From NCBI RefSeq assembly GCF_900130045.1, contig NZ_FQXT01000001.1, forward strand, positions 601,014 through 665,013: a stretch of DNA of 64,000 bases. Direction: 5' to 3'. Source of the DNA: Leeuwenhoekiella palythoae. Its GTDB lineage: Bacteria; Bacteroidota; Bacteroidia; Flavobacteriales; Flavobacteriaceae. Below the pieces are notes generated by a model, which saw only the letters and a list, made by a program, of their open reading frames with translations, did no database searches and was not told the DNA's origin. The translations under genes and the position numbers were made by a program. This document shows, in pieces, positions 1 through 64,000 of the stretch (position 1 is the stretch's first letter; every line of letters begins with the position of its first letter).

Positions 1-120
1 AGTTTGTAGTCGGCAGTCGCAGTGGGCAGTGGGCAGCAAACAATAATCGGTAAACAGAGAACCGCATAAGCACTACACATCCCATTCTAATTTTGAACTT
101 TGAATTTTGAATCTTCTAAT
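1..120. repeat. CAGT-rich low-complexity intergenic tract
   Basis: Bases 10-37 carry repeated GGCAGT/GCAGT units, and about 90-118 carry TTTTGAA/TTTGAAT units. The same kind of tract recurs at 19705-19730, 19845-19865 and 22951-23007. No coding potential is visible. The function is unknown; this is probably a dispersed low-complexity repeat. Confidence 0.5.
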
Positions 121-1830
121 CTAGTCTACTTCCCGCTGATAGGCTTTTCGTTTTAAAAAGTGTAACCGCTCCGCAGCCAATGCTTCAGCCTGTTGCATAA
201 AACGTTTGCACAGGTGATAGGCCGCGTTAGCATCGGTATCGGTGACGGTATACGTGCTTCCATACCGCAGGTGTTGCTGGGCGTGGCTAAGCAGGTGCAG
301 ACGACGACGCGCTTTAAACGAGGTGGTTTCCAGCAGTGTGCTAGGAAAGGACGTAAAACTGCGACACAGGGCTAAAAGGTAGTTGAGGGAGGTGTAGGCC
401 GGACTGTACTCCCAAAACAAACGGATCAAGCCCAGGCAGGTCTGGATCAAGGCTTCCTCATACATATGCAGTTGCACCAGCGCGTCTTCGCGGGTATCCA
501 GAATACGGGTGCTCTCAATGAGATAATACGCCCGGTTGCTGCGGAGGTCCCAATATTTTTGGAGTTTCTCAACCTGTTGTGAATGGTACAAATACCCTTG
601 CTTCAAAAACCCGCGTAAGCGATCATCTTCCGCACACAAGGGTTTCCCCTCCCCCAATGCCTTTTGCAGAAAATTACTACCAAAATCCAGCGCTTTGTGC
701 GCCCGCTTCACGGTTTCTAGAATAAAACAGATACGGATGCGCCGTCCGGTTTGATTATAAACCCGATCGGTGAGTTGCGACGGACTGACACCTACCGACT
801 TATACGTGACAAGCAGCACCACCGCGGTGCTTTGATGCTCTTGGATTTCGGTGGCCGAAAAGCAATGGACCGCCTGCACCCGGCTGTCCTGCGCACTGTA
901 GAGTAAATAGGCGGAGTGTACGCGGTACGTTTCTCGTAAATAATTTAAAGCCTCCTGCAGCGCTTGCTCTAATGGCGATCGGGTAGCACCCACTGGGGAG
1001 GCTGCCTCTGGGGGAGTTGGTTTTGGACTACAGGCTTCCAACAGCTCCCGGGCTGCAGTATCTACCACCGTAAATACCCGCTCCATACACATCTGTATCT
1101 GGTAACAGGTATGCCGGTCTATAACTTCATCCTTAGGGACCCCATCTGCCGACCAAACATCCAGCAATTCCAAGAGCGTGGGATCGGCATCGGGTGCTTC
1201 GGGTGTGGGAAAGAGCTTGCGCAATTGGGGAAGAAAAGGACGTACAGCAACGAGCTGGGCTTCTAAAGAAGGGTACTCCATCACCCTACCGGTATACCAC
1301 TTGCCCGCTAGCGCAAGACAGGTTTTAAACACCTCCACCAAAGCCAATACCGAAGCCGCATAGTCCTTCCGCTCAAACCAGTATACCGCAGTATCAAAGC
1401 CTTTACAGATACATGCCGCGTCCTGCTCCAGCTGCTGTTGCGCCTTAAGGTGCAGTTGTTCCAACTGCCGCTCGGAACAATTTTCAAAGGTTTCGGTTGC
1501 AGTCCGAGGGTAAATACGATCCCCCAGGTGGTACCCCCACCATCCATACACGCTTCCCTCCTGCACCAACCGCTGCAGCTGCTTTCGGGTATACACTTGC
1601 ATCCGTACTAGCGGAAACTGCACGTGCAGCACCGGGATTTGTTGTTGTAAATCGGTCAAGGCCCCGGCCTCCTGAACCACAATCAGGAGGTTGTAGATCG
1701 CATCAGGTGTTTGACGGATTACACTGAGATACAGTGCTTGTACCGGAGCAACTTGCAACAAGGATTCCGTAAGCGGTTCGAGCGCCTCATGCAGCGCAAC
1801 TTTAGACGGGAGTTGGAGTTGTGGAGTCAT
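121..1830 (-). CDS. HEPN-like protein with two related halves
   Basis: This 569-residue protein has two similar halves. Residues about 30-120 and 300-400 each look like a compact alpha/beta segment (ALYLSVIRQ..., SAYLLYSAQ...). Each is followed by an all-helical segment (about 125-270 and 410-565) that resembles HEPN domains. The N-terminal units lack the GS...DxD motif of active nucleotidyltransferases, so any NTase fold would be degenerate. No clear R-x4-6-H ribonuclease motif can be read with confidence, so catalysis is unproven. The start is the ATG at 1830. The gene is visibly richer in G+C than its neighbours. It is divergent from an XRE regulator, with palindromes in the gap, which is a layout typical of regulated toxin-like or stress genes. 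The HEPN call rests on pattern resemblance only. Confidence 0.5.
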   Translation of the reverse strand: MTPQLQLPSKVALHEALEPLTESLLQVAPVQALYLSVIRQTPDAIYNLLIVVQEAGALTDLQQQIPVLHVQFPLVRMQVYTRKQLQRLVQEGSVYGWWGYHLGDRIYPRTATETFENCSERQLEQLHLKAQQQLEQDAACICKGFDTAVYWFERKDYAASVLALVEVFKTCLALAGKWYTGRVMEYPSLEAQLVAVRPFLPQLRKLFPTPEAPDADPTLLELLDVWSADGVPKDEVIDRHTCYQIQMCMERVFTVVDTAARELLEACSPKPTPPEAASPVGATRSPLEQALQEALNYLRETYRVHSAYLLYSAQDSRVQAVHCFSATEIQEHQSTAVVLLVTYKSVGVSPSQLTDRVYNQTGRRIRICFILETVKRAHKALDFGSNFLQKALGEGKPLCAEDDRLRGFLKQGYLYHSQQVEKLQKYWDLRSNRAYYLIESTRILDTREDALVQLHMYEEALIQTCLGLIRLFWEYSPAYTSLNYLLALCRSFTSFPSTLLETTSFKARRRLHLLSHAQQHLRYGSTYTVTDTDANAAYHLCKRFMQQAEALAAERLHFLKRKAYQREVD

Positions 1831-1850
1831 AATTCAGTTTTACATATTCT

Positions 1851-1941
1851 ACATTTGTCATATTTCTATACGACAAATGTAATAAAACTTTTCAACTGTC
1901 AACTAATTATATGACAAAAATGTCATACGATAAGATGACAT
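1851..1941. promoter_or_regulatory. Palindromic operator candidates between HEPN-like gene and XRE gene
   Basis: A perfect inverted repeat, ACATTTGTC-N12-GACAAATGT, spans 1851-1880. A second, ATGACA-AAAA-TGTCAT, spans 1911-1926. A further half-site, ATGACATTTGT, lies at about 1934-1944, just before the XRE start at 1949. The shared core is TGACA or its complement TGTCA. The sites lie in the short divergent intergenic gap, so the XRE protein is the natural candidate to bind them and control both genes. The symmetry is seen; the binding is inferred. Confidence 0.6.
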
Positions 1942-1948
1942 TTGTTAT

Positions 1949-2164
1949 ATGACTAAAGACGCATTAAAGAAAAAAGTAGGTAACCGCATCGTTAAATTAC
2001 GGGAGCAAAAGGGTTGGACACAATCTGATTTGGCTCGTGAATGTGGTAAGGATCGACAAGCTATTGAGAAGCTTGAAAATGGAAAAGTAAATCCTACCGC
2101 GTATTCTTTATTTGAAATAAGCAAAGCCCTTAAAATAGAGCTTTACCAACTTTTGAAGTTTTAA
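1949..2164 (+). CDS. Small XRE-family HTH transcriptional regulator
   Basis: This 71-residue protein is a single Cro/C1-type helix-turn-helix domain (about residues 8-68). The classic pattern is visible: LREQKGWTQSDLARECGKD, then the recognition helix and IEKLENGK, ending in EISKALKIELYQLL. There is no effector domain, so it is probably a simple dimeric DNA-binding repressor. The ATG at 1949 lies directly after a cluster of TGACA/TGTCA palindromes, which would suit autoregulation. It is transcribed away from the HEPN-like gene. The class assignment is confident; the target and role are inferred from position. Confidence 0.85.
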   Translation: MTKDALKKKVGNRIVKLREQKGWTQSDLARECGKDRQAIEKLENGKVNPTAYSLFEISKALKIELYQLLKF

Positions 2165-2310
2165 TTGAATGTCCTTTTCTTCGAATAGGAAGCTTTACAT
2201 TCCATCAATACCCCTCATCCCCAACCCTTCTCCTACAGGAGATGGGAGCTCCTATGCGAGTGAGCTCTCTCCTAACGTCGAGATTACTGATTGTTTTTAA
2301 ATAGAATTAC

Positions 2311-2505
2311 TACTCCTACCCGAAGGGTTAAACGAAACTAAAACTCCCTCGGTTCAGAATAGACGCGGGCAGCTCCGAAGGACAGGAGCGGTAGCGACGC
2401 GGAGCTGATAAGGCGGTTTTTGCCTGATAAGGCAAAAAATTCCTAAGCGTGGGGGTCTTTTCTTTTGATTCGTTTTCTTTGGACAAGCAAAGAAAATGAA
2501 TAAAA
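2311..2505 (+). repeat. Dispersed palindromic repeat, element A, left copy 1
   Basis: The element begins near CCCGAAGGGTT and contains CTCCCTCGGTTCAGAATAGA. An inverted repeat CAGCTCCG...CGGAGCTG follows, then a variable loop (GCCTGATAAGGC). It ends with a hairpin, TTTTCTTTG-GACAAG-CAAAGAAAA. It is nearly identical to 19920-20112, with only a handful of differences over about 180 bases, and is closely related to 3183-3365 and 20445-20600. All copies have the same orientation. No transposase is present, so this looks like a non-autonomous REP- or MITE-like element. Confidence 0.85.
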
Positions 2506-2514
2506 TATTCTATA

Positions 2515-2673
2515 GGAACTAAAATAAGTAAAACGCGTTTAAGCGAACTTTCAAATCAAGAAAAGACCCATCTTCGAGCTGAAGAACTCTACCTCATCGC
2601 CTTGGCCATTGACGTGGATCCCGGGGAGATGTTTATGGAGTTGCATCAAGACCTGAAGTTACCGGAGGAGTAG
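2515..2673 (+). pseudogene. Remnant of an XRE-type regulator (C-terminal part)
   Basis: An open frame ending at the TAG at 2671-2673 encodes KISKTRLSELSNQEKTHLRA, continuing through EELYLIALAIDVDPGEM to LKLPEE. The phrasing (a helix with RLSEL, then a helix with YLIALAIDVDPGEM) resembles the C-terminal half of small XRE-type helix-turn-helix proteins. There is no start codon, and the frame is cut by a TGA at 2497-2499 inside the end of repeat element A. It therefore looks as if the repeat insertion or a recombination removed the 5' half. Family assignment is moderate. Confidence 0.4.
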
Positions 2674-2738
2674 GTTGTATTTCTTATATTCTATCACAAA
2701 AGCTCGATGCTAAGTAGCACCAGTACCACTACTATTCA

Positions 2739-2998
2739 TGTTTCCTTTCTTTTGTCTTGATACAAAAGAAACAATCCCGAAGCTTCGGGTCAAGGCTCAC
2801 AAGACGGTATCTAAATTTATCGTTCACTGCACTGCATGCGCTTAACTCGACCGCTATCGCGGCCTCAAACAGAACCGCTTGCTACGTTACGTTCACTTCA
2901 AATTTCACAATACCTTCTTGTAGGCCGTTTTTAAATTATAGCTAAGAGTTACATTCTTTAGTCTTCCCTCGGTTCAGAATAGATGCAGGAAACTCGGA
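2739..2998 (+). repeat. Dispersed repeat, element B plus partial element A, left copy
   Basis: The copy starts TTTCTTTTGTCTTGATACAA, passes through CTGCACTGCATGCGCTTAACTC and GCCTCAAACAGAACCGC, and runs into TTCCCTCGGTTCAGAATAGA of a truncated element A. The same sequence order occurs at 20228-20470. A 62-codon open frame within it is a by-product of the repeat and not a gene. Confidence 0.75.
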
Positions 2999-3182
2999 TT
3001 AAGTTGGCAGTTACTGTTTTCAGTTTGCAAGAGTTACTACTAGTTTAAGACTATAAGTTATTTATACGCGAAGGGTTTCCAATTCTTTTTCTTCAGTATA
3101 GCAAGAAGGCTCCGTTAAAAATTTTTAAAGCCTTGGGATTTTTAGAATAAAGCCTATAGAGAAAAGATCAAAGAAGAACTAT

Positions 3183-3365
3183 TCATACCCGAAGGGTTAC
3201 ACGTCATCAAAACTCCCTCGGTTCAGAATAGACGCGGGCAGCTCCGAAGGACAGGAGCGGTAGCGACGCGGAGCTGACAAGGCGGTTTTCGCGGTAGCGA
3301 AAAATTCCTAAGCGAGGGGCTCTTTTCTTTTGTTACTTTTCTTTGGAGAGGCAAAGAAAAGTAAG
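3183..3365 (+). repeat. Dispersed palindromic repeat, element A, left copy 2
   Basis: The core is the same as in the 2311-2505 copy, but with a different central loop (CGCGGTAGCG) and the terminal hairpin ACTTTTCTTTG-GAGAGG-CAAAGAAAAGT, an 11-bp perfect stem. This subtype matches 20445-20600 better than 2311-2505, so at least two subtypes coexist on each side of the island. Confidence 0.8.
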
Positions 3366-3496
3366 ATGCATTAATAGTAAGTTACATTGCTCAAAATGAA
3401 GGCATAAGACTCCCTAGCTCTCGTAAACAAAAATTATGCGAGTAAAGTAAGATTACCGGATAGAAATAATCCTCTAAAAATCCTCACGCATTAACC

Positions 3497-4156
3497 CTAA
3501 ACCACCGTATACAAAGTCGTAACGAGCCTACCTTTAACTCCCGGAGCCGGTAGGGATACCAGCTCTTTTGCAGCTTTTACTTTAAAATTAAAAGGAGGTG
3601 CCTGTAGCGCTACACCACTCTTTTTTTTAAGGCGGATGCCTTGCCCGGAAATGATATCGATGTTGGGGGTAAACTCCTGATCGGGCAGGTGCTCGGTAAG
3701 GATCACATAGCGATACGCGTACAGCTTGTTGACAATCGCTTGTATCTCGGCATTGGAAAGGTGTTGCAATACCTGTCGCAGCAAGGCACAATCACCCTCA
3801 GGTAAGGTGTCTTTGGCTATATCTAAGGTGTGAAACATGAGCTGTTTGCTTGTAAACGTCTTTTGGTTGTGCGCGATCAACTCCGGTACAATATCTACGG
3901 CTTTATAGGCTTGGGTGTAGGGCACCAACTCTTTACCGACATTAAAATCACCACAGCCCAGATCACACACCACCGGTGGGGCTTCTAAGTTTTTAAAAAA
4001 GCCAATAACCGCTTTTAGGTAAGCCTGTACCGTCTCGGTATCGTGCGAACCCTCCCCGGAAAAAAAGTCGGTATTCCCGCTACCCCATAGCTTCTTGGCA
4101 TATACCTGCTGCATCGCGTCTTTGGTAGGCCAGGGCGTTTTAGAGCGTTTGGTCAT
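3497..4156 (-). CDS. Class I SAM-dependent methyltransferase
   Basis: This 219-residue protein has a Rossmann-type methyltransferase motif I, VVCDLGCGDFNVG (about 62-74). An acidic strand end at VDIVPELI follows, with a motif-IV-like region CALLRQVLQHLSNAEIQ. The substrate cannot be told from the sequence. There is no DPPY or DNA-binding extension, so a small-molecule or protein substrate is more likely than DNA. The gene stands between the repeat block and the terminus of the defence operon, on the same strand as the operon but separated from it by 173 bases with a hairpin. It therefore need not belong to the defence system. Confidence 0.8.
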   Translation of the reverse strand: MTKRSKTPWPTKDAMQQVYAKKLWGSGNTDFFSGEGSHDTETVQAYLKAVIGFFKNLEAPPVVCDLGCGDFNVGKELVPYTQAYKAVDIVPELIAHNQKTFTSKQLMFHTLDIAKDTLPEGDCALLRQVLQHLSNAEIQAIVNKLYAYRYVILTEHLPDQEFTPNIDIISGQGIRLKKKSGVALQAPPFNFKVKAAKELVSLPAPGVKGRLVTTLYTVV

Positions 4157-4205
4157 TAGTAATCAATTGTTTTTAAAAAGTATTCTTGAACGGGTTGAAA
4201 CCTTT

Positions 4206-4240
4206 AAACCCCTGCGCTGCGTGTTGAGGAGCGGGGTTTT
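4206..4240 (-). terminator. Possible terminator of the defence operon
   Basis: An inverted repeat AAACCCC...GGGGTTT flanks a loop of about 20 bases, about 90 bases downstream of the last defence gene on the minus strand. The T-run on that side is weak, so this may be only a hairpin. Confidence 0.35.
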
Positions 4241-4329
4241 AATAAAATAAACTAGATCATTAAGTTTCACTACTGAGGAGAATTAATTTAACTAGCAAAT
4301 AGAGATTTGAAAAAGTACAAAACAGGCTA

Positions 4330-4989
4330 TTAAAACGTTCTAGATTCAACTTGTTTTAGTAGCTCCAACTTACTCTGTAATTCAATATTCAACTCTACTT
4401 TTTTATTAAATTGTTTTGCTTGCCTCAAGCTTTTTTTTAGACGATCAATCTCATTTTCAAGTCTGTTTATTTCTTTTTCATTCTTAAGTATTAAGCTAAA
4501 AGGCTTTTGATCGAATAGCGGCTTTCCTGTCAATTGGACACACATATTCTTAAATACAGCATCAATACTTTTATTAAGATTAAAAACATAAGTATTTGTG
4601 TCGATATTGAACCAGTGGCAATTAAATCTCCAATCTATCACTGAAATATCATCGCTGTTAGGATGAGAATGTTTTAAGGCAGACGACAAATAAGCTTGCT
4701 GTTTGAATTCAATCCAAAACACAATATGATACGGAATAGCCTTATCGATGATGTCAAGTATCTTAGATATATCAGCTTTTTGCTTTAATTCAACCTTAAA
4801 TACTTGTATTTCTAGTATTTCTTTAGCTTCTAGATTTATTGTCTCTCTAGAAAGTTTGTGCGTCCAAGTAATACGAAGAACTAAATCAGTAAGCAATCTT
4901 TTTTGTTTAGTGCTCGTATACTCATCAAAAGCATTTTTCGGTATAACACGAGCTACTTTTGATTGATTAGGTAAATTAAAAAAATCCAT
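4330..4989 (-). CDS. DUF4391 family protein, last gene of defence operon
   Basis: This 219-residue protein matches the DUF4391 pattern: an early RLLTDLVLRITWTHKLSRET segment (about 31-50), VFKVELKQKAD (about 63-73) and FWIEFKQQAYLS (about 91-102). It ends in a basic coiled coil (about 170-215, NEKEINRLENEIDRLKKSL). DUF4391 proteins are known mostly as neighbours of helicase and type III restriction genes; their biochemical role is unclear to me. Its ATG shares a base with the stop of the upstream helicase gene (TAATG), which implies translational coupling and a joint function. The family call is good; the function is unknown. Confidence 0.8.
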   Translation of the reverse strand: MDFFNLPNQSKVARVIPKNAFDEYTSTKQKRLLTDLVLRITWTHKLSRETINLEAKEILEIQVFKVELKQKADISKILDIIDKAIPYHIVFWIEFKQQAYLSSALKHSHPNSDDISVIDWRFNCHWFNIDTNTYVFNLNKSIDAVFKNMCVQLTGKPLFDQKPFSLILKNEKEINRLENEIDRLKKSLRQAKQFNKKVELNIELQSKLELLKQVESRTF

Positions 4990-7900
4990 TAGCGTACAAT
5001 CAAAAATGATACTAGCTTAAAATCTTCTATTCCCTTAATTTTTTCTTGTAGAGCGGTCGTACCTCCAGATTTGAAAAGACTTAGTACTTCCTTTTCTTCT
5101 TCCTTTTGTAAAACTGTGCGAATACTTTGCTTTAAAAGTTTAGAATAATCATCCATTTTATGATAGTCATCTGTAAGATCAGCTAACTCTTTACACACAT
5201 CTTCAAGGGGCGCCTTTTTACCTTTAGCTAACATTCTCATTGCATCAAGAATCTTCTTGGATTCTACATGATTAAGTATTAACTCCCCATTCATTTTTAT
5301 GTAAACCAAATAATAGGGATGAAGCCTATTTAACTTATTTATATTTACGCTTGTATTCACATTCTTCAAGACAAATATTACACCGTCTTGCAAAATGGAT
5401 CCTGACTTTACAACAGCATGAAGACCTTCAGGTATGTTTTTCAACTCCCCATATTCCTTTATCATATTTGTCAAATCTACTCGAAAGTCATTGAGACCTA
5501 AATCTGTAATACTTACGCCTTCTCTTAAGTCTTCTAAATCAATAACTTCATCTTGAAGCTTCTGAAGCTGTATTTTCCTATATTCTAAATCCTTTTCCTC
5601 TGTATTAAGTATATTGTCATCACCAGTACTCGCCATATTACTAATTAGCATTTTGTTCTCAACACGTTGCTTAAGGTTGATATAATTATCTAGAGTAACA
5701 TCGGGCCAAAAATTAACCATAGTTATACTCTCATTTTTAGATCCAATTCTATCTACCCTACCAAAGCGTTGAATTATACGTACCGGATTCCAGTGAATAT
5801 CATAATTAATCAGATAATCGCAGTCCTGTAAATTTTGCCCTTCAGAAATACAATCGGTAGCAATAAGCAAATCAATAGACTCCTTAATATTTGGGTATAA
5901 TTGTTCTTTATCTTTACTAAGTGGAGAAAAACATGTAAGTATCGCATTAAGATCTGCTGGTATTTGCTTAGAACTGGAGATACGCCTTGAACCAGTAATC
6001 AATGCTACATTTAAATTGTATTTACGCTTTAAATACTCATGAATATTTTCATATAAATAGTTTGCCGTATCGGCAAATGCGGTAAAAATAATAGCCTTTT
6101 TATTATTTGGATTGAATGGTTTTTCAATTTTATGATTGACAAGGGTAATAAGGTGTTGCAATTTAGTATCCTTTTTACCTCTAATATCAACTATTCTATC
6201 CCATAGTTTGCTAAGAATTAAAAGGTCTTCGGTAAGATCTTCACGCCATTTTGTTGTATCCATATCTGCGATATGAACTTTTATTTTTTTGCCTATAACT
6301 TGATCTTCATCTGCCCAATTGGATTCAAAATCATAATTCTCATCATTTAAAATTTTATGAATTCCCTCATAGTCATCGTCTACTCCTTTATCTATAGTTT
6401 TGATAGCTTGTTCAATTTGACCAATAATACCTTCTAAAGTAATTCTAAATGAATCTACGGAACTCTCTAGGCGCTTAAGTAAATTGATGCGCATTAAGAT
6501 ACGAAGACTCAATTCGCGATCTACCTGAGATAGTTTTCCAGATCCCGATCGCACTTCTTTATCATACAAATCCGAATAGGCTTGAACCTTACTTGGTAGT
6601 ATATAATTAAGAGGTGTATAGACTGACAAATTGAGAAGTGTTAGCTTTTCTGCTAGGTCAACATAGGTTATGCTATTCGAACTTGTGAGAGGACTTTGAA
6701 TTGATACCGGTTTATTCCGCTCGGGGAACTTTCCTATTGCAGATGTATCATAATATGTTGTTATATGCTTTCTTGACCGTGCAATGGTCAAAGAATCTAA
6801 GATTTCAAAAAAATCAAAGTCAAGCATATCCAGTAATTTCTCTGTAGTACGCTCCTCCGTTTCATATTTACTCCAAATATTAAAAGCTTGTTGTGCTTTT
6901 CTAAATATTTGATCTATACCACTTTGTGTATCTAACTTTTGATCTATGTTTTCTGAATCTCCTTCATAAGCTAAGGCCAACTGGTTTCGTAAATCATTAA
7001 ATCTATTATTTACCGGAGTAGCCGATAGCATCATAACCTTAGTTTCAATACCTTCTTGAATAACTTTACGCAATAGTTTTTGATAGCGATTCTCCTTACC
7101 TACGACAGTATTATTATTCCTAAAATTATGCGATTCGTCTATAACAATCAGACCATAATTACCCCAGTTAACATTAGCAAGTTCTCGACCATTACTCATT
7201 CCACGCTCCCTGCTTAAGTCTGTATGAAACAATACATCGTATCTAAATCTATCAGCAGCTAAAATGTTGTTTTTATCATTATGACGATAGGTATTCCAGT
7301 TTGCCTCTAACTTTTTGGGACATAACACTAAAACATCTTTATTACGCATCTCGTAATACTTGATGACACCTAATGCTGAAAATGTTTTTCCTAAACCAAC
7401 CGAATCTGCCAAAATACAACCTTTGTATTTTTCTAACTTATTAATAGCACCTATTACAGCATCCTGTTGAAAATTGTAGAGTTTACTCCATACTAAAGTA
7501 TCTTTAAAACCTATTTGCTCATTAGGTAGATTATCTAAGGATAGGTCGTCTAGAAAGTCATTGAAGATATTATAAAGTGTTATAAAGTATATAAATTCTG
7601 GACTATTCTCTTTATATGCGCTTTCAAAATATTGCTGTACTTTCTCCGTTACATCTTTTAAGTCTTCCTCATTTTCCCAAATCTGGTCAAACCAATCTAA
7701 ATAAGCTTTACTATCGGGGTATTCTGATTTTTGAATAAGTGTTGGGAATCCTTTCTTGTGTGTGATTCCAAGGTCGGATGTTGTAAAGCCACTTACATTA
7801 GTATAGGCCTGAGCATTCTTTTCATCCTGCTTTAGATGAATCAACCCATTTAAGGGTTGATTGTTATGCTTATTTGATTTGAATGTAACTTTTTCTTTAA

Positions 7901-8222
7901 CCCATTTTGAGCATTCTTTAGCAATGGCTCTTTGATTAAGCTGATTCATCAGCCTTATTTCAAACTCACCTCCACATAGTTCTGATTCTCTAACAATATG
8001 GGGTATGTAAAACTTTCTGCTTTCTTTCTGAAACTTCTCTTCTATAAAGGTTGGGGAACTAAAAATAAAACGTAACTCATCAACTCTATTTAATTCTTTT
8101 CTCAGTGCCTCAAAAGCATATATAGAAAAGGTTGATGCTGCAATACTGAGCTTACTGCCTTTTTTAATTGAGTCTTTTAAATCATCACCTAAGCGGGTAT
8201 TTACATTGTCAATTAACTTCAT
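4989..8222 (-). CDS. PLD-like/SNF2-family helicase of defence operon
   Basis: This 1077-residue protein is a superfamily 2 SNF2-like translocase. Motif I is LADSVGLGKT (271-280), motif II is DESH (362-365), motif III is SATP (400-403), and motif VI is QRFGRVDRIGS (818-828). Residues about 1-150 resemble the N-terminal phospholipase-D-like domain of this class, with IHLKQ (128-132, H-x-K) and a later SGFTTSDLG that stands where GSSNLT usually occurs. The second HKD half is not obvious, so nuclease activity is uncertain. The middle part (430-700) is a long helical insertion. The gene lies 54 bases after mcrC and overlaps the DUF4391 start by one base. A role in DNA translocation or cleavage during phage restriction is inferred. 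Confidence 0.85.
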   Translation of the reverse strand: MKLIDNVNTRLGDDLKDSIKKGSKLSIAASTFSIYAFEALRKELNRVDELRFIFSSPTFIEEKFQKESRKFYIPHIVRESELCGGEFEIRLMNQLNQRAIAKECSKWVKEKVTFKSNKHNNQPLNGLIHLKQDEKNAQAYTNVSGFTTSDLGITHKKGFPTLIQKSEYPDSKAYLDWFDQIWENEEDLKDVTEKVQQYFESAYKENSPEFIYFITLYNIFNDFLDDLSLDNLPNEQIGFKDTLVWSKLYNFQQDAVIGAINKLEKYKGCILADSVGLGKTFSALGVIKYYEMRNKDVLVLCPKKLEANWNTYRHNDKNNILAADRFRYDVLFHTDLSRERGMSNGRELANVNWGNYGLIVIDESHNFRNNNTVVGKENRYQKLLRKVIQEGIETKVMMLSATPVNNRFNDLRNQLALAYEGDSENIDQKLDTQSGIDQIFRKAQQAFNIWSKYETEERTTEKLLDMLDFDFFEILDSLTIARSRKHITTYYDTSAIGKFPERNKPVSIQSPLTSSNSITYVDLAEKLTLLNLSVYTPLNYILPSKVQAYSDLYDKEVRSGSGKLSQVDRELSLRILMRINLLKRLESSVDSFRITLEGIIGQIEQAIKTIDKGVDDDYEGIHKILNDENYDFESNWADEDQVIGKKIKVHIADMDTTKWREDLTEDLLILSKLWDRIVDIRGKKDTKLQHLITLVNHKIEKPFNPNNKKAIIFTAFADTANYLYENIHEYLKRKYNLNVALITGSRRISSSKQIPADLNAILTCFSPLSKDKEQLYPNIKESIDLLIATDCISEGQNLQDCDYLINYDIHWNPVRIIQRFGRVDRIGSKNESITMVNFWPDVTLDNYINLKQRVENKMLISNMASTGDDNILNTEEKDLEYRKIQLQKLQDEVIDLEDLREGVSITDLGLNDFRVDLTNMIKEYGELKNIPEGLHAVVKSGSILQDGVIFVLKNVNTSVNINKLNRLHPYYLVYIKMNGELILNHVESKKILDAMRMLAKGKKAPLEDVCKELADLTDDYHKMDDYSKLLKQSIRTVLQKEEEKEVLSLFKSGGTTALQEKIKGIEDFKLVSFLIVR

Positions 8223-8276
8223 TTAATTATTCCAGTTTTTCAAAATCGATCGTGCCTCTACCGATTATTTAATTAT

Positions 8277-9536
8277 TTATGCAAATTGCCACCAATTACT
8301 AATGTTTTTATGTATTGCTTTTTGCCATGCCTTCACGTCTTTTTCAACTCCAATCGAGATAACGCTGCATTCCTCATTGCTCAAATTCCTTGACTCCTGA
8401 GAGCTATGGTCATAATATTGCCCTGATTGGTTTCTGTTTTCTGCCCCTGGATATACTAGAGCTACTTTTTTTGCTCCAAAGTATTTCGTGTACACAAACA
8501 TTTGCCTCAAATCTTCCGGGGATGGATTATAGCCATTCAAGTTTTTCCATTTAGTATCAAGTACTACACAATCTTGTCTGCCTTTATTAAGAACAATGTC
8601 GGGTTTCATTTTACTGCGAAAGCCTGATAGTGGCTTCCAAAAGTTCTTTGTGTTTTGAGCAGCAATACTCGTAGTACTTGCTTTATACCTTCTTAAACTT
8701 ACATATACAAACTGTTCCCAAAGCACATTCATATCAAACATCAGTGCCAATACATTATTGGTGCCTCGGTTTACATCTGGGTGATAGTTGAGTAGAATGA
8801 GTTTGGCTATTTCCAGTGCATTCTTGTATGGTTCCGTTTTTCGATCAAGGAAAATTCTATCAAATAAGGTTTCTGTTATTTTAATGTCGTATAACTCTGG
8901 GAAATTCAACAATAAGGCTCCCAGTCTGCTATTTAATTGCACGTTGATATTGATATAGCTCAATAGCTTCAAGGCTTTATAAAGAATTGCATGTATGCCA
9001 TGTTCTTTGTCGTAAGTTGTGTACCTTACATAAAATTGTTCTGGATGCACCAGATTCTGACTGACTTGCTTGGAAAACTGAATACTGCCTTTTAAAGCGG
9101 TTCTATTGCCTTCTGTTTTTCGGTATTTTTTCACTAAACCTCTATGCAACAGATATTCAACTTCCTTGATGAAAAGTTCAAAATAAAGGTCAAGAATAGA
9201 GTTTGGACGCAATCTTAAATTACTGTTGCTTGGAGCATGAATATCAAATATTCCAACTGCATACAGCATGCTAATTAAAACGTTTCTCCACCTTTCTGCG
9301 TCATTGGATCTATCAGCTTTTGGCAATACTTCTATAACCGTTTTAGCAACTTGAATCACACCAACATATTCATTAAAACGAACGCCGTGATGGATCAACG
9401 AGTAATAAGGAACACCATTTTCTCCATAGAACAATTGTAAAGCTTCTAGCTGATCATTTGAAAGCCTTTGCTCGCCTCGGTCTGTACGAAGGCTCTCGTG
9501 TTCAAATACGATGATATGCTTATTCTCTTTACTCAA
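8277..9536 (-). CDS. mcrC: McrC-like nuclease subunit of modification-dependent restriction
   Basis: This 419-residue protein has the McrC layout: an N-terminal beta-rich domain (about 1-95) and a C-terminal PD-(D/E)xK nuclease with KPDIVL (D313) and VVLDTKWK (D327, K329). These are followed by the helix PEDLRQMFVYTKYF. In known McrBC, McrC supplies the nuclease and stimulates McrB GTPase. The start is unusual: the frame opens with TTG at 9536 right after the mcrB stop TGA (9539-9537), in the same frame. The next in-frame Met is near residue 90, inside conserved sequence. The choice is therefore TTG re-initiation or readthrough; I annotate TTG. Function is inferred from family. Confidence 0.88.
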   Translation of the reverse strand: MSKENKHIIVFEHESLRTDRGEQRLSNDQLEALQLFYGENGVPYYSLIHHGVRFNEYVGVIQVAKTVIEVLPKADRSNDAERWRNVLISMLYAVGIFDIHAPSNSNLRLRPNSILDLYFELFIKEVEYLLHRGLVKKYRKTEGNRTALKGSIQFSKQVSQNLVHPEQFYVRYTTYDKEHGIHAILYKALKLLSYININVQLNSRLGALLLNFPELYDIKITETLFDRIFLDRKTEPYKNALEIAKLILLNYHPDVNRGTNNVLALMFDMNVLWEQFVYVSLRRYKASTTSIAAQNTKNFWKPLSGFRSKMKPDIVLNKGRQDCVVLDTKWKNLNGYNPSPEDLRQMFVYTKYFGAKKVALVYPGAENRNQSGQYYDHSSQESRNLSNEECSVISIGVEKDVKAWQKAIHKNISNWWQFA

Positions 9537-12125
9537 TCACTTGTTTTTACGTTGTAGTTCATTCAAAGCCTTGATAAACAGCTCATCACTTAAGTCTTGG
9601 ATGTTTTTGAGATGATAAACTTTCCTTTCTACCAAAGGGCTGCTATCATAATCTTCAAACGGAGCAAAAAAGTCTTCATCTACCTGATTGTCTTTGATAT
9701 CAAAAAATTCAGAGCCAATCACCAACCCAATTTTACCATAATCACCAAAGAAGTATTCCTGTAGTAAAGGCACTATCTTGTTTTGAAAAACCGATTTCAA
9801 GCCTTTTAATCCTTCTACCGATAGCAAATAACTATGACCAATCATGTGGTCTTTGTCCAATAGTTTCTCGATACGCTTATTTATGGTTTCTAAGAGGACT
9901 GAAAGTTCTATACCGTTTAAAATACCATTTTCAGCCCTACCTTCTGTGTTAATGAGTTCCGGTTTTGGAGGCATTTCAGTAAAGCTGAACCTTCTTCTAA
10001 GAGCTGTATCCAATGCTTCTACACTTCGGTCTGCAGTATTCATGGTTCCTATAATGTGAACATTCGGAGGTACTCCAAACCAATCTTTGCTGTATGGCAA
10101 TTGTACTTGAATTGCTTCCGGATTACCTAACCGCTTATCTTCCTCTATAAGAGTGATTAGTTCACCGAAAATCTGCGATACATTTCCTCTGTTTATTTCG
10201 TCAATGATAAGTACATACGGTTCTCCAGTTTTTCCTTTGAAATTTTCCTTTTTCAAAGATTTTACTACTTGTACTTTATCGTCCCAAGAGTATTTTCTAA
10301 TCTCTTTTGGCGTCTCTTTAGTAACTGGGTTATTGTTTCTGATAGCATTCAGCACAGACCAATTTGCTGTGGAATTACTACCCCCAATGATAGACCTAAA
10401 TTGTTGGTCGATATTGTTTACATCGGCTAAATCAGGAAATGCTGTATGCAGCTTTGAAAGTCTTTGTTTAGAAACAGGATAAATATTGTCTTTTCCCGGA
10501 TGTTTAATGATGATATTGCCCTGCTGAGAAATACCATCAACAACTACTTTACCTCTATTTTTGGTTGCTAGCTCAATCGTTTCTTCTGAAGCTAATTTTT
10601 CTTCTAACTCTTGAACAAAGTTGTCAAAAGCTAATGAGAAGTCAAGTACATTTTCTGTGGCAACGGATTCTTCCTCTTTGGCTAATGAAAAGGAGGCTTC
10701 AATACATAGCTTTCTAAAAATCCCTTCTACCACACGGTAAATCACCGGATCACCTTCTTTTTCAGGCTCAATCGGCTTGATACCTTCTACAAAGTCTTCA
10801 TAAGTCATACTCTGATGAAAAGTAGTAAAAATGATTCTACCGTCATCTACCTTTTGCTCAAAACGTGCTTTGATATCAGAACGACTTAATCCGGTTAAAT
10901 TTTCACCACAAAGCTCTAAAGCTTGATTAATGGTGTTGTATGTTTTTCCGGTACCTGGAGGACCATAAAGTATCTGATTTAGTTCATTGGCCATTTTATC
11001 AGAATTTTGTTCAGTTGCTATATTGTGATCTTCTGGTAAGGTCTTTATTTGATCTTCTGCTAAGGTTTTTATTGGAGATAAATTATCCTGCCTAGGAGGG
11101 GAACATTTATAGAAATTAAATTCTTCAACAGATATTGGTTTGATTTTTTCTATTCCTTCAGCAACAAAAACAATCTTAGCAGATTTTTTTTCATCTCTAT
11201 ATTCTGAAAAATCAGAATTAAAATTTTTTAATGAAATGTTTTGAGATTGAATTTTATCAAGCTCCTCTTGGTTAGTGGCAAAGTCTGTAATGTTTGCACA
11301 ATAAACCGCGTTACCTTTGACGCTATAAAAAAGAGGGAAGAAGCCTGTATCTTCAATTTTATCTCTTAAGAATTCTAAAACCTTAGCTCCCCTAGTCGGC
11401 TTTTTACTGTTCCATAGTATTAATCCAGCCCATTGCTTATCTAATATAAGCTCTCTCTCTTGCCAGCCTGTACTATCTGATGCCATTAGACCAACTACAT
11501 CATCTTGCCATTTATCTTTTATTGAGTATATAATGCATGATAATAGATATGTATAGTTATCTTGATTTTTTACAGAGATATTGCATTGCTCAAAATAGGC
11601 TTTTAATTCTTCTACAAATTGTTCTGAATTAAAAGATTTTACAAACAGATTCTCCGAAATCATCTCACGATGATTTCTACTTAAAATAGTTGAATTTTCT
11701 TGAGGTAAGAGAAGGTAATTCAAAGCATTTAAAATTGAAGCACCTTTAATTTCACCATTTTTAAACTTTGTTCTAATTAATCCCTCTATCCATTTGTTCA
11801 TTCTTACACTTGCTTTAGCAAGAACTCTGTTGTCATCATATTGATTAAGTAGATTCTTATCACGAGCATTAGAATCACAATAGGAAATAATCTCACAAAG
11901 CAGATTTTTGATTTTCTTAAAATTAGGATTTGATTCTGCTATTTCTAAAAACTGGTTATAATTAGTAGAATATTTTATAAGCGATTCTTTCAACTCACTT
12001 TCTACATCCATTTCTATCCATTTCTTTAAAGCATCTTGTCCTTTTTGAAAATAAAATTCTTCGGAGGCGATCAAACCTTGCATCCAAGGGGTCTGTATTA
12101 GACTATTTATTTCTTCTTTATTCAT
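9537..12125 (-). CDS. mcrB: McrB-like AAA+ GTPase/ATPase motor
   Basis: This 862-residue protein has a C-terminal AAA+ domain of the McrB clade. Walker A is GPPGTGKT (388-395), Walker B is YVLIIDEINRG (637-647), the McrB signature is MNTADR (695-700), and ALRRRF (708-713) holds the arginine-finger candidates. A long insertion (about 475-620) lies between the Walker motifs. The N-terminal 340 residues should read the target. They are helical at first, then a beta-rich stretch (about 230-340, WAGLILWNS...AVYCANITDF) could be a modified-base reader, though I cannot name its fold. McrB forms a hexamer with McrC to translocate and cut modified DNA. It lies 74 bases after res, with mcrC immediately following in frame. 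Confidence 0.9.
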   Translation of the reverse strand: MNKEEINSLIQTPWMQGLIASEEFYFQKGQDALKKWIEMDVESELKESLIKYSTNYNQFLEIAESNPNFKKIKNLLCEIISYCDSNARDKNLLNQYDDNRVLAKASVRMNKWIEGLIRTKFKNGEIKGASILNALNYLLLPQENSTILSRNHREMISENLFVKSFNSEQFVEELKAYFEQCNISVKNQDNYTYLLSCIIYSIKDKWQDDVVGLMASDSTGWQERELILDKQWAGLILWNSKKPTRGAKVLEFLRDKIEDTGFFPLFYSVKGNAVYCANITDFATNQEELDKIQSQNISLKNFNSDFSEYRDEKKSAKIVFVAEGIEKIKPISVEEFNFYKCSPPRQDNLSPIKTLAEDQIKTLPEDHNIATEQNSDKMANELNQILYGPPGTGKTYNTINQALELCGENLTGLSRSDIKARFEQKVDDGRIIFTTFHQSMTYEDFVEGIKPIEPEKEGDPVIYRVVEGIFRKLCIEASFSLAKEEESVATENVLDFSLAFDNFVQELEEKLASEETIELATKNRGKVVVDGISQQGNIIIKHPGKDNIYPVSKQRLSKLHTAFPDLADVNNIDQQFRSIIGGSNSTANWSVLNAIRNNNPVTKETPKEIRKYSWDDKVQVVKSLKKENFKGKTGEPYVLIIDEINRGNVSQIFGELITLIEEDKRLGNPEAIQVQLPYSKDWFGVPPNVHIIGTMNTADRSVEALDTALRRRFSFTEMPPKPELINTEGRAENGILNGIELSVLLETINKRIEKLLDKDHMIGHSYLLSVEGLKGLKSVFQNKIVPLLQEYFFGDYGKIGLVIGSEFFDIKDNQVDEDFFAPFEDYDSSPLVERKVYHLKNIQDLSDELFIKALNELQRKNK

Positions 12126-12199
12126 TCTTAACTCTATAATTATCCCTTTTCAATAAAGTTCATTTATTCTTTACAATAGTTAATATGTCTTTTATTTTA

Positions 12200-15100
12200 T
12201 CAACTCAATTGCACAATATCCATTAATTTCTCGTAGCTACTTACCTTCTCAAACTTTACCTCAGCACCACTGATCTCTTTAAAATGCTCTGTCGCACAAT
12301 GGATTTTTAGCTTCTCTATTTCTCTTAGGTCCATATCAGAATCAGATCCTTTAGTCTCTGCTACAAAGTAGATATGGCGCACTTTGTCTCTATCAAAAAC
12401 TATTGCCCAATCAGGACTATAGTTAGCTACTGGTGTGCTTACATAAAAGCTCTTTGGCAACTTAGCGTACACCACTACCTCTGTACTGTTTTCTAATGCA
12501 GTAGCAAAGTCTGATTCGATTTTAGAATCAGAAGTAAGAAAATCATAGATATGCTTCTTAAGTAAATCCGATTGGCGTAAAGCTGATTTGTCATTGGTAA
12601 AAACCGTTTTAGCATCGTGTCGCTCTTCGGTTTTATGATATACTATATTGTTTATAATCAAGCTCGCTTTAACCTCATTAATTAACTTGCTGCATTTCCC
12701 AATAAACTCTTCAGGATTCTTGCGTATTAATGCAAATTTAGTTGGTGCTATTTTCTTAAGTATTGCTACTATGGTTTTACGCGTTAGATTGGTTTGAACT
12801 TCAATTTCACCTACGATATCATAAACCGTATCGGCATACAAATCATTCTTAAGCTTCATATACTGGCGTTTAGACTCACGGACTAAGCTACCTTCTTTCA
12901 TTTGTCCAGCACTGCCATCTTCTAATTCCCCTGTCTTTACCTCATAAACGCGATCGCCAATATTGAGTTGTGCATCTATTTTTATTTTAGCATCCTGAAT
13001 AAGCTGTTCTGTATCAAACTGTACTTCATAAATAGTTTTAAGATTGATTTTCTCCCAAAGTGCCTGAAATTCTTTTTTAGCAAAATTCTTGTTAGGGTTG
13101 AGTACCACAGTTTGACGCTCATCTTCAGGTTTAAATTCGGCACCTGTATAAATGGTCTGTAGGAGCTTGCAGACAGATTCTTTAAAGGGTTCAAGCTTTT
13201 CGGGCAGAGGGACTTTACCTTGTTCAATCAGTTCTTTGCCTTTAGGAGTAATCTTGTAATCTTCGTCTATGATTTCACTAACAATGAGTTTGAACTGTAG
13301 CTTCTTTGCATCATCTTCTGTTAATCGTAATTCCTCATCTTGTTCGTTGGTAACAAGCTTGCTCACAAAGTAATCTACTTCTGCTTTTTGTGGTCTTTCT
13401 TTGAGTGTATCGGCTATCTCCTTTTGTAAGCCTTTAGCAAATGCTTCATAGCTTTCTGATGCTATGACTGTAAGCTTATTCAACTCGTGGACCCGGTCGC
13501 CTACGAAATCAAAATCCTGACGAACACCTCGTTTATCAACAGCTAAGCGCATACCACGACCTACTTCCTGACGGCGCCTCGTTAAGCTACCACTTTCGGC
13601 ATGCTTTAATGCACAGATTTGAAAAACGTTAGGATTATCCCATCCTTCTTTAAGTGCAGAGTGCGAAAAGATAAAACGCGTAGGTTCTTCAAAACTCAAC
13701 AGGCGTTCTTTGTCTTTCATTATTAAATCGTAAGCAGAAACATCGTCTGACCATTCACGCCCGCGTTTAACTTTAGAATCAACAGTTCTCCCTTTTTTGT
13801 CTATAGAAAAATACCCGTTATGCACCTTACTTGCATCATCACGCTTAAGATATTCTCCATAATTTGTAGGCATATAGCCTTTATGAACCTTACTTGGATC
13901 GGTATCTTTTAAAAAGTCATTATATTCTTGTTCAAAGAGGTCTAAGAATTCGTTTTTAACCTTATTGTATTCTTCCTCAAACAAACGTGCGTATTCCCCT
14001 ATTTGCTGTTCTCCTAACTCATCGTATACTCTGTACTTCTCTACGGTATCTATAAAAAATAAAGAGAGTACTTTAATACCCTGACCAAAGAGTTGTTTTT
14101 CCTTTTGCAAGTGTGAAAGTATACATTCGCGTATTTGCACTCTTCGGAAAGCGTGCTCATCCTTGTCATTTAGAATATCACCAGGATAAACATCTTCCCC
14201 GGCAACTACAATTTTATTAAGATAGCCGTTTATTTCAGTTATCGTTTGATTTTTGTAAGCAGGCATATTGCCAGACTGCTCATAAATATTATATCCCTCA
14301 GCTACCTTTACCCGTTTTTTAGAAATCGCGCCAGAAGCAGTTCGCTTCTCATGCTCTATAACAGCATAAGGTGGTTTTGAAGTACTAAGACTAATACTTT
14401 CTAAATACAAATATCCGTTAGTCCCTGTAGAGCCTTTTAGATTTATTCCTTTTACCTGTATTTTTTTTACCAAACGTTTATTGTAAGCGTCTAAAGCATC
14501 AAGACGGTAAACCTTGTTATATTCATCTTTATGTGTAGCTGAATAACGTAGCGTAAAAAGTGGTCTAAAGTCTTGCATACTCTCCAACGTCTTTTTACCA
14601 TCTACAGACTGTGGTTCATCAATGATTAAGATAGGGTTGGTTTGGGCAATGATCTCAATAGGCTTACGAGTACCAAACTGGTCTAACTCCTGATAAATAC
14701 GCCTTGCATCTTTACCTCGTGCATTAAATGCCTGAGTATTGATAATCATGACACTTATACGACTATCAGAAGCAAAATTCTCAATATCCTGCGGCCGGCT
14801 GGAGTCATAGATAAACGGATTGATTTTATGCCCAAAGCGTTCCTGAAAATGGTCCTGTGTTACCTCAAAAGACTTAAATACCCCTTCACGAATGGCGATA
14901 CTTGGTACAATCACAATAAACTTACTCCACCCATACTTTTTATGCAACTCGTACATAGTACGAATATAGGTATAGGTTTTACCGGTACCAGTCTCCATTT
15001 CTATGGTGAGGTTGTACCCCAATTTTACGCCTTTAGGGCGTTCAATCTTTTGACTTTCGTGTAGGTTATTATGCTTCTGTACTTCTTGTATGTTTTTAAG

Positions 15101-15328
15101 CACTTGAGACTCCATAATCTGGATGGAGGCATTACGATAACCAATCTCTTCTTCTACGTCAAAATTTAAAGTGCCTAAACCAGTAGCTGCTTGTTTAGCC
15201 TTACGTAGGAGTTCTTTACTACGCTCTAAGGTAAATCGATTGGTTTTAAGGGGTTGCCCCTCAAAACTAGCTACTACAGCCTGAACCGCATTGACCTGAA
15301 AGTCTTGTTCTTTAAACTGTAGTTTCAT
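12200..15328 (-). CDS. res: Type III restriction enzyme Res subunit
   Basis: This 1042-residue protein is a superfamily 2 helicase of the type III Res class. Motif I is METGTGKT (111-118). Motif II is IIDEPQ, motif III is RYSATH, and motif VI is QEVGRGMRLAV. The C-terminal PD-(D/E)xK nuclease is visible as SPDWAIVF (D973) and FVAETKGSD (E991, K993). Res works with Mod to cut unmodified DNA after ATP-driven communication between sites. It begins one base after the mod stop (TAA T ATG), so the two are translated as a unit. The length is in the usual range, and no missing motif was seen. Confidence 0.93.
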   Translation of the reverse strand: MKLQFKEQDFQVNAVQAVVASFEGQPLKTNRFTLERSKELLRKAKQAATGLGTLNFDVEEEIGYRNASIQIMESQVLKNIQEVQKHNNLHESQKIERPKGVKLGYNLTIEMETGTGKTYTYIRTMYELHKKYGWSKFIVIVPSIAIREGVFKSFEVTQDHFQERFGHKINPFIYDSSRPQDIENFASDSRISVMIINTQAFNARGKDARRIYQELDQFGTRKPIEIIAQTNPILIIDEPQSVDGKKTLESMQDFRPLFTLRYSATHKDEYNKVYRLDALDAYNKRLVKKIQVKGINLKGSTGTNGYLYLESISLSTSKPPYAVIEHEKRTASGAISKKRVKVAEGYNIYEQSGNMPAYKNQTITEINGYLNKIVVAGEDVYPGDILNDKDEHAFRRVQIRECILSHLQKEKQLFGQGIKVLSLFFIDTVEKYRVYDELGEQQIGEYARLFEEEYNKVKNEFLDLFEQEYNDFLKDTDPSKVHKGYMPTNYGEYLKRDDASKVHNGYFSIDKKGRTVDSKVKRGREWSDDVSAYDLIMKDKERLLSFEEPTRFIFSHSALKEGWDNPNVFQICALKHAESGSLTRRRQEVGRGMRLAVDKRGVRQDFDFVGDRVHELNKLTVIASESYEAFAKGLQKEIADTLKERPQKAEVDYFVSKLVTNEQDEELRLTEDDAKKLQFKLIVSEIIDEDYKITPKGKELIEQGKVPLPEKLEPFKESVCKLLQTIYTGAEFKPEDERQTVVLNPNKNFAKKEFQALWEKINLKTIYEVQFDTEQLIQDAKIKIDAQLNIGDRVYEVKTGELEDGSAGQMKEGSLVRESKRQYMKLKNDLYADTVYDIVGEIEVQTNLTRKTIVAILKKIAPTKFALIRKNPEEFIGKCSKLINEVKASLIINNIVYHKTEERHDAKTVFTNDKSALRQSDLLKKHIYDFLTSDSKIESDFATALENSTEVVVYAKLPKSFYVSTPVANYSPDWAIVFDRDKVRHIYFVAETKGSDSDMDLREIEKLKIHCATEHFKEISGAEVKFEKVSSYEKLMDIVQLS

Positions 15329-15329
15329 A

Positions 15330-17186
15330 TTAAATCACTTTCATTTCAGTTTCAGGACTTAGCTGCTTAAATAGCTGCTTTACATTGGTTTTTGCTGTAT
15401 CGTTCTTAAAGCCACTATCCCTAAATACAATACGCATTGGTTTATCCTCAGCAATGGCTTTAGCAAAGTCTTCATCTATATCACTATCAAAACAAGCATA
15501 GAGCGAGTTTTCCGCTACCTTAAAGACTTTCTTGCCTGATACATCTACGGGCGTGATTTTGAGTGATAGGGCTAAGCCCCAATCTAACATCACCTGCGCC
15601 AATAAATCCTCTGCGGTACGATCTGACTTTACATTATCTGCAAAAGCATCTAATTGACCTTGATCATAATCTTGTGGCTTGTAATAGACATCTTGCATGT
15701 TGCTGCTGTCTAAGCGATAAACACGGAAGCCATAGTCTATATCGGAATTGGTTTCTTCTTTGATTTTCTTGGCTGCTCTGCGAATGCGTTCCTTACCTAT
15801 TTCGCATATATTCTTGTAACCTGCTTTGTAGGCTTCACTTTTTTCATCCGTTTCTTCAGGAAGTTGAACCTGAATAAAACTCACTCTTTCTTGGTTTTCA
15901 GCATTCCACGAATAGACCGTGTGGGCTAAGCTTCCTGAACCTGAAAAGAAGTCTAAAACAGTAGAGTCTTCATCCAAATTCGCAACTTGAAGTATTCTCG
16001 ATAAAAGCCTTACTGGTTTTGGTCCGTCAAAATATCCTTTATCATCAAATAGCTTTTTTACTTCTTGTCTGCCTTCCTGATTATGACCAACTTCTTTGTA
16101 AGGCCAAATTGAAATGGGAACCATACCTGTTTGAACTTCAGAAAGGAAACGTTTTAACCGAGGAACATTATTTCCATCCTTACCAAACCAAATTCTGTTA
16201 TCATCAATGAGCTTTTGCATCCGCTCTTTACTCGTGAACCAACACCTACCATCGGTAGGAGACACCATTCTTCCTGAAGGCGTTTTAATTTCATAGTCGT
16301 AAGCGGCACTGTAAGTCTTTACAGTTAGGTTGTCTGAAGTCCAAGGTCCCCTTGGATCATCATCCATATTCTTGTATCTTGAATTGGCTTCTTCACTTCT
16401 TTCAAGCTTCCCTATTTCAAATTCAAGTATGTTCTTGGTAAACACTAATATGTGGTCATGACTATCTGAAAAATACTTAGCATCATTTTTAGGAGCGAAT
16501 GCTCTTTCCCAAATTACATTCGCAATGAAGTTGCTATCACCGAAAATTTCATCGCAAACTCTTTTTAAGTTGTGAACTTCATTATCGTCAATTGAGATAA
16601 AAATTACTCCATCATTCGAAAGTAAATTCCTGGCTAACTTCAGTCTAGGATACATCATGCTTAACCAATCGGAATGGTAACGTCCTGCAGTTTCTGGGTT
16701 GGCTACCAAGCGTTGGTTGTATTCGTCTTTTTGTCCGCTTTCTATAAGTTCTTCCTGGGCGTCTTTACTAAAGTTGTCTTTATACACAAAGTCTTTACCT
16801 GTATTGTAAGGCGGGTCTATGTAGATCATCTTAATCTTACCCAAGTAGCTTTCTTGCAGTAGCTTGAGCACTTCTAAGTTGTCGCCTTCTATGTAGAGGT
16901 TTTGTGTATTATCAAAATCAACAGAGTCTTCTCTTACTGGGCGCAAGGTTTTGGTAGTGGGTAGGTTGGCGGTTACTATGGCTTCTCGTTTCCCTGGCCA
17001 CTCTAAACGGTAACGTTCTTTATTACCTTCTATCACGGCATGGCTTAGCTCTTGCTTGAGCAGGTCAAAATCTATAGCCCTACCCTCTGCGCCTTCAGTA
17101 ACGCAATTGGGAAAAAGAGCTGCAAGTTTATCAAAGTTTTCATTTACCCGGTCCGGTGATTGGAGGTCTAATTTATCTATTGGCAT
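15330..17186 (-). CDS. mod: Type III DNA methyltransferase Mod subunit
   Basis: This 618-residue protein is a beta-class amino-methyltransferase. The catalytic motif DPPYNTG (124-130) comes before the SAM motif VLDFFSGSGS (410-419). Between them a variable region (about 210-400) serves as target recognition domain. The flanks are conserved: an N-terminal NLYIEGDNLEVLKLLQESY and a C-terminal dimer or Res contact region. Type III Mods methylate adenine N6 on one strand of an asymmetric site, and the DPPY motif fits. It is the first gene of the operon. A candidate -7 box (CTAAAGTA read on plus, 17222-17229) and a palindrome lie upstream. The recognition sequence cannot be deduced. Confidence 0.93.
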   Translation of the reverse strand: MPIDKLDLQSPDRVNENFDKLAALFPNCVTEGAEGRAIDFDLLKQELSHAVIEGNKERYRLEWPGKREAIVTANLPTTKTLRPVREDSVDFDNTQNLYIEGDNLEVLKLLQESYLGKIKMIYIDPPYNTGKDFVYKDNFSKDAQEELIESGQKDEYNQRLVANPETAGRYHSDWLSMMYPRLKLARNLLSNDGVIFISIDDNEVHNLKRVCDEIFGDSNFIANVIWERAFAPKNDAKYFSDSHDHILVFTKNILEFEIGKLERSEEANSRYKNMDDDPRGPWTSDNLTVKTYSAAYDYEIKTPSGRMVSPTDGRCWFTSKERMQKLIDDNRIWFGKDGNNVPRLKRFLSEVQTGMVPISIWPYKEVGHNQEGRQEVKKLFDDKGYFDGPKPVRLLSRILQVANLDEDSTVLDFFSGSGSLAHTVYSWNAENQERVSFIQVQLPEETDEKSEAYKAGYKNICEIGKERIRRAAKKIKEETNSDIDYGFRVYRLDSSNMQDVYYKPQDYDQGQLDAFADNVKSDRTAEDLLAQVMLDWGLALSLKITPVDVSGKKVFKVAENSLYACFDSDIDEDFAKAIAEDKPMRIVFRDSGFKNDTAKTNVKQLFKQLSPETEMKVI

Positions 17187-17221
17187 AAAATATGGTGTGT
17201 TCGTAGCAAGTGATCTCTAAG

Positions 17222-17260
17222 CTAAAGTACTAGCTCTTTATGGCTATTTTCCAAAAATAG
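17222..17260 (-). promoter_or_regulatory. Candidate promoter and palindrome for the defence operon
   Basis: On the minus strand TACTTTAG (17229-17222) resembles the flavobacterial -7 box TAnnTTTG. About 22 bases upstream is a TTG (17254-17252) embedded in a perfect inverted repeat, CTATTTT-CCA-AAAATAG (17244-17260). This would place an operator over the -33 region of the mod promoter. No regulator gene is inside the operon. Confidence 0.4.
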
Positions 17261-17281
17261 GAAGCTTACTCTTAAAAACAT

Positions 17282-17494
17282 CTAGTATTGTTTAAAATAT
17301 AGAAATGGTTTGTTTAATATTTTTATTTCAATTTTAGGTTTACTGTTCGTTTTCTCTTGTATCACTTCTCTAAAATATTCCAGAATCATTACCATCGCAA
17401 GGGTGTCGAGTTCGCAATAGCGTAGGAGTCCGTTTTCTAGTTCTTGGCATTTGAGGAGGTCTTCTCCAAATATATTATTTCACGAAATACTTCT
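17282..17494 (-). pseudogene. Remnant of a DUF2779-family protein (C-terminus)
   Basis: Read on the minus strand, the frame ending at TAG (17284-17282) gives KCQELENGLLRYCELDTLAM, then VMILEYF. LLRYCELDTLAMVMI is a hallmark of the C-terminal nuclease-like region of DUF2779 proteins, which are large and often linked to Cas4/RecB-type domains. Only about 70 codons survive and no start remains. The remnant lies directly upstream of mod, at the edge of the defence island, so it is probably debris of an earlier gene displaced when the island arrived. Confidence 0.55.
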
Positions 17495-17614
17495 AATGCG
17501 GATTTCCGTATTCCCACTAAAAAGGTGGAAAATACCCGCTATTGGGGATGGTGAAACGACTGTAAAAAAAGTACTTTATGACACGGAATTAACTAACCAT
17601 CCAATACCTGTATT
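17495..17614. other. Upstream region of the 385-residue gene
   Basis: It holds a near-palindrome AATGCGGATTTCCGTATT (17496-17513) with one mismatch pair, and CCCACTAAAAAGGTGG (17514-17529). Neither is assigned. Confidence 0.3.
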
Positions 17615-18772
17615 ATGAGAACATTTAGGATACTCCTGCTGATACCCCTTTTAAGTTATGCTCAGAATCAAGCCCCTAGAGCCCTAATCGATAAAGCTTT
17701 GCTAGACTATGAATCTGAAATCACCGGCTCCCAATTTGTAAACGACAAAACATTAAATATTCTTATAGGTGACGTTTTAAACCAATACCTTCCCAATACT
17801 AAAATCTCTACGCAACGCTTAAGCTTCCTATTAGACGATGATGATAATTCATTTAGCTTAACCGGAAACTTTGATCCTAGACTTACGAAAACCAGTTATC
17901 AAAGCTTTTTAGCTTCAGGAGGTCTAAAATTGAAAGGGGAACCTACTGGATCCTTTTATAACTTTAAAGATTCCAATTGGGCAGAAAACATAGGTGCTCA
18001 ATTCAAACTAACCTGGTTTATACCGGGTACGCTTACTAAAAACGCTGATCACCAAATAAGTCGGCTTTTAAAAACCTATAGAGAAAAGACTATAAAAAAT
18101 CTGGCGCTCGAAACTTTAGAAACCAAGCCTTTAGACTCCCAGGAATTGGAAGAATTAATAGCAACCAAAGAGGCTGAATATATTCTTAAAAATGATTTAT
18201 ACGTATCCATGTATAAATTTTGGGTAACCCTGCAAGGTTATATTCCGCTTACCAAAAGCAGTAACACCTTTACAAACACAACAGATGCAAGTATCAAATC
18301 TGAACATCAGTTTGAGGCCTGGGAGGCTTCACTTAGTATAAATGGATTTTATAAGGGTAAAATCTTTTCGTTTAGTTTTTCAGCCATTCCTCGTGTTTAC
18401 CAAAACAACAACATTCTAACGGAGACGGTTAAAAAACGCACTTTTACCTCTTTTGAGGGGTCTCCCGAAGGACAACCTGCGCTTACCACTACAGACAGCT
18501 ATTATTACGGAGCGTATGAAGAGTTTACCTCCGGGCAGGTAAAAGCAGAAGTTGCATCGCTCTATAAAGATTGTATAGGATTGAGTGCTGCCGTGGAACA
18601 GAACTTTTGGTATGGTTATGATGCGCTCAACTGGAAATTAGGCATCCCCTTAAATCTAAAAAACAAAGATGGAGCATCAAGCATCGCCTTTGAAATCCAA
18701 TGGCGTGAATTCAATAAACAACATTACCTCGGCATAAGTCTAGGTAAAGCATTTGGCAAATTTTTAGATTAA
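17615..18772 (+). CDS. Predicted exported protein, possibly outer-membrane associated
   Basis: This 385-residue protein begins with a short signal peptide (MRTFRILLLIPLLSYAQ, cleavage after about residue 16). The rest alternates short amphipathic stretches rich in aromatic residues and Gly/Ser, for example ISTQRLSFLL, GAQFKLTWFIPG, KFWVTLQGYIPL, FSFSFSAIPRVY, LNWKLGIPLNL and IAFEIQWREF. This is the pattern of a small beta-barrel with a helical linker (about 150-195). I recognise no named family. It stands alone between the defence island and the repeat block, transcribed opposite to the island. A porin-like or surface role is only a guess. Confidence 0.55.
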   Translation: MRTFRILLLIPLLSYAQNQAPRALIDKALLDYESEITGSQFVNDKTLNILIGDVLNQYLPNTKISTQRLSFLLDDDDNSFSLTGNFDPRLTKTSYQSFLASGGLKLKGEPTGSFYNFKDSNWAENIGAQFKLTWFIPGTLTKNADHQISRLLKTYREKTIKNLALETLETKPLDSQELEELIATKEAEYILKNDLYVSMYKFWVTLQGYIPLTKSSNTFTNTTDASIKSEHQFEAWEASLSINGFYKGKIFSFSFSAIPRVYQNNNILTETVKKRTFTSFEGSPEGQPALTTTDSYYYGAYEEFTSGQVKAEVASLYKDCIGLSAAVEQNFWYGYDALNWKLGIPLNLKNKDGASSIAFEIQWREFNKQHYLGISLGKAFGKFLD

Positions 18773-18882
18773 CCATACCATTCCCGACTTGGATTTAGGT
18801 AATCTGTTGCAGCAGTACTGTCTTAAAACAAGGTAAGCGTAACACCTCGACGCAAATAGCGTCGGCAACCTGACTGAATATT

Positions 18883-18925
18883 AAAAAAGTCTGCCTTTTC
18901 ACCCCTATTGAAAAAAGCAGACTTT
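18883..18925 (-). terminator. Terminator of the Cys-rich protein gene
   Basis: A perfect 9-bp stem, AAAGTCTGC...GCAGACTTT (18886-18894 with 18917-18925), is followed on the minus strand by six T residues. It lies 70 bases after the stop at 18998 and also sits between convergent genes. Confidence 0.75.
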
Positions 18926-18997
18926 AGAAGATTGGTTAGTTGTTAAGGCCTGAGGCCTTAGTTAAAGCATCTGGTTGTAGATGCCCGTGGTAAATAA

Positions 18998-19330
18998 TTA
19001 GTGGTTATAAAGAAATTTGCTACATGCATCTACACATCTTTTGCAAGCTGCTGCACAATTTTGGCAATGTTGAGCCTCGTGGCTGCTGCATTCTTCAGCG
19101 CAAGATGCGCATAGGTTTTTACAGTATTCTACAAGAGCCATTAGCTTTTGGCTGGGTACATTAATGCTTAACAATTTGGCTAAGCTAGAGCATACTTCAG
19201 CACACATACGATCGTACCGTATACAGGTCACCATCATTTGAATATGGTCTTCCTCAAGACAAGCATCCGCACAATGGTTACAATAATTTGCACATTCATT
19301 TAAAGTACTGATTAATTCTTCGTGGTTCAT
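18998..19330 (-). CDS. Four-helix-bundle Cys-rich protein (copper-storage-like)
   Basis: This 110-residue protein starts at the ATG at 19330 (MNHEELISTLNECANYCNHC). The frame also extends upstream, but that extension lacks the family pattern. About 18 cysteines are spaced along four helices: CANYCNHCADAC, CIRYDRMCAEVC, CKNLCASCAEEC and CQNCAAACKRCVDAC. This matches the DUF326/Csp-like four-helix bundles that bind many Cu(I) ions along their inner face. There is no signal peptide, so a cytosolic copper sink is likely. The gene is single, with its own terminator. Confidence 0.85.
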   Translation of the reverse strand: MNHEELISTLNECANYCNHCADACLEEDHIQMMVTCIRYDRMCAEVCSSLAKLLSINVPSQKLMALVEYCKNLCASCAEECSSHEAQHCQNCAAACKRCVDACSKFLYNH

Positions 19331-19919
19331 AAGGTTAATTTTATAAGATTGATACTTTTTAATTGCAGTAAATCTAAAGGAGTTGCCTATTGGCATGTAC
19401 ATCTGACGAATTCGGTTTGATGACGCTGTAAAGCGCTTACCGCATGCTCTCGCAGCAGCAGCTACCTACAGCTGCACTTAGGTCATTCTTCAGAAAAAAG
19501 TTTTGCAATGCACTACAATCGCTGTTAATAATCAGTACTAAATTAGGAAGTACACCTGTTAAGATTTGCTAAATAGAAATTAATACAATTCTAAAATATG
19601 CTGTTGTTTGTTAAAAAATCATTGACAGTCAACAATAAATACAATGCTTACCGCAACAACCTCAGGAACCTAAAACGTAGAGCGAAAGTTCCAGCTTGCG
19701 CAATCTTGTTGGCAGTAGGCAGTTGTTATGCTGCTGTTTGTTATTGCTGATTTATTATTCGGCGTTAAAGTACAAAGTAAGAAATACAAAATACAAATAG
19801 ATAATGCTATGTCACTTCGAGGGCTGTTTTTAAATAGTATTCAGTAAACAGTAGCAGTAAGCAGCATAACTATTTTTACACATCAAAACCTAGCCTTTTA
19901 TTCATAAGCGTTATACGCA
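19331..19919. other. Non-coding stretch with short CAGT and GTCACTTCGAG repeats
   Basis: CAGT-rich words lie at about 19705-19730 and 19845-19865. GTCACTTCGAGGGC at 19811-19824 matches a repeat family also seen at 20725, 24316 and 33513. No gene or RNA was recognised. Confidence 0.45.
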
Positions 19920-20112
19920 TTCATACCCGAAGGGTTAAACGTATCTAAAACTCCCTCGGTTCAGAATAGACGCGGGCAGCTCCGAAGGACAGGAGCGGTA
20001 GCGACGCGGAGCTGACAAGGCGGTTTTTGCCAGATAAGGCAAAAAATTCCTAAGCGAGGGGGTCTTTTCTTTTGATTCGTTTTCTTTGGACAAGCAAAGA
20101 AAATGAATAAAC
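19920..20112 (+). repeat. Dispersed palindromic repeat, element A, right copy 1
   Basis: It is nearly identical to 2311-2505: the same CCCGAAGGGTT start, the CAGCTCCG/CGGAGCTG stem, the GCCAGATAAGGC loop and the TTTTCTTTG-GACAAG-CAAAGAAAA end hairpin. It has the same orientation as the left copy, so the pair are direct repeats about 17.6 kb apart. Confidence 0.85.
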
Positions 20113-20227
20113 TCAATTAGTAGTAAACATTACTAAAATCGACTTTTGGAGATTCACGAGCTCCCGTAAACTAAAAATCAAGCGAGTAAAGAAAATGAAC
20201 AGAACATGGATTGAAAAAATACACTTT

Positions 20228-20448
20228 CAATTTATCTTCCCTTTCTTTTGTCTTGATACAAAAGAAACAAAAGATTAAGGCTTACATGAGCTTCTCTAAA
20301 TTTTATGCTCGCTGCACTGCATGCGCTTAACTCGGCCACGGGCCTCAAACAGAACCGCCTGCCGACGCCCCGCTCCCTGCAAATTTAACGAGAACCTCAT
20401 GATAGGCCGTCTTCAAACTGAAACTAAGAATAGTATTCTTTAGCCCTT
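20228..20448 (+). repeat. Dispersed repeat, element B, right copy
   Basis: It is the counterpart of 2739-2957: TTTCTTTTGTCTTGATACAA, CTGCACTGCATGCGCTTAACTC and GCCTCAAACAGAACCGCC, ending in a pyrimidine stretch that runs straight into element A. The 66-codon minus-strand frame across 20345-20545 is a repeat by-product. Confidence 0.75.
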
Positions 20449-20600
20449 CCCTCGGTTCAGAATAGACGCGGGAAGCTCCGAAGGACAGGAGCGGTAGCGA
20501 CGCGGAGCTGACAAGGCGGTTTTTGCGATAGCGAAAAATTCCCAAGCGAGGGGCTCTTTTCTTTTGTTACTTTTCTTTGGAGAAGCAAAGAAAAGTAAAG
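20449..20600 (+). repeat. Dispersed palindromic repeat, element A, right copy 2
   Basis: It carries CCTCGGTTCAGAATAGACGC, the CTCCG...CGGAG stem and a GCGATAGCG loop. The terminal hairpin is ACTTTTCTTTG-GAGAAG-CAAAGAAAAGT. It is of the same subtype as 3183-3365. Confidence 0.8.
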
Positions 20601-21037
20601 AACATGATTTGAAAGAAAACTTATCAAACCAATGCTAGGTAAATAATCCTAGTTTACCATGCTACTGGTCCCAATGAAGATTGGGAATTGTATCGCGTGT
20701 TTATAATAATAATACGCAACAAGCTGTCACTTTGAGAGCATCCTGATAGCTTTCGGACAAGAAGTCTATCTAGCAAGAAACATTTTTACTAAAAACACTT
20801 CTCGATACAGTTGAAGCACTGCTAACGCACTACTTCAACCACTCGAAGTGACGAGTGCGCTTACCTTAAGAATTGAACGATTCTAAAACGGATCTATACT
20901 CTTCTAAAACTAAAATTCAAAACAATTAAAATATAAACCAAACTACGGAATTCTGTAAAAGAAGTTTTGATGCGCTAACTAGATTTGTTTTTTGTCGGAA
21001 CAAGCCGAAAAAAGACATTAAACAGAAGTAGGTTCAA
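20601..21037. other. Non-coding stretch with GTCACTTCGAG-family repeats
   Basis: TGTCACTTTGAGAGCATCCT begins at 20725. An arrangement CTTCTCGATACAGTTGAAG...ACTTCAACCACTCGAAGTGA spans about 20803-20853; it is the same family in opposite orientation. No gene was seen. Confidence 0.45.
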
Positions 21038-21049
21038 ATGATACATTTT

Positions 21050-21412
21050 ATGAAAAAACTTTTTACACTTATCCTGCTAATTGCACTAACGCTTACCAGT
21101 TGTGCCTCACATCATGGTTTGCCCAAAAACTTTAATCAAAACACAACCGAGGTTGTCCTAACCAAAAAGAATTTTAAAGTTATAGACCTGGTCAAAGGCG
21201 AAGCTCAGGCAACCTATGTTTTGGGTATTGGAGGACTTTCAAAAAATGGTCTAATCGCAGAAGCTAAAGCCAATATGCTACGTACTGCTCAAATGAAAGG
21301 TGCTTCCCGCAGTATTGTCAATGAAGTAGTCGAAGTTAAATCATCAGGCTTTTTATTTGTGACCAAATTCAAAGTGATTGTTTCCGCCCAAATCATTGAA
21401 TTTACTGAATAA
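21050..21412 (+). CDS. Small lipoprotein of unknown function
   Basis: This protein is about 120 residues long, counted from the ATG at 21050 (MKKLFTLILLIALTLTSCAS), which gives the cleanest signal; an ATG four codons earlier is possible. The lipobox LTSC predicts a periplasmic or outer-membrane lipoprotein. The mature part has a compact alpha/beta pattern: VLTKKNFKVIDLVKGEAQA, a GIGGLSKNGLIAEAKANM helix, and a final KFKVIVSAQIIEF strand. Similar small Bacteroidota lipoproteins with a KNFKVI...GEA...GIGG pattern exist, but no function is known to me. It is monocistronic, with a strong terminator. Confidence 0.75.
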   Translation: MKKLFTLILLIALTLTSCASHHGLPKNFNQNTTEVVLTKKNFKVIDLVKGEAQATYVLGIGGLSKNGLIAEAKANMLRTAQMKGASRSIVNEVVEVKSSGFLFVTKFKVIVSAQIIEFTE

Positions 21413-21433
21413 GTCTTACCTACCTAAAGAATT

Positions 21434-21462
21434 AAGGAGTACGGATGTACTCCTTTTTTTTT
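21434..21462 (+). terminator. Intrinsic terminator of the lipoprotein gene
   Basis: A 9-bp perfect stem, AAGGAGTAC-GGAT-GTACTCCTT, is followed by about nine T residues. It rules out the upstream start of the next frame at 21445. Confidence 0.88.
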
Positions 21463-21495
21463 ATTCAGTTCATTAAGTTTAGTTTATTTGATTCT

Positions 21496-21503
21496 TACTT
21501 TTG
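21496..21503 (+). promoter_or_regulatory. -7 promoter box of the flavin monooxygenase gene
   Basis: TACTTTTG matches the flavobacterial -7 consensus TAnnTTTG. It lies 28 bases before the ATG at 21532, which supports that start. No clear -33 TTG is present at the usual distance. Confidence 0.5.
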
Positions 21504-21531
21504 CATCTGCTTTCGACATAATAGCTCTCTA

Positions 21532-22956
21532 ATGAACACCCCCACAAGCCATACCGCCTGCCCCGATTGTCATGGTCTGGGGAAACAGAACCGCGGACTC
21601 TCAAAACGTGCGAAGCAGCGGTATCAAAAAGCTTTGGAGGTGTACCAACGTTTTCCTGATAATCCCAAGCCGGTAAAGCCTAAAGCGCATTTGCAGGTGT
21701 GTCCCTCCTGCTCAGGAAGCGGACTCCTCCCTGCCCCGCACCCTCCGAAGCCGGACACCACACGCTTTCCACATCTGGCGATCATTGGGGGTGGGATTGG
21801 TGGAACGGCTTTGGCGGTAGCTTGTTTGCACCGGGAAATTCCGTTTACCTTGTACGAGCGGGATGCTAATTTTGATACCCGTGCACAGGGCTACGGACTT
21901 ACCCTCCAACAGGCACATACGGCGGTAAAAGGTTTTGGCATAGACACTCTGGAACAGGGCATCGTTTCTACCCGGCATATCGCACATACGCCAGACGGTA
22001 CGGTCTTGGGCGAATGGGGCATGCGCAAGTGGGATACGCAAAATAATGTAACGCCTAAACGTACCAACATTCATATTGCCCGGCAAAACCTGCGCTTGGC
22101 TCTATTAGAACAACTTTCGGGTGCTGACGCGATACGCTGGGGACATCAGCTTAACGGGTTCAACCAGACGGAAACAGGTATTGAACTTAAGTTTAACAGC
22201 CAAGAAAACGCCACCACAGCGCACGCCGATCTGCTGGTGGGTGCCGACGGTATTCGCAGCAGCGTACGCGAGTTATTGTTTGAGCAAGAGCCCTATCCCT
22301 TGCGCTATCTCGATTGTATCGTGATCCTGGGGATCTGTGCGTTAAGTGATCTGCAGGATGCTGCTCACGAGTTACTGGATCAAAAAACTGTATTTCAAAC
22401 CGCCAATGGGAACGAGCGTATGTATATGATGCCTTATGATCCCGAGCATATGATGTGGCAGTTCAGTTATCCGCTAGCGGAAGCAGAAGCTAAAAACTTA
22501 AGTGCGCAAGGAGCTGAAGCCTTAAAGAAGGAAGTGCTGAAACGTACCAACTGGCACGATCCTATTCCGCAAATCATCGAAGCCACTCCGGCTGCTTTTA
22601 TTTCCGGTTATCCGGTTTATGACCGGGAGCTGTTACGTCCGTTAGACTTTGCTTCTTGTGGTCCCATAACCCTATTGGGCGACGCCGCCCATCCTATGAG
22701 TCCGTTTAAAGGTCAGGGCGCCAATCAAGCCCTACTGGATGCGCTAGCCCTAGCCCGACGCATCACCAAAGTGTGCAAACCAAATACCTCGTGGAAAGAC
22801 ACCAACCTCCGTAAAAAGATCTTAACGCCCTTTGAAACCGAAATGCTCAAACGCAGTGCCACGAAAGTTGAAGCCTCAGCCAAAGCTGCCCGTGTATTAC
22901 ATTCAGACCAAGTCCTGCAAGAACGCGACGGCCCTCGAGGGGGAGGTAGACAGTAG
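21532..22956 (+). CDS. FAD-dependent monooxygenase with DnaJ-type zinc-finger N-terminus
   Basis: This 474-residue protein starts at the ATG at 21532, after the terminator of the previous gene. Residues 10-17 (CPDCHGLG) and about 60-67 (CPSCSGSG) are two CxxCxGxG motifs as in the DnaJ zinc finger, split by a basic linker. From about 79 follows a group A flavin monooxygenase. It has the dinucleotide fold IIGGGIGGTALA, the middle LLVGADGIRSSVRE (the DG motif) and the FAD motif LLGDAAHPMSPFKGQGANQAL. Such enzymes hydroxylate aromatic or similar substrates with NAD(P)H; the substrate is unknown. The final codons and stop run into a CAGT-rich repeat tract, so the C-terminal tail may be altered. 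Confidence 0.85.
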   Translation: MNTPTSHTACPDCHGLGKQNRGLSKRAKQRYQKALEVYQRFPDNPKPVKPKAHLQVCPSCSGSGLLPAPHPPKPDTTRFPHLAIIGGGIGGTALAVACLHREIPFTLYERDANFDTRAQGYGLTLQQAHTAVKGFGIDTLEQGIVSTRHIAHTPDGTVLGEWGMRKWDTQNNVTPKRTNIHIARQNLRLALLEQLSGADAIRWGHQLNGFNQTETGIELKFNSQENATTAHADLLVGADGIRSSVRELLFEQEPYPLRYLDCIVILGICALSDLQDAAHELLDQKTVFQTANGNERMYMMPYDPEHMMWQFSYPLAEAEAKNLSAQGAEALKKEVLKRTNWHDPIPQIIEATPAAFISGYPVYDRELLRPLDFASCGPITLLGDAAHPMSPFKGQGANQALLDALALARRITKVCKPNTSWKDTNLRKKILTPFETEMLKRSATKVEASAKAARVLHSDQVLQERDGPRGGGRQ

Positions 22957-23415
22957 CAGTGGGCAGTCAGCAGTCGCAGTTTACAGTAGGCAGTTGCAGT
23001 TTACAGTAATGAGTTTATTGTTTGTGGTTTACTTGAGTGTTCGTGCGCGATTGTATCGCGTACTGAAAATCTCCAAAAACTTCTCATTCCAACAACAAGA
23101 AACATCACACTACACGTATAACTTCATCAGCTCCCCTCCTCGTTGAGGAGGAGTGATGTTACCGCAAATCTACCAAAACCACCCCTGCCTACTACGCAGG
23201 CTTTCCCCTCCTTCAAAAGGAGAGGAGCGTTATTCTAATCAGATAGCTTTTTTTGTTTCTTAGACTTCATTACGGTGCTATACGATTGTGATCTCTCCTA
23301 GCGTCGAGACGACGGAGGGCTTGCATTACCTAAAGCTTTCCATTCCCTGTAGGTCTAAATCCTAAGTGTATTCCATAAAAAATCTATACATTTAAAACGA
23401 ATAGCATTGTTTTAT
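22951..23415. repeat. CAGT-rich tract and inverted repeats in the intergenic region
   Basis: Eight CAGT words occur between 22951 and 23007. Next comes CTCCTCGTTGAGGAG (about 23137-23151), then CCCCTCCTTCAAAAGGAG (about 23206-23223), and CTCTCCTAGCGTCGAGA near 23293, related to the sequence at 2264. No gene is recognisable. Confidence 0.5.
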
Positions 23416-24195
23416 ATGAATTTTTTAAAGATTTTGGGGCTGATGCTCCTTTTGGTAAGCACCGCTTGCAACTCTAGAAACACAGCCGAAAACGAATGGA
23501 TCACCCTTTTTAACGGTACCAACCTCAACGGATGGACGCCTAAGTTTTACCATCACGAGGTAGGTGAAAATTATGCCGATACCTTTCGGGTGCAAGACAG
23601 CAGTATTGTGGTTGCCTATGATAACTATGATAGCTTTGATGAGACCTACGGACATTTTTTTTACGACGAAGCCTTTGCCTCGTTTCACTTAAAATTCAAA
23701 TATAGATTTACTGACGAATGGATGGAAGATGCTCCGAGCTATACCTACCGCAACAGTGGCGTGATGTTCCACTCCCAAGCCCCGGAAACGATCTTAAAGG
23801 AACAAGACTGGCCGCTTTCGGTAGAATATCAAATGCTGGCAGAAGCCGAACCCGGAAAATCCAGACCTACCGGCAATATGTGTTCGCCCGGTACCGATGT
23901 GTATTATAAAGGTGAAAAATCAAACGATCATTGTATCAATTCGTCTTCCCCCACCTTTCGTTGGGATACTTGGGTAGACGCAGACCTCATCGTGTATCAG
24001 GATTCGCTGATCATTCATAAAGTAAACGGCAAAGAAGTGCTTCGGTATACCAATACCCAAATAGGCGGCGATGTAGCCAATGGCTACAATCCCAAACTCA
24101 AAGTAGATGGGCAAGCCTTAAAAAGCGGATACATCGGTTTACAGGCCGAAGGTCAAGGCGTGATCTTTAAAGACATTAAGCTTAAAAAATTATAA
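23416..24195 (+). CDS. DUF1080 (3-keto-disaccharide hydrolase-like) lipoprotein
   Basis: This 259-residue protein starts at the ATG at 23416; a TTG nine bases upstream is less likely. The signal and lipobox MNFLKILGLMLLLVSTAC indicate a lipoprotein. The mature part is a concanavalin-like sandwich of the DUF1080 family: WITLFNGTNLNGWTPK near the start, SFHLKFKYRF, YRNSGVMFHSQ, LSVEYQMLAEAEPG and GYIGLQAEGQGVIFKDIKLKKL at the end. Members act on 3-keto-glycosides or bind glycans. The gene is monocistronic and not linked to an obvious sugar operon, so its substrate is open. Confidence 0.88.
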   Translation: MNFLKILGLMLLLVSTACNSRNTAENEWITLFNGTNLNGWTPKFYHHEVGENYADTFRVQDSSIVVAYDNYDSFDETYGHFFYDEAFASFHLKFKYRFTDEWMEDAPSYTYRNSGVMFHSQAPETILKEQDWPLSVEYQMLAEAEPGKSRPTGNMCSPGTDVYYKGEKSNDHCINSSSPTFRWDTWVDADLIVYQDSLIIHKVNGKEVLRYTNTQIGGDVANGYNPKLKVDGQALKSGYIGLQAEGQGVIFKDIKLKKL

Positions 24196-24315
24196 AGCAA
24201 TCTTTTCTTGCTAGTTCGTAAGCAATAAAGCCTTGGTCGCTACCGCAAACTTTCCAGAGCAAGCCTGTCTGCCGACAAAGGCAGGCCTCCAAGATATAGC
24301 TTGGAAACATATTTT

Positions 24316-24365
24316 AATTTCGAGGCATCCCGATAGCTTTCGGGACAGAGTATAAAACCCTTTGG
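24316..24365. repeat. Copy of the CGAGGCATCCCGATAG intergenic repeat
   Basis: TTTCGAGGCATCCCGATAGC-TTTCGGGACAGAG includes the inverted repeat CCCGATAGCTTTCGGG. Related copies lie at 20725-20775 and 33513-33560. It is a short dispersed repeat of unknown role. Confidence 0.55.
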
Positions 24366-24375
24366 CGGAACCAAT

Positions 24376-24407
24376 AAAAAAGCTCCCTACTTGCGCCAGG
24401 AGCTTTT
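24376..24407 (-). terminator. Terminator of hxlBA
   Basis: The stem AAAAGCTCC...GGAGCTTTT (24378-24386 with 24399-24407) is followed on the minus strand by a run of six T residues, 30 bases after the hxlA stop. Confidence 0.8.
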
Positions 24408-24436
24408 CGTTTTTCAACCAACTTACGAACTCTTGA

Positions 24437-25063
24437 TTAGTTGAGTAATGCGCGAAGCGCTTTTGCTGCTTCTGCAGGATCTTCAGCCCCGTAGATCGCT
24501 CCACCGGCAACTGCTACTACAGCTCCAGAGTCTTTTACGGCTTTGATGCTGTCAAGGTTTACACCACCTGCGATAGAAACCGGCACTCCGGCACGTGCTG
24601 CCTCGTCGATCAATACTTGAATCGAGTAGCCTTCTTCTGCCTGCTCGTCAAGACCTGCATGTAATTCCACAAATGCTACACCCAGTTCCGTTACTTCCTG
24701 TGCACGTTTTACACGATCTGCAACACCAATGGTGTCTACCACCACACCTTTACCGTGTGCTTTAGCCGCTTTTACCGCCCCTGCGATCGTGCTGTTTCCG
24801 GTAGACCCTAAGATAGTGATGTAATCAGCACCTGCCTTAAAAGCCATATCTGCTTCCAACTCGCCGGCATCAGCGGTTTTAAAATCTGCAAATACCTTTT
24901 TGTCAGGAAATGCATTCTTAATTGCTGTAATTGCAGCCAATCCTTCACTTTTAATAAGTGGAGTACCCAACTCAATAATGTCTACATAAGGAGCCACTTT
25001 CGTAGCCAATGCAAGGGCATCTTCGGTCTTTAATAAATCAATTGCTACTTGTAACTTAGCCAT
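24437..25063 (-). CDS. hxlA: 3-hexulose-6-phosphate synthase
   Basis: This 208-residue protein is a TIM-barrel aldolase of the ribulose monophosphate pathway. It joins formaldehyde to ribulose 5-phosphate to give 3-hexulose 6-phosphate. Visible motifs are LQVAIDLL (N-terminal, catalytic Asp), IELGTPLIKSEG, the family hallmark FADFKTADAGELEADMAF (about 59-76), VVDTIGV, and the phosphate-binding SIAGGVN and AVAGGAIYG. The length is typical. It follows hxlB by 39 bases and ends at a terminator, so the two form a complete formaldehyde-fixation pair. In a heterotroph this usually means formaldehyde detoxification. Orotidine decarboxylase and the ascorbate-pathway KGPDC are related, but the partner gene argues for HPS. 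Confidence 0.92.
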   Translation of the reverse strand: MAKLQVAIDLLKTEDALALATKVAPYVDIIELGTPLIKSEGLAAITAIKNAFPDKKVFADFKTADAGELEADMAFKAGADYITILGSTGNSTIAGAVKAAKAHGKGVVVDTIGVADRVKRAQEVTELGVAFVELHAGLDEQAEEGYSIQVLIDEAARAGVPVSIAGGVNLDSIKAVKDSGAVVAVAGGAIYGAEDPAEAAKALRALLN

Positions 25064-25102
25064 GATATCTTGTTTTTAGTATATTAAAAATTATTCTTGT
25101 TC

Positions 25103-25687
25103 TTATTCTAAATTTGCGTGTCGCTGCCAAAGTTGGTCGGCAGTCTTTCCGCCTTTATTCCAAAGCAGCTGTATCAGTGCGTCTCCGTAGAGCAATAGCG
25201 CTTGCTCAAATAAACTACCGGCATATTGCTGAGAAACCTCAGCTTCTTGTCTGTTTTTTTGTGCCGCCGGAAGCACCACTACTACATCGGCCAGATCTGC
25301 TAAAAGCGATTCCATATTGGTGGTAAAGCAGAGTACGGCAGCTCCTTCTCGTTTTGCTGTTTTTGCTGCGTTCACGATACTGGTGGTACTTCCACTTCCC
25401 GAACCTGCAAGCAGTACATCGCCTTTGGTAATCGCCGGCGCGGTGGTCTCTCCTACCATATGTACGTCAAAACCTAAATGCATCAAACGCATACCAAGCG
25501 CTTGCATCATAAATCCACTGCGACCCATTCCCATCAAAAAAATACGCTGCGCACGTTCTAAAGGAGCGATAAGTACTGCGAGTTGTTCAAAAGCAACACC
25601 TTGTCTTAGGTACTCGTGTTCATTATAAATCAGCGCGATTGCATCTGCTAATGCGGCTTCACTGCTTATCGTTTCAAGGGTTTGCAT
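25103..25687 (-). CDS. hxlB: 6-phospho-3-hexuloisomerase
   Basis: This 194-residue SIS-domain sugar-phosphate isomerase converts 3-hexulose 6-phosphate to fructose 6-phosphate. Motifs are IFLMGMGRSGFMMQALGMRL (about 53-72), VHMVGETTAPAITKGDVLLAGSGSGST and VLCFTT. A conserved EVSQQYAGSLFEQALLLYGDAL segment lies near the C-terminus, as in PHI proteins. It is the first gene of the hxlBA operon. A minus-strand -7 box TACTTTTG (25718-25711) lies 24 bases before the ATG, with operator-like repeats just upstream. Confidence 0.92.
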   Translation of the reverse strand: MQTLETISSEAALADAIALIYNEHEYLRQGVAFEQLAVLIAPLERAQRIFLMGMGRSGFMMQALGMRLMHLGFDVHMVGETTAPAITKGDVLLAGSGSGSTTSIVNAAKTAKREGAAVLCFTTNMESLLADLADVVVVLPAAQKNRQEAEVSQQYAGSLFEQALLLYGDALIQLLWNKGGKTADQLWQRHANLE

Positions 25688-25710
25688 AATTGCGTGTTTG
25701 TATTAGAAAA

Positions 25711-25818
25711 CAAAAGTACTGTGAAGCGCGTGGTACTTGTTTCACAATATGATAGATGTGTGGTACAATCTGCACATTACCAAAATATCTTAGGTACGAT
25801 ATGCTACTTTTGTGGTAC
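25711..25818. promoter_or_regulatory. Divergent hxlB/araC promoters with repeated GTGGTAC sites
   Basis: GTGGTAC-N6-CACA occurs at 25730-25746 and again at 25760-25776, a direct repeat with exactly 30-base spacing. A third GTGGTAC lies at 25812-25818. The minus-strand -7 box of hxlB (TACTTTTG, 25718-25711) and the plus-strand -7 box of the regulator (TACTTTTG, 25805-25812) flank the sites. The first repeat takes the place of the -33 element of hxlB, as expected for an AraC-type activator. The layout is seen; the binding is inferred. Confidence 0.65.
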
Positions 25819-25884
25819 ATTTTAGAAATCAGTAGGTTTTTTCCTTATTACCTAATTGTTAGCAACCCCTATAAAAAGTTATTT

Positions 25885-26730
25885 ATGCTTAGTGATAAAG
25901 TACTATACATACGTGATCTAGCCGACTGCCCTCCTTCTTATCTGGACGACCCCGGAAGACGTGAATTTTTTGAGATCGTATGGTTACAGCAAGAAGATGC
26001 GCTGCACCCTCCGCAGTATGATTTTCAAACCGTCAATGGTCATTGGATCTACCTGATCCCACCGTATCGTGTACATCAGTTGAACAAAGCCGGAAAACGC
26101 GGCGTGCTTATTTCTTTTAAACAAGAATTGCTGGAAGATGATCTAAAGGAATTTTTACTAGATGTGTTCCGAATCTTTAACCTTCAGGGAGAGTTCTCTT
26201 GCTTACAAGTGAGTGAGGAACACGCCCAAAGTCTCTCTGCGGTGTATCAATTGATGTATGCCGAATATGATCAAGATGCGGTAAATCTTATTATGCTGAA
26301 GGCCTTACTGAAAGTTTTATTGCTGAAGCTTATCGAATTAAAAGAACAGCATTTTACACTTCAAGATCTCAATGAAAAGCGCGTCTATGAATTTATGATG
26401 TTACTTGAAAAGAATTATCTTGAGGAACGTACAGCCGCTTTTTACGCCGGAAAGATGGGACTGAGCGCAAAGCGACTCAATCAGATTTTAAAAGAAAAAT
26501 TAGACAAAACCGTGGTTCAACTACTCCACGACCGCTTGATTCTTGAGGCCAAGCGCCAGATGATACACAGTGAGCATACGATCAAAGAAATTGGCTATAA
26601 CCTCAAATTTAAAGACCGCTCTTATTTTAGTCGGTTTTTTAAAACCCACACCGGTCAGACGGCACAGGAGTTTCAAAATCAGGCGCGCCGCTATGTGCTT
26701 AAACATGATAATACGCTGTATGCCGACTAA
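25885..26730 (+). CDS. AraC-family regulator, likely of hxlBA
   Basis: This 281-residue protein starts at the ATG at 25885 (MLSDKVLYIRDLADCPPSYL). The open frame begins earlier, but that stretch contains the gene's own -7 box, so upstream starts are excluded. Residues about 15-130 form a cupin-like sensor (EIVWLQQEDALHPP, WIYLIPPYRVHQL). The C-terminal 100 residues are the double-HTH AraC DNA-binding domain, with YAGKMGLSAKRLNQILKE and IKEIGYNLKFKDRSYFSRFF (the signature). It is divergent from hxlB with repeated sites between, so it probably activates the formaldehyde pathway. Its end overlaps the convergent porin gene by 4 bases. Confidence 0.88.
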   Translation: MLSDKVLYIRDLADCPPSYLDDPGRREFFEIVWLQQEDALHPPQYDFQTVNGHWIYLIPPYRVHQLNKAGKRGVLISFKQELLEDDLKEFLLDVFRIFNLQGEFSCLQVSEEHAQSLSAVYQLMYAEYDQDAVNLIMLKALLKVLLLKLIELKEQHFTLQDLNEKRVYEFMMLLEKNYLEERTAAFYAGKMGLSAKRLNQILKEKLDKTVVQLLHDRLILEAKRQMIHSEHTIKEIGYNLKFKDRSYFSRFFKTHTGQTAQEFQNQARRYVLKHDNTLYAD

Positions 26731-27941
26731 AACGAAATATCCCACTGTATTCTAAAGCGCAGCTCGTTTTCAAGTTGGGCATCTTCGGTCTCGTAGTCAA
26801 AACTTGATAGCTCGGCGGTGAGCTTGTTGCGGTGTCCTTTAAAAAACCAATTAAACGCCAAGGATTTTTCGTCTAGTGACGTTTCACTATCAATATTCGG
26901 ATTGAAATTGGCGTAGCGCGCTGCGATCTCCAGTTGCTTAGGCCACCAGCTTATCGCCTGATGTGCAAAATACCCGGCTTGCATATAATACCCGCGCAAT
27001 TGGGTAGTCGCATCCGCATCGAGTTTATCAATCACCTCTTTATAATGCAACTCCGATTGCCAACTGAATCCACGATAAACAAAAGCGGTCTCAAAGTTCC
27101 CCTGATTGATGCGGTACTGCCCGGGTTCTTGGGTTTCAAAACCGGTTAAAAATCCGCCGCCGGAAGAAGAAAATCGAGTAAACGGACTCCGGTTAGTCAC
27201 CGCAGAAAAAGCGATTTGTGCTTCGGGAGTTTTGTGAATTTGCAAGTCGCTGATACCGCCAAAGCCCAGATCGTCTCCTAATACATTCCATTGCAGGCGA
27301 CCAAAATACATCAAGTTTTTATCGTCATTTTCGCTATTAGAGCGTCCTGAGCCGGTAAGTACAGCTGCCCAATAGCTGAAATCAGCTGCTCCGCGACCTT
27401 CTAACCTTCCGTAGAGTTCAATACCCTGTTGCCGGTCTATGGTAAAACTTCGGTTTAAAATAGAACGGTCCACCAATTGCTGCGCACCACTGCTGATGCG
27501 GCGCTCACGTGTGAATTCAACCTTCCACTGGCCAACCTTGATATTGAGCCATTTCCAGCGCTCGATCATAATTCTAAAATCAAGCAGATTCCCGCGCCCT
27601 AATTCGTACTCCCAATAATACTTCAACCAGGGTTTATACGCGTGCCCCCCTACTTTGAGACGGGCTCTGTTAATCTTAAAAACCGAATTCTTTTCATCGT
27701 TAAAATCATCAAACGTCACCGGATCATTATCTCCCGGGGTCGCAAAGCGAAATTGCAACCGGCTCTGTATATGCAGACTAAAGGCATCGTCAGGTGCCGT
27801 AAATAATACGCCTTTGTTACCGTAATCGATATTCCAGCGCGATAGGCTGTCTTGTTGTAGTTCTTGAGCATAGCTAAAACTGTTCAGCAAAAGCAAACAA
27901 AAACTAATCGCATAAGTGATGCGGATGGAGCGCGTGCGCAT
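26727..27941 (-). CDS. OprO/OprP-type phosphate-selective porin
   Basis: This 404-residue protein has a signal peptide ending SFSYAQ (about 26). It matches the porin O/P family of 16-stranded barrels: LHIQSRLQFRF near the start, FKINRARLKVGGHAYKPWLKYYWEYELG, LNIKVGQWKVEFTRERRISSGAQQLVDRS and a terminal aromatic strand, LRFRIQWDISF, ending in Phe for BAM recognition. The family name implies phosphate or polyphosphate uptake, although many Bacteroidota members have unknown cargo. A -7 box TACTTTTG lies 20 bases before the ATG. Three tandem 11-bp repeats resembling a Pho box lie upstream, which supports the phosphate link. Confidence 0.85.
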   Translation of the reverse strand: MRTRSIRITYAISFCLLLLNSFSYAQELQQDSLSRWNIDYGNKGVLFTAPDDAFSLHIQSRLQFRFATPGDNDPVTFDDFNDEKNSVFKINRARLKVGGHAYKPWLKYYWEYELGRGNLLDFRIMIERWKWLNIKVGQWKVEFTRERRISSGAQQLVDRSILNRSFTIDRQQGIELYGRLEGRGAADFSYWAAVLTGSGRSNSENDDKNLMYFGRLQWNVLGDDLGFGGISDLQIHKTPEAQIAFSAVTNRSPFTRFSSSGGGFLTGFETQEPGQYRINQGNFETAFVYRGFSWQSELHYKEVIDKLDADATTQLRGYYMQAGYFAHQAISWWPKQLEIAARYANFNPNIDSETSLDEKSLAFNWFFKGHRNKLTAELSSFDYETEDAQLENELRFRIQWDISF

Positions 27942-27960
27942 AACAAAAGGGTTAGGCCTG

Positions 27961-28027
27961 CAAAAGTAAAATTATCTCCTCACTTAACCGCTTAGAAACC
28001 TTAAAGAAACCTTTAGGAAACACTCAG
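27961..28027 (-). promoter_or_regulatory. Porin promoter with three tandem 11-bp repeats
   Basis: On the plus strand GAAACCTTAAA, GAAACCTTTAG and GAAACACTCAG stand end to end at 27995-28027, an exact 11-base period. The minus-strand -7 box TACTTTTG is at 27968-27961. Eleven-base periodicity is the hallmark of OmpR/PhoB-type response-regulator sites. The array begins 26 bases from the -7 box, where an activator would sit. Confidence 0.6.
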
Positions 28028-28052
28028 AGTTTTCAAGCAGCTACAATTTCGA

Positions 28053-28928
28053 TTAAGCGGATGCCGATGTAAACAGTTTTTTGGCTCCGCCAATAATAAG
28101 CAGCACCACAAAACCGATGACCAGTCCTAGTAAAAGATCGGCCAACATACCCGGCCACGTGTGAAAGAGGTCGTGTACCACGTGAAGATTGTGTCTAAAA
28201 ATTCCTCCGGAAACCAAAAGCAACGCAATGGTCCCGATAACAGATAAAGACTTGATCACTACCGGTAAGGCATTGACTAAAAATTTACCCACTTTATCAG
28301 AAAAGCTGTCGTCTTGCTCGTTCAGGTTGATGAGTTTAGCCCCAAATTCGTCCATACGTACGATGAGTGCGACAATCCCATACACCCCAACGGTAGCCAC
28401 CAAAGCAATGATAGAAACCACAATGATCTGATTTACTAATTCTTCGCCGGTAACCGTACCTAAAGCGATGATGATGATCTCTACGGAAAGGATAAAATCG
28501 GTTAAAATAGCCGACTTCACCTTTTCTTTCTCATAAGCTAAAAGTTCTTCTTCGGTGCGATTTTGTAAAGCGGGGCGCTCCTCTTCGTGTGCGTGCGGCA
28601 CAAAAAACTCATAGATCTTTTCGGCACCTTCATACGCAAGGTAGAGTCCGCCAATGATCAAGATCACCGTTACCGCCACCGGCACAAACGCACTGAGCAA
28701 AAAGGCCACCGGTAGAATGATGATCTTATTGAGCAGCGATCCTTTGGTGATCTTCCACAAGACCGGGATCTCACGATTAGACATAAAGCCGGAAGCTTTC
28801 TCAGCATTTACAGCGAGGTCATCGCCTAAAATACCTGCGGTTTTCTTTCCGGCGACTTTAGCCATCACCGAAACATCATCCATCAAGGTTGCAATATCAT
28901 CAAGAAGCGCAAAAAATCCTGAAGCCAT
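28053..28928 (-). CDS. DUF808 family inner-membrane protein
   Basis: This 291-residue protein starts with the DUF808 signature MASGFFALLDDIATLMDDVS and continues VAGKKTAGILGDDLAVNAEKASGF. Several membrane segments follow, at about 68-98 (IIILPVAFLLSAF, VTVILIIGGLYLAYEGAEKI), 140-190, 215-240 and 262-282. The cytosolic loop has an acidic HAHEEERPAL stretch. The family is widespread (E. coli YedI) but without a proven function; transport or stress roles are only proposals. It is a single gene. Confidence 0.9.
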   Translation of the reverse strand: MASGFFALLDDIATLMDDVSVMAKVAGKKTAGILGDDLAVNAEKASGFMSNREIPVLWKITKGSLLNKIIILPVAFLLSAFVPVAVTVILIIGGLYLAYEGAEKIYEFFVPHAHEEERPALQNRTEEELLAYEKEKVKSAILTDFILSVEIIIIALGTVTGEELVNQIIVVSIIALVATVGVYGIVALIVRMDEFGAKLINLNEQDDSFSDKVGKFLVNALPVVIKSLSVIGTIALLLVSGGIFRHNLHVVHDLFHTWPGMLADLLLGLVIGFVVLLIIGGAKKLFTSASA

Positions 28929-29023
28929 AAGTGTATTGGGTTGGTTGTTTGCGGCAAGATAAGTTGCTCTTTCTAAAAAGGCATTAAAAAAATGATAATT
29001 TATACGATTGCAGTAGGGTTAAA

Positions 29024-29479
29024 CTAGAACGATTGGCGTGAACTCAAAGCGGTCTCTAGAGGCAATTTCTCTAAAATACGCCCATCGTGACTCACTTGAA
29101 CTGCCAGTGCCGGAGCTTCGGCGTGCGCAAGTGCCAATTGATAAGTGACATAGCCCTCAGCGACTTGCTGCGTTACCTGTGCGATACGATACGCTTCGTA
29201 GGTTGAAGCAATTTTCTGCTGAACGGGTTCCGGCAATACGCTGGCATCTGCACTTTTTTGGGTTTTTAGCAAATAACCGTCTGCAGAGTACCAATGGGTA
29301 TGTTGCGCCTGATCTTCCACAAAGCTTACTTGATAGGCTTTAGAGGTAACCTCCCACTGTACTTCTTGTGCATCGGGATAGTGCACCTCAAAGTTGGTTT
29401 GCACATTTTTAGGAATTTCCTGCGCTTGGCTGCTCAGGCTTAATACTGCGGTCATTAAAATTAAAGCGATAGTTTTCAT
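29024..29479 (-). CDS. PepSY-like (DUF2874) periplasmic protein 1
   Basis: This 151-residue protein has a signal peptide ending LSSQAQ (about 20). Two tandem PepSY-like units follow. Each begins with a PxxVQTxFxxxYPxAxxVxW-like pattern (IPKNVQTNFEVHYPDAQEVQW) and ends in a strand pair (YQVSFVEDQAQHTHWYSADG). The second unit is divergent. Such small proteins usually accompany two-component systems and may sense or buffer envelope or metal stress. It is a paralogue of the next gene and shares a promoter motif with it and with the nearby regulators. Confidence 0.82.
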   Translation of the reverse strand: MKTIALILMTAVLSLSSQAQEIPKNVQTNFEVHYPDAQEVQWEVTSKAYQVSFVEDQAQHTHWYSADGYLLKTQKSADASVLPEPVQQKIASTYEAYRIAQVTQQVAEGYVTYQLALAHAEAPALAVQVSHDGRILEKLPLETALSSRQSF

Positions 29480-29502
29480 AAGTTCTATTTTTTAGTTGAG
29501 AC

Positions 29503-29531
29503 AAAGTACCCGCACAAATCTGAAATCATTT
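29503..29531 (-). promoter_or_regulatory. Shared box and -7 element upstream of PepSY-like gene 1
   Basis: On the minus strand AAATGATTTCAG (29531-29520) matches the 12-mer AAWTSWTTYCAG. From its end to the last base of the TACTTTG box is 18 bases, the same distance as at three other promoters nearby. Confidence 0.6.
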
Positions 29532-29620
29532 AGGAGTTTTAGACGCTCAGAATATTAAAATATGTTAAACATACTTTTGACATCAAGCCACTTAGCGCGC
29601 TATATCAGTATATGTAAATA

Positions 29621-29670
29621 CTAAAAAAGCGTCGTAACCATCAGCTGCTGCTAAAGGTGTACGACGCTTT
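29621..29670 (-). terminator. Terminator of PepSY-like gene 2
   Basis: The stem AAAGCGTCGTA...TACGACGCTTT (29626-29636 with 29660-29670, 11 bp perfect) is followed on the minus strand by six T residues. Confidence 0.8.
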
Positions 29671-29764
29671 GTAAATGAGCGATTCGGTTAAATCAGTGGA
29701 AGAAACCAGCTGTTTGCTCGGTATTCAACTCAAAGGTTCATTCGTCAACTGCTTCAGAAACGTT

Positions 29765-30214
29765 TTAAGGTCTTGATCCCTTTGGCGCGTTTAATAAAGC
29801 ATTTTGATCATCAAAAAAGAGTTCGTGCTCTTTCCCAAAAGTATTTTCAACTTCAACCATATACCGCGTTTTTCCATCTTTGATATATTTTTTAGCCTCA
29901 TCAAAGCGGAAACCCGAATACTTCTGTTTCAGTTGATTTTGAATCCCTGCCGGTAGTTCGGTTTCACGAAGCTCTTGTTCGCTCGCCACCACGCTTCCAT
30001 CAGCAGCATAACACACTTCATAATCTAAGCGGTCGATCTCAAATTCTACCTCATAAGAAAATGCGTGCTGTTCCCACTCAATATCTGTAGCTTTAGGGTA
30101 TGCCGTAGAGAAGGCTTGGGTCACCGGTGCCGGAACTCCGGAATTTGCTGAAGTTTGTGCTGTGGCCAGACTAACGCTGCCCAACAGAATTGCGGTCATA
30201 AATACATTTTTCAT
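29765..30214 (-). CDS. PepSY-like (DUF2874) periplasmic protein 2
   Basis: This 149-residue protein has a signal peptide ending SLATAQ (about 20). Its first unit, VPAPVTQAFSTAYPKATDIEWEQ, continues with the strands YEVEFEIDRLDYEVCYAADG. A second unit reads LPAGIQNQLKQKYSGFRFDEAKKY, then TRYMVEVEN. The pattern is that of DUF2874/PepSY-like proteins. It is divergent from the two-component operon across 249 bases, the usual arrangement for a regulated accessory protein of such a system. It shares the 12-bp promoter box with the operon. Confidence 0.84.
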   Translation of the reverse strand: MKNVFMTAILLGSVSLATAQTSANSGVPAPVTQAFSTAYPKATDIEWEQHAFSYEVEFEIDRLDYEVCYAADGSVVASEQELRETELPAGIQNQLKQKYSGFRFDEAKKYIKDGKTRYMVEVENTFGKEHELFFDDQNALLNAPKGSRP

Positions 30215-30256
30215 CGTGTTTCTTTTTTAAATTTGAAACAAAACACGGGAGCAAAA

Positions 30257-30268
30257 CTGAAAAGATTT
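30257..30268 (-). promoter_or_regulatory. Shared box upstream of PepSY-like gene 2
   Basis: On the minus strand AAATCTTTTCAG (30268-30257) fits the AAWTSWTTYCAG motif. It ends 18 bases before the last base of a GTGTTTTG box. It is preceded by CCT, as in PepSY-like gene 1. Confidence 0.6.
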
Positions 30269-30408
30269 AGGATAAGCTCACAACTAGAGTCAAACAAAGC
30301 CTGGTTTTTATACTTAAGCTTTACGCCGAAAATACTTAAGCCCTTGATTTTAAAAGCATCTTAACCTTTGCATAGTTCTTAGTAGTTATTAAAAAAAAGG
30401 TCATTACC

Positions 30409-30420
30409 AATTGATTCCAG
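30409..30420 (+). promoter_or_regulatory. Shared box upstream of the two-component operon
   Basis: AATTGATTCCAG fits AAWTSWTTYCAG and is preceded by TCATTACC. The last base of the -7-like TAGCCTTG lies 18 bases after it. This would allow autoregulation of the response regulator. Confidence 0.6.
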
Positions 30421-30463
30421 ATTTGCGCTTTAGCCTTGCAGTCTATATTATGAAACCCCTGCT

Positions 30464-31135
30464 ATGAAGATCTTAATTATAGAAGACGAACCCCAAATGC
30501 TGGATAATATGCGCCGCACACTGGAGCAGGAACAGTATTTAGTAGAAAGCGCTGCAACCTATACCGAAGCACTAGATAAAATTGGAGCCTATGCCTACGA
30601 TTGTATTTTGCTAGATGTGATGCTTCCTGACGGAAACGGTCTAAAAATTCTCAAAGAACTTAAAGCCCAGCAAAAAGAGGAAGGTGTTATTATTGTTTCA
30701 GCAAATGATTCGTTAGACGATCGTATCGAAGGGCTCAACCTGGGTGCCGATGACTATCTGCCGAAGCCTTTTCATATGGCCGAATTACGGGCTCGGGTAC
30801 AAGCGGTTTTACGACGCCGTAACTTTGAAGGGAATCGCAATATACAGTTGGGGAACGTGAACATCAATCCTGAAACGCGCCAGGTTTTTATAGCAGAAGA
30901 GGACATCAACCTCAACCGGAAAGAATATGATATTCTTACCTATCTGATCGCCAATAAAACCCGACTCGTTACCAAAGCTGCTCTGGCCGAGCACGTGTGG
31001 GGAGACCACATTGACCAAGCCGATAGTTTTGATTTTATCTACTCGCAAATAAAAAATCTGCGTAAAAAACTAGAACCGGCAAGCATCAACGTACAGGCGG
31101 TTTACGGCGTGGGCTATAAACTTGAAGTCGACTAG
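30464..31135 (+). CDS. OmpR-family response regulator
   Basis: This 223-residue protein has a receiver domain (1-115) with the acidic pocket EDE (7-9), phospho-acceptor D51 in ILLDVMLPDG, the switch Ser79 and Lys101 in DDYLPKPF. The C-terminal winged helix (about 127-222) has NLNRKEYDILTYLIANKTRLVT, and the recognition region ends VYGVGYKLEV. Its stop is directly followed by the kinase ATG, so the two are co-translated. A 12-bp motif shared by four neighbouring promoters is its most likely binding site. The signal is unknown; the PepSY-like neighbours suggest the envelope. Confidence 0.95.
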   Translation: MKILIIEDEPQMLDNMRRTLEQEQYLVESAATYTEALDKIGAYAYDCILLDVMLPDGNGLKILKELKAQQKEEGVIIVSANDSLDDRIEGLNLGADDYLPKPFHMAELRARVQAVLRRRNFEGNRNIQLGNVNINPETRQVFIAEEDINLNRKEYDILTYLIANKTRLVTKAALAEHVWGDHIDQADSFDFIYSQIKNLRKKLEPASINVQAVYGVGYKLEVD

Positions 31136-32404
31136 ATGCGTCTATTAAATTACACCACACAATACTTTGCGCTGCTACTTTTAGGAGTGATCACCATTTG
31201 GGCAGTCGCCTTTTATTATGCGATGCTTGATGAGATTTATGACAGTCTTGATGACGGACTGGAGAATCAGAAAATTTTGCTTCTCAAGCGCGCTCAAGAG
31301 GATCCTTCGATCTTAGCGCATAATGATTTTGACAAGCACGTGTATAGCTTTACTCCTATTACGGCTCCTAGCTTTGAACAGCAACAAGAGCGCTATCAAG
31401 ACACCTTGATGTATATGCTGAACGAGGAAGATTATGAACCGGTGCGTATTTACGAAAGCGCCATACAGGCAAACGGCGGCTATTATAAACTGAAGATCAT
31501 TACCTCGATGGTAGAGGAAGACGACCTGATCGAAGATCTGGTGAGCTACCTCATTGGCTTATACGCCTTTTTGGTCCTTTGTATTTTAATACTGAATAAT
31601 CTTTTACTGAAGCGCATCTGGAAACCCTTTCACTATCTTATTGATCAATTAAAAGATTTTAAGCTCGACCGAAAGACCAGCTTGACTACAGCACCCACAA
31701 AGATCGAAGAATTTACGCTGCTCAATACAACAGTGACTGCGCTGATCGCTTCGGCACAGCGCTCTTATGAAGAGCAGAAACAGTTTATAGAAAACGCTTC
31801 TCACGAACTGCAAACGCCTCTGGCTATTGTGATCAATAAACTCGAACTCTTTATAGAACAACAACCGCTTAGCGATGAGCAGCTCGTGCAAATGGCTAGC
31901 GTTCTTGATAATCTGGGCAGACTTACGCGGCTCAACAAATCCTTATTGTTGCTTTCTAAAATTGAGAATGAGCAATTTCAGGAGGAAGCTGAAGTAGATT
32001 TTAAGCAGTTGCTGCACCAAAGCCTTAGTGACTTTGAAGCTATTGCAGCGCATAAAAATTCAGCCTTAATACTCCTTGAGGAAACTGAAATGTCCTACCG
32101 TATGAATCGGGATCTGGCGGTCATTCTGGTTAATAATCTTATTAAAAATGCCCTGGTACACGGCACACCGGGAGCACCTATTCACCTCAGATTAAAACAG
32201 CATGCGTTGAGCATCACCAATCAAGGGACACCTACTCCATTGAAGGTGGAAGATATTTTTGCGCGCTTTAAAAAGTCGGGCACCAATGAAAAATCTACCG
32301 GATTGGGATTGCCCATTGCGCAGGCTATTGCGGTAAAGTACCAACTTCAGTTAACCTATAGTTATACTGAGGGACACCGGTTTACTTTAACGTTTCCTAT
32401 TTAA
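31136..32404 (+). CDS. Sensor histidine kinase
   Basis: This 422-residue protein has transmembrane segments at about 8-29 and 137-157 enclosing a periplasmic sensor of roughly 105 residues. HAMP-like helices follow. The HisKA motif is ENASHELQTPLA with H223. The HATPase has an N box (NNLIKNALVHG), then IFARFKKSG (F box) and GLGLPIA (G2). It is the partner of the preceding response regulator (no gap). The periplasmic part is rich in Asp/Glu, so a cation could be the ligand, though this is only a suggestion. Confidence 0.94.
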   Translation: MRLLNYTTQYFALLLLGVITIWAVAFYYAMLDEIYDSLDDGLENQKILLLKRAQEDPSILAHNDFDKHVYSFTPITAPSFEQQQERYQDTLMYMLNEEDYEPVRIYESAIQANGGYYKLKIITSMVEEDDLIEDLVSYLIGLYAFLVLCILILNNLLLKRIWKPFHYLIDQLKDFKLDRKTSLTTAPTKIEEFTLLNTTVTALIASAQRSYEEQKQFIENASHELQTPLAIVINKLELFIEQQPLSDEQLVQMASVLDNLGRLTRLNKSLLLLSKIENEQFQEEAEVDFKQLLHQSLSDFEAIAAHKNSALILLEETEMSYRMNRDLAVILVNNLIKNALVHGTPGAPIHLRLKQHALSITNQGTPTPLKVEDIFARFKKSGTNEKSTGLGLPIAQAIAVKYQLQLTYSYTEGHRFTLTFPI

Positions 32405-32437
32405 GAAATGATTACGAAGCATTCACAAATCATTACC

Positions 32438-32449
32438 AATTCTTTTCAG
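32438..32449 (+). promoter_or_regulatory. Shared box upstream of the SdiA-regulated-like gene
   Basis: AATTCTTTTCAG fits AAWTSWTTYCAG and is preceded by TCATTACC, as at the two-component operon. The last base of an AATCTTTG box follows at 18 bases. Confidence 0.6.
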
Positions 32450-32485
32450 AATTATATTGAATCTTTGCTTTTACAACCTTAACGT

Positions 32486-33364
32486 ATGAAATATTTAGCC
32501 CATTACGTCATTTTTGGAGCGCTGGCTTTTAGCGGAGTTCTTTCGTATGCGTTTTATAAAAAATCGATCGCTGAAGAACGTGAAATTCTGGAAAATGCCA
32601 GTTACAATCTGGTGAACACTTGGGAATTTCCTGAGCTGCTCTATGAGGTAAGCGGTATCGCTTGGGTTAATGACTCTACCCTTGCCTGCATTCAGGATGA
32701 GGAAGGTGTGATCTACAATTTTAATCTGAATACCAGCGAGATCACCAAGGATACCCGGTTTGCTAAAGACGATGATTATGAAGCTATCGCGCTCAACGGT
32801 ACGATGGCGTTCGTGATGCGCAGCGACGGACACATTTTTGAGATCGCTGATATTATGGCCGATACGCTTGTGGTTTCAGATTTTAAGACGCGTTTTGATT
32901 CTAAAAATAATATGGAATCGCTCGCCTATCAACCGGAACACGACAGACTGATCACCATTGCCAAAGATGAGGGTCTTGACGAGGACCGTTATAAAGGAGT
33001 TTATGCAATTCCGTTGGAGACCCACGAGCAGGATGAGCAACCGCTTTTTGCGATCGATCTAAAGTGGGATGCATTTAAAGCCTTGGAAAAAAAGAAAATA
33101 GAAAACACGTTTAAACCTTCAGATATTGCCATACATCCTAAAACCGGGGATTTTTACATCGTAGATGGAACGAGTCCGCACCTGTTGATCGTTTCGGCTT
33201 CCGGTAGTTTTAAAGCCTTGCACGAATTGAATAAATTTCATTTTGCACAACCCGAAAGTCTTACGTTCAGTCCGGAAGGCACTTTATACATCGCGAACGA
33301 GGCAGCTAACGGAGTGGCCACGATGTTTGAAGTCACCTTGAAAGATAAAGAAGGCGTTGAGTAA
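32486..33364 (+). CDS. SdiA-regulated/YjiK-like beta-propeller protein
   Basis: This 292-residue protein has an N-terminal membrane anchor (about 5-24). A propeller-like domain of the SdiA-regulated family follows: LLYEVSGIAWVNDSTLACIQDEEGVIYNF, DYEAIALNGTMAFVMRSDGHIFEI, NNMESLAYQPEHDRLITIAKD, PSDIAIHPKTGDFYIVDG and QPESLTFSPEGTLYIANE. The repeated acidic loops suit calcium or metal binding. The biochemical role is unknown. It lies 81 bases after the kinase with its own copy of the shared box, so it is probably a target of the same regulator. Confidence 0.86.
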   Translation: MKYLAHYVIFGALAFSGVLSYAFYKKSIAEEREILENASYNLVNTWEFPELLYEVSGIAWVNDSTLACIQDEEGVIYNFNLNTSEITKDTRFAKDDDYEAIALNGTMAFVMRSDGHIFEIADIMADTLVVSDFKTRFDSKNNMESLAYQPEHDRLITIAKDEGLDEDRYKGVYAIPLETHEQDEQPLFAIDLKWDAFKALEKKKIENTFKPSDIAIHPKTGDFYIVDGTSPHLLIVSASGSFKALHELNKFHFAQPESLTFSPEGTLYIANEAANGVATMFEVTLKDKEGVE

Positions 33365-33678
33365 ATTAGTTCAAGGCAAGCTCAAGGGTGTTGCATCCTT
33401 TGGCTTTGCCAATATATTTTAATGTTTAGCAGCACGGCGGTGTGAGGCCCGCTTTGCGCGTCAAATAGTAAACTACCTCAGGACAAGCCTTGAGGCGTTG
33501 ATTAAAAAGAATGTTTCACTTCGAGGCATCCCGATAATCATCGAGACGGTGTATTAAACCTCTTGGCGGTGCCTATAAACTGAAGCTTTACTGCTTTTGA
33601 ATTTTACATTAAAATTAAATGGAGAAGCCGCATCTATTGCTAGATGCGGCTTCAATATATAGAGAAAGCACGAGGCTT
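33365..33678. other. Intergenic region with dispersed repeat and hairpin
   Basis: TTTCACTTCGAGGCATCCCG begins at 33514 and belongs to the dispersed family seen at 24316. CCTCAGGACAAGCCTTGAGG (33476-33495) is a short imperfect palindrome. The terminator of the next minus-strand gene lies at 33624-33653. No gene was seen. Confidence 0.5.
33624..33653 (-). terminator. Terminator hairpin of the SDR gene
   Basis: A perfect 12-bp stem, GAAGCCGCATCT-ATTGCT-AGATGCGGCTTC, lies 26 bases after the SDR stop on the minus strand. The following stretch is T-rich but interrupted. Confidence 0.7.
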
Positions 33679-34467
33679 TTAGTTTTCGGCGTTGCCGTAC
33701 ATATTAGATTCTCCCCCATCGATCGCAATGGTTTGACCACTTACATACCCGTTAGCTTTACTTAATAAAAATGCAACTACACTGGCCACATCTTTAGGAT
33801 CACCTAAGGCACGAGTGGGATTTCGTTTTGCATATTCAGCTTCGGCAGCTTTAGGATCATCAGGGTTGACTTGCTTAAATGCTTCGGCAACCATAGGCGT
33901 TAAAATTGCGCCCGGAGCGATCGCATTGGTCAAAATTCCGTCTTTACCATATTCTAAAGCAGCGTTTTTAGTCATTCCGCTTACAGCATGTTTACTCGCT
34001 ACGTACGGCATCTGATTGAGCACCCCGCGAATACCTCCCACGGAGGCCACATTTACGATACGGCCAAAATTTTGCTTTTGCATCACCGGGATTACATAAC
34101 GAAGGCCGTAGTAAACTCCCATTAAATTGATGTCGATCACTTTTTTAAACACATCAAGATCGTAATCAATAATCGGAGCCTGTTTACCCTCAATTCCTGC
34201 GTTGTTGTACAGACCGTCAATTCGACCAAATTGCTTTACTGCTTGATCCACATAGTTTTTTACTTGTTCCTCGCTCGAGACATCTGCTTTTACCGATAGT
34301 AAAGCAACTTCAGGATTGATCTCTTTAAGTTTTTTCTCAGCATCTTTTAATGCGTCGTCATTATAGTCAACCAGAACCAGTTTTGCACCTTCTTTGGCAA
34401 GCAGTTCTGCAGTTGCTAGTCCCAGTCCCATCGCAGCACCGGTAATGATAATCACTTGATCTTTCAT
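33679..34467 (-). CDS. Short-chain dehydrogenase/reductase
   Basis: This 262-residue classical SDR has the cofactor motif ITGAAMGLGLA (about 7-17), an acidic VDYND after beta-2 (NAD preference), NNAGIEG, catalytic Ser in NVASVGG, YVASKHAV (Tyr/Lys), and the C-terminal ALGDPKDVASVVAFLLSKANGYVSGQTIAIDGG. It catalyses NAD(P)-dependent oxidation or reduction of an alcohol/ketone; the substrate is unknown. It is a single gene with a hairpin terminator. Confidence 0.92.
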   Translation of the reverse strand: MKDQVIIITGAAMGLGLATAELLAKEGAKLVLVDYNDDALKDAEKKLKEINPEVALLSVKADVSSEEQVKNYVDQAVKQFGRIDGLYNNAGIEGKQAPIIDYDLDVFKKVIDINLMGVYYGLRYVIPVMQKQNFGRIVNVASVGGIRGVLNQMPYVASKHAVSGMTKNAALEYGKDGILTNAIAPGAILTPMVAEAFKQVNPDDPKAAEAEYAKRNPTRALGDPKDVASVVAFLLSKANGYVSGQTIAIDGGESNMYGNAEN

Positions 34468-34667
34468 AGTATTTGAATTTTATGGGCGTAGTTAGTGGAA
34501 AATTAATCCCAAATTGCGCCTCAAATTAAAAATTGATTTTCAGTCAAGGCCTCGTAAATTGGAGCCGAGACTCAATACTGTTGTATGTACAACAAAATTA
34601 AGTTGCACTGAAAAATCAAGACGTTAAAAGCATTATAAGGTTTAAGTGACTATAAGTAAACGAATCG

Positions 34668-34940
34668 TTAAGACATGGTTACCGGAAGCATTATTAAGGT
34701 TTCAACTCCGCCGACTTCGTCTTTAAGATAATCTACTTTCAACTTGTAATTGATATCGCGCTCTTCTGCGTAATAATTGCCGGTCTTCTCATCAAAACCG
34801 CCATAATCAGTATACGCGAGACTTACGATCTTATTCTCATCCATCGCATTAAGTGTTTGTAAATCTTGCTCGCTTAACGTATAACGTTTGAGTAACTGAT
34901 TGAGGCTGTGGGAAAAATGTCCTTTTGGTTGCGTTTTCAT
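34668..34940 (-). CDS. Small hypothetical protein
   Basis: This 90-residue protein starts at the ATG at 34940 (MKTQPKGHFSHSLNQLLKRY); a TTG six codons earlier is less likely. It has a helix with a short motif LSEQDLQTLNAMDENKIVSL and then two strands (YAEERDINYKLKVDYL and GVETLIMLPVTM). There is no signal peptide and no family I recognise. The even codon use and conserved-looking ends argue for a real gene. Confidence 0.55.
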   Translation of the reverse strand: MKTQPKGHFSHSLNQLLKRYTLSEQDLQTLNAMDENKIVSLAYTDYGGFDEKTGNYYAEERDINYKLKVDYLKDEVGGVETLIMLPVTMS

Positions 34941-35338
34941 AGTGTTTGTTTTTTCCAAAATTATTATGGGTAATAGGATTAAAATGTTAGTAAAATCTTA
35001 TTTCACAGAAAATTAAGAGCACAAGAACTGCGCGAATAAACCTCAAAATACACCTAAGACTAAGGATGCAGCGTCACGGCTTGCTTACCGGTTTCAAACA
35101 ACCAGAACACATCTTCTAAAAATTTAAGATGGAGTAGTATTGCTTTTAACAATATAGATTAGGGAAATGAAATTTGTTGAAACTCGAGAAACAGTATTGG
35201 CCGGACATCTTCAATTTGTTTAGATACCAATCCCTTAAAATCTCTTAACACTTATTTAAAACCATGTTATAGAGGGTTAAAAAAGATTTCGCATTAACAT
35301 ATTTAGCATAATTTGATCCCTTAAACTTAATAGCCTCT
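34941..35338. other. Intergenic region before the Omp85-like gene
   Basis: It is AT-rich. TAATTTGA near 35310 could be a weak -7 box about 25 bases before the ATG at 35339. No RNA gene, repeat or clear operator was recognised. Confidence 0.35.
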
Positions 35339-38300
35339 ATGAATCACCAATACGCGTTTATTAGATCAATTTTTCAAGTTCGCTTTTCTTTACTAATGGT
35401 TTTAGTACTTCCTGCGCTACAAACATTTGCTCAGGATAAAGAAGTAGAACAAACTTTTTATTTCACCGGAAACACCGGATACGCTCCTAATGCCACTACA
35501 ACTTCGGTTTTAGAAGCCATTACTACGATGTCTCAAAAGGATGCGAAAGCCACTTTTGTAGCTATCGGAAATATCACCCAACAAGGTTATCCGCCAAAAA
35601 AGAAAGACCGTAAGGAGGTAGAAACGTTTTTGCAGCAAGAACTGATGGAACCGCTGGAAGCTTTTAACGGAAACGTGATCCTAATGCCGGGAAAAAACGA
35701 ATGGAATAAAAACGGTCACGAAAATCTGGACGATCTTGAATCTTTTATTCAAGACAACAGCGAGATCGAATTCTGGCCCAATGATGGTTGTCCGCGCGAG
35801 ATCGAAAATCTTGATATGGATAATGTAGAGTTATTGATGATCGATTCGCAATGGTTTCTTGAAGACTGGGACGATCATTTGTATCTAAACAATAAATGTG
35901 ACATCAAGACGCGGGACGACTTTTTTGCAAAGTTTAAGGACGACCTTAAAGACGAGCAAAACAAAACCGTGATTGTTGCTGTACATCATTCCATATTGAC
36001 CTTGTCACAGCAGAATTTTATAGAGAACATAGGCGGTTTGACCGTTGAAGATTATTACAGCACGCTCAGACAAAAATACGCAGGCACGCTGGAAACACTG
36101 GCGAGTCAATTTCCTGATGTGATCTTCGTTTCGGCGAGTGATCGCAACTTACAGTATGTATTTGATGATGGAATTCCGCAGATCATCAGTGGGGCAGCTT
36201 CAGAAAAACTTGATGGTGTGCGCAAAGCGAAAGACGGTCAGTTTGCGTCTAAAGCGCACGGTTTTGCCCGACTTACCGTTTATAAAGACCGAAGCTCGGT
36301 AGTCGAGTTTTATGAAACAGACAACGGTACTCCTAAAAAGCTTTTTGAGAAAGAAATTCGTCGCCAGCAACCCAAACCTCAAGACATTAATAGTCCGGAC
36401 ATCAGCGGTATGGGTAGTACAAAGAAGGCTTCGATCTATACTAAAGAAGAAACAGATAAAAGCGGGATGTACCGGTTTTTATGGGGCGACCACTACAGAG
36501 ATGTTTATAGTAAAGAAATTGAAGCACCTGTACTTGATCTTTCAAAACTTCCGGGTAACGTTCACGCGATCTCTGAAGGCGGAGGAAATCAGTCGCGCTC
36601 GCTACGTCTGATTGACGATGAAGAACACGAGTACACGGCACGCGAACTGCGTAAAAGTGCTGTGCGCTTTATTCAGTCTAAAATCACAGATCACTACGTA
36701 CGTGATTTTATGGAAAACACTATTGCCGAAGACATCGTACAAGATTTTTATACCACCGCGCAACCTTATGCGCCGTTTGCTTTGAACCCTATTTTTGACA
36801 GTCTTGATATTTACAACGCGCAACCTAAAATCTATTACCTACCGAAGCAAAAACAGTTGGGCATATATAATGAAGACTACGGCGACAAACTCTATATGTA
36901 TGAGGCGCACGCGGGCGATGAAAACAAATCTTTTGAACGCTTTGGCGACGCAGATGACATCATAAGCACCAAAGATCTTTTGGCAGAAATACAAGATTCG
37001 AAAAAACATCAGGTGGATGAAGCTAATTTTCTTAAAGTGCGCTTAATGGATTTTGCTGTGGGGGATTATGACCGGCATTATGATCAGTGGCGTTGGTCTG
37101 CTTTTGAGCAGGAAGACGGTACCACGTTATACAAAACCATTCGCCGGGATCGTGATCAGGCGTTTCCTAAGTATGACGGACTCGTTTTAGGTTTGCTAAA
37201 AGTGGCGTTGATTGATTTTCGTTCTATGGAAAAGTATGACGAAGACGTAAACAGCGTAAAATGGTTGAGTAGGTATGCATATCCGCTGGATCAGGCCTTC
37301 TTAAAAAGCCTCACTTGGGAAGATTGGGAACAACAAGTTCAGTTTATTCAAGAGCGACTTACTAACGAAACCATCGCTACTGCTTTTGCTAGCCTGCCCG
37401 AAGCAGCACAGGACCAAAGTACAGCAGCGATACAAAAGAATCTAAAAGCGCGTCGCGATAATTTAATGGATATTGCCCGCCGCTATTACGAGTATTTGAT
37501 GCGTCATCAGATTCTGTTAGGAACCGGCGATAAAGATGAGTTTGTGATTACGCGTCAAGCTGATGGTAAAACCAGCATTAGCCTGACTACCGAAGATGAT
37601 CGCAGTTTTGAACGTACATATGATAAAGCGCTTACCAAAGAGATCTGGATTTACGGGCTGGATGATGACGATACTTTTAAAGTGACCGGTGATGGCAATC
37701 AGTACATCCCCATCAAGATTTTAGGAGGAGAAAACAACGACGTTTATGATTTTGAAAACACCCGCGCGGTAAAAGCTTACGATTATAAAAGCAAGAACAA
37801 TACGTTTGTAAATTCGGGTACGCGAAAATGGTTGGTTGACAGTTATGACATCAACACTTATAATGATGCCTCTCGTAAACTGGATGCCTTCTCTACCCTA
37901 CCCGCGATCAATTACGACCAGGATACCGGTTTTTCTGCAGGTTTAAGTGGAACCTACACCACCTACGGCCTGGCAAATAATCCGTTTTCAACACAACAAA
38001 CCTTGACCGCAAAATATTTTGCAGCCACACACGGTATTGAGTTGAAGTATTCAGGGGAATTCGCGCACGCTTTTTACAAATGGAATTTTGGCCTTGACGC
38101 ACGCTACACTACGCCTAACTATGCGATCAACTTCTTTGGAACCGGAAACGAGACCACCTATGATCGTGACGCAGTAGATCGAGATTTTAACCGGGTACGC
38201 ATCAGTCAGTGGAGTGTAAACCCCTCATTGATCTATCGCGAAGATCGCGTGCAATTGCGCTTTGGACCTACCGTCGAATCTTTAAATACTTCCTATTCAG

Positions 38301-38932
38301 GAAGCGGTGTAACCGGCGATACTAATGTTTTTGCAGCAGGTGATAATGTCTTCAATACACAGTATTATGCAGGAGCAGAAGCAGCATTTCAATACAAAAA
38401 TAAAAGCGGTGCTATTGCCTTCATCAGAAGGGGATTTCAGTTTGACTTGGTGACCGGATACAAAACCAATATTGACGAATACGATAACGAATTTGCTTAT
38501 GTAAACCCGACCCTTTCGGTGGACTATCCTCTGCACCCTAGCGGAATGGCCGTTCTTGCTACTAAGATTGGTGCTGAGATGAATATTGGCGACACCTATG
38601 AATTCTATCACGCAGCTACTTTAGGTGGAAACAACAGCTTACGTGGTTTTAGAAATGAGCGCTTTAACGGTAAAACGGCTTTTTATCAAAGTACCGATCT
38701 ACGTGTAGGTATTGCTGAATTAACCACAAGTTTTATCCCGCTGCGATTAGGCGTTTCTGCCGGGTTTGATTATGGTCGTGTTTGGGTACCTAATGAAGAT
38801 TCTGAACAATGGCATAACAGTTATGGTGGGTCTGTATTTTTAAACGGGTTTAAAGCCCTTACTGCCAATTTAGGCTATTACCGAAGCACCGAAAGCGATC
38901 GTGTGTTATTCACACTCGGATGGAAATTCTAA
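35339..38932 (+). CDS. Omp85-like outer-membrane protein with degenerate metallophosphoesterase domain
   Basis: This 1197-residue protein has a signal peptide ending QTFAQ (32). Residues about 38-330 follow the calcineurin-like phosphoesterase layout, but the metal ligands are replaced: TGN (43-45) for GD, IGN (76-78) for GD, PGKNEW (117-122) for PGNHDW and ASDRNLQ (266-272) for GHxHNLQ. Only HH (216-217) remains. A long middle region (about 370-800) follows. The C-terminal 350 residues form an Omp85/BamA-type barrel, with NSLRGFRNERFNG as the conserved RGF loop and a final LFTLGWKF ending in Phe. It probably moves or inserts lipids or proteins in the outer membrane; the enzyme domain looks dead. 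Confidence 0.8.
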   Translation: MNHQYAFIRSIFQVRFSLLMVLVLPALQTFAQDKEVEQTFYFTGNTGYAPNATTTSVLEAITTMSQKDAKATFVAIGNITQQGYPPKKKDRKEVETFLQQELMEPLEAFNGNVILMPGKNEWNKNGHENLDDLESFIQDNSEIEFWPNDGCPREIENLDMDNVELLMIDSQWFLEDWDDHLYLNNKCDIKTRDDFFAKFKDDLKDEQNKTVIVAVHHSILTLSQQNFIENIGGLTVEDYYSTLRQKYAGTLETLASQFPDVIFVSASDRNLQYVFDDGIPQIISGAASEKLDGVRKAKDGQFASKAHGFARLTVYKDRSSVVEFYETDNGTPKKLFEKEIRRQQPKPQDINSPDISGMGSTKKASIYTKEETDKSGMYRFLWGDHYRDVYSKEIEAPVLDLSKLPGNVHAISEGGGNQSRSLRLIDDEEHEYTARELRKSAVRFIQSKITDHYVRDFMENTIAEDIVQDFYTTAQPYAPFALNPIFDSLDIYNAQPKIYYLPKQKQLGIYNEDYGDKLYMYEAHAGDENKSFERFGDADDIISTKDLLAEIQDSKKHQVDEANFLKVRLMDFAVGDYDRHYDQWRWSAFEQEDGTTLYKTIRRDRDQAFPKYDGLVLGLLKVALIDFRSMEKYDEDVNSVKWLSRYAYPLDQAFLKSLTWEDWEQQVQFIQERLTNETIATAFASLPEAAQDQSTAAIQKNLKARRDNLMDIARRYYEYLMRHQILLGTGDKDEFVITRQADGKTSISLTTEDDRSFERTYDKALTKEIWIYGLDDDDTFKVTGDGNQYIPIKILGGENNDVYDFENTRAVKAYDYKSKNNTFVNSGTRKWLVDSYDINTYNDASRKLDAFSTLPAINYDQDTGFSAGLSGTYTTYGLANNPFSTQQTLTAKYFAATHGIELKYSGEFAHAFYKWNFGLDARYTTPNYAINFFGTGNETTYDRDAVDRDFNRVRISQWSVNPSLIYREDRVQLRFGPTVESLNTSYSGSGVTGDTNVFAAGDNVFNTQYYAGAEAAFQYKNKSGAIAFIRRGFQFDLVTGYKTNIDEYDNEFAYVNPTLSVDYPLHPSGMAVLATKIGAEMNIGDTYEFYHAATLGGNNSLRGFRNERFNGKTAFYQSTDLRVGIAELTTSFIPLRLGVSAGFDYGRVWVPNEDSEQWHNSYGGSVFLNGFKALTANLGYYRSTESDRVLFTLGWKF

Positions 38933-38955
38933 AACGCTGATGCGATAACTTGAAG

Positions 38956-38984
38956 AAACCGTGTTCCCCCGCACGGTTTTTTTT
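38956..38984 (+). terminator. Terminator of the Omp85-like gene
   Basis: The stem AAACCGTG-TTCCCCCG-CACGGTTT is followed by a run of eight T residues, 24 bases after the stop. Confidence 0.88.
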
Positions 38985-39002
38985 ATGCTCTTGACTTTCG
39001 AT

Positions 39003-39063
39003 GGAAAAATTCCGTTAATACGGATTTTTTCCTTTTATAACAGTTAGAGATTTGCGTACTTTG
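39003..39063 (+). promoter_or_regulatory. Imperfect palindrome and -7 box before the exonuclease gene
   Basis: GGAAAAATTCCGT-TAAT-ACGGATTTTTTCC (39003-39032) is a palindrome with one mismatched pair. TACTTTG at 39057-39063 fits a -7 box only 5 bases before the ATG at 39069. If it is used, the transcript would be nearly or fully leaderless. The palindrome could act as an operator or as a second terminator. Confidence 0.4.
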
Positions 39064-39068
39064 CACTT

Positions 39069-40499
39069 ATGAAAGAGGCCAAGTTTGCGGTTATTGACGT
39101 TGAGACTACCGGTGGCGGGATCAAAGGCAATAAAATTACAGAGATCTGCATCATTGTTCTTCAGGATGGTAAAGAGCTCAACCGGTTCACTTCACTCGTA
39201 AATCCGGGAAGAGAAATTCCACTGTATATTGAAAAACTAACCGGCATCAATGACCGTATGGTTGAGGATGCTCCTTATTTTGATGAAATTGCGCCACAGA
39301 TCCTAGAGCTTACTCGTGATTGTATTTTTGTGGCACACAATGTTGGTTTTGATTATAACGTGGTGCGAGCAGAATTTAAAGAAGCAGGCATTGACTTTAA
39401 CCGAAAACGCTTGTGCACCGTTCGGCTTGCTAAGAAACTCATACCGGGATTGTTTTCATACAGCCTGGGCAATTTGTGTACTTCTATAAACATTCCGCAT
39501 TACGACCGGCACCGGGCGCAAGGAGATACCGAAGCTACGGTAATCTTATTTCAACGCTGCCTGGACCTTGATCCGGATTATGAAGTCATCGAAGAATTCC
39601 TTAACCGAAAATCAAAAGAGTCTTACTTCCCTCCGCACTTTAAAGCGCAGGATTTTGAGAATCTTCCGCATAAACCGGGTGTGTATTTCTTTAAAGATAA
39701 AAACGGAAAACCGCTTTACATCGGTAAGGCGATAGACATACAGAAACGGGTGCTTTCGCATTTCAGAGAAAAGAGTAATCGCAAATATGAATTGCTGCAA
39801 AACACGCACAGTATTGACTATGAACTTACCGGCAGTGAGTTACTGGCGCTGTTGCGGGAAGCTGAACTGATTTTAAAATATTACCCTAAGTACAATAAAG
39901 CACAAAAGAATCCGTCGAAACCTTATAAGCTTACCTCCTATCATAATAAACAAGGGATTGAGCAGTTTGCGTTGCATAAAAACAAGATCGCTCCGGTGAG
40001 TTGGATGCAGTTTTACACCCGTGAGGAGGCCATTCAGTTTATGGAGCATCTTTGTGAGGAATTTGAATTATGCCCTAAATATTGTGGGCTGCAACAAGGC
40101 GTGGCTACCTGCAATCATTATAAAATACACACGTGCAGTGGTGCGTGTTCTGGTGATCTTAGTGTTGCTGATTACAATCTGCGCGTGTCTAAAGCGCTCG
40201 ATTATATTCACCAGTACGAGCAGTCCTGCCTATTGGTAGAAAAAGGCAGAGAAACGGGTGAGAAATCTTTTATCTATTTAAAACAAGGTCGGTTTTCAGG
40301 ATATGGTTTTATAGACGATGCAGCAGATTTTAATCATCACGAGGATTTTGAGCATTATCTGATTCCGCAGAAAAGCTCGGCATATGCAGACCGTATTGTG
40401 CGTCGCTATCTCGCCACAGAAAAGCATATTGTGCGCTTACCGCTTACTTCAGTAGAGCAGCATACGCAGAATATTTTTGAAAATTGGTTTGTAGATTAA
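39069..40499 (+). CDS. DEDDh exonuclease fused to GIY-YIG (UvrC-like) nuclease
   Basis: In this 476-residue protein, residues 1-170 are a DnaQ-like 3'-5' exonuclease: FAVIDVETTGGG (DxE, D10/E12), VAHNVGFDYNVV and HRAQGDTEAT (the H...D of DEDDh). Residues about 200-280 are a GIY-YIG domain, PGVYFFKDKNGKPLYIGKAIDIQKRVLSHF, as in UvrC/Cho. A Cys-containing region follows (CPKYCGLQQGVATCNHYKIHTCSGAC). This fused form occurs in several bacteria and is linked to repair of DNA lesions. The gene overlaps the end of the convergent transporter gene by 4 bases. The domain calls are strong; the lesion specificity is unknown. Confidence 0.93.
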   Translation: MKEAKFAVIDVETTGGGIKGNKITEICIIVLQDGKELNRFTSLVNPGREIPLYIEKLTGINDRMVEDAPYFDEIAPQILELTRDCIFVAHNVGFDYNVVRAEFKEAGIDFNRKRLCTVRLAKKLIPGLFSYSLGNLCTSINIPHYDRHRAQGDTEATVILFQRCLDLDPDYEVIEEFLNRKSKESYFPPHFKAQDFENLPHKPGVYFFKDKNGKPLYIGKAIDIQKRVLSHFREKSNRKYELLQNTHSIDYELTGSELLALLREAELILKYYPKYNKAQKNPSKPYKLTSYHNKQGIEQFALHKNKIAPVSWMQFYTREEAIQFMEHLCEEFELCPKYCGLQQGVATCNHYKIHTCSGACSGDLSVADYNLRVSKALDYIHQYEQSCLLVEKGRETGEKSFIYLKQGRFSGYGFIDDAADFNHHEDFEHYLIPQKSSAYADRIVRRYLATEKHIVRLPLTSVEQHTQNIFENWFVD

Positions 40500-41476
40500 A
40501 GCACTTCCTGCTCAGTAACTCTTCGGGCAAAACGAGAAGCAACCGCACTGATGATCATAATTTGCGAAGCGTGAAAAAGCATTAACGGCAATAACACTAA
40601 GCCCAAGCCGGGCATTCCGGTAAAGATGATTTTTGAAAAGACGGTACCGTGTACCAATGATTTTTTGGTTCCACAAAATTGCGCAGTTATTTGATCTTCG
40701 ATCGAAAAGTGTAACCATTTAGCAATGCTTCCGGTCAACCAAAAGACAACAGCAAACAGGCTTAGTACTCCACCCCATATTAAAAGCAAATCTAACCAGG
40801 AAACCGAAGCGAATAGTCCGTCTGAAAAAGACTCGGCAAAGCTTTTATAAATGATGAGTAAAATAATACTCTTATCAAATAAGGTGAGTTTTTTGCTATG
40901 CTTCTGAACAAAATCTCCTAAAAACCGCTGCAACAACATCCCTAAAATCACGGGGAGTAAAATCTGAACCACCAGCTTGGTATAGATCTGGGTAAAATCA
41001 AAATCGCTTTGCATATCGTCTATAAAAAGACCCATCCACAGCGGCGTGATGATGATGCCTAGTATTCCGGAAATACTGGCATTAAAAATCGCCGCCGGAA
41101 TATTTCCTTTAGCGATGGAAACCATCACAACAGATGAACTAACTGTTGAGGGCAAAGCGGCTAAAAAGAAAAAAGACAACCACAGGATCTCGTGGGTTTC
41201 ATTCTGTAAAAGCGGCCGGAATAACAGCACAAGCAACGGAAAAATTAAAAACGTACATGCCTGTACTAATAGATGGAGTTTAAAATTTCCCAATCCCGCT
41301 TTCAACTTTTGCGGACTCAACTTAAGTCCGTAAAAAAAGAAGATCAACGCAATCCCTATGGCGCTTATAAGATCTAAAGGTACCGGACTTGAAGCAACAC
41401 CCCACTGAGGGAAAAAATATGCAATTGCGATAACCACGATAATTGCTACTACAAAACGATCAATTTTTATGCGCAT
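40496..41476 (-). CDS. Bile acid:sodium symporter-like (SBF) transporter
   Basis: This 326-residue integral membrane protein has about nine or ten hydrophobic segments (for example VVAIIVVIAIAYFFP, SAIGIALIFFFYGL, LLVQACTFLIFPLLVLLF, GILGIIITPLWMGLF and LVVQILLPVILGMLL). The pattern ALPSTVSSSVVMVSIAKGNIPAAIFNASISGILGI is that of the YfeH/SBF-like branch of the bile acid:sodium symporter superfamily. It probably imports a sodium-coupled organic anion; the cargo is unknown. It is single and convergent with the exonuclease gene. Confidence 0.9.
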   Translation of the reverse strand: MRIKIDRFVVAIIVVIAIAYFFPQWGVASSPVPLDLISAIGIALIFFFYGLKLSPQKLKAGLGNFKLHLLVQACTFLIFPLLVLLFRPLLQNETHEILWLSFFFLAALPSTVSSSVVMVSIAKGNIPAAIFNASISGILGIIITPLWMGLFIDDMQSDFDFTQIYTKLVVQILLPVILGMLLQRFLGDFVQKHSKKLTLFDKSIILLIIYKSFAESFSDGLFASVSWLDLLLIWGGVLSLFAVVFWLTGSIAKWLHFSIEDQITAQFCGTKKSLVHGTVFSKIIFTGMPGLGLVLLPLMLFHASQIMIISAVASRFARRVTEQEVL

Positions 41477-41732
41477 AGAGGTATGTGGAGTTATAAGATC
41501 AAAAAAGGAGGCAAAGTTAAGGCAGATCTTTATCCTAACTTGGTAGCATTCTATCTGATTTTAAAAGATTTTTTACGCATTTTTTGATATTAATTGGCTG
41601 AAATATGCTTTTAGTCTAAAAAAACATGCGTTATCTCATCTTAATCAATATTTTTATAAACGTTAAAACCAACCACAGAAATCACGAAAGGCAAGAAAAG
41701 CCTTATTGATCTCTTGAGAACCTAAATAACGC

Positions 41733-42758
41733 ATGAAGCAAAAGCGCCCATCTATAAAAGACATTGCAAAAGCACTAAATGTCTCTATAACCACCATTTC
41801 TTTTGTATTAAACGGCAAAGGCGAAGAACGAAAGATTTCAAAAGAAGTCATTAAAAAAATTGAAGACTACGTAGAAGAAATCAATTATCGCCCCAATCAG
41901 GTTGCTCAAAGCTTACGTACCGGAAAAAGTAAAATTCTGGTCTTTATGGTCGAAGATATCGGGAATAGGTTCTTTGCTAAAATCGCCAGGATCATTGAAG
42001 ATATCGCTTATGAAAAAGGCTACAAAGTCTTGTTTTGCAGTAATGAAAACAATGATAAGCGCTCCAGAGAGCTCATTAGAGTTTTTCACGAACGACAAGT
42101 AGACGGATTTTTAATCATACCCTCTCCCGGAATAAAAAAGGATATTGAAAACCTAATTAAAAGCGATATCCCGGTAGTACTGGCTGACCGCTATTTTGAA
42201 GATCTCGATGTGCATCACGTGGTGATTAACAATTATGCAGCCGCCCAAAATGCGACGCAGCATTTGATTGATAATGGTTATAAAAACATCGCGTTTATTT
42301 CGATAGATACACAGCAAATTCAGATGAAAGATCGCGCGAGAGGATACCGTGACGCTGTACAGCAAGCAGGCTTATCTCCTACGGTTCTTGAATTGCCTTT
42401 TGAAGAAATTCACAAACCGGAAGGAAAAAATAAAATCAAAGCACTACTTACCGGAAGCAACGGGATCGATTCCGTTTTCTTTTCTACCAATTATTTGACG
42501 CAGGCTTCATTAGAGATCATCAAAGAATTGGACCCAAAACTCATCTATGATCTAGGGATCGTGACCTTTGACGACAATGAGTTCTTTAGGATCAATACGC
42601 CTTCGATCACAGCTGTAGCGCAACCGCTTCAAGAATTAGGCGAAGAATTGATGCGCATTATGTTCAAACTTCTCAAAAAGAGCGATAAAGAAATTCCGGT
42701 GATCAAATCGGTGCTTGATGCAGAATTACTCCCGCGAGAATCTTCTAAAAAGAAGTAG
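41733..42758 (+). CDS. LacI-family regulator of the adjacent polysaccharide locus
   Basis: This 341-residue protein has an N-terminal HTH, SIKDIAKALNVSITTISFVLNGKG (7-30), with the hinge helix NYRPNQVAQSLRTGKS. A periplasmic-binding-like effector domain follows (ILVFMVEDIGNRFFAKIAR, VDGFLIIPSP, IPVVLADRYFED, GYKNIAFIS, GIVTFDDNEFF, ITAVAQPLQELGEEL). It is the first gene of the locus and is followed by a terminator. Palindromes of the LacI type lie before susC1, susC2 and the GH92 gene, so it is the likely switch for all three units. The effector should be a mono- or oligosaccharide. It may also bind near TAAACGTTAA at 41657-41666. Confidence 0.93.
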   Translation: MKQKRPSIKDIAKALNVSITTISFVLNGKGEERKISKEVIKKIEDYVEEINYRPNQVAQSLRTGKSKILVFMVEDIGNRFFAKIARIIEDIAYEKGYKVLFCSNENNDKRSRELIRVFHERQVDGFLIIPSPGIKKDIENLIKSDIPVVLADRYFEDLDVHHVVINNYAAAQNATQHLIDNGYKNIAFISIDTQQIQMKDRARGYRDAVQQAGLSPTVLELPFEEIHKPEGKNKIKALLTGSNGIDSVFFSTNYLTQASLEIIKELDPKLIYDLGIVTFDDNEFFRINTPSITAVAQPLQELGEELMRIMFKLLKKSDKEIPVIKSVLDAELLPRESSKKK

Positions 42759-42841
42759 CTTTCGCTCAATTTTTCAGCCTAAAACAAAATGCAAAATAGG
42801 TTCAAAGGCTTTTTGGTAAGCTTTATTAAATAAATAAAATG

Positions 42842-42886
42842 AAATCCATTTTAAGAAGATCTAATCTTTCTAAAATGGATTTTTTT
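42842..42886 (+). terminator. Terminator of the LacI-family regulator gene
   Basis: A perfect 12-bp stem, AAATCCATTTTA...TAAAATGGATTT, with a 17-base loop is followed by a T-run. Confidence 0.85.
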
Positions 42887-43346
42887 ATGCGGAATATTTC
42901 CTTTAAAATCACCCCAGAATTTTACTTCCTTTCTATCTTACTCTTTCGGTATTAAATACGGCGATGCCAATTTATGTTAAAATACTATCATTTCGGCAGT
43001 AGATAGTATCACGATGCTCTTCGATTTTTGAAAATTATTAATAGTTACGAATAATCAATAACTATAAAAACGCGTCATTAAACGGTATCTGAAACGTTTT
43101 GTAGTGCTTTTAAGACATAATGATGCAAATCGACTTTTATTACTGAAACGATTCCATTAACTAATCAATTTCGCTATTTTAATTACATTCTGTAATCCTA
43201 ATATTGTATTATCAACTTCAATCTATAACTTTAAGCGTGAGAATTTTAGATTAGGCAACGTTCTCTTAAAGATTTGGTAAAACGTTTTACTAGTTTTAGC
43301 AATCTTTTAACGGAAACACGAATAATTTAAAAACTCAGTTTATTGG
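42887..43346. other. Long upstream region of susC1
   Basis: It contains an inverted repeat, ATACTATC...GATAGTAT (42982-42989 with 43002-43009), several AAACG words (43079-43100, GAAACGATTCC near 43145) and the palindrome GTAAAACGTTTTAC listed separately. No gene was seen. Confidence 0.5.
43277..43298 (+). promoter_or_regulatory. LacI-type operator and -7-like box upstream of susC1
   Basis: GTAAAACGTTTTAC (43277-43290) is a perfect 14-bp palindrome with the central CG typical of LacI-family operators. TAGTTTTA (43291-43298) directly follows. Its last base is 14 bases past the central G, the same distance as at the other two sites. Confidence 0.7.
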
Positions 43347-46300
43347 ATGAAAAAATTACTTTCTCTCATTGACAAGTATTCTTTTTCTCTTAAGGTCCTT
43401 TATCGACCTAGAGAATCCAGGTGTAACATCCTGGTTTTAGGAATACTTCTCATGACATTGCTGTTGAGCACCACTTCAGCAATGTATGCCCAAGAAGAAA
43501 CCGGTATTACAGTTACCGGTACAGTAACAGACTCGCAAGGAGTACCGCTCCCCGGAGTCAACATTAAAGAACAAAACACTACTAACGGAACACTTACCGA
43601 TTTTGATGGAAATTATACCATTACGGTGAGCGATGGCGAAGCAACGCTTGTATTCTCGTATGTAGGTATGAAAACTGCTGAAATTCCTGTGAAGGGGGAA
43701 TCCAGTATTGACATTCAGATGGCAGACGATGCGCAATCTTTGGATGAAGTCGTATTAGTAGGATACGGAAAACAGAAAAAAATCAGCGTGGTAGGTGCAC
43801 AATCTACGATCAAAGCAGACGAACTAGAATTACCTGTTGCCAATTTGGGTACTATGCTTGCCGGTCGTATTTCTGGGATTACCGGGGTACAACGCTCAGG
43901 TTTACCGGGTTACGATGGCGCAGATCTATGGATTCGCGGTATTTCAAGTTTTGGTAATGCATACCCTCTGGTTCTGGTAGATGGGGTTGAGCGTTCTTTA
44001 GACAACATTAATCCACGTGATATTGCATCCTTCTCTATTTTAAAAGATGCTTCAGCAACCGCAGTTTATGGAATTCGTGGGGCTAATGGCGTGATCTTGA
44101 TCGAAACCAAAAAAGGTAAAATAGGTAAGCCACAAATTACATTAGACTATTTTGAAGGGGTAACGCACTTTACTAAAACACCAGATCTTGTAGACGGTAT
44201 TACCTATATGAATTTGGCCAACGAAGCCTTAACCACGCGTGGGGATCTACCTAAATATTCTCAGGAATACATTGACGCCACAGCATCAGGCGAGAATCCG
44301 CTGCTTTACCCTAATGTCAACTGGATGGACGAAGTTTTTAAAAGTTACGGACGCAACAGACAAGCACTCATCAATGTCACCGGAGGCGCCGAAAGCGCTC
44401 GCTATTATGTGTCGCTTGGATACTACAACGAGACCGGACTTTTTCAAACAGATCCTAATGTGAGCTATGATTCAGGTACTGGTTTTGAGCGTTATAATTT
44501 CACTTCAAACCTTACCCTTGATTTGACCAAAACCACAGATATCAATGTAGGAATACAAGGTTATTTATCAGACGGAAACTATCCCGGAACGCCTACTTCG
44601 GCTAATATCAGTTTAGAAGATCAGATCTTTGGGACCGCCTTAGAGGCACCACCGGTAGAATATCCCGTGCTTTACCCAGGCGGTTACGTTCCCGGTAGAA
44701 GTGCCAATGGCGGCTTACGCAACCCGTATGCAGAAGTTGCGTTACGAGGCTACCGTACCATTACCCGTACCAATCTCAACACTAACCTAAACCTCAACCA
44801 GCAGCTGAGTTTCATTACTGAAGGTTTATCACTACACGGTCTTTTTGCTTTTGATTCATTTAACGAGCAGAATGTAGCAAGGTCAAAACGTGAAAGTACC
44901 TACTTTGTAGATGCTAATTTCCCATACACAGAAGATGGCGGTTTATTGCTTAACGAGACCTACACAGGTACTAACTTTCTTGGCTATGATCGCAGCAATG
45001 GTGGAAACCGCAGGTTCTACACTCAGGTTTCTGTAAACTACGACCGCAGTTTTGGAAAACACAGCGTTAGCGGTCTACTGCTTGCTAATCGTACCGATTA
45101 TTCAAATGCATTTGCCGGCAACTTTACAGAAGCCATACCTTTTAGAAATGAAGGTCTAGCAGGTAGAGCTACCTATTCCTATGACGACCGTTATTTTCTT
45201 GAAGTGAATGCGGGTTATAACGGTTCAGAAAACTTTGCTCCTAACAACCGCTACGGTTTTTTCCCATCACTGGCAGTGGGTTGGGTCGTATCTAACGAAA
45301 AATTCTTTGAACCTATAAAAGAGCATATTGATTACTTTAAACTGCGCTACTCAGACGGTTTGGTAGGGTCTGATTCAGGTGCAGGGCGCTTTGCTTACCT
45401 CAACCGTGTAGAAAGCGGGCAGGATGGATATTACTTTAGTGAAAATAGACAGTATGTAGATGGAATCGCGCAAACCTATTACGGGGTTGATGTTGTTTGG
45501 GCCGAAGCGCGCAAACAAGATTTAGGGATTGAGATCAATGCATTTGATAGTAGATTAAGCCTGATTACAGATTTCTTCTACGAGCGTACCGAAGGTGCCT
45601 TCTTAAACCGAAGCGACATTCCTAATTACATTGGTTTAACTACCGATCCTTACGGAAATATCGGGGTTACCGAAAACAAAGGTTTTGACGGAACGCTTAA
45701 CTACAGTCATCAATTTCAAGAGCTGCGCCTTTCGTTTAGAGGAACCTTCTCTTACAACAAAAATAAAATCGTTGAGAACGGAGTCCCAGAACAACCTTAT
45801 CCTTGGTTAAACCGTCAGGGTACAGGTCTTTTAGCTAACGTAGGTTATATAGCTGAACGTTTATTCACTCTAGAAGATGACCTTGATGGCGATGGCTTTA
45901 TTACGACCGCAGACGGTTTTCCAACTCAGTTTGGACAAATTCAACCGGGAGATATCAAATATTCAGACCTAAATGGCGATGGCCAAATAGATGCCTTTGA
46001 CCGTAAAGTAATTGGTGATGGTGATGTTCCGGCACTGACTTACGGTTTTGGAATTACTGCTATTTATAAAGGTTTTGATGCGAGTTTATTCTTTCAGGGA
46101 CAAAGTTTTTCTGACCGTTTTATAGGCGGTTATGGTATTCGCCCATTTATAGGTGATGGTGGTGAAGGTAATATCTACACCACTAGTCTGGATCGCTGGA
46201 CAACTGAAAACAATGATGCTTATGCCACCTACCCAAGGCTTTCTTTTAGTGCTTCGGGGATAGGACAAACAAACAATAACCAAAACAGTACGTGGTGGTT

Positions 46301-46526
46301 GCGAGATATTGACTTTTTAAGACTGAAAACTGCCGAAGTTGGATACACGTTTAAAGAAACCTTTTCCAAAAAATTTGGTGTTGATGATTTTAGAATCTAT
46401 ATGCGCGCCACTAACCTGTTTACCCTGAGCAAATTTGACCTTTGGGATCCCGAGTTGAATACCAACAATGGTGGGCGTTATCCTAACATTTCGGTAGTAT
46501 CCTTAGGAGGAACTTTTCAATTCTAA
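43347..46526 (+). CDS. SusC-family TonB-dependent outer-membrane transporter 1
   Basis: This 1059-residue protein has an N-terminal signal ending SAMYAQ (about 49), an unusually long and basic extension before it (about residues 1-28). A carboxypeptidase-regulatory-like domain follows (VTGTVTDSQGVPLPGVNIKE), then the TonB-box region DEVVLVGYGKQKK, a plug domain with LVDGVERSLDNINPRDIASFSILKDASATAVYGIRGANGVILIETKKG, and a beta-barrel ending SLGGTFQF. It imports oligosaccharides across the outer membrane with the SusD partner directly downstream. It is the first gene of the locus, with a LacI-type site before it. Confidence 0.95.
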   Translation: MKKLLSLIDKYSFSLKVLYRPRESRCNILVLGILLMTLLLSTTSAMYAQEETGITVTGTVTDSQGVPLPGVNIKEQNTTNGTLTDFDGNYTITVSDGEATLVFSYVGMKTAEIPVKGESSIDIQMADDAQSLDEVVLVGYGKQKKISVVGAQSTIKADELELPVANLGTMLAGRISGITGVQRSGLPGYDGADLWIRGISSFGNAYPLVLVDGVERSLDNINPRDIASFSILKDASATAVYGIRGANGVILIETKKGKIGKPQITLDYFEGVTHFTKTPDLVDGITYMNLANEALTTRGDLPKYSQEYIDATASGENPLLYPNVNWMDEVFKSYGRNRQALINVTGGAESARYYVSLGYYNETGLFQTDPNVSYDSGTGFERYNFTSNLTLDLTKTTDINVGIQGYLSDGNYPGTPTSANISLEDQIFGTALEAPPVEYPVLYPGGYVPGRSANGGLRNPYAEVALRGYRTITRTNLNTNLNLNQQLSFITEGLSLHGLFAFDSFNEQNVARSKRESTYFVDANFPYTEDGGLLLNETYTGTNFLGYDRSNGGNRRFYTQVSVNYDRSFGKHSVSGLLLANRTDYSNAFAGNFTEAIPFRNEGLAGRATYSYDDRYFLEVNAGYNGSENFAPNNRYGFFPSLAVGWVVSNEKFFEPIKEHIDYFKLRYSDGLVGSDSGAGRFAYLNRVESGQDGYYFSENRQYVDGIAQTYYGVDVVWAEARKQDLGIEINAFDSRLSLITDFFYERTEGAFLNRSDIPNYIGLTTDPYGNIGVTENKGFDGTLNYSHQFQELRLSFRGTFSYNKNKIVENGVPEQPYPWLNRQGTGLLANVGYIAERLFTLEDDLDGDGFITTADGFPTQFGQIQPGDIKYSDLNGDGQIDAFDRKVIGDGDVPALTYGFGITAIYKGFDASLFFQGQSFSDRFIGGYGIRPFIGDGGEGNIYTTSLDRWTTENNDAYATYPRLSFSASGIGQTNNNQNSTWWLRDIDFLRLKTAEVGYTFKETFSKKFGVDDFRIYMRATNLFTLSKFDLWDPELNTNNGGRYPNISVVSLGGTFQF

Positions 46527-46584
46527 AAAAAATAATTGAATCGCAATACCTCGTGTAATGCAGATTCAAAAAAATATAAAACTT

Positions 46585-48387
46585 ATGAAAAAACTAATAG
46601 TAACACTTATTCTTAGCGGATTATTGCTCTCCTGCGGCGATGATTACTTAGATCAGGTGCCTGATGATCGCCTTACCTTTGAGGAGACTTTTGCACGTAG
46701 ATCTACCGTTGAACAGTATTTAGCTAATGTGTATTCACAAATACCCAGTGAGTTTGCACAGCGTTATACTACGACTGAAAACTCTGGACCTTGGACCGGC
46801 GCTTCTGATGAAGCCGAATATGTTTGGGGATTCCATATGGGGAATTTCCTGAATATTGGTGACTGGAATGCGACTACCCAAAATGTAAGTAACCTGTGGT
46901 CTAACTTTTACCGCGGAATTCGATCGGCATCTACTTTTATTGAGTCGGTAGATTTATGCCAGGATTGTGATCCTGCAATCATTACCCAGTACAAAGCCGA
47001 AGCGCGTGTTTTAAGAGCCTATTATTACTTCAATTTAATGCGAAGCTACGGCCCGGTTATTTTGCTAGGAGAAACGCCAATTCCTGCTGATGCAGACCTT
47101 CAAGCGTTGGGTTTAAAAAGAAATAGTATTGAAGAAGTAGCTGCCTATATCACTTCAGAATTAGACGTGGCTGCAGCAGATCTTGAAGGCACAAGCTTTA
47201 CAGGTAATAATGCAGGTCGTATGAGCACACCTTTTGCAATGGCGATCAAAGAACAAACGCTGCTATTTGCGGCGAGTCCGCTTTTTAATGGAAACACAGA
47301 TTATGCTGATTTTGTAGGCACCGAAGGAGAAAACCTAATCCCTCAAAATTATGACGTGAATAAATGGAAAGCTGCCGCCGATGCTGCCAAAGCTTTTATT
47401 GACAAATACGTGCCCAACACTTATAGCCTTTACGAGCGTTTTAATGAGGATGGTTCGTACAACCCTTACCTTTCTACACGTGATGTGATGCTAGTAGATT
47501 ACAATTCTGAAATTGTTTACGCGCGCCCGGGTGGTGCTAATTATCTGCATTATGATATGACTCCTTACCACTTAGGTTCAGCTACAGAAGTACGCGGTGC
47601 CGGTGGTCTGAGCGTTACGCAAGAAATGGTAGATGCCTTCTTTACTTCAAACGGAAGAGCTATTGATGATCCACAGGCCAATTATGTGGCTGATGGTTTC
47701 TCTCAATTTCAGGCGCCTTATGATTTTACCACGAGAACTACTTTTAATCCGTGGACCAATAGAGAGCCACGATTTTATGTGGGAGTAACCTATAATGGCA
47801 GTTTATGGCTCAACCGTAATTTTGGTGATATCATTACCAAGACTTGGTTTGGTGGAAACTCTGGTCGCCAAGCAGGTACAAATGACTATCCTCCTACCGG
47901 ATACATCGCAAGAAAAAAACTTCCGGTTGGCGATTACAGAAACAATAACCGCTCGTTACCTATGCTGCGTTTAGCAGAAATCTATTTGGATTATGCCGAA
48001 GCACTAAACGAGTACGACCCGGGAAATCCTGATATTTTGACTTACGTCAATCTCATTCGCGAACGTGCAGGAATTCCTGAGTACGGTTCTGTAGAACTGG
48101 ATGCTCCTGCAACCCAAGAAGCTATGCGCGAGGCGATAAGAAAAGAACGCCGTGTAGAATTATTCTTAGAGAACACCAGATATTTTGACGTTCGCCGCTG
48201 GAAGATCGCTGATGAAGCCCTCGCCGGAGAAATGCACGGTATGGATATCAATGCCCGTACTGAAGAGGAGTTCTACAACGTAGTGACTTTTGAAACGCGC
48301 ATATTTAGACCACAAGATTATTTGTGGCCTATTCCACAAGATGAATTAAACGCAAACCCGGAGCTTGTGCAAAACCCGGGTTGGTAA
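46585..48387 (+). CDS. SusD/RagB-family glycan-binding lipoprotein 1
   Basis: This protein is about 600 residues long, counted from the ATG at 46585 (MKKLIVTLILSGLLLSCGDD, lipobox LLSC); an ATG nine codons earlier is less suitable for a signal. It follows the SusD pattern: DQVPDDRLTFEETFA and YLANVYSQIP near the start, TPR-like helices (YKAEARVLRAYYYFNLMRSYGPVILL), and the C-terminal RLAEIYLDYAEALNEY...IRKERRVELFLENTRYFDVRRWK...LWPIPQDELNANPELVQNPGW. It binds the oligosaccharide at the cell surface and hands it to SusC1. Confidence 0.95.
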   Translation: MKKLIVTLILSGLLLSCGDDYLDQVPDDRLTFEETFARRSTVEQYLANVYSQIPSEFAQRYTTTENSGPWTGASDEAEYVWGFHMGNFLNIGDWNATTQNVSNLWSNFYRGIRSASTFIESVDLCQDCDPAIITQYKAEARVLRAYYYFNLMRSYGPVILLGETPIPADADLQALGLKRNSIEEVAAYITSELDVAAADLEGTSFTGNNAGRMSTPFAMAIKEQTLLFAASPLFNGNTDYADFVGTEGENLIPQNYDVNKWKAAADAAKAFIDKYVPNTYSLYERFNEDGSYNPYLSTRDVMLVDYNSEIVYARPGGANYLHYDMTPYHLGSATEVRGAGGLSVTQEMVDAFFTSNGRAIDDPQANYVADGFSQFQAPYDFTTRTTFNPWTNREPRFYVGVTYNGSLWLNRNFGDIITKTWFGGNSGRQAGTNDYPPTGYIARKKLPVGDYRNNNRSLPMLRLAEIYLDYAEALNEYDPGNPDILTYVNLIRERAGIPEYGSVELDAPATQEAMREAIRKERRVELFLENTRYFDVRRWKIADEALAGEMHGMDINARTEEEFYNVVTFETRIFRPQDYLWPIPQDELNANPELVQNPGW

Positions 48388-48399
48388 ACCAGTAGCCAC

Positions 48400-48436
48400 A
48401 AGATTAGGCTCCTGCCCACGTACAGGGCCTAATCTT
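48400..48436 (+). other. Strong hairpin after susD1
   Basis: AAGATTAGGC...GCCTAATCTT (10 bp perfect), extended inward by CCTG/CAGG, lies 13 bases after the stop. There is no T-run, so it is more likely an mRNA-protecting or processing hairpin than a terminator. It would set different levels for susC1/susD1 and the genes downstream. Confidence 0.6.
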
Positions 48437-48459
48437 AATTTATAAAAACATACGATATT

Positions 48460-49125
48460 ATGAGAACATTATTTTTTAACGCTTGCGTAATCGCTTTAGT
48501 AAGTCTAAGTCTTACCGGTTGTGCTCAAGATCAAAATAAATATACCTTAACCTACACCAGTCAGGATGAAACTTTAGATCCCGAAATTCAAGAAGGTATT
48601 GAAGAGATCTTTGAAAAAGTGTATCCTAAGCTGGTACAGGATTTTAATCCTGCTGCTCAGGAACATGTAACCATAAAAATTGATACAACTTACGATGGTG
48701 TAGCTTATGCTCACCAAGGAGCGATCACGATCAGCTCAGACTGGTTGCACAAAAAACCAGAAGATCTTGATCTAGTTACTCACGAACTTATGCACTTGGT
48801 ACAATCTTATCCCGGAGGTGCAGGACCCGGTTGGTTAACAGAAGGAATTGCAGATTACGTCCGTTATAAATATGCTTTAGATAATGAAGGAGCGGGATGG
48901 TCGCTAACCCCGTTCAGCCCTTCTCAAAGTTATGAGAACGCATACCGTATTACGGCGCGCTTTTTAGTATGGTTGACGCAAAATTACGATGAGGACCTTG
49001 TCGTGAAGCTTGATGAAGACTTGCGTACCAAGCAATACACTCCTGAAACTTGGAAGAAATACACGGGTAAAACCGTTGATGAATTATGGGAAGAATATGC
49101 TGCTAACCCCAAGCTAAGCATCTAA
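48460..49125 (+). CDS. Basic secretory protein family (putative zinc peptidase) lipoprotein
   Basis: This 221-residue protein has the lipobox LTGC (18-21). The mature part matches the plant basic-secretory-protein family: VTHELMHLVQSYP with HELMH (108-112), then GPGWLTEGIADYVRYKY with Glu128 as a third metal ligand candidate. This is the gluzincin layout HExxH...E. ARFLVWLTQNY follows. It is thought to be a metallopeptidase; in PULs it is often next to GH92 genes and may trim the protein part of glycoproteins. It lies 72 bases after susD1, past the hairpin, and 14 bases before the next gene. Confidence 0.88.
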   Translation: MRTLFFNACVIALVSLSLTGCAQDQNKYTLTYTSQDETLDPEIQEGIEEIFEKVYPKLVQDFNPAAQEHVTIKIDTTYDGVAYAHQGAITISSDWLHKKPEDLDLVTHELMHLVQSYPGGAGPGWLTEGIADYVRYKYALDNEGAGWSLTPFSPSQSYENAYRITARFLVWLTQNYDEDLVVKLDEDLRTKQYTPETWKKYTGKTVDELWEEYAANPKLSI

Positions 49126-49139
49126 AAAATTAGATAATT

Positions 49140-50966
49140 ATGAAAAAAACTATATATACTGTCTTACTGGTATTTGGGGTATTTATGATGCTTCAATCTT
49201 GTGGAGATGACGACTCGTCTCTGGTTACAGGCGAACCGGATTCTGTTGTGAATAATGATCCTGAAGGTTCTCCGCTACGCGGAATTACACTTAGCTGGAA
49301 TGAACAGGATGAGGATGTTTTACGTCAATATTTTGATGTTTCGACCGCGGTCTATTACGACGCGGAAGTAGATCGCGCTATAGAATGGCCATTCAATTTC
49401 TTTAGTAATTCTTGGGCCTACGTAGTAGAAAACTACGGCACCTATGGTGAAAAGAGTTTGCTTTATGTGATTGGTCACGGTGAATCTGACAGCCCTACGT
49501 ATTACAAAACCATCTTTGATGATGATGCCGGTAATCGTAGTTTAATAGATCTTCCTATCACAACAACTGAAGGATCAGGTGCTACGCTTGATGTGGCTTC
49601 TGCTTTAATGGCGCAAGTGGTGGAACACTCTAGCAACGGGGTTCATAAATCACCTGCAGCTGCAGTTTGGGGAGATACCTACAATCAGATCTTTACCTAT
49701 GACCTCTATGTAAATCTTGGCCTCGAGGCAGAGGCCGAACGTGTAAAAACAGCGTTCAGCGCTACCTCGGTAAATTATCCTAATGCAGAAACCTTTTGGT
49801 TCAGAGATTGGTTTTTGCCTATTTATGAGACCTACAATGGAGGTATCACGCTCAACAACTTTTTTAAAGTTCTTGCAGCCAACTATCCTATTGACGGAAC
49901 TGATTATGCCCGCGATATGAATTTAGGCGAACTCGTGCATTTTTTTAGCGGTGCTACCGGTGAGGATCTTGAGCCGCTTGCAGAAAGCGCTTTTGGTTTT
50001 GATGATACCAATAAAAACGAATTGCTACAGGCGCGTGCAGAGTTCCCTAATTTGAACTATCCTTTTGATCCCGCTTCAGAATTGATTGACGTTACTTCAG
50101 AAGGAAACGCGACAATCGTAGTAAGTAGAGATCACCCTAATGGTGCAGACTCTGCCGAAGGTTCTCTTAAAGTGATTGATAATGATTACACCACAAAATT
50201 CTTAACTAATGGTTTTCCGCAGGAATTTTATATGCAGCAAAACTTTGAGTTTGCTCAGGTGGTAAATAAATACACATTTACTTCGGGTAATGATGCGCCT
50301 GACCGTGATTTTAAAACCTGGGAACTTTTAGGTTCTAATGACGGAGCCAACTTTGAGGTTTTAGATACACGTACAGACCAAACCTTTACGGCGCGTAATC
50401 AAACCAGAGAATTCACATTTGACAACGATCAAGCTTATCGCTATTATCGTATTAATGTGCTAGAAAACAACGGTAGCACGCTCATTCAACTAACAGAATG
50501 GAGACTGCTTAATCTTAAGCTTTTAACCTTTGGACCTCAAGACATAACCGCTACGGCTATAACAACGGTAAGTCGCGAAAATCGTAATGGTGCAGATTCT
50601 AACGAAGCTTCCATAAGGGTAACCGATGGAGATACAGGTACCAAATTCCTTTTGTTTGACTTTAATAATCCTGAGTGGATTCAGCAAGAGTTTGCGCAAG
50701 GGGTTCGCGTAACAAAATATTCGCTTACTTCTGCAAATGATGCTCCCGGCAGAGACCCTGTAGGCTGGACGCTTTCAGGATCTAACGACGGAACCAATTT
50801 TACAGAAATAGATTCAAGAACCGGCCAGTCTTTTGAAAGCAGAGGACAAACGCGTGAGTTTTTGATCACCAATGATACCAGCTATACGTATTATCGCTTA
50901 GACATTTTAGCCAATGGTGGCGATAGTTTGTTTCAATTAGCTGAATGGCGCTTGTTTGCTGAATAA
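49140..50966 (+). CDS. Lipoprotein with unknown N-terminal domain and two F5/8C-like domains
   Basis: This 608-residue protein has the lipobox LQSC (18-21). Residues about 45-310 form a mixed domain I do not recognise. It has the stretches WNEQDEDVLRQYFDVSTAVYY, SLLYVIGHGESDSPTYY, AQVVEHSSNGVHKSPAAAVW and NAETFWFRDWFLPIYETYNGG. It stands next to a basic secretory protein, so a degenerate peptidase fold is possible. Two related discoidin-like domains follow (about 313-460 and 465-608), both with NGADS, TKFL, W-x-L-x-GSNDG and YYR motifs, and probably glycan-binding. It is a cell-surface component of the locus; the enzyme role is unknown. Confidence 0.7.
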   Translation: MKKTIYTVLLVFGVFMMLQSCGDDDSSLVTGEPDSVVNNDPEGSPLRGITLSWNEQDEDVLRQYFDVSTAVYYDAEVDRAIEWPFNFFSNSWAYVVENYGTYGEKSLLYVIGHGESDSPTYYKTIFDDDAGNRSLIDLPITTTEGSGATLDVASALMAQVVEHSSNGVHKSPAAAVWGDTYNQIFTYDLYVNLGLEAEAERVKTAFSATSVNYPNAETFWFRDWFLPIYETYNGGITLNNFFKVLAANYPIDGTDYARDMNLGELVHFFSGATGEDLEPLAESAFGFDDTNKNELLQARAEFPNLNYPFDPASELIDVTSEGNATIVVSRDHPNGADSAEGSLKVIDNDYTTKFLTNGFPQEFYMQQNFEFAQVVNKYTFTSGNDAPDRDFKTWELLGSNDGANFEVLDTRTDQTFTARNQTREFTFDNDQAYRYYRINVLENNGSTLIQLTEWRLLNLKLLTFGPQDITATAITTVSRENRNGADSNEASIRVTDGDTGTKFLLFDFNNPEWIQQEFAQGVRVTKYSLTSANDAPGRDPVGWTLSGSNDGTNFTEIDSRTGQSFESRGQTREFLITNDTSYTYYRLDILANGGDSLFQLAEWRLFAE

Positions 50967-50994
50967 TTTAGATTGACCTTCAGCTTAATACCTT

Positions 50995-51030
50995 AATATC
51001 CTGAGCCCTTAAAAAAGGGTTTGGGATATT
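50995..51030 (+). terminator. Hairpin after the F5/8C lipoprotein gene
   Basis: AATATCC-TGAG-CCCTT-AAAA-AAGGG-TTTG-GGATATT forms a stem with one internal bulge, 28 bases after the stop. The T-run is short, so it may attenuate rather than stop transcription into the next gene. Confidence 0.45.
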
Positions 51031-51136
51031 TTGATAAAAGAGAATAACGCACTGCTGAAGCCATTTTGATTATTAAGGATCGAGCCCAATTACCTTCCAC
51101 TTTGTGGAAAAAACCAGAATAACTAAATTTTAAACT

Positions 51137-53641
51137 ATGAACAGAAACAGTTTATTGATGCTTAGCCTTCTGTGCCTCTTTGTATTTTCGTGCAAAGAAG
51201 AGAAAGCCACAGCACAAAACGAAAACGATGTAAATGCCGCCAGCGCTTCGTTGCGCGCACCGGCCTACCCGCTCATTACCCACGACCCTTATTTGAGCAT
51301 TTGGTCTATGGGCGACGAACTTAATGCTAGCCCTACTAAGCATTGGACCGAACGAGACCACGCCCTCACCGGAGTGCTTCAGCTAGATGATAAGTTTTAT
51401 CAATTTTTAGGAAGCGAGAGTAAAGTTTATGAGACCATCCTTCCGGCTTCAGATGAAGAAACCTATTCAGTTAGCTATTCCGAAAGTAAACCTGATGAAA
51501 ATTGGATCAGCACCAGCTACGATGCTTCTGCTTGGAAAACCGGGGAAGCACCTTTCAGTGAAAATGAGAGTATGGCTAAAACGGTGTGGAACACAGATGA
51601 CTTGTATTACAGACGCAGCTTTGATCTGGAAACTACAGATCTGGAGAGTTTGTATCTAAAATTAAGCCATGATGATAACGTAAAAGTTTGGCTTAACGGG
51701 GTGCAAATCGCAGATATCAACGGCTGGCAAAACAGCTACAAGTACTTGCCTATTCCTGAACAAGCGATGCAAACGCTCAAAACGGAAGGGAATGTACTTG
51801 CGATTCACATCCGCAACACCGCGGGCGGACAATTTTTAGACGCCGGATTAGTGACTGAGGCCAAAACGCAAACCAACTCGATCGTCAAAAAAGCAAAACA
51901 GATTGATGTGGCTTTTAGAGCAAATCAAACCGAATATGTTTTTGACGCCGATGGAACTCAGGTGAATGTGACATTTACCTCTCCGTTATTGATCGAGGAT
52001 CTTGCGATCTATAGCAGACCTATATCGTACATCAATGTAAAAGTCGCAGGTAAAGAAGGGCAACAAGCCAAAGTATATCTAGGAGCTTCTTCTGCTATTG
52101 CGATCAACCAACCGGTGCAAGAGGTGGAAGTTTCAGAATATCAAAATGAAGGGCTTTCGGTATTGAAAGCAGGCTCTGTGGCGCAGCCTGTATTAGAGAA
52201 AAAAGGAGATGACCTGCGTATTGATTGGGGATATTTATACGTTGCTGCTCCAGCTGAAAATGTACAGCAGTATGTTTCTCCGGCTGCCAAAGGGTTAGAA
52301 GCTTTTGCTACCGGAAGTGTACAGGATACTGATGCTGAGACAACCGGTAAAAACCTTATCCTGAATACCGTTGCAGATCTTGGTAAGATTGATGCACAGG
52401 GCGCAGAACAAGTTTTTATGATTGGTTATGATCAACTCGAAGCGGTGAATTATTTTGGAACCAGCCTTAAACCGTGGTGGTCTAAAGACGGTGCAACAAT
52501 GAATGCTGAGCTTGGCGAAGCGTATGCTAATTACAACGGCGTGATCAATAAAGTCAAAACTTTTGATCAGAAATTGTACGATGATGCGTTAGCTGCAGGT
52601 GGTAAGAAATACGCAGATCTTTGTGTTGCCGCTTACCGTCAAGCCATTGCTGCTCATATTCTCGTAGAAGCGCCTAATGGTGATATTTTGTTTTTATCAA
52701 AAGAAAATAACAGCAACGGTTCGATCAATACCGTGGATGTTACCTACCCTTCTGCTCCACTATTTCTGGTTTATAATCCAGATTTACTTAAAGGAATGCT
52801 CAATGGAATCTTTTACTACAGCGAAAGCGGAAAATGGAAAAAGTCATTTCCGGCGCACGATATAGGAACTTACCCTATTGCTTTAGGTCAGACCTATGGA
52901 GAAGATATGCCGGTAGAAGAAGCAGGAAATATGCTTATCCTAACTGCGGCAATCGCTCAAGTAGAAGGCAATGCAGCATATGCTAAAGCGCACTGGGAAA
53001 CACTTACCACCTGGGCAGATTACCTGATGCAAAGTGGTTTTGACCCAGCCAACCAATTATCAACAGATGATTTTGCCGGTCATTTAGCGCGTAATGCTAA
53101 CCTTTCGGTAAAAGCGATTATGGCCATTGCTTCTTACGGGAAACTTGCAGCGATGCTGGGAGATACTGCAACTGCTGAAAAGTATACCAATGCCGCTAAA
53201 GAAATGGCTGGCAATTGGAAGAACATCGCGGCAGATGGCGATCACTACACCTTGGCTTTTGAAAGCGAGGGTACCTGGAGCCAGAAGTACAACCTGGTTT
53301 GGGATGAGATTCTGGGCTTGAATATTTTTGATGAAGACGTTCATAAAACAGAAATCGCCTATTATCTAACCAAACAAGAAGACTACGGTTTGCCATTAGA
53401 CAGTCGTAAAACCTACACGAAGTCTGACTGGATTTTATGGACGGCGACTTTGGCTGATAATGAAGCTGACTTCAATGCACTAATTGATCCGGTTTGGGAA
53501 TTTGCTAATACCACACCAGACCGTGTGCCGCTTTCTGACTGGCACGAGACCACTGATGCACACAAAGTTGGTTTTAAAGCCCGCTCTGTAGTAGGTGGTT
53601 ATTTTATTAAAATGCTCAAAGATGAACAATTGAGCAAGTAG
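51137..53641 (+). CDS. DUF4965/DUF1793 (glutaminase-A-like) family protein with inserted jelly-roll
   Basis: This 834-residue lipoprotein has the lipobox LFVFSC at about 14-19. The start RAPAYPLITHDPYLSIWS matches the DUF4964 N-terminal domain. Residues about 105-235 are an extra galactose-binding-like jelly roll (YYRRSFDLETTDLESLYLKLSHDDNVKVWLNGVQI). Then come DUF5127/DUF4965 and the C-terminal DUF1793-like alpha-toroid (ALGQTYGEDMPVEEAGNMLIL, WILWTATLADN, RSVVGGYFIKML). Fungal relatives are called glutaminase A, but in polysaccharide loci members probably act on glycans or glycopeptides. The reaction is therefore open. Confidence 0.83.
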   Translation: MNRNSLLMLSLLCLFVFSCKEEKATAQNENDVNAASASLRAPAYPLITHDPYLSIWSMGDELNASPTKHWTERDHALTGVLQLDDKFYQFLGSESKVYETILPASDEETYSVSYSESKPDENWISTSYDASAWKTGEAPFSENESMAKTVWNTDDLYYRRSFDLETTDLESLYLKLSHDDNVKVWLNGVQIADINGWQNSYKYLPIPEQAMQTLKTEGNVLAIHIRNTAGGQFLDAGLVTEAKTQTNSIVKKAKQIDVAFRANQTEYVFDADGTQVNVTFTSPLLIEDLAIYSRPISYINVKVAGKEGQQAKVYLGASSAIAINQPVQEVEVSEYQNEGLSVLKAGSVAQPVLEKKGDDLRIDWGYLYVAAPAENVQQYVSPAAKGLEAFATGSVQDTDAETTGKNLILNTVADLGKIDAQGAEQVFMIGYDQLEAVNYFGTSLKPWWSKDGATMNAELGEAYANYNGVINKVKTFDQKLYDDALAAGGKKYADLCVAAYRQAIAAHILVEAPNGDILFLSKENNSNGSINTVDVTYPSAPLFLVYNPDLLKGMLNGIFYYSESGKWKKSFPAHDIGTYPIALGQTYGEDMPVEEAGNMLILTAAIAQVEGNAAYAKAHWETLTTWADYLMQSGFDPANQLSTDDFAGHLARNANLSVKAIMAIASYGKLAAMLGDTATAEKYTNAAKEMAGNWKNIAADGDHYTLAFESEGTWSQKYNLVWDEILGLNIFDEDVHKTEIAYYLTKQEDYGLPLDSRKTYTKSDWILWTATLADNEADFNALIDPVWEFANTTPDRVPLSDWHETTDAHKVGFKARSVVGGYFIKMLKDEQLSK

Positions 53642-53666
53642 TATTTAATTAGCGTTAATACTATGG

Positions 53667-53696
53667 AAGCGGAGTCTCACCAACTCCGCTTTTTTT
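53667..53696 (+). terminator. Terminator at the end of the first PUL unit
   Basis: The stem AAGCGGAGT-CTCACCA-ACTCCGCTT is followed by a T-run, 25 bases after the stop. Confidence 0.9.
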
Positions 53697-54188
53697 CTAC
53701 CCAAAACGGAATGTATTTGTTTACTAAACAAGTAGTATAGCGCAGTACTAAATCTCTTAAGCAGAAGATGATAAACTCATTAGAACTGAAGCATTTTTCA
53801 ATAGTGATGTGTGTAAGCATGATAATGAGCATTTTGCCTTAGTTTCTCACAAAAAGGCAGTTTTTGGCCTATAGTACGATGACAGTAGAAAGCATCTTCC
53901 ATTATTTGAGAAATTACCGCAATTACGATTTCATCAAAAAAATCAGGAAACTCCTAAAAAAATTAACAATTGATCAGGTTTTAGAATGTGCTCACCTACC
54001 GTTGACACAAATACCATATCGTTTGAAATGATTTGTTTTGCACTCAATAAATTCAAACGTTATAGTTTCAATATAAAACCTAATTGCCATTTAAGATTTA
54101 CAGCTGTAACTACAAATTGTCTTAAACATCACTATTTGCGTCAATATTACGTATTAAACGTAAAATTTACTTTTAATATTAATACCAG

Positions 54189-54210
54189 ATAAAACGTTTT
54201 TATACATTCG
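54189..54210 (+). promoter_or_regulatory. LacI-type operator and -7-like box upstream of susC2
   Basis: AAAACGTTTT (54191-54200), within ATAAAACGTTTTTA, matches the core of the palindromes before susC1 and GH92. TACATTCG (54203-54210) ends 14 bases past the central G, as at the other sites. Confidence 0.62.
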
Positions 54211-54217
54211 TCAAACA

Positions 54218-54244
54218 TTACGATATCGATATCGTAACGCGTTA
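54218..54244. promoter_or_regulatory. Perfect 20-bp palindrome plus overlapping 10-bp palindrome before susC2
   Basis: TTACGATATCGATATCGTAA (54218-54237) is fully symmetric, and TAACGCGTTA (54235-54244) overlaps it. They lie 7-34 bases after the -7-like box, that is, at or just past the transcription start. This suggests a second DNA-binding protein or a leader hairpin. Confidence 0.55.
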
Positions 54245-54305
54245 TTCTCTTAAAATTTTAACAATCAGAAATTTTAAAAACTAATTCACACAAAAATGAA
54301 ACTCA

Positions 54306-57300
54306 ATGAAAAAACTTCTACTGAACTCGATTAAATGGCATCCCTTGCTGATGTTGGTTCTAGGCGTTTTGTGTTTACAGAATACATACGCACAGGAAAA
54401 TATCACTGTTGAAGGTAATGTAAGCGCTGCAGGAGAAACAGCAGGGCCACTGCCTTATATTACCATTTTGGTCAAAGGGACCACGCGGGGAACCACTACA
54501 GATTTTGACGGAAATTATAGCATTAGTGCTGCACCTGATGCTACCTTAGTATTTAGCTATGTAGGTTTTAAAACCAAAGAAATACCTGTTGATGGCCAAA
54601 CCCAAATAGATGTGCAACTTGAAGAGGATATTGCCGGCTTAGATGCTGTTGTGGTAACCGGATATTCTACACAAGATAAAAAGTCGATCACCGGTTCTAT
54701 TGCAACCATAACCAGCGAAGATCTGGAGAAAGTGCACGGAGGTGCTACTGTAAGTTCTGGATTAGCCGGTAAAATACCTGGGGTTAGCTTCCGTATGAAT
54801 GACGGACGCCCGGGAGCAAGTGCTTCAATTCAGATACGTAATATGGGTACTCCTCTTTATGTAATTGATGGTATTCAGCAAGATGAAGGTCAGTTTAACA
54901 ACATATCTCCTAACGATATTGAAAGTATTACAGTACTTAAAGACGCCTCAGCTGCTGTTTATGGGGTTCGTGCCGCAAACGGTGTAGTCGTAGTAACTAC
55001 AAAAAAAGGACGTAAAGGAGTTAAAAATACGGTCAATGTTAATGCATATGTAGGCTGGCAAAACTGGTCTCGTTTTCCTGAGACAGTAAACGATTCTTAT
55101 CAATGGATGTTAGGTAAGGCTGAAGCTGAAGTCAACCAGTACGGCTCAACAGGAATCACTCCTGAAGAATTAGAAAAATACCGAATTGGTGAAGAGCGTG
55201 GCTATCAATCCTTTAATTGGAAAGATTTTATAATCAAGAAAAATGCACCGCTTACCAATGTAAACGTAAGTGCTACCGGAGGTTCTGAAAACATCAGCTA
55301 TTATTTATCTGCGACTCACTTAGATCAAGAGTCGGTATTAGGTGATGAGTTTACTTTTAAAAGAAGTAATATTCAGAGTAATGTTGACGCTAATATCACA
55401 GACCGTCTTAAGGTTGGTGTACAAATCAATGGCCGCGTAGAGACGCGTAAAAATCCTGGTATTCCCGGAGCCGATGACTACTGGCTACCTCGTTTTGCAA
55501 TTTTGCGTAATCGCCCATTCGAGCGTCCGTATGCTAATGACAACCCGGAGTATCTTAACGATATAGGGCATAATGAGACCAATTGGGCATTACACAACTT
55601 TAAAATAGGTGGTTATGCAGAAGATATTTGGCGTGTACTACAAACCAATTTTTCTGCAGAATATGACATTCCCGGTGTAAAAGGTTTAAAAGCAAAAGGA
55701 ATGTACTCTTACTATATTGCAGACCGCGTACTCAATGGTCATGAATATACTTACGATGCATATACCTACGATCCTGAGAATGATGTCTATAATGTAACTG
55801 GTGGAAGTTCAAACCCTTGGAGGGAACGCAGAACCCGCAAGGTCTTGAGAAATATTTATCAAGGGCAGTTACAATACAAGCGTAAATTTGGAGACCACTC
55901 TGTTGAAGGGCTGTTTATTGTTGAGAGACAAGAAGCAAGGTTTCAAGAGCAATGGGTACACGCCGTTCCAAAAACAAATACGCTACCTCTAATTTATTTT
56001 TCAGACACTGATGCTTACGATGATTCTGATAATGAAGAAGCCCGTATAGGATACATAGGTCGACTAAACTATAATTATAAAGACAAGTATTATTTAGAAG
56101 TTTCTGCGAGACGCGATGCCTCTTGGAAATTTGCACCAGACAAGCGCGTGGGGTATTTCCCTTCTGCATCAGCAGGTTGGAGAATCACTGAAGAAGAATT
56201 CTTTAAAGACCTTATAGGTGATGACAGCGTTTTAAATAATCTAAAATTCAGAGGTTCATATGGTATCCTCGGAGATGATAATATTGGTATTGGGCCTTAT
56301 GATTATTTAACAGGGTATAACTACAATCAAGGCGTAGCTATTTTAGATGGAAACCCTGTGATCGCTAGCCGTGATAAAGGGCAGCCTATCACAAACATCT
56401 CTTGGTTTAAGAGTAAGATCACAGATATTGGAGCTGATTTTTATCTATTTGACTCTAAGCTATCTGGTTCTGTTGATTACTTCTACAGAAAGCGTACGGG
56501 CCTAAGAGGACGTAAATATGACATCCTTATCCCAAATGAATTGGGTTATGGTCTTCCTGATGAAAACGTAAACTCTGATGCTCAATATGGTATTGAAGGA
56601 GCATTATCCTACGCTACAAATTTTGGTGAAGTGACCTTTAATGTTTCAGGTAATGCTTCTATTTCAAGAAGTAAATTCTTAGAATCATATAAGCCTCGCT
56701 TTGATAACTCGTATCAGCAGTACCGTGCATCTTCAGAAAACAGATACAATACAATTTTCTGGGGCTACACAGCATTAGGGCAATTTCAGTCTCAAGAAGA
56801 GATCGACAACTACCCTGTTGATATTGACGGTCGCGGAAACAGCACCTTGCTACCTGGTGACATTATTTATGAGGATGTTAATGGTGATGGCCGTATAGAT
56901 GGTTATGATGAAACCCCAATTGGCTATAATAATTACAACCCGTTGATCAACTTTGGGTTCAGTCTTTCTGCGGCCTATAAAGGCTTTGACTTAAGAGCAG
57001 ATTTCTCTGGTGCCTCAGGATACTCTTGGAATCAAAGCTGGGAACAACGCTGGGCGTATCAAAATAATGGTGCGTTAAACAAAATTTTCCTTGATCGTTG
57101 GAGACGTGCAGATCCGTTTGATCCAAACAGTGAGTGGATTCCGGGTAAATATCCTGCATTGCGCTTCAATGATGGCGGCCACAGTAACTACAACAAAAAT
57201 TCTACATTTTGGTTGCATAACGTCACTTATATCAGAGCTAGAACACTAGAATTAGGCTACTCGCTACCAGACACTTTCCTTGAAAAAATCAATGTTTCGA

Positions 57301-57446
57301 GAGCGCGCTTTTATGTTAACGCATACAACCTCTTCTCTATTGATAATCTTGCTGAATTTGGCGTAGATCCAGAAATATCTGATGATAATGGGTTACAGTA
57401 TCCGCAAAACAAATTTGTAAACGTAGGAGTCAACATCTCACTTTAA
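54306..57446 (+). CDS. SusC-family TonB-dependent outer-membrane transporter 2
   Basis: This 1046-residue protein has a signal ending QNTYAQ (about 30). A carboxypeptidase-like domain follows (ITVEGNVSAAGETAGPLPYI, FDGNYSISAAPDATLVFSYVGFKTKEIPV), then the TonB-box-like LDAVVVTGYST and the plug ITVLKDASAAVYGVRAANGVVVVTTKKG. The barrel ends FVNVGVNISL. It partners SusD2, whose ATG starts 3 bases after its stop. It is a different subfamily from SusC1, so the two pairs probably import different breakdown products. Confidence 0.95.
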   Translation: MKKLLLNSIKWHPLLMLVLGVLCLQNTYAQENITVEGNVSAAGETAGPLPYITILVKGTTRGTTTDFDGNYSISAAPDATLVFSYVGFKTKEIPVDGQTQIDVQLEEDIAGLDAVVVTGYSTQDKKSITGSIATITSEDLEKVHGGATVSSGLAGKIPGVSFRMNDGRPGASASIQIRNMGTPLYVIDGIQQDEGQFNNISPNDIESITVLKDASAAVYGVRAANGVVVVTTKKGRKGVKNTVNVNAYVGWQNWSRFPETVNDSYQWMLGKAEAEVNQYGSTGITPEELEKYRIGEERGYQSFNWKDFIIKKNAPLTNVNVSATGGSENISYYLSATHLDQESVLGDEFTFKRSNIQSNVDANITDRLKVGVQINGRVETRKNPGIPGADDYWLPRFAILRNRPFERPYANDNPEYLNDIGHNETNWALHNFKIGGYAEDIWRVLQTNFSAEYDIPGVKGLKAKGMYSYYIADRVLNGHEYTYDAYTYDPENDVYNVTGGSSNPWRERRTRKVLRNIYQGQLQYKRKFGDHSVEGLFIVERQEARFQEQWVHAVPKTNTLPLIYFSDTDAYDDSDNEEARIGYIGRLNYNYKDKYYLEVSARRDASWKFAPDKRVGYFPSASAGWRITEEEFFKDLIGDDSVLNNLKFRGSYGILGDDNIGIGPYDYLTGYNYNQGVAILDGNPVIASRDKGQPITNISWFKSKITDIGADFYLFDSKLSGSVDYFYRKRTGLRGRKYDILIPNELGYGLPDENVNSDAQYGIEGALSYATNFGEVTFNVSGNASISRSKFLESYKPRFDNSYQQYRASSENRYNTIFWGYTALGQFQSQEEIDNYPVDIDGRGNSTLLPGDIIYEDVNGDGRIDGYDETPIGYNNYNPLINFGFSLSAAYKGFDLRADFSGASGYSWNQSWEQRWAYQNNGALNKIFLDRWRRADPFDPNSEWIPGKYPALRFNDGGHSNYNKNSTFWLHNVTYIRARTLELGYSLPDTFLEKINVSRARFYVNAYNLFSIDNLAEFGVDPEISDDNGLQYPQNKFVNVGVNISL

Positions 57447-57449
57447 AAA

Positions 57450-59339
57450 ATGAATGCAATGAAAAAATATATATATTTCTTAATAATTCCCTTTCTGTTG
57501 GGCAGTTGTTCCTCAGATAGTGAATTTTTAGATCGCGAGCCTTCTAATATCCTAACTCAGAATCAAGCGTTTGGCAGTCCAGATATCGTACTATCAGTAT
57601 TAGCCGACCTTTACAATCGCTATTATGATTTTGGTACTGTAGAAGATTGGTCTTCTCTGGCGCAATTTAATGTTGCCTTCTGGTCAGAAGCCGGTAGATA
57701 TGGCTATTTTCAAAACGGAGGCTACGGCTACGGTGATTGGGGAACTTGGGACTATGGTTACATAAGAGAAATGAATCTTTTTCTTGAGCGTCTTGAGCTT
57801 TCTGAGGCTTTAGATCCCGCAGATAAAGCACGATTTGCTGCTGAAGGTCGGTTTTTAAGAGCTTCCTACTATTTTACAATGGTAAAACGTATGGGAGGCG
57901 TACCGCTTATTCTTGAATCTGAAACCTATGACTTTAGTGGAGATGCGACTTATTTACAACATCCACGTGAGACCGAAGCTGCGCTTTATGACTTTGTAAT
58001 CAGTGAGGCTGATGCGATTTTAGCAGATCTTCCTTCTGATGTAAATACAAAATCAAGAGCGAGTAAAGGTGCTGTTCTCGCTATGAAGGCTCGTGCCGCC
58101 TTATATGCCGGTTCTATTGCTAGATATGGAGCGAGCACACCTCAGGTATCGTTACCTGGTGGTGAAGTAGGTATTCCCGTATCAAGAGCAGAAGAATATT
58201 ACACTACTGCTCTAAGTGCTGCTCAGTCGATTATTAATGGCGAAGTAGGCAATTATTCACTATATGAGAAAAAGCCTAATCTGTCTGAAAACTTCGCAAG
58301 TATTTTTTATGATAAATCCAATAATCCAGAAGCGATCTTTGTCGAAGACTACAAACTGCAAAGCGGTAAAGTACATGGCTTTACTATTGCAAATCAGCCG
58401 CGATTTGGTGCTGAAGAAGAAGAAGGTGGCCGTATCAATCCGGCGCTGAGTTTAGTGCAGTCTTTTGAAACGTTAGACGGTGAGTATGCGCCGCTACCTA
58501 TTGAGGATGCCTCAGGAAATCCTATTTATTACGATACACCAGAAGGGGTTTTTGCTAACAGAGACGCACGTTTAATGGGGACGGTAATAGTGCCAGGTTC
58601 TTCATTTAAGGGTCGTGAAGTAGACATTTTTGCAGGTATTCAGCTCGCCGACGGAACCATCATCAGCGGCGATTCTCGCGGACAACAAAAAGAAGTGATG
58701 GGCACAGATATGAAGGTCGTAGGTTTTGACGGACCAATAGACGGATTAGAATTTACAGCGCAGACCGGTTTTTACATTCGTAAATATCAAGATCCTAAAG
58801 CAGGGTCAGGTCAACGTGGAACACAAAGTGACGTATGGTTTATTCGTTATCGCTATGCAGAAGTATTGCTCAACGCAGCAGAAGCAGCTTTTGAATTAAA
58901 TCAACCTGCTGTAGCAGCAGGTTATCTCAATCAAGTGCGTCGTCGTGCCGGGATCACAACAGATCTTGCCGCTGCAGATATCACTTTTGACCGTATCGCG
59001 CACGAGCGCTTTGTAGAGTTTGCTTTTGAAGGGTTACACTTTTTCGATCTTAAACGCTGGAGAATTGCTCACGAAGTGCTTGACGGTACACCTATGGATG
59101 CTGCTACAATAACCGATAATATAGGAGATGCGACCAAGCGACTTACGCAACCTTTCGGACTTTGGCCTTATAAATATTACAATCCGGGAGATGCTAATGA
59201 CGGCACCTATATCTACAAGATTGTAAAGCCAAATCGCGTTACCAGTGCAGATCGTTTTCAGTTCGGGAACTACTACTCAGAGATCGGAGCAGGAATTCTA
59301 AACAACAATCCATTGATTGTCAGAAATCCTAATCAATAA
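57450..59339 (+). CDS. SusD/RagB-family glycan-binding lipoprotein 2
   Basis: This 629-residue protein has the lipobox LLGSC near residue 18-20. Features are SEFLDREPSNILTQNQAFGSPDIVLSVLADLYNRYY at the start, RFLRASYYFTMVKRMGGVPLIL (TPR helix), and YRYAEVLLNAAEAAFELNQP...RFVEFAFEGLHFFDLKRWRIAHEVL in the conserved C-terminal block. It ends NNPLIVRNPNQ. It is the surface glycan-binding partner of SusC2. The ATG at 57459 is an alternative start only 3 codons later. Confidence 0.95.
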   Translation: MNAMKKYIYFLIIPFLLGSCSSDSEFLDREPSNILTQNQAFGSPDIVLSVLADLYNRYYDFGTVEDWSSLAQFNVAFWSEAGRYGYFQNGGYGYGDWGTWDYGYIREMNLFLERLELSEALDPADKARFAAEGRFLRASYYFTMVKRMGGVPLILESETYDFSGDATYLQHPRETEAALYDFVISEADAILADLPSDVNTKSRASKGAVLAMKARAALYAGSIARYGASTPQVSLPGGEVGIPVSRAEEYYTTALSAAQSIINGEVGNYSLYEKKPNLSENFASIFYDKSNNPEAIFVEDYKLQSGKVHGFTIANQPRFGAEEEEGGRINPALSLVQSFETLDGEYAPLPIEDASGNPIYYDTPEGVFANRDARLMGTVIVPGSSFKGREVDIFAGIQLADGTIISGDSRGQQKEVMGTDMKVVGFDGPIDGLEFTAQTGFYIRKYQDPKAGSGQRGTQSDVWFIRYRYAEVLLNAAEAAFELNQPAVAAGYLNQVRRRAGITTDLAAADITFDRIAHERFVEFAFEGLHFFDLKRWRIAHEVLDGTPMDAATITDNIGDATKRLTQPFGLWPYKYYNPGDANDGTYIYKIVKPNRVTSADRFQFGNYYSEIGAGILNNNPLIVRNPNQ

Positions 59340-59357
59340 TTTTAAAAGCCTAAGATT

Positions 59358-60047
59358 ATGAAAATCACAAATTATATATACTTAGCAGCGACAGCATTGC
59401 TCTTTGCATCCTGCGAAATTGACAACTATGACGAGCCGGAATCCTTTTTCACCGGAAACATCGTGTACAACGGGGAGCCTATTGAAGTTGGTGCGCGCGA
59501 AGTACGTTTTCAGCTCTTTCAACCCGGTTTTGGAGCCTTAGCTCCACTAGATATGCATCTGGATCTAGATGGTTCTTTTAGTGGACGCTTTTTTGACGGG
59601 GATTATAAACTGAAGTTCATAAATGGTCAAGGACCGTTTAAAGCCTATGAAGTGAACGAGCAACAAGGCGATACTATTTTTATTTCGCTACGCGGAAATA
59701 CTGAAATGGATATTGAGGTACTTCCCTACTATATGCTTAGTGGCGAGACCTTTAGCGCAAGCAGCACTGCGGTTGACGCCGCTGCCAATTACGATCAGAT
59801 CATTACAGACGCAGATGCAAGAGCTATTGAGTTCGCCAGATTATATCTTAACGATACAGAACAAGTCTCTAATAACGGAGATTATCATAGGGTATGGAGT
59901 GATATGACCGTGGGTTCTGGTAACCTTAGCGGCAGTACCGCTTTACCAGACGGCTATGCCAAGCCTTATATTTTTGCTCGCATTGGAGTTAAGATCGTAG
60001 GCGTAGAAGACATGCTTTTTAGCCCGGTTCAAAAATTAGACCTGTAA
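59358..60047 (+). CDS. DUF3823 surface glycan-binding lipoprotein
   Basis: This 229-residue protein has the lipobox LFASC (about 16-20). It follows susD2 by 18 bases. Two beta-sandwich units are visible: NIVYNGEPIEVGAREVRFQLFQPGF, DGSFSGRFFDGDYKLKFINGQGPF and a C-terminal FARLYLNDTEQVSNNGDYHRVWSDMTVG...YIFARIGVKIVG. This is the DUF3823 pattern. Such proteins sit at the SusE position of many loci and probably help bind the glycan. Confidence 0.9.
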   Translation: MKITNYIYLAATALLFASCEIDNYDEPESFFTGNIVYNGEPIEVGAREVRFQLFQPGFGALAPLDMHLDLDGSFSGRFFDGDYKLKFINGQGPFKAYEVNEQQGDTIFISLRGNTEMDIEVLPYYMLSGETFSASSTAVDAAANYDQIITDADARAIEFARLYLNDTEQVSNNGDYHRVWSDMTVGSGNLSGSTALPDGYAKPYIFARIGVKIVGVEDMLFSPVQKLDL

Positions 60048-60070
60048 ATTCTTTTTTAGTTGAAGTTGAG

Positions 60071-60105
60071 AAGGAAGTCCGTAAAGCAATTTTCGGGCTT
60101 CCTTT
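60071..60105 (+). terminator. Weak terminator after the DUF3823 gene
   Basis: AAGGAAGTCCG...CGGGCTTCCTT pairs over 11 bases with one G-T pair, followed by a short T-run. Confidence 0.5.
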
Positions 60106-60141
60106 ATTAAATATTAAAATTAACTTAAGAAATCTAAACTA

Positions 60142-60165
60142 AAGTAAAACGTTTTACTTATATTG
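60142..60165 (+). promoter_or_regulatory. LacI-type operator and -7-like box upstream of the GH92 gene
   Basis: AAGTAAAACGTTTTACTT (60142-60159) is a perfect 18-bp palindrome. TTATATTG ends at 60165, 14 bases past the central G. It gives the GH92 gene and the oxidoreductase their own promoter in the same regulon. Confidence 0.72.
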
Positions 60166-60215
60166 AACCATTAAATTATTTCAAACGTTATAGTGAAACG
60201 CTTATTTTTAATATA

Positions 60216-62513
60216 ATGCAAGTGTTTAAACAACAAATACAAAAACTCTTTCTTAGCCTGCTGCTCTTTGGTTTGAGTTTATATCAGCCCATAATAGCAC
60301 AGCGTAACTTATCAGACTACGTAAACACGCTTCAAGGTACTAATTCTAAATTTGAACTTACCAGAGGTAACACCTACCCTACTACAGCGCTTCCTTTTGG
60401 GATGAATACCTGGACACCTCAAACAGGTACTAATGGCGACGGATGGAAATATCAATATTTTAAAGAAACCATACGCGGTTTTCAACAAGCACACCAATGT
60501 AGTTCCTGGAGTAATGATTATGCAGTATTCTCCTTAATGCCGGTAACTCAAAGCTTAAAGTTAAATGAGAATGATAGGCAATCTGGATTTAGCCATACTA
60601 ACGAGACTGCGAAGCCCTATTACTATCAAGTAAATCTTGATAACGGAGTAAATACCGAAATGTCTCCCACTGAGCGAGGAGTTCATATGCGTTTCAGTTT
60701 CCCTAAAAATGAAAAATCTTATGTAGTCCTCGACGGCTATACAGGAATTAGCGGTGTTGAGATTGATCAAAAAAATAAACGCATTTCAGGATACGTGCAT
60801 AATGGCAGAGGGATGGAGCGTTTTGAGCATTTTAAAAACTTTTTTGTCATCGAGTTTGACAAGCCCTTTAAGGCTTTTGGTACTTGGGATAACACAAATG
60901 GTGCTAAAAAAGAAAGCAATACCTCAGCAGAAGGCAAAGGTAAAGGTGCATATATTCAGTTTAATAATGGTGCTGATGTACAGGTGAAAATTGCCTCTTC
61001 GTACATCAGTCAGGAGCAAGCGCAACGTAATTTGAATAATGAATTAGGTAAAGCTAAAAATCTTGAGGCTACTAAGGCTGCTGCTAAACAAATCTGGAAT
61101 GAGCATCTAAGTAAAATCTTAGTTGAGGGTGGCTCTGAAGAGGATATGAAAACCTTTTATTCTTGCTTTTTTAGAGCGAGTTTATTTTCTCGTAAATTCT
61201 ATGAACTCAATGAAGCCGGAGAACCTTATTACTTTAGTCCGTATGATGGCAAAGTGCACGAGGGATATATGTATACTGATACCGGATTTTGGGATACATT
61301 TAGAGCACAGTTTCCGCTTAATGCGCTTTTATATCCTGAGATGCACGGCAGGTATGTTTCGGCTCTTTTAGATGCCTACGAGCAATGCGGGTGGTTGCCT
61401 TCTTGGTCCTTCCCTAGTGAAGCCGGGAGTATGATAGGGAATCACGCCATCACCCTATTTGCAGATGCTTGGGCAAAAGGTATACACACCTTTGACCCTC
61501 AAAAAGCTTTAGAAGCCTATTATCACGAAGCAACAGAAAAAGGTCCGTGGGGCCCGGCGAATGGTCGTCACGGTCATAAGGAATATTATACGTTGGGTTA
61601 TGTGCCTTATCCTAAATATGGTGAAGCCACTGCTAAAACATTAGAATATGCCTATGATGATTTTTGCGGATATAATTTGGCAAAAATGACCAACAATACA
61701 TTTTATGAGAATGTATTTGGTCGCCAAATGTATAATTATAAAAACGTATGGGATTCTGGTGTAGGCTTTATGCGTGGCAGAAAAGCTGACGGCTCCTGGG
61801 TTCCTGATTTTGATGCGTATGAATGGGGAGGCCCGTTTACTGAAGGGAATGCTTGGCACTACGTGTGGTCAGTATTTCAAGATCCCAAAGGTCTTATCAA
61901 TTTAATGGGTGGAGAAGAACGTTTTAACGCTAAAATGGATTCTGTTTTCACGGTACCTAATACCGTTCACGTAGGAACCTATGGTGGAAAAATTCACGAA
62001 ATGACCGAGATGGAGATGGCAGAAATGGGCCAGTATGCGCACGGAAATCAGCCTATTCAGCATATGATTTATTTATACAATTACTCGGGTCAACCCTGGA
62101 AATCCCAGCAAAAATCCCGTGAAGTAATGCGCAAACTATATAATTATACAGAAAACGGCTATCCCGGTGATGAAGATCAAGGTCAAACCTCTTCTTGGTA
62201 TGTTTTAAGTGCGATGGGATTTTATAGTGTGTGCCCGGGAACTAACGAATATGTTTTAGGAAGTCCGGTTTTTGAGAAAACAACCATTTCTCTTGAAAAT
62301 GGAAAAACATTCACCATTAAAGCCGCTGATAATTCACAACAGAATGTTTACATCAATTCAGCTCAACTTAATGAAAGCGCTTTCTCAAAAAACTACTTAA
62401 CTTATCAACAACTTTTAGACGGAGGTACTTTTAACCTTCAAATGAGTGCTACACCAAATAAGAAACGTGGCATACAGAATACAGATAAACCTTTTTCACT
62501 CACAGAATATTAA
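60216..62513 (+). CDS. GH92 alpha-mannosidase-family glycoside hydrolase
   Basis: This 765-residue protein has a signal peptide ending PIIAQ (about 29). GH92 hallmarks are GNTYPTTALPFGMNTWTPQTG (about 51-71), GFQQAHQCSSWSNDYAVFSLMP, DTGFWDTFRAQFPLNALLYPEMH, GWLPSWSFPSEAGSMIGNHA, TEGNAWHYVW (about 541, containing a conserved Glu) and GYPGDEDQGQTSSWYVLSAMGFYSVCPGTNEYVLGSPVF (about 650). Known GH92 enzymes are calcium-dependent inverting exo-alpha-mannosidases of the periplasm. GDEDQGQ differs a little from the common GNDDCGQ version. The linkage specificity cannot be read. Confidence 0.93.
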   Translation: MQVFKQQIQKLFLSLLLFGLSLYQPIIAQRNLSDYVNTLQGTNSKFELTRGNTYPTTALPFGMNTWTPQTGTNGDGWKYQYFKETIRGFQQAHQCSSWSNDYAVFSLMPVTQSLKLNENDRQSGFSHTNETAKPYYYQVNLDNGVNTEMSPTERGVHMRFSFPKNEKSYVVLDGYTGISGVEIDQKNKRISGYVHNGRGMERFEHFKNFFVIEFDKPFKAFGTWDNTNGAKKESNTSAEGKGKGAYIQFNNGADVQVKIASSYISQEQAQRNLNNELGKAKNLEATKAAAKQIWNEHLSKILVEGGSEEDMKTFYSCFFRASLFSRKFYELNEAGEPYYFSPYDGKVHEGYMYTDTGFWDTFRAQFPLNALLYPEMHGRYVSALLDAYEQCGWLPSWSFPSEAGSMIGNHAITLFADAWAKGIHTFDPQKALEAYYHEATEKGPWGPANGRHGHKEYYTLGYVPYPKYGEATAKTLEYAYDDFCGYNLAKMTNNTFYENVFGRQMYNYKNVWDSGVGFMRGRKADGSWVPDFDAYEWGGPFTEGNAWHYVWSVFQDPKGLINLMGGEERFNAKMDSVFTVPNTVHVGTYGGKIHEMTEMEMAEMGQYAHGNQPIQHMIYLYNYSGQPWKSQQKSREVMRKLYNYTENGYPGDEDQGQTSSWYVLSAMGFYSVCPGTNEYVLGSPVFEKTTISLENGKTFTIKAADNSQQNVYINSAQLNESAFSKNYLTYQQLLDGGTFNLQMSATPNKKRGIQNTDKPFSLTEY

Positions 62514-62524
62514 AAACTAAAAAC

Positions 62525-63973
62525 ATGAAACAAAAAAAGAACTCCCATTCTACCGAAAGAAGAGACTTTATTAAAAAGGCTTCTATAGCTTCTTTAGGTA
62601 TTTCTATTGTACCCAGACACGTATTAGGAGGTGTAGGGTTTACTGCGCCTAGTGACAAACTCGTTGTTGCCGGTATAGGTGTAGGTGGAAAAGGAGAAAG
62701 TGATATTAAAAGTTTTGCCGATTCTGGTTTGGCAGAAATCGCGTTCTTATGCGACGTTGATGACCGTAGAGCTGCTAACTCAAGAGCGCGTTTTCCAAAA
62801 GCGAAATACTATAAAGATTATCGCGAAATGCTAGATAAAGAAGGCGATAAGATTGACGCTGTTTCTGTTTCTACACCAGATCATAACCACGCTGTTCAAG
62901 CAATGGCTGCTATGGAAATGGGCAAGCACGTTTATGTGCAAAAGCCTCTGACCCACGATATTTATGAAGCGCGCCAGCTTACCGAAGCGGCAGACAAATA
63001 CAAAGTGGTTACGCAAATGGGTAACCAAGGAGCGTCAAACAACGGTACGCGTTTAATGAGCGAGTGGTTTGATGCCGGCTTGATTGGTGAGATTGAAGAA
63101 GTATATTGCTGGACAGACAGACCGGTTTGGCCTCAAGGAATTCCTTGGCCACAAACGCCTGAAGCAGTCCCAAGCGAACTAGATTGGGATCTTTGGTTGG
63201 GTACGGCTCCTTATAAAGATTATGTAGGCGGCTTAGTACCGTTCAACTGGCGTGGCTGGTGGGATTATGGTACAGGCGCATTAGGCGATATGGGATGTCA
63301 CTTGGTTGAAGTTCCTGTGCGTGTGCTTAACCTAAAATATCCTAAGGATGTGCAATGTAGCGTAGGAAGTGTGTATGTAGACGAATTCAAGCGCGGTTAT
63401 TTCCCTGAAAGCTGCCCTCCATCAAGTCACGTTACAATGACCTTCCCTAAAACCGATAAAACAAAAGGAGACATCAAATTACACTGGATGGACGGAGGTA
63501 TTCAGCCGGCTCGCCCAGAAGAATTGGGTCCAAACGAAGTCTTTGGAGACGGCGGAAACGGAGTGCTATTTGTAGGTACTAAAGGTAAAATGATGTGTGG
63601 TACCTATTCTGAAAATCCACAACTATTACCGACTTCAAAAACAGAACGCACTCAAGTTGCCGAAAAATATGAGCGTGTACCCGGCGGTGCAGGCGGTCAT
63701 TACAAGCAATGGGTAGAAGCTGCTCTTGCCGGATACGGCAAAAAAGAAGTGAGTTCGCCGTTTAGCGTTGCAGGACCACTTACAGAGACCTTATTGATTG
63801 CCAATCTCGCTATAAGAGGTTTTGACATTCGCAAGGAACTTGAAAATGGAAACGTAGAATACCCTGGGCGTTATATTGAAATGCTTTGGGACGCAGAAAA
63901 TATGCGTGTAACTAATTTTGAAGAAGCAAATCAATTTGTGAAGCGTAATTACCGTGAAGGGTGGAAATTATAA
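62525..63973 (+). CDS. Gfo/Idh/MocA-family oxidoreductase with Tat-type signal
   Basis: This 482-residue protein begins with a twin-arginine-like signal (ERRDFIKKASIASLGISIVP, about 11-30), so it is probably exported folded to the periplasm. A Rossmann NAD(P) domain follows (LVVAGIGVGGKGESDIKSF, EIAFLCDVDDRRA, DAVSVSTPDHNH, VYVQKPLTHDIYEA, where EKP is replaced by QKP). The C-terminal domain includes FNWRGWWDYGTGALGDMGCHLVE. The GH109-like members of this family act on sugars by an oxidised intermediate. It is only 11 bases after the GH92 gene and probably acts on the released sugar; the reaction is unknown. Confidence 0.9.
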   Translation: MKQKKNSHSTERRDFIKKASIASLGISIVPRHVLGGVGFTAPSDKLVVAGIGVGGKGESDIKSFADSGLAEIAFLCDVDDRRAANSRARFPKAKYYKDYREMLDKEGDKIDAVSVSTPDHNHAVQAMAAMEMGKHVYVQKPLTHDIYEARQLTEAADKYKVVTQMGNQGASNNGTRLMSEWFDAGLIGEIEEVYCWTDRPVWPQGIPWPQTPEAVPSELDWDLWLGTAPYKDYVGGLVPFNWRGWWDYGTGALGDMGCHLVEVPVRVLNLKYPKDVQCSVGSVYVDEFKRGYFPESCPPSSHVTMTFPKTDKTKGDIKLHWMDGGIQPARPEELGPNEVFGDGGNGVLFVGTKGKMMCGTYSENPQLLPTSKTERTQVAEKYERVPGGAGGHYKQWVEAALAGYGKKEVSSPFSVAGPLTETLLIANLAIRGFDIRKELENGNVEYPGRYIEMLWDAENMRVTNFEEANQFVKRNYREGWKL

Positions 63974-64000
63974 TATATAGAAGCTAATACCCACCGAAGC

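Follow-up and report, generated by a model that had tools for sequence, protein, structure and literature searches.

A putative modular type III restriction operon with an McrBC cassette in Leeuwenhoekiella palythoae

Several described defence loci house a type IV restriction enzyme within or beside a methylation-based system. BREX loci that carry BrxU have been shown to provide complementary layers of defence (PMC8565348), and a second report shows the same for type I restriction-modification with an embedded GmrSD-type enzyme, TgvAB (PMC11411939). The E. coli immigration control region is described as combining a type I system with mcrBC, mrr or gmrSD (PMC12707154), while a survey of BREX counts GmrSD among its auxiliary effectors (PMC12839542) and McrBC is reported to be frequently associated with type I systems (PMC11090510). 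The operon considered here resembles the BREX/BrxU, type I/TgvAB and E. coli loci in the placement of a type IV enzyme, but its host system consists of type III genes together with genes for an SNF2-family protein and a DUF4391 protein, and several unrelated enzymes take one position in it.

Taken separately, its parts also have described counterparts. Mod, with DPPY before FSGSG, and Res share the architecture of type III restriction-modification, but the operon adds a near-constant SNF2 protein and DUF4391. To our knowledge, classical type III systems are without either. The McrBC pair likewise has the NTAD GTPase and the PF10117 McrC with PD..DTK of type IV McrBC enzymes, the differences being that it lies inside a type III operon and that its N-terminal part falls in no Pfam family. 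For the SNF2 protein, a described analogy is an archaeal operon of a COG1743 methyltransferase, DUF499, an SWI2/SNF2 helicase and a nuclease, a predicted restriction system (PMC7641849). It too places an SNF2 helicase with a PLDc or PD-(D/E)xK part in a methyltransferase operon, but the passages that describe it name no Mod/Res pair or DUF4391, and the PLD-like part of the protein studied here is without HKD. A PLD-SNF2 protein encoded on a Lactococcus plasmid adjoins one that has a target recognition domain (PMC6098607). Searches of the open-licence literature turned up no description of the SNF2-DUF4391-Mod-Res combination.

The locus and its six proteins

The window, a 64,000-nt stretch of the Leeuwenhoekiella palythoae genome, contains six intact genes at positions 4330-17186, all on the minus strand. 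From Mod to DUF4391 they are spaced by 1, 74, 0 and 54 bases and then by a 1-base overlap; the open reading frames agree exactly with the first-pass annotation, which had described six same-strand genes with these gaps, and the motifs that it had called intact in Mod, Res, McrB, McrC and the SNF2 protein were found again when the frames were re-read.

The type III DNA methyltransferase, Mod (15330-17186, 618 aa), matches Pfam N6_N4_Mtase (4.2e-33) and PADLOC MTase_III (8.3e-246), with DPPY followed by FSGSG. Its restriction subunit, Res (12200-15328, 1042 aa), joins an SF2 motor to a PD-ETK endonuclease, carries the motifs ETGTGKT and PDW..ETK, and matches Pfam ResIII (9.2e-14), RE_endonuc (5e-34) and PADLOC REase_III (1.2e-290). 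Adjacent Mod and Res genes, the latter encoding an SF2 motor and a PD-(D/E)xK nuclease, place the pair in type III. No repeat array is listed within 15330-17186, which argues against phase variation of mod through simple repeats.

Next comes the cassette that we regard as exchangeable. McrB (9537-12125, 862 aa), an AAA+ GTPase with an NTAD (NxxD) motif, matches Pfam AAA_5 (4.5e-16), carries GPPGTGKT and MNTADR, and is related to structures 6ut3 and 6ut5, 'GTPase subunit of restriction endonuclease' (1.7e-58 and 5.5e-58); ahead of residue 603 it has no Pfam match. The PD-(D/E)xK nuclease subunit, McrC (8277-9536, 419 aa, TTG start), matches Pfam McrBC (PF10117, 2.5e-57) and contains PD..DTK. 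The pair thus has both an AAA+ GTPase with the Nx(x)D signature and an McrC with PF10117 and PD-(D/E)xK that define McrBC. In a published classification, the NxD groups of McrB-type GTPases are set apart from the NxxD groups, and it is the NxD branch that holds the RNA-targeting type IV CoCoNuTs (PMC11090510). CoCoNuTs are recognised by an NxD motif and coiled-coil partners; the motif here, MNTADR, is NxxD, and CoCoNuT membership is rejected on that ground.

A 54-base gap (8223-8276, minus strand) separates the cassette from the gene for the SNF2-family protein (4989-8222, 1077 aa), which matches Pfam SNF2-rel_dom (3.7e-11) and Helicase_C (3.8e-16) and is covered over residues 2-1076 by the PADLOC family C3a139, 'HKD+Snf2' (4.2e-118). 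When the protein was aligned with 47 out of 76 relatives that had a suitable length, GLGKT, DESH and QRFGR were identical in all 48. The N-terminal regions of the same 48 proteins contain no HxK(x4)D catalytic motif, and any HxK at all occurs in 10; nor does the window's protein match a Pfam PLD domain at E 0.01. The 'PLD' label first attached to this protein is therefore withdrawn as far as it implied a PLD (HKD) nuclease: its PLD-like N-terminus is degenerate, loss of the catalytic motif makes nuclease activity there unlikely, and the protein is most likely a translocase rather than a nuclease. The last gene encodes the DUF4391 protein (4330-4989, 219 aa; PF14335, 2e-48), for which a sequence search of solved structures returned one match, a mitochondrial ATPase inhibitor at E 0.81, and no convincing relative.

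The initial judgement that this is neither DISARM nor BREX also stands. In comparisons that covered the six proteins and, for the SNF2 protein, 25 of 38 PADLOC families, DISARM, which is defined by DrmA, DrmB, DrmC and a methyltransferase, is represented only by partial DrmD/DrmA matches of the SNF2 protein (154.9 bits to DrmD, against an NCBI cut-off of 610), and PglZ and BrxC of BREX have no match.

The six genes are presumably co-transcribed. A scan of the region gave 37 sigma-70-like sites against 46.4 in shuffled sequence, so that such sites are not enriched there; three weak ones on the minus strand (12222-12194, 12153-12124 and 8292-8264) overlap one or other of the two longer gaps, of 74 and 54 bases. 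Neither gap contains a terminator-like hairpin, all five minus-strand terminator-like sites lying within coding sequence, and a Bacteroidota-type promoter pattern is absent from both. No known RNA family was detected in the window at gathering scores.

Base composition and the neighbouring chromosome are compatible with an arrival from outside. In 2-kb steps from 4001 to 18000 the GC content of the operon region is 33-39%, compared with 43-50% to its left and 38-47% to its right (above 41% in 16 of 23 steps), and this lower GC fits acquisition from elsewhere. The left flank (2188-4253) is common to a congener, G1023, at 88-96% DNA identity, which sets the left edge of the replaced segment at about 4253. 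The right edge is marked by what remains of a DUF2779 gene, namely its 3' end (17361-17451, minus strand), which matches the gene that is whole in the congener (G1023, locus L286) at 89% DNA identity over 91 bases and 90% amino acid identity over 30 residues; this edge is based on that one short match, and nothing in G1023 matches the window's gene at 17615. Between these edges G1023 carries a type I system consisting of HsdM, a GmrSD_N protein, HsdS and HsdR. Another system at the same site in a congener is as expected for a block that moves together. Two further genomes offer related pictures: in G1024, close to the same chromosomal gene, McrBC is flanked by type I genes, and G955 has McrBC relatives a few kilobases from that gene, while the stretches from G777, G1028 and G1025 contain no relatives of the window's McrBC. 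Judged by these alignments, the chromosomal site has had different tenants.

The four-gene core and its cargo

The SNF2 protein, DUF4391, Mod and Res are encoded together in a widespread operon, in which McrBC is a rare, exchangeable passenger. A genome scan with the SNF2 alignment yielded 581 relatives; among the best 80 loci, the four genes lie on one strand in 63, in the order SNF2-DUF4391-Mod-Res in 51, and in the window's core order, Mod-Res-SNF2-DUF4391, in nine, one of which is L101 of Muricauda sp. ARW1Y1 (see below). Where at least 7.5 kb was available on each side of the SNF2 gene, both Mod and Res were present in 55 of 58 loci, and DUF4391 went unrecognised by blastp in 6 of the same 58. 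The core is also found on mobile DNA: it is present in all four plasmid records examined, including copies in E. coli and Citrobacter, and 37 of 74 viral contigs hold all four genes. At the level of genomes it is sparse: in the phylum, 19 genomes out of 296 have PF14335 (17 above the cut-off), and SNF2 relatives reaching E 1e-100 occur in 8 of 395 genomes for the class and 9 of 397 for the family, all three counts including the window's own genome.

What lies directly before the SNF2 gene varies. This position was compared in 20 operons, namely the window and 19 hand-chosen loci in which SNF2 follows Mod/Res, leaving out one locus at a contig edge (L110) and two copies of included loci (L091 and L182, copies of L197 and L102). 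Res itself occupies it in seven, at a distance of 4-13 bases; the remainder have GmrSD (3), McrC (2), AAA_13 (2), AlbA_2 (2), Mrr (1), AAA_15 (1), a second Mod (1) and a 1054-aa protein without a confident family (1). In L236 the Res before SNF2 is a contig-edge piece.

A broader tally took in 188 operons, whose cargo comprises 262 ORFs of 150 aa or more. A type IV enzyme is present in 25 of these operons (GmrSD in 17, McrBC in 4 and Mrr in 4), and the other 163 have none in the available stretch, so any layering of defences would be optional. ORFs were called mechanically and loci extend to about 10 kb at most on each side, many ending at contig edges, so that cargo is undercounted. Clustering 189 entries at 90% SNF2 identity gave 148 groups, of which 22 included a type IV enzyme. 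Among the 262 cargo ORFs 27 are type IV genes, compared with 7 among the 1239 other non-core ORFs at the same loci; this contrast is biased upward, since the cargo itself supplied the GmrSD and Mrr profiles, and it counts related operons more than once. Pfam supports the assignments, recognising GmrSD_N in 17 of 19 GmrSD-like ORFs and Mrr_cat in all four Mrr ORFs. AlbA_2 forms the largest cargo cluster; of its 21 ORFs, 11 lie between Mod and Res. Family assignments in the cargo draw in part on cluster membership: a single AlbA_2 protein had a scan of its own, the sets of GmrSD, Mrr and AAA_13 proteins were scanned as tallies, and the scan of singleton ORFs of at least 240 aa covered 85 of 91. 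The near-constant core and its recurring type IV cargo are shown by sequence, as are the gene content and intact motifs of the window; with other enzymes in the same place in related clusters, the operon looks like an exchangeable, layered defence.

A second six-gene operon and a mosaic history

The exact order Mod-Res-McrB-McrC-SNF2-DUF4391, which the first-pass annotation had proposed looking for in other genomes, was found in L101, one of the best 80 of the 581 relatives; the objection that it is never conserved elsewhere therefore does not apply. DNA matches of 80-81% run from the start of Mod to inside DUF4391, and outside the operon the sequence available for L101, 728 bases on the upstream side and about 9.3 kb on the downstream side, has no match in the window. 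The same six genes with unmatched flanks in another genome are more than chance would give.

Within this shared stretch, two segments stand out. The centre of Mod (15878-16575, minus strand), presumed to be its target recognition domain, has no nucleotide match in L101, and amino acid identity in its blocks 201-450 is 19-42%, compared with 84-96% on the flanking sides. The N-terminal region of McrB (10997-12125, minus strand), presumably the part that recognises modified DNA, similarly lacks a nucleotide match; identity is 17-38% in blocks 1-350, and from residue 401 onward it is 66-100%. These are the places in which target recognition is expected to reside. Most other 50-residue blocks exceed 80%, and DUF4391 is 60% identical overall.

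Divergence at four-fold sites separates the cassette from the core. Identity between the window and L101 is 0.67 for McrB and 0.66 for McrC, against 0.33 for SNF2, 0.47 for Res and 0.48 for Mod (pooled sites, 141/213 for the cassette and 231/550 for the core; Fisher p 2e-9). The trees give further discordance: in the SNF2 tree L101, with McrBC, is joined to L102, with AAA_13, at 99/95 and the window falls outside, and in the Res tree L101 is joined at 99/98 to L103, in which the cassette position is empty. The Mod most similar to the window's belongs to L117 (88% DNA identity over 1741 bases, 92% aa, compared with 65% aa to L101), and the cargo of the L117 operon is GmrSD with a MotA/ExbB-type gene. 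Different histories of the parts make the operon a mosaic, and the sequence comparisons indicate that parts have been exchanged between related operons. The intergenic stretches next to the cassette are unlike between the window and L101, so its presence in both could go back to one old insertion, to an exchange at a later time or to separate insertions of two related cassettes.

McrBC is tightly joined to the core in two further operons. In L113, from Marinicella, it has a one-base overlap with the end of DUF4391; in L261, from a viral contig, it begins 12 bases after Res. The McrB tree puts the window with L101, L113 and L261 in three separate places, and three changes are needed to explain the four operon copies, also when well-supported branches alone are considered; the McrC tree requires three changes as well, two of them forced. 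The distant McrB types in L113 and L261 are probably separate recruitments, and their branches in the McrB tree are long, so that at least three recruitments of McrBC are likely rather than proven. In a survey of the phylum, none of 20 loci holding the closest McrB relatives, drawn from 46 genomes with an McrB match, had core genes, and McrBC was absent from all 20 DUF4391 loci examined.

Probable layered restriction and its alternatives

The reading that we consider probable is a horizontally moving, modular defence operon in which a type III core and an exchangeable McrBC cassette would provide layered restriction. Mod would methylate an asymmetric site on host DNA, and Res, with Mod, would translocate on and then cut DNA without the mark. 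The SNF2 protein and DUF4391 would serve this type III subgroup as dedicated accessory subunits, probably acting as an extra DNA translocase or as a remodeller of the Mod-Res complex or of bound phage proteins. The variable N-terminus of McrB may read a foreign base modification, McrC cutting after GTP-driven translocation, so that phages evading type III through DNA modification would become McrBC substrates; recombination between related operons could then swap the Mod centre, the McrB N-terminus and the whole cassette. The usual type III mark is N6-methyladenine, and an McrB that read this base would conflict with it. All these activities and substrates, like the division of labour and the role of SNF2 and DUF4391, are inferred. 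Layered restriction, proposed at the outset, is kept on these terms as the best reading. The accompanying view of the locus as a composite unit holds in part: the genes do form one unidirectional unit, but the idea that all six make up one composite system is not supported, and an obligate one is rejected, McrBC being present in only 4 of 188 operons and having a history unlike that of the core.

The same two facts weigh against an integrated six-protein machine in which type III and McrBC would draw on a common SNF2 translocase. Tight gene spacing, the reunion of the six genes in L101 between unmatched flanks and the insertion of McrBC between Res and SNF2 in both genomes speak for such a machine, but most operons do without McrBC, L113 and L261 place it at the operon end, and McrB and Res have motor motifs of their own; we regard this explanation as very unlikely. 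Only slightly less improbable is that the genes are mere neighbours in a defence island with neither a functional nor an operonic link. A variable site that holds different systems in congeners, and gaps overlapped by weak promoter-like sites, would suit that explanation, but not a single strand with gaps of 0-74 bases, type IV genes that recur inside or beside the core operon in many genomes, or the return of all six genes with other flanks.

Less probable than either is a guarding role, in which McrBC would kill the cell on entry of a foreign methyltransferase or replacement of the type III system and so stabilise the operon. McrBC-mediated cell death upon genome methylation has reportedly been observed (PMC2614495), and in two operons the same position holds AAA_13 proteins, which we take to be RloC/PrrC-like; nothing here indicates, however, a response of McrBC when Mod is lost or altered, and direct restriction fits the mix of GmrSD, Mrr and McrBC equally well. 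More tentatively, the layered operon favoured here might be extended to a four-component type III subtype in which SNF2 and DUF4391 are needed for restriction and the core is a scaffold with preferred positions that swaps type IV and AAA_13/OLD-like genes, an extension that is possible but that we would not favour at present. If it were true, one mobile unit would cover unmodified DNA, modified DNA and the inhibition of restriction.

The association at this locus is real and more than one of neighbours, and nesting of type IV enzymes as such is already published for type I and BREX. The present operons extend it from those loci to type III, and the trees suggest that operons of this kind recruited such enzymes separately and more than once. 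For the SNF2 protein and DUF4391, near-constant companions of a type III subgroup, no described role was found; since E. coli and Citrobacter carry the core on plasmids, it could be tested in laboratory strains.

Further genes in core operons

Immediately 5' of the SNF2-type translocase gene, a Citrobacter plasmid (L097:9096-10001) and some others carry a WYL-domain gene, whose product is a possible regulator of the core. In another core operon the gene immediately preceding SNF2 encodes a 1054-aa protein with no confident Pfam family (L107:6850-10014). At least two Mod-like genes are present in each of the operons at L190 (3028-6741), L183 (489-2378 and 7574-9418) and L196 (6392-16000), an arrangement suggesting that specificities are stacked or switchable.

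Nested and possibly nested systems

The core operon whose Mod is closest to that of the window, L117, has a MotA/ExbB-type gene and two small genes placed between Mod and Res (L117:1755-4911). Because this gene set resembles Zorya, an additional system may be nested there. Type IV enzymes are nested in the type I systems of two congeners, as a GmrSD_N gene or McrBC (L286:3879-13221 and L287:4058-13907), and these systems lie near the same chromosomal gene.

Repeats flanking the operon

The operon is flanked by a repeat of about 80-190 bases, with two copies on its left side (window 2303-2496 and 3172-3360) and two on its right (window 19919-20111 and 20448-20598). When up to three mismatches are allowed, a 34-base portion of this repeat has 11 matches in the genome, five of them within or just left of the window's first 21 kb. 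The repeat might be an aid to recombination at the operon's chromosomal site.
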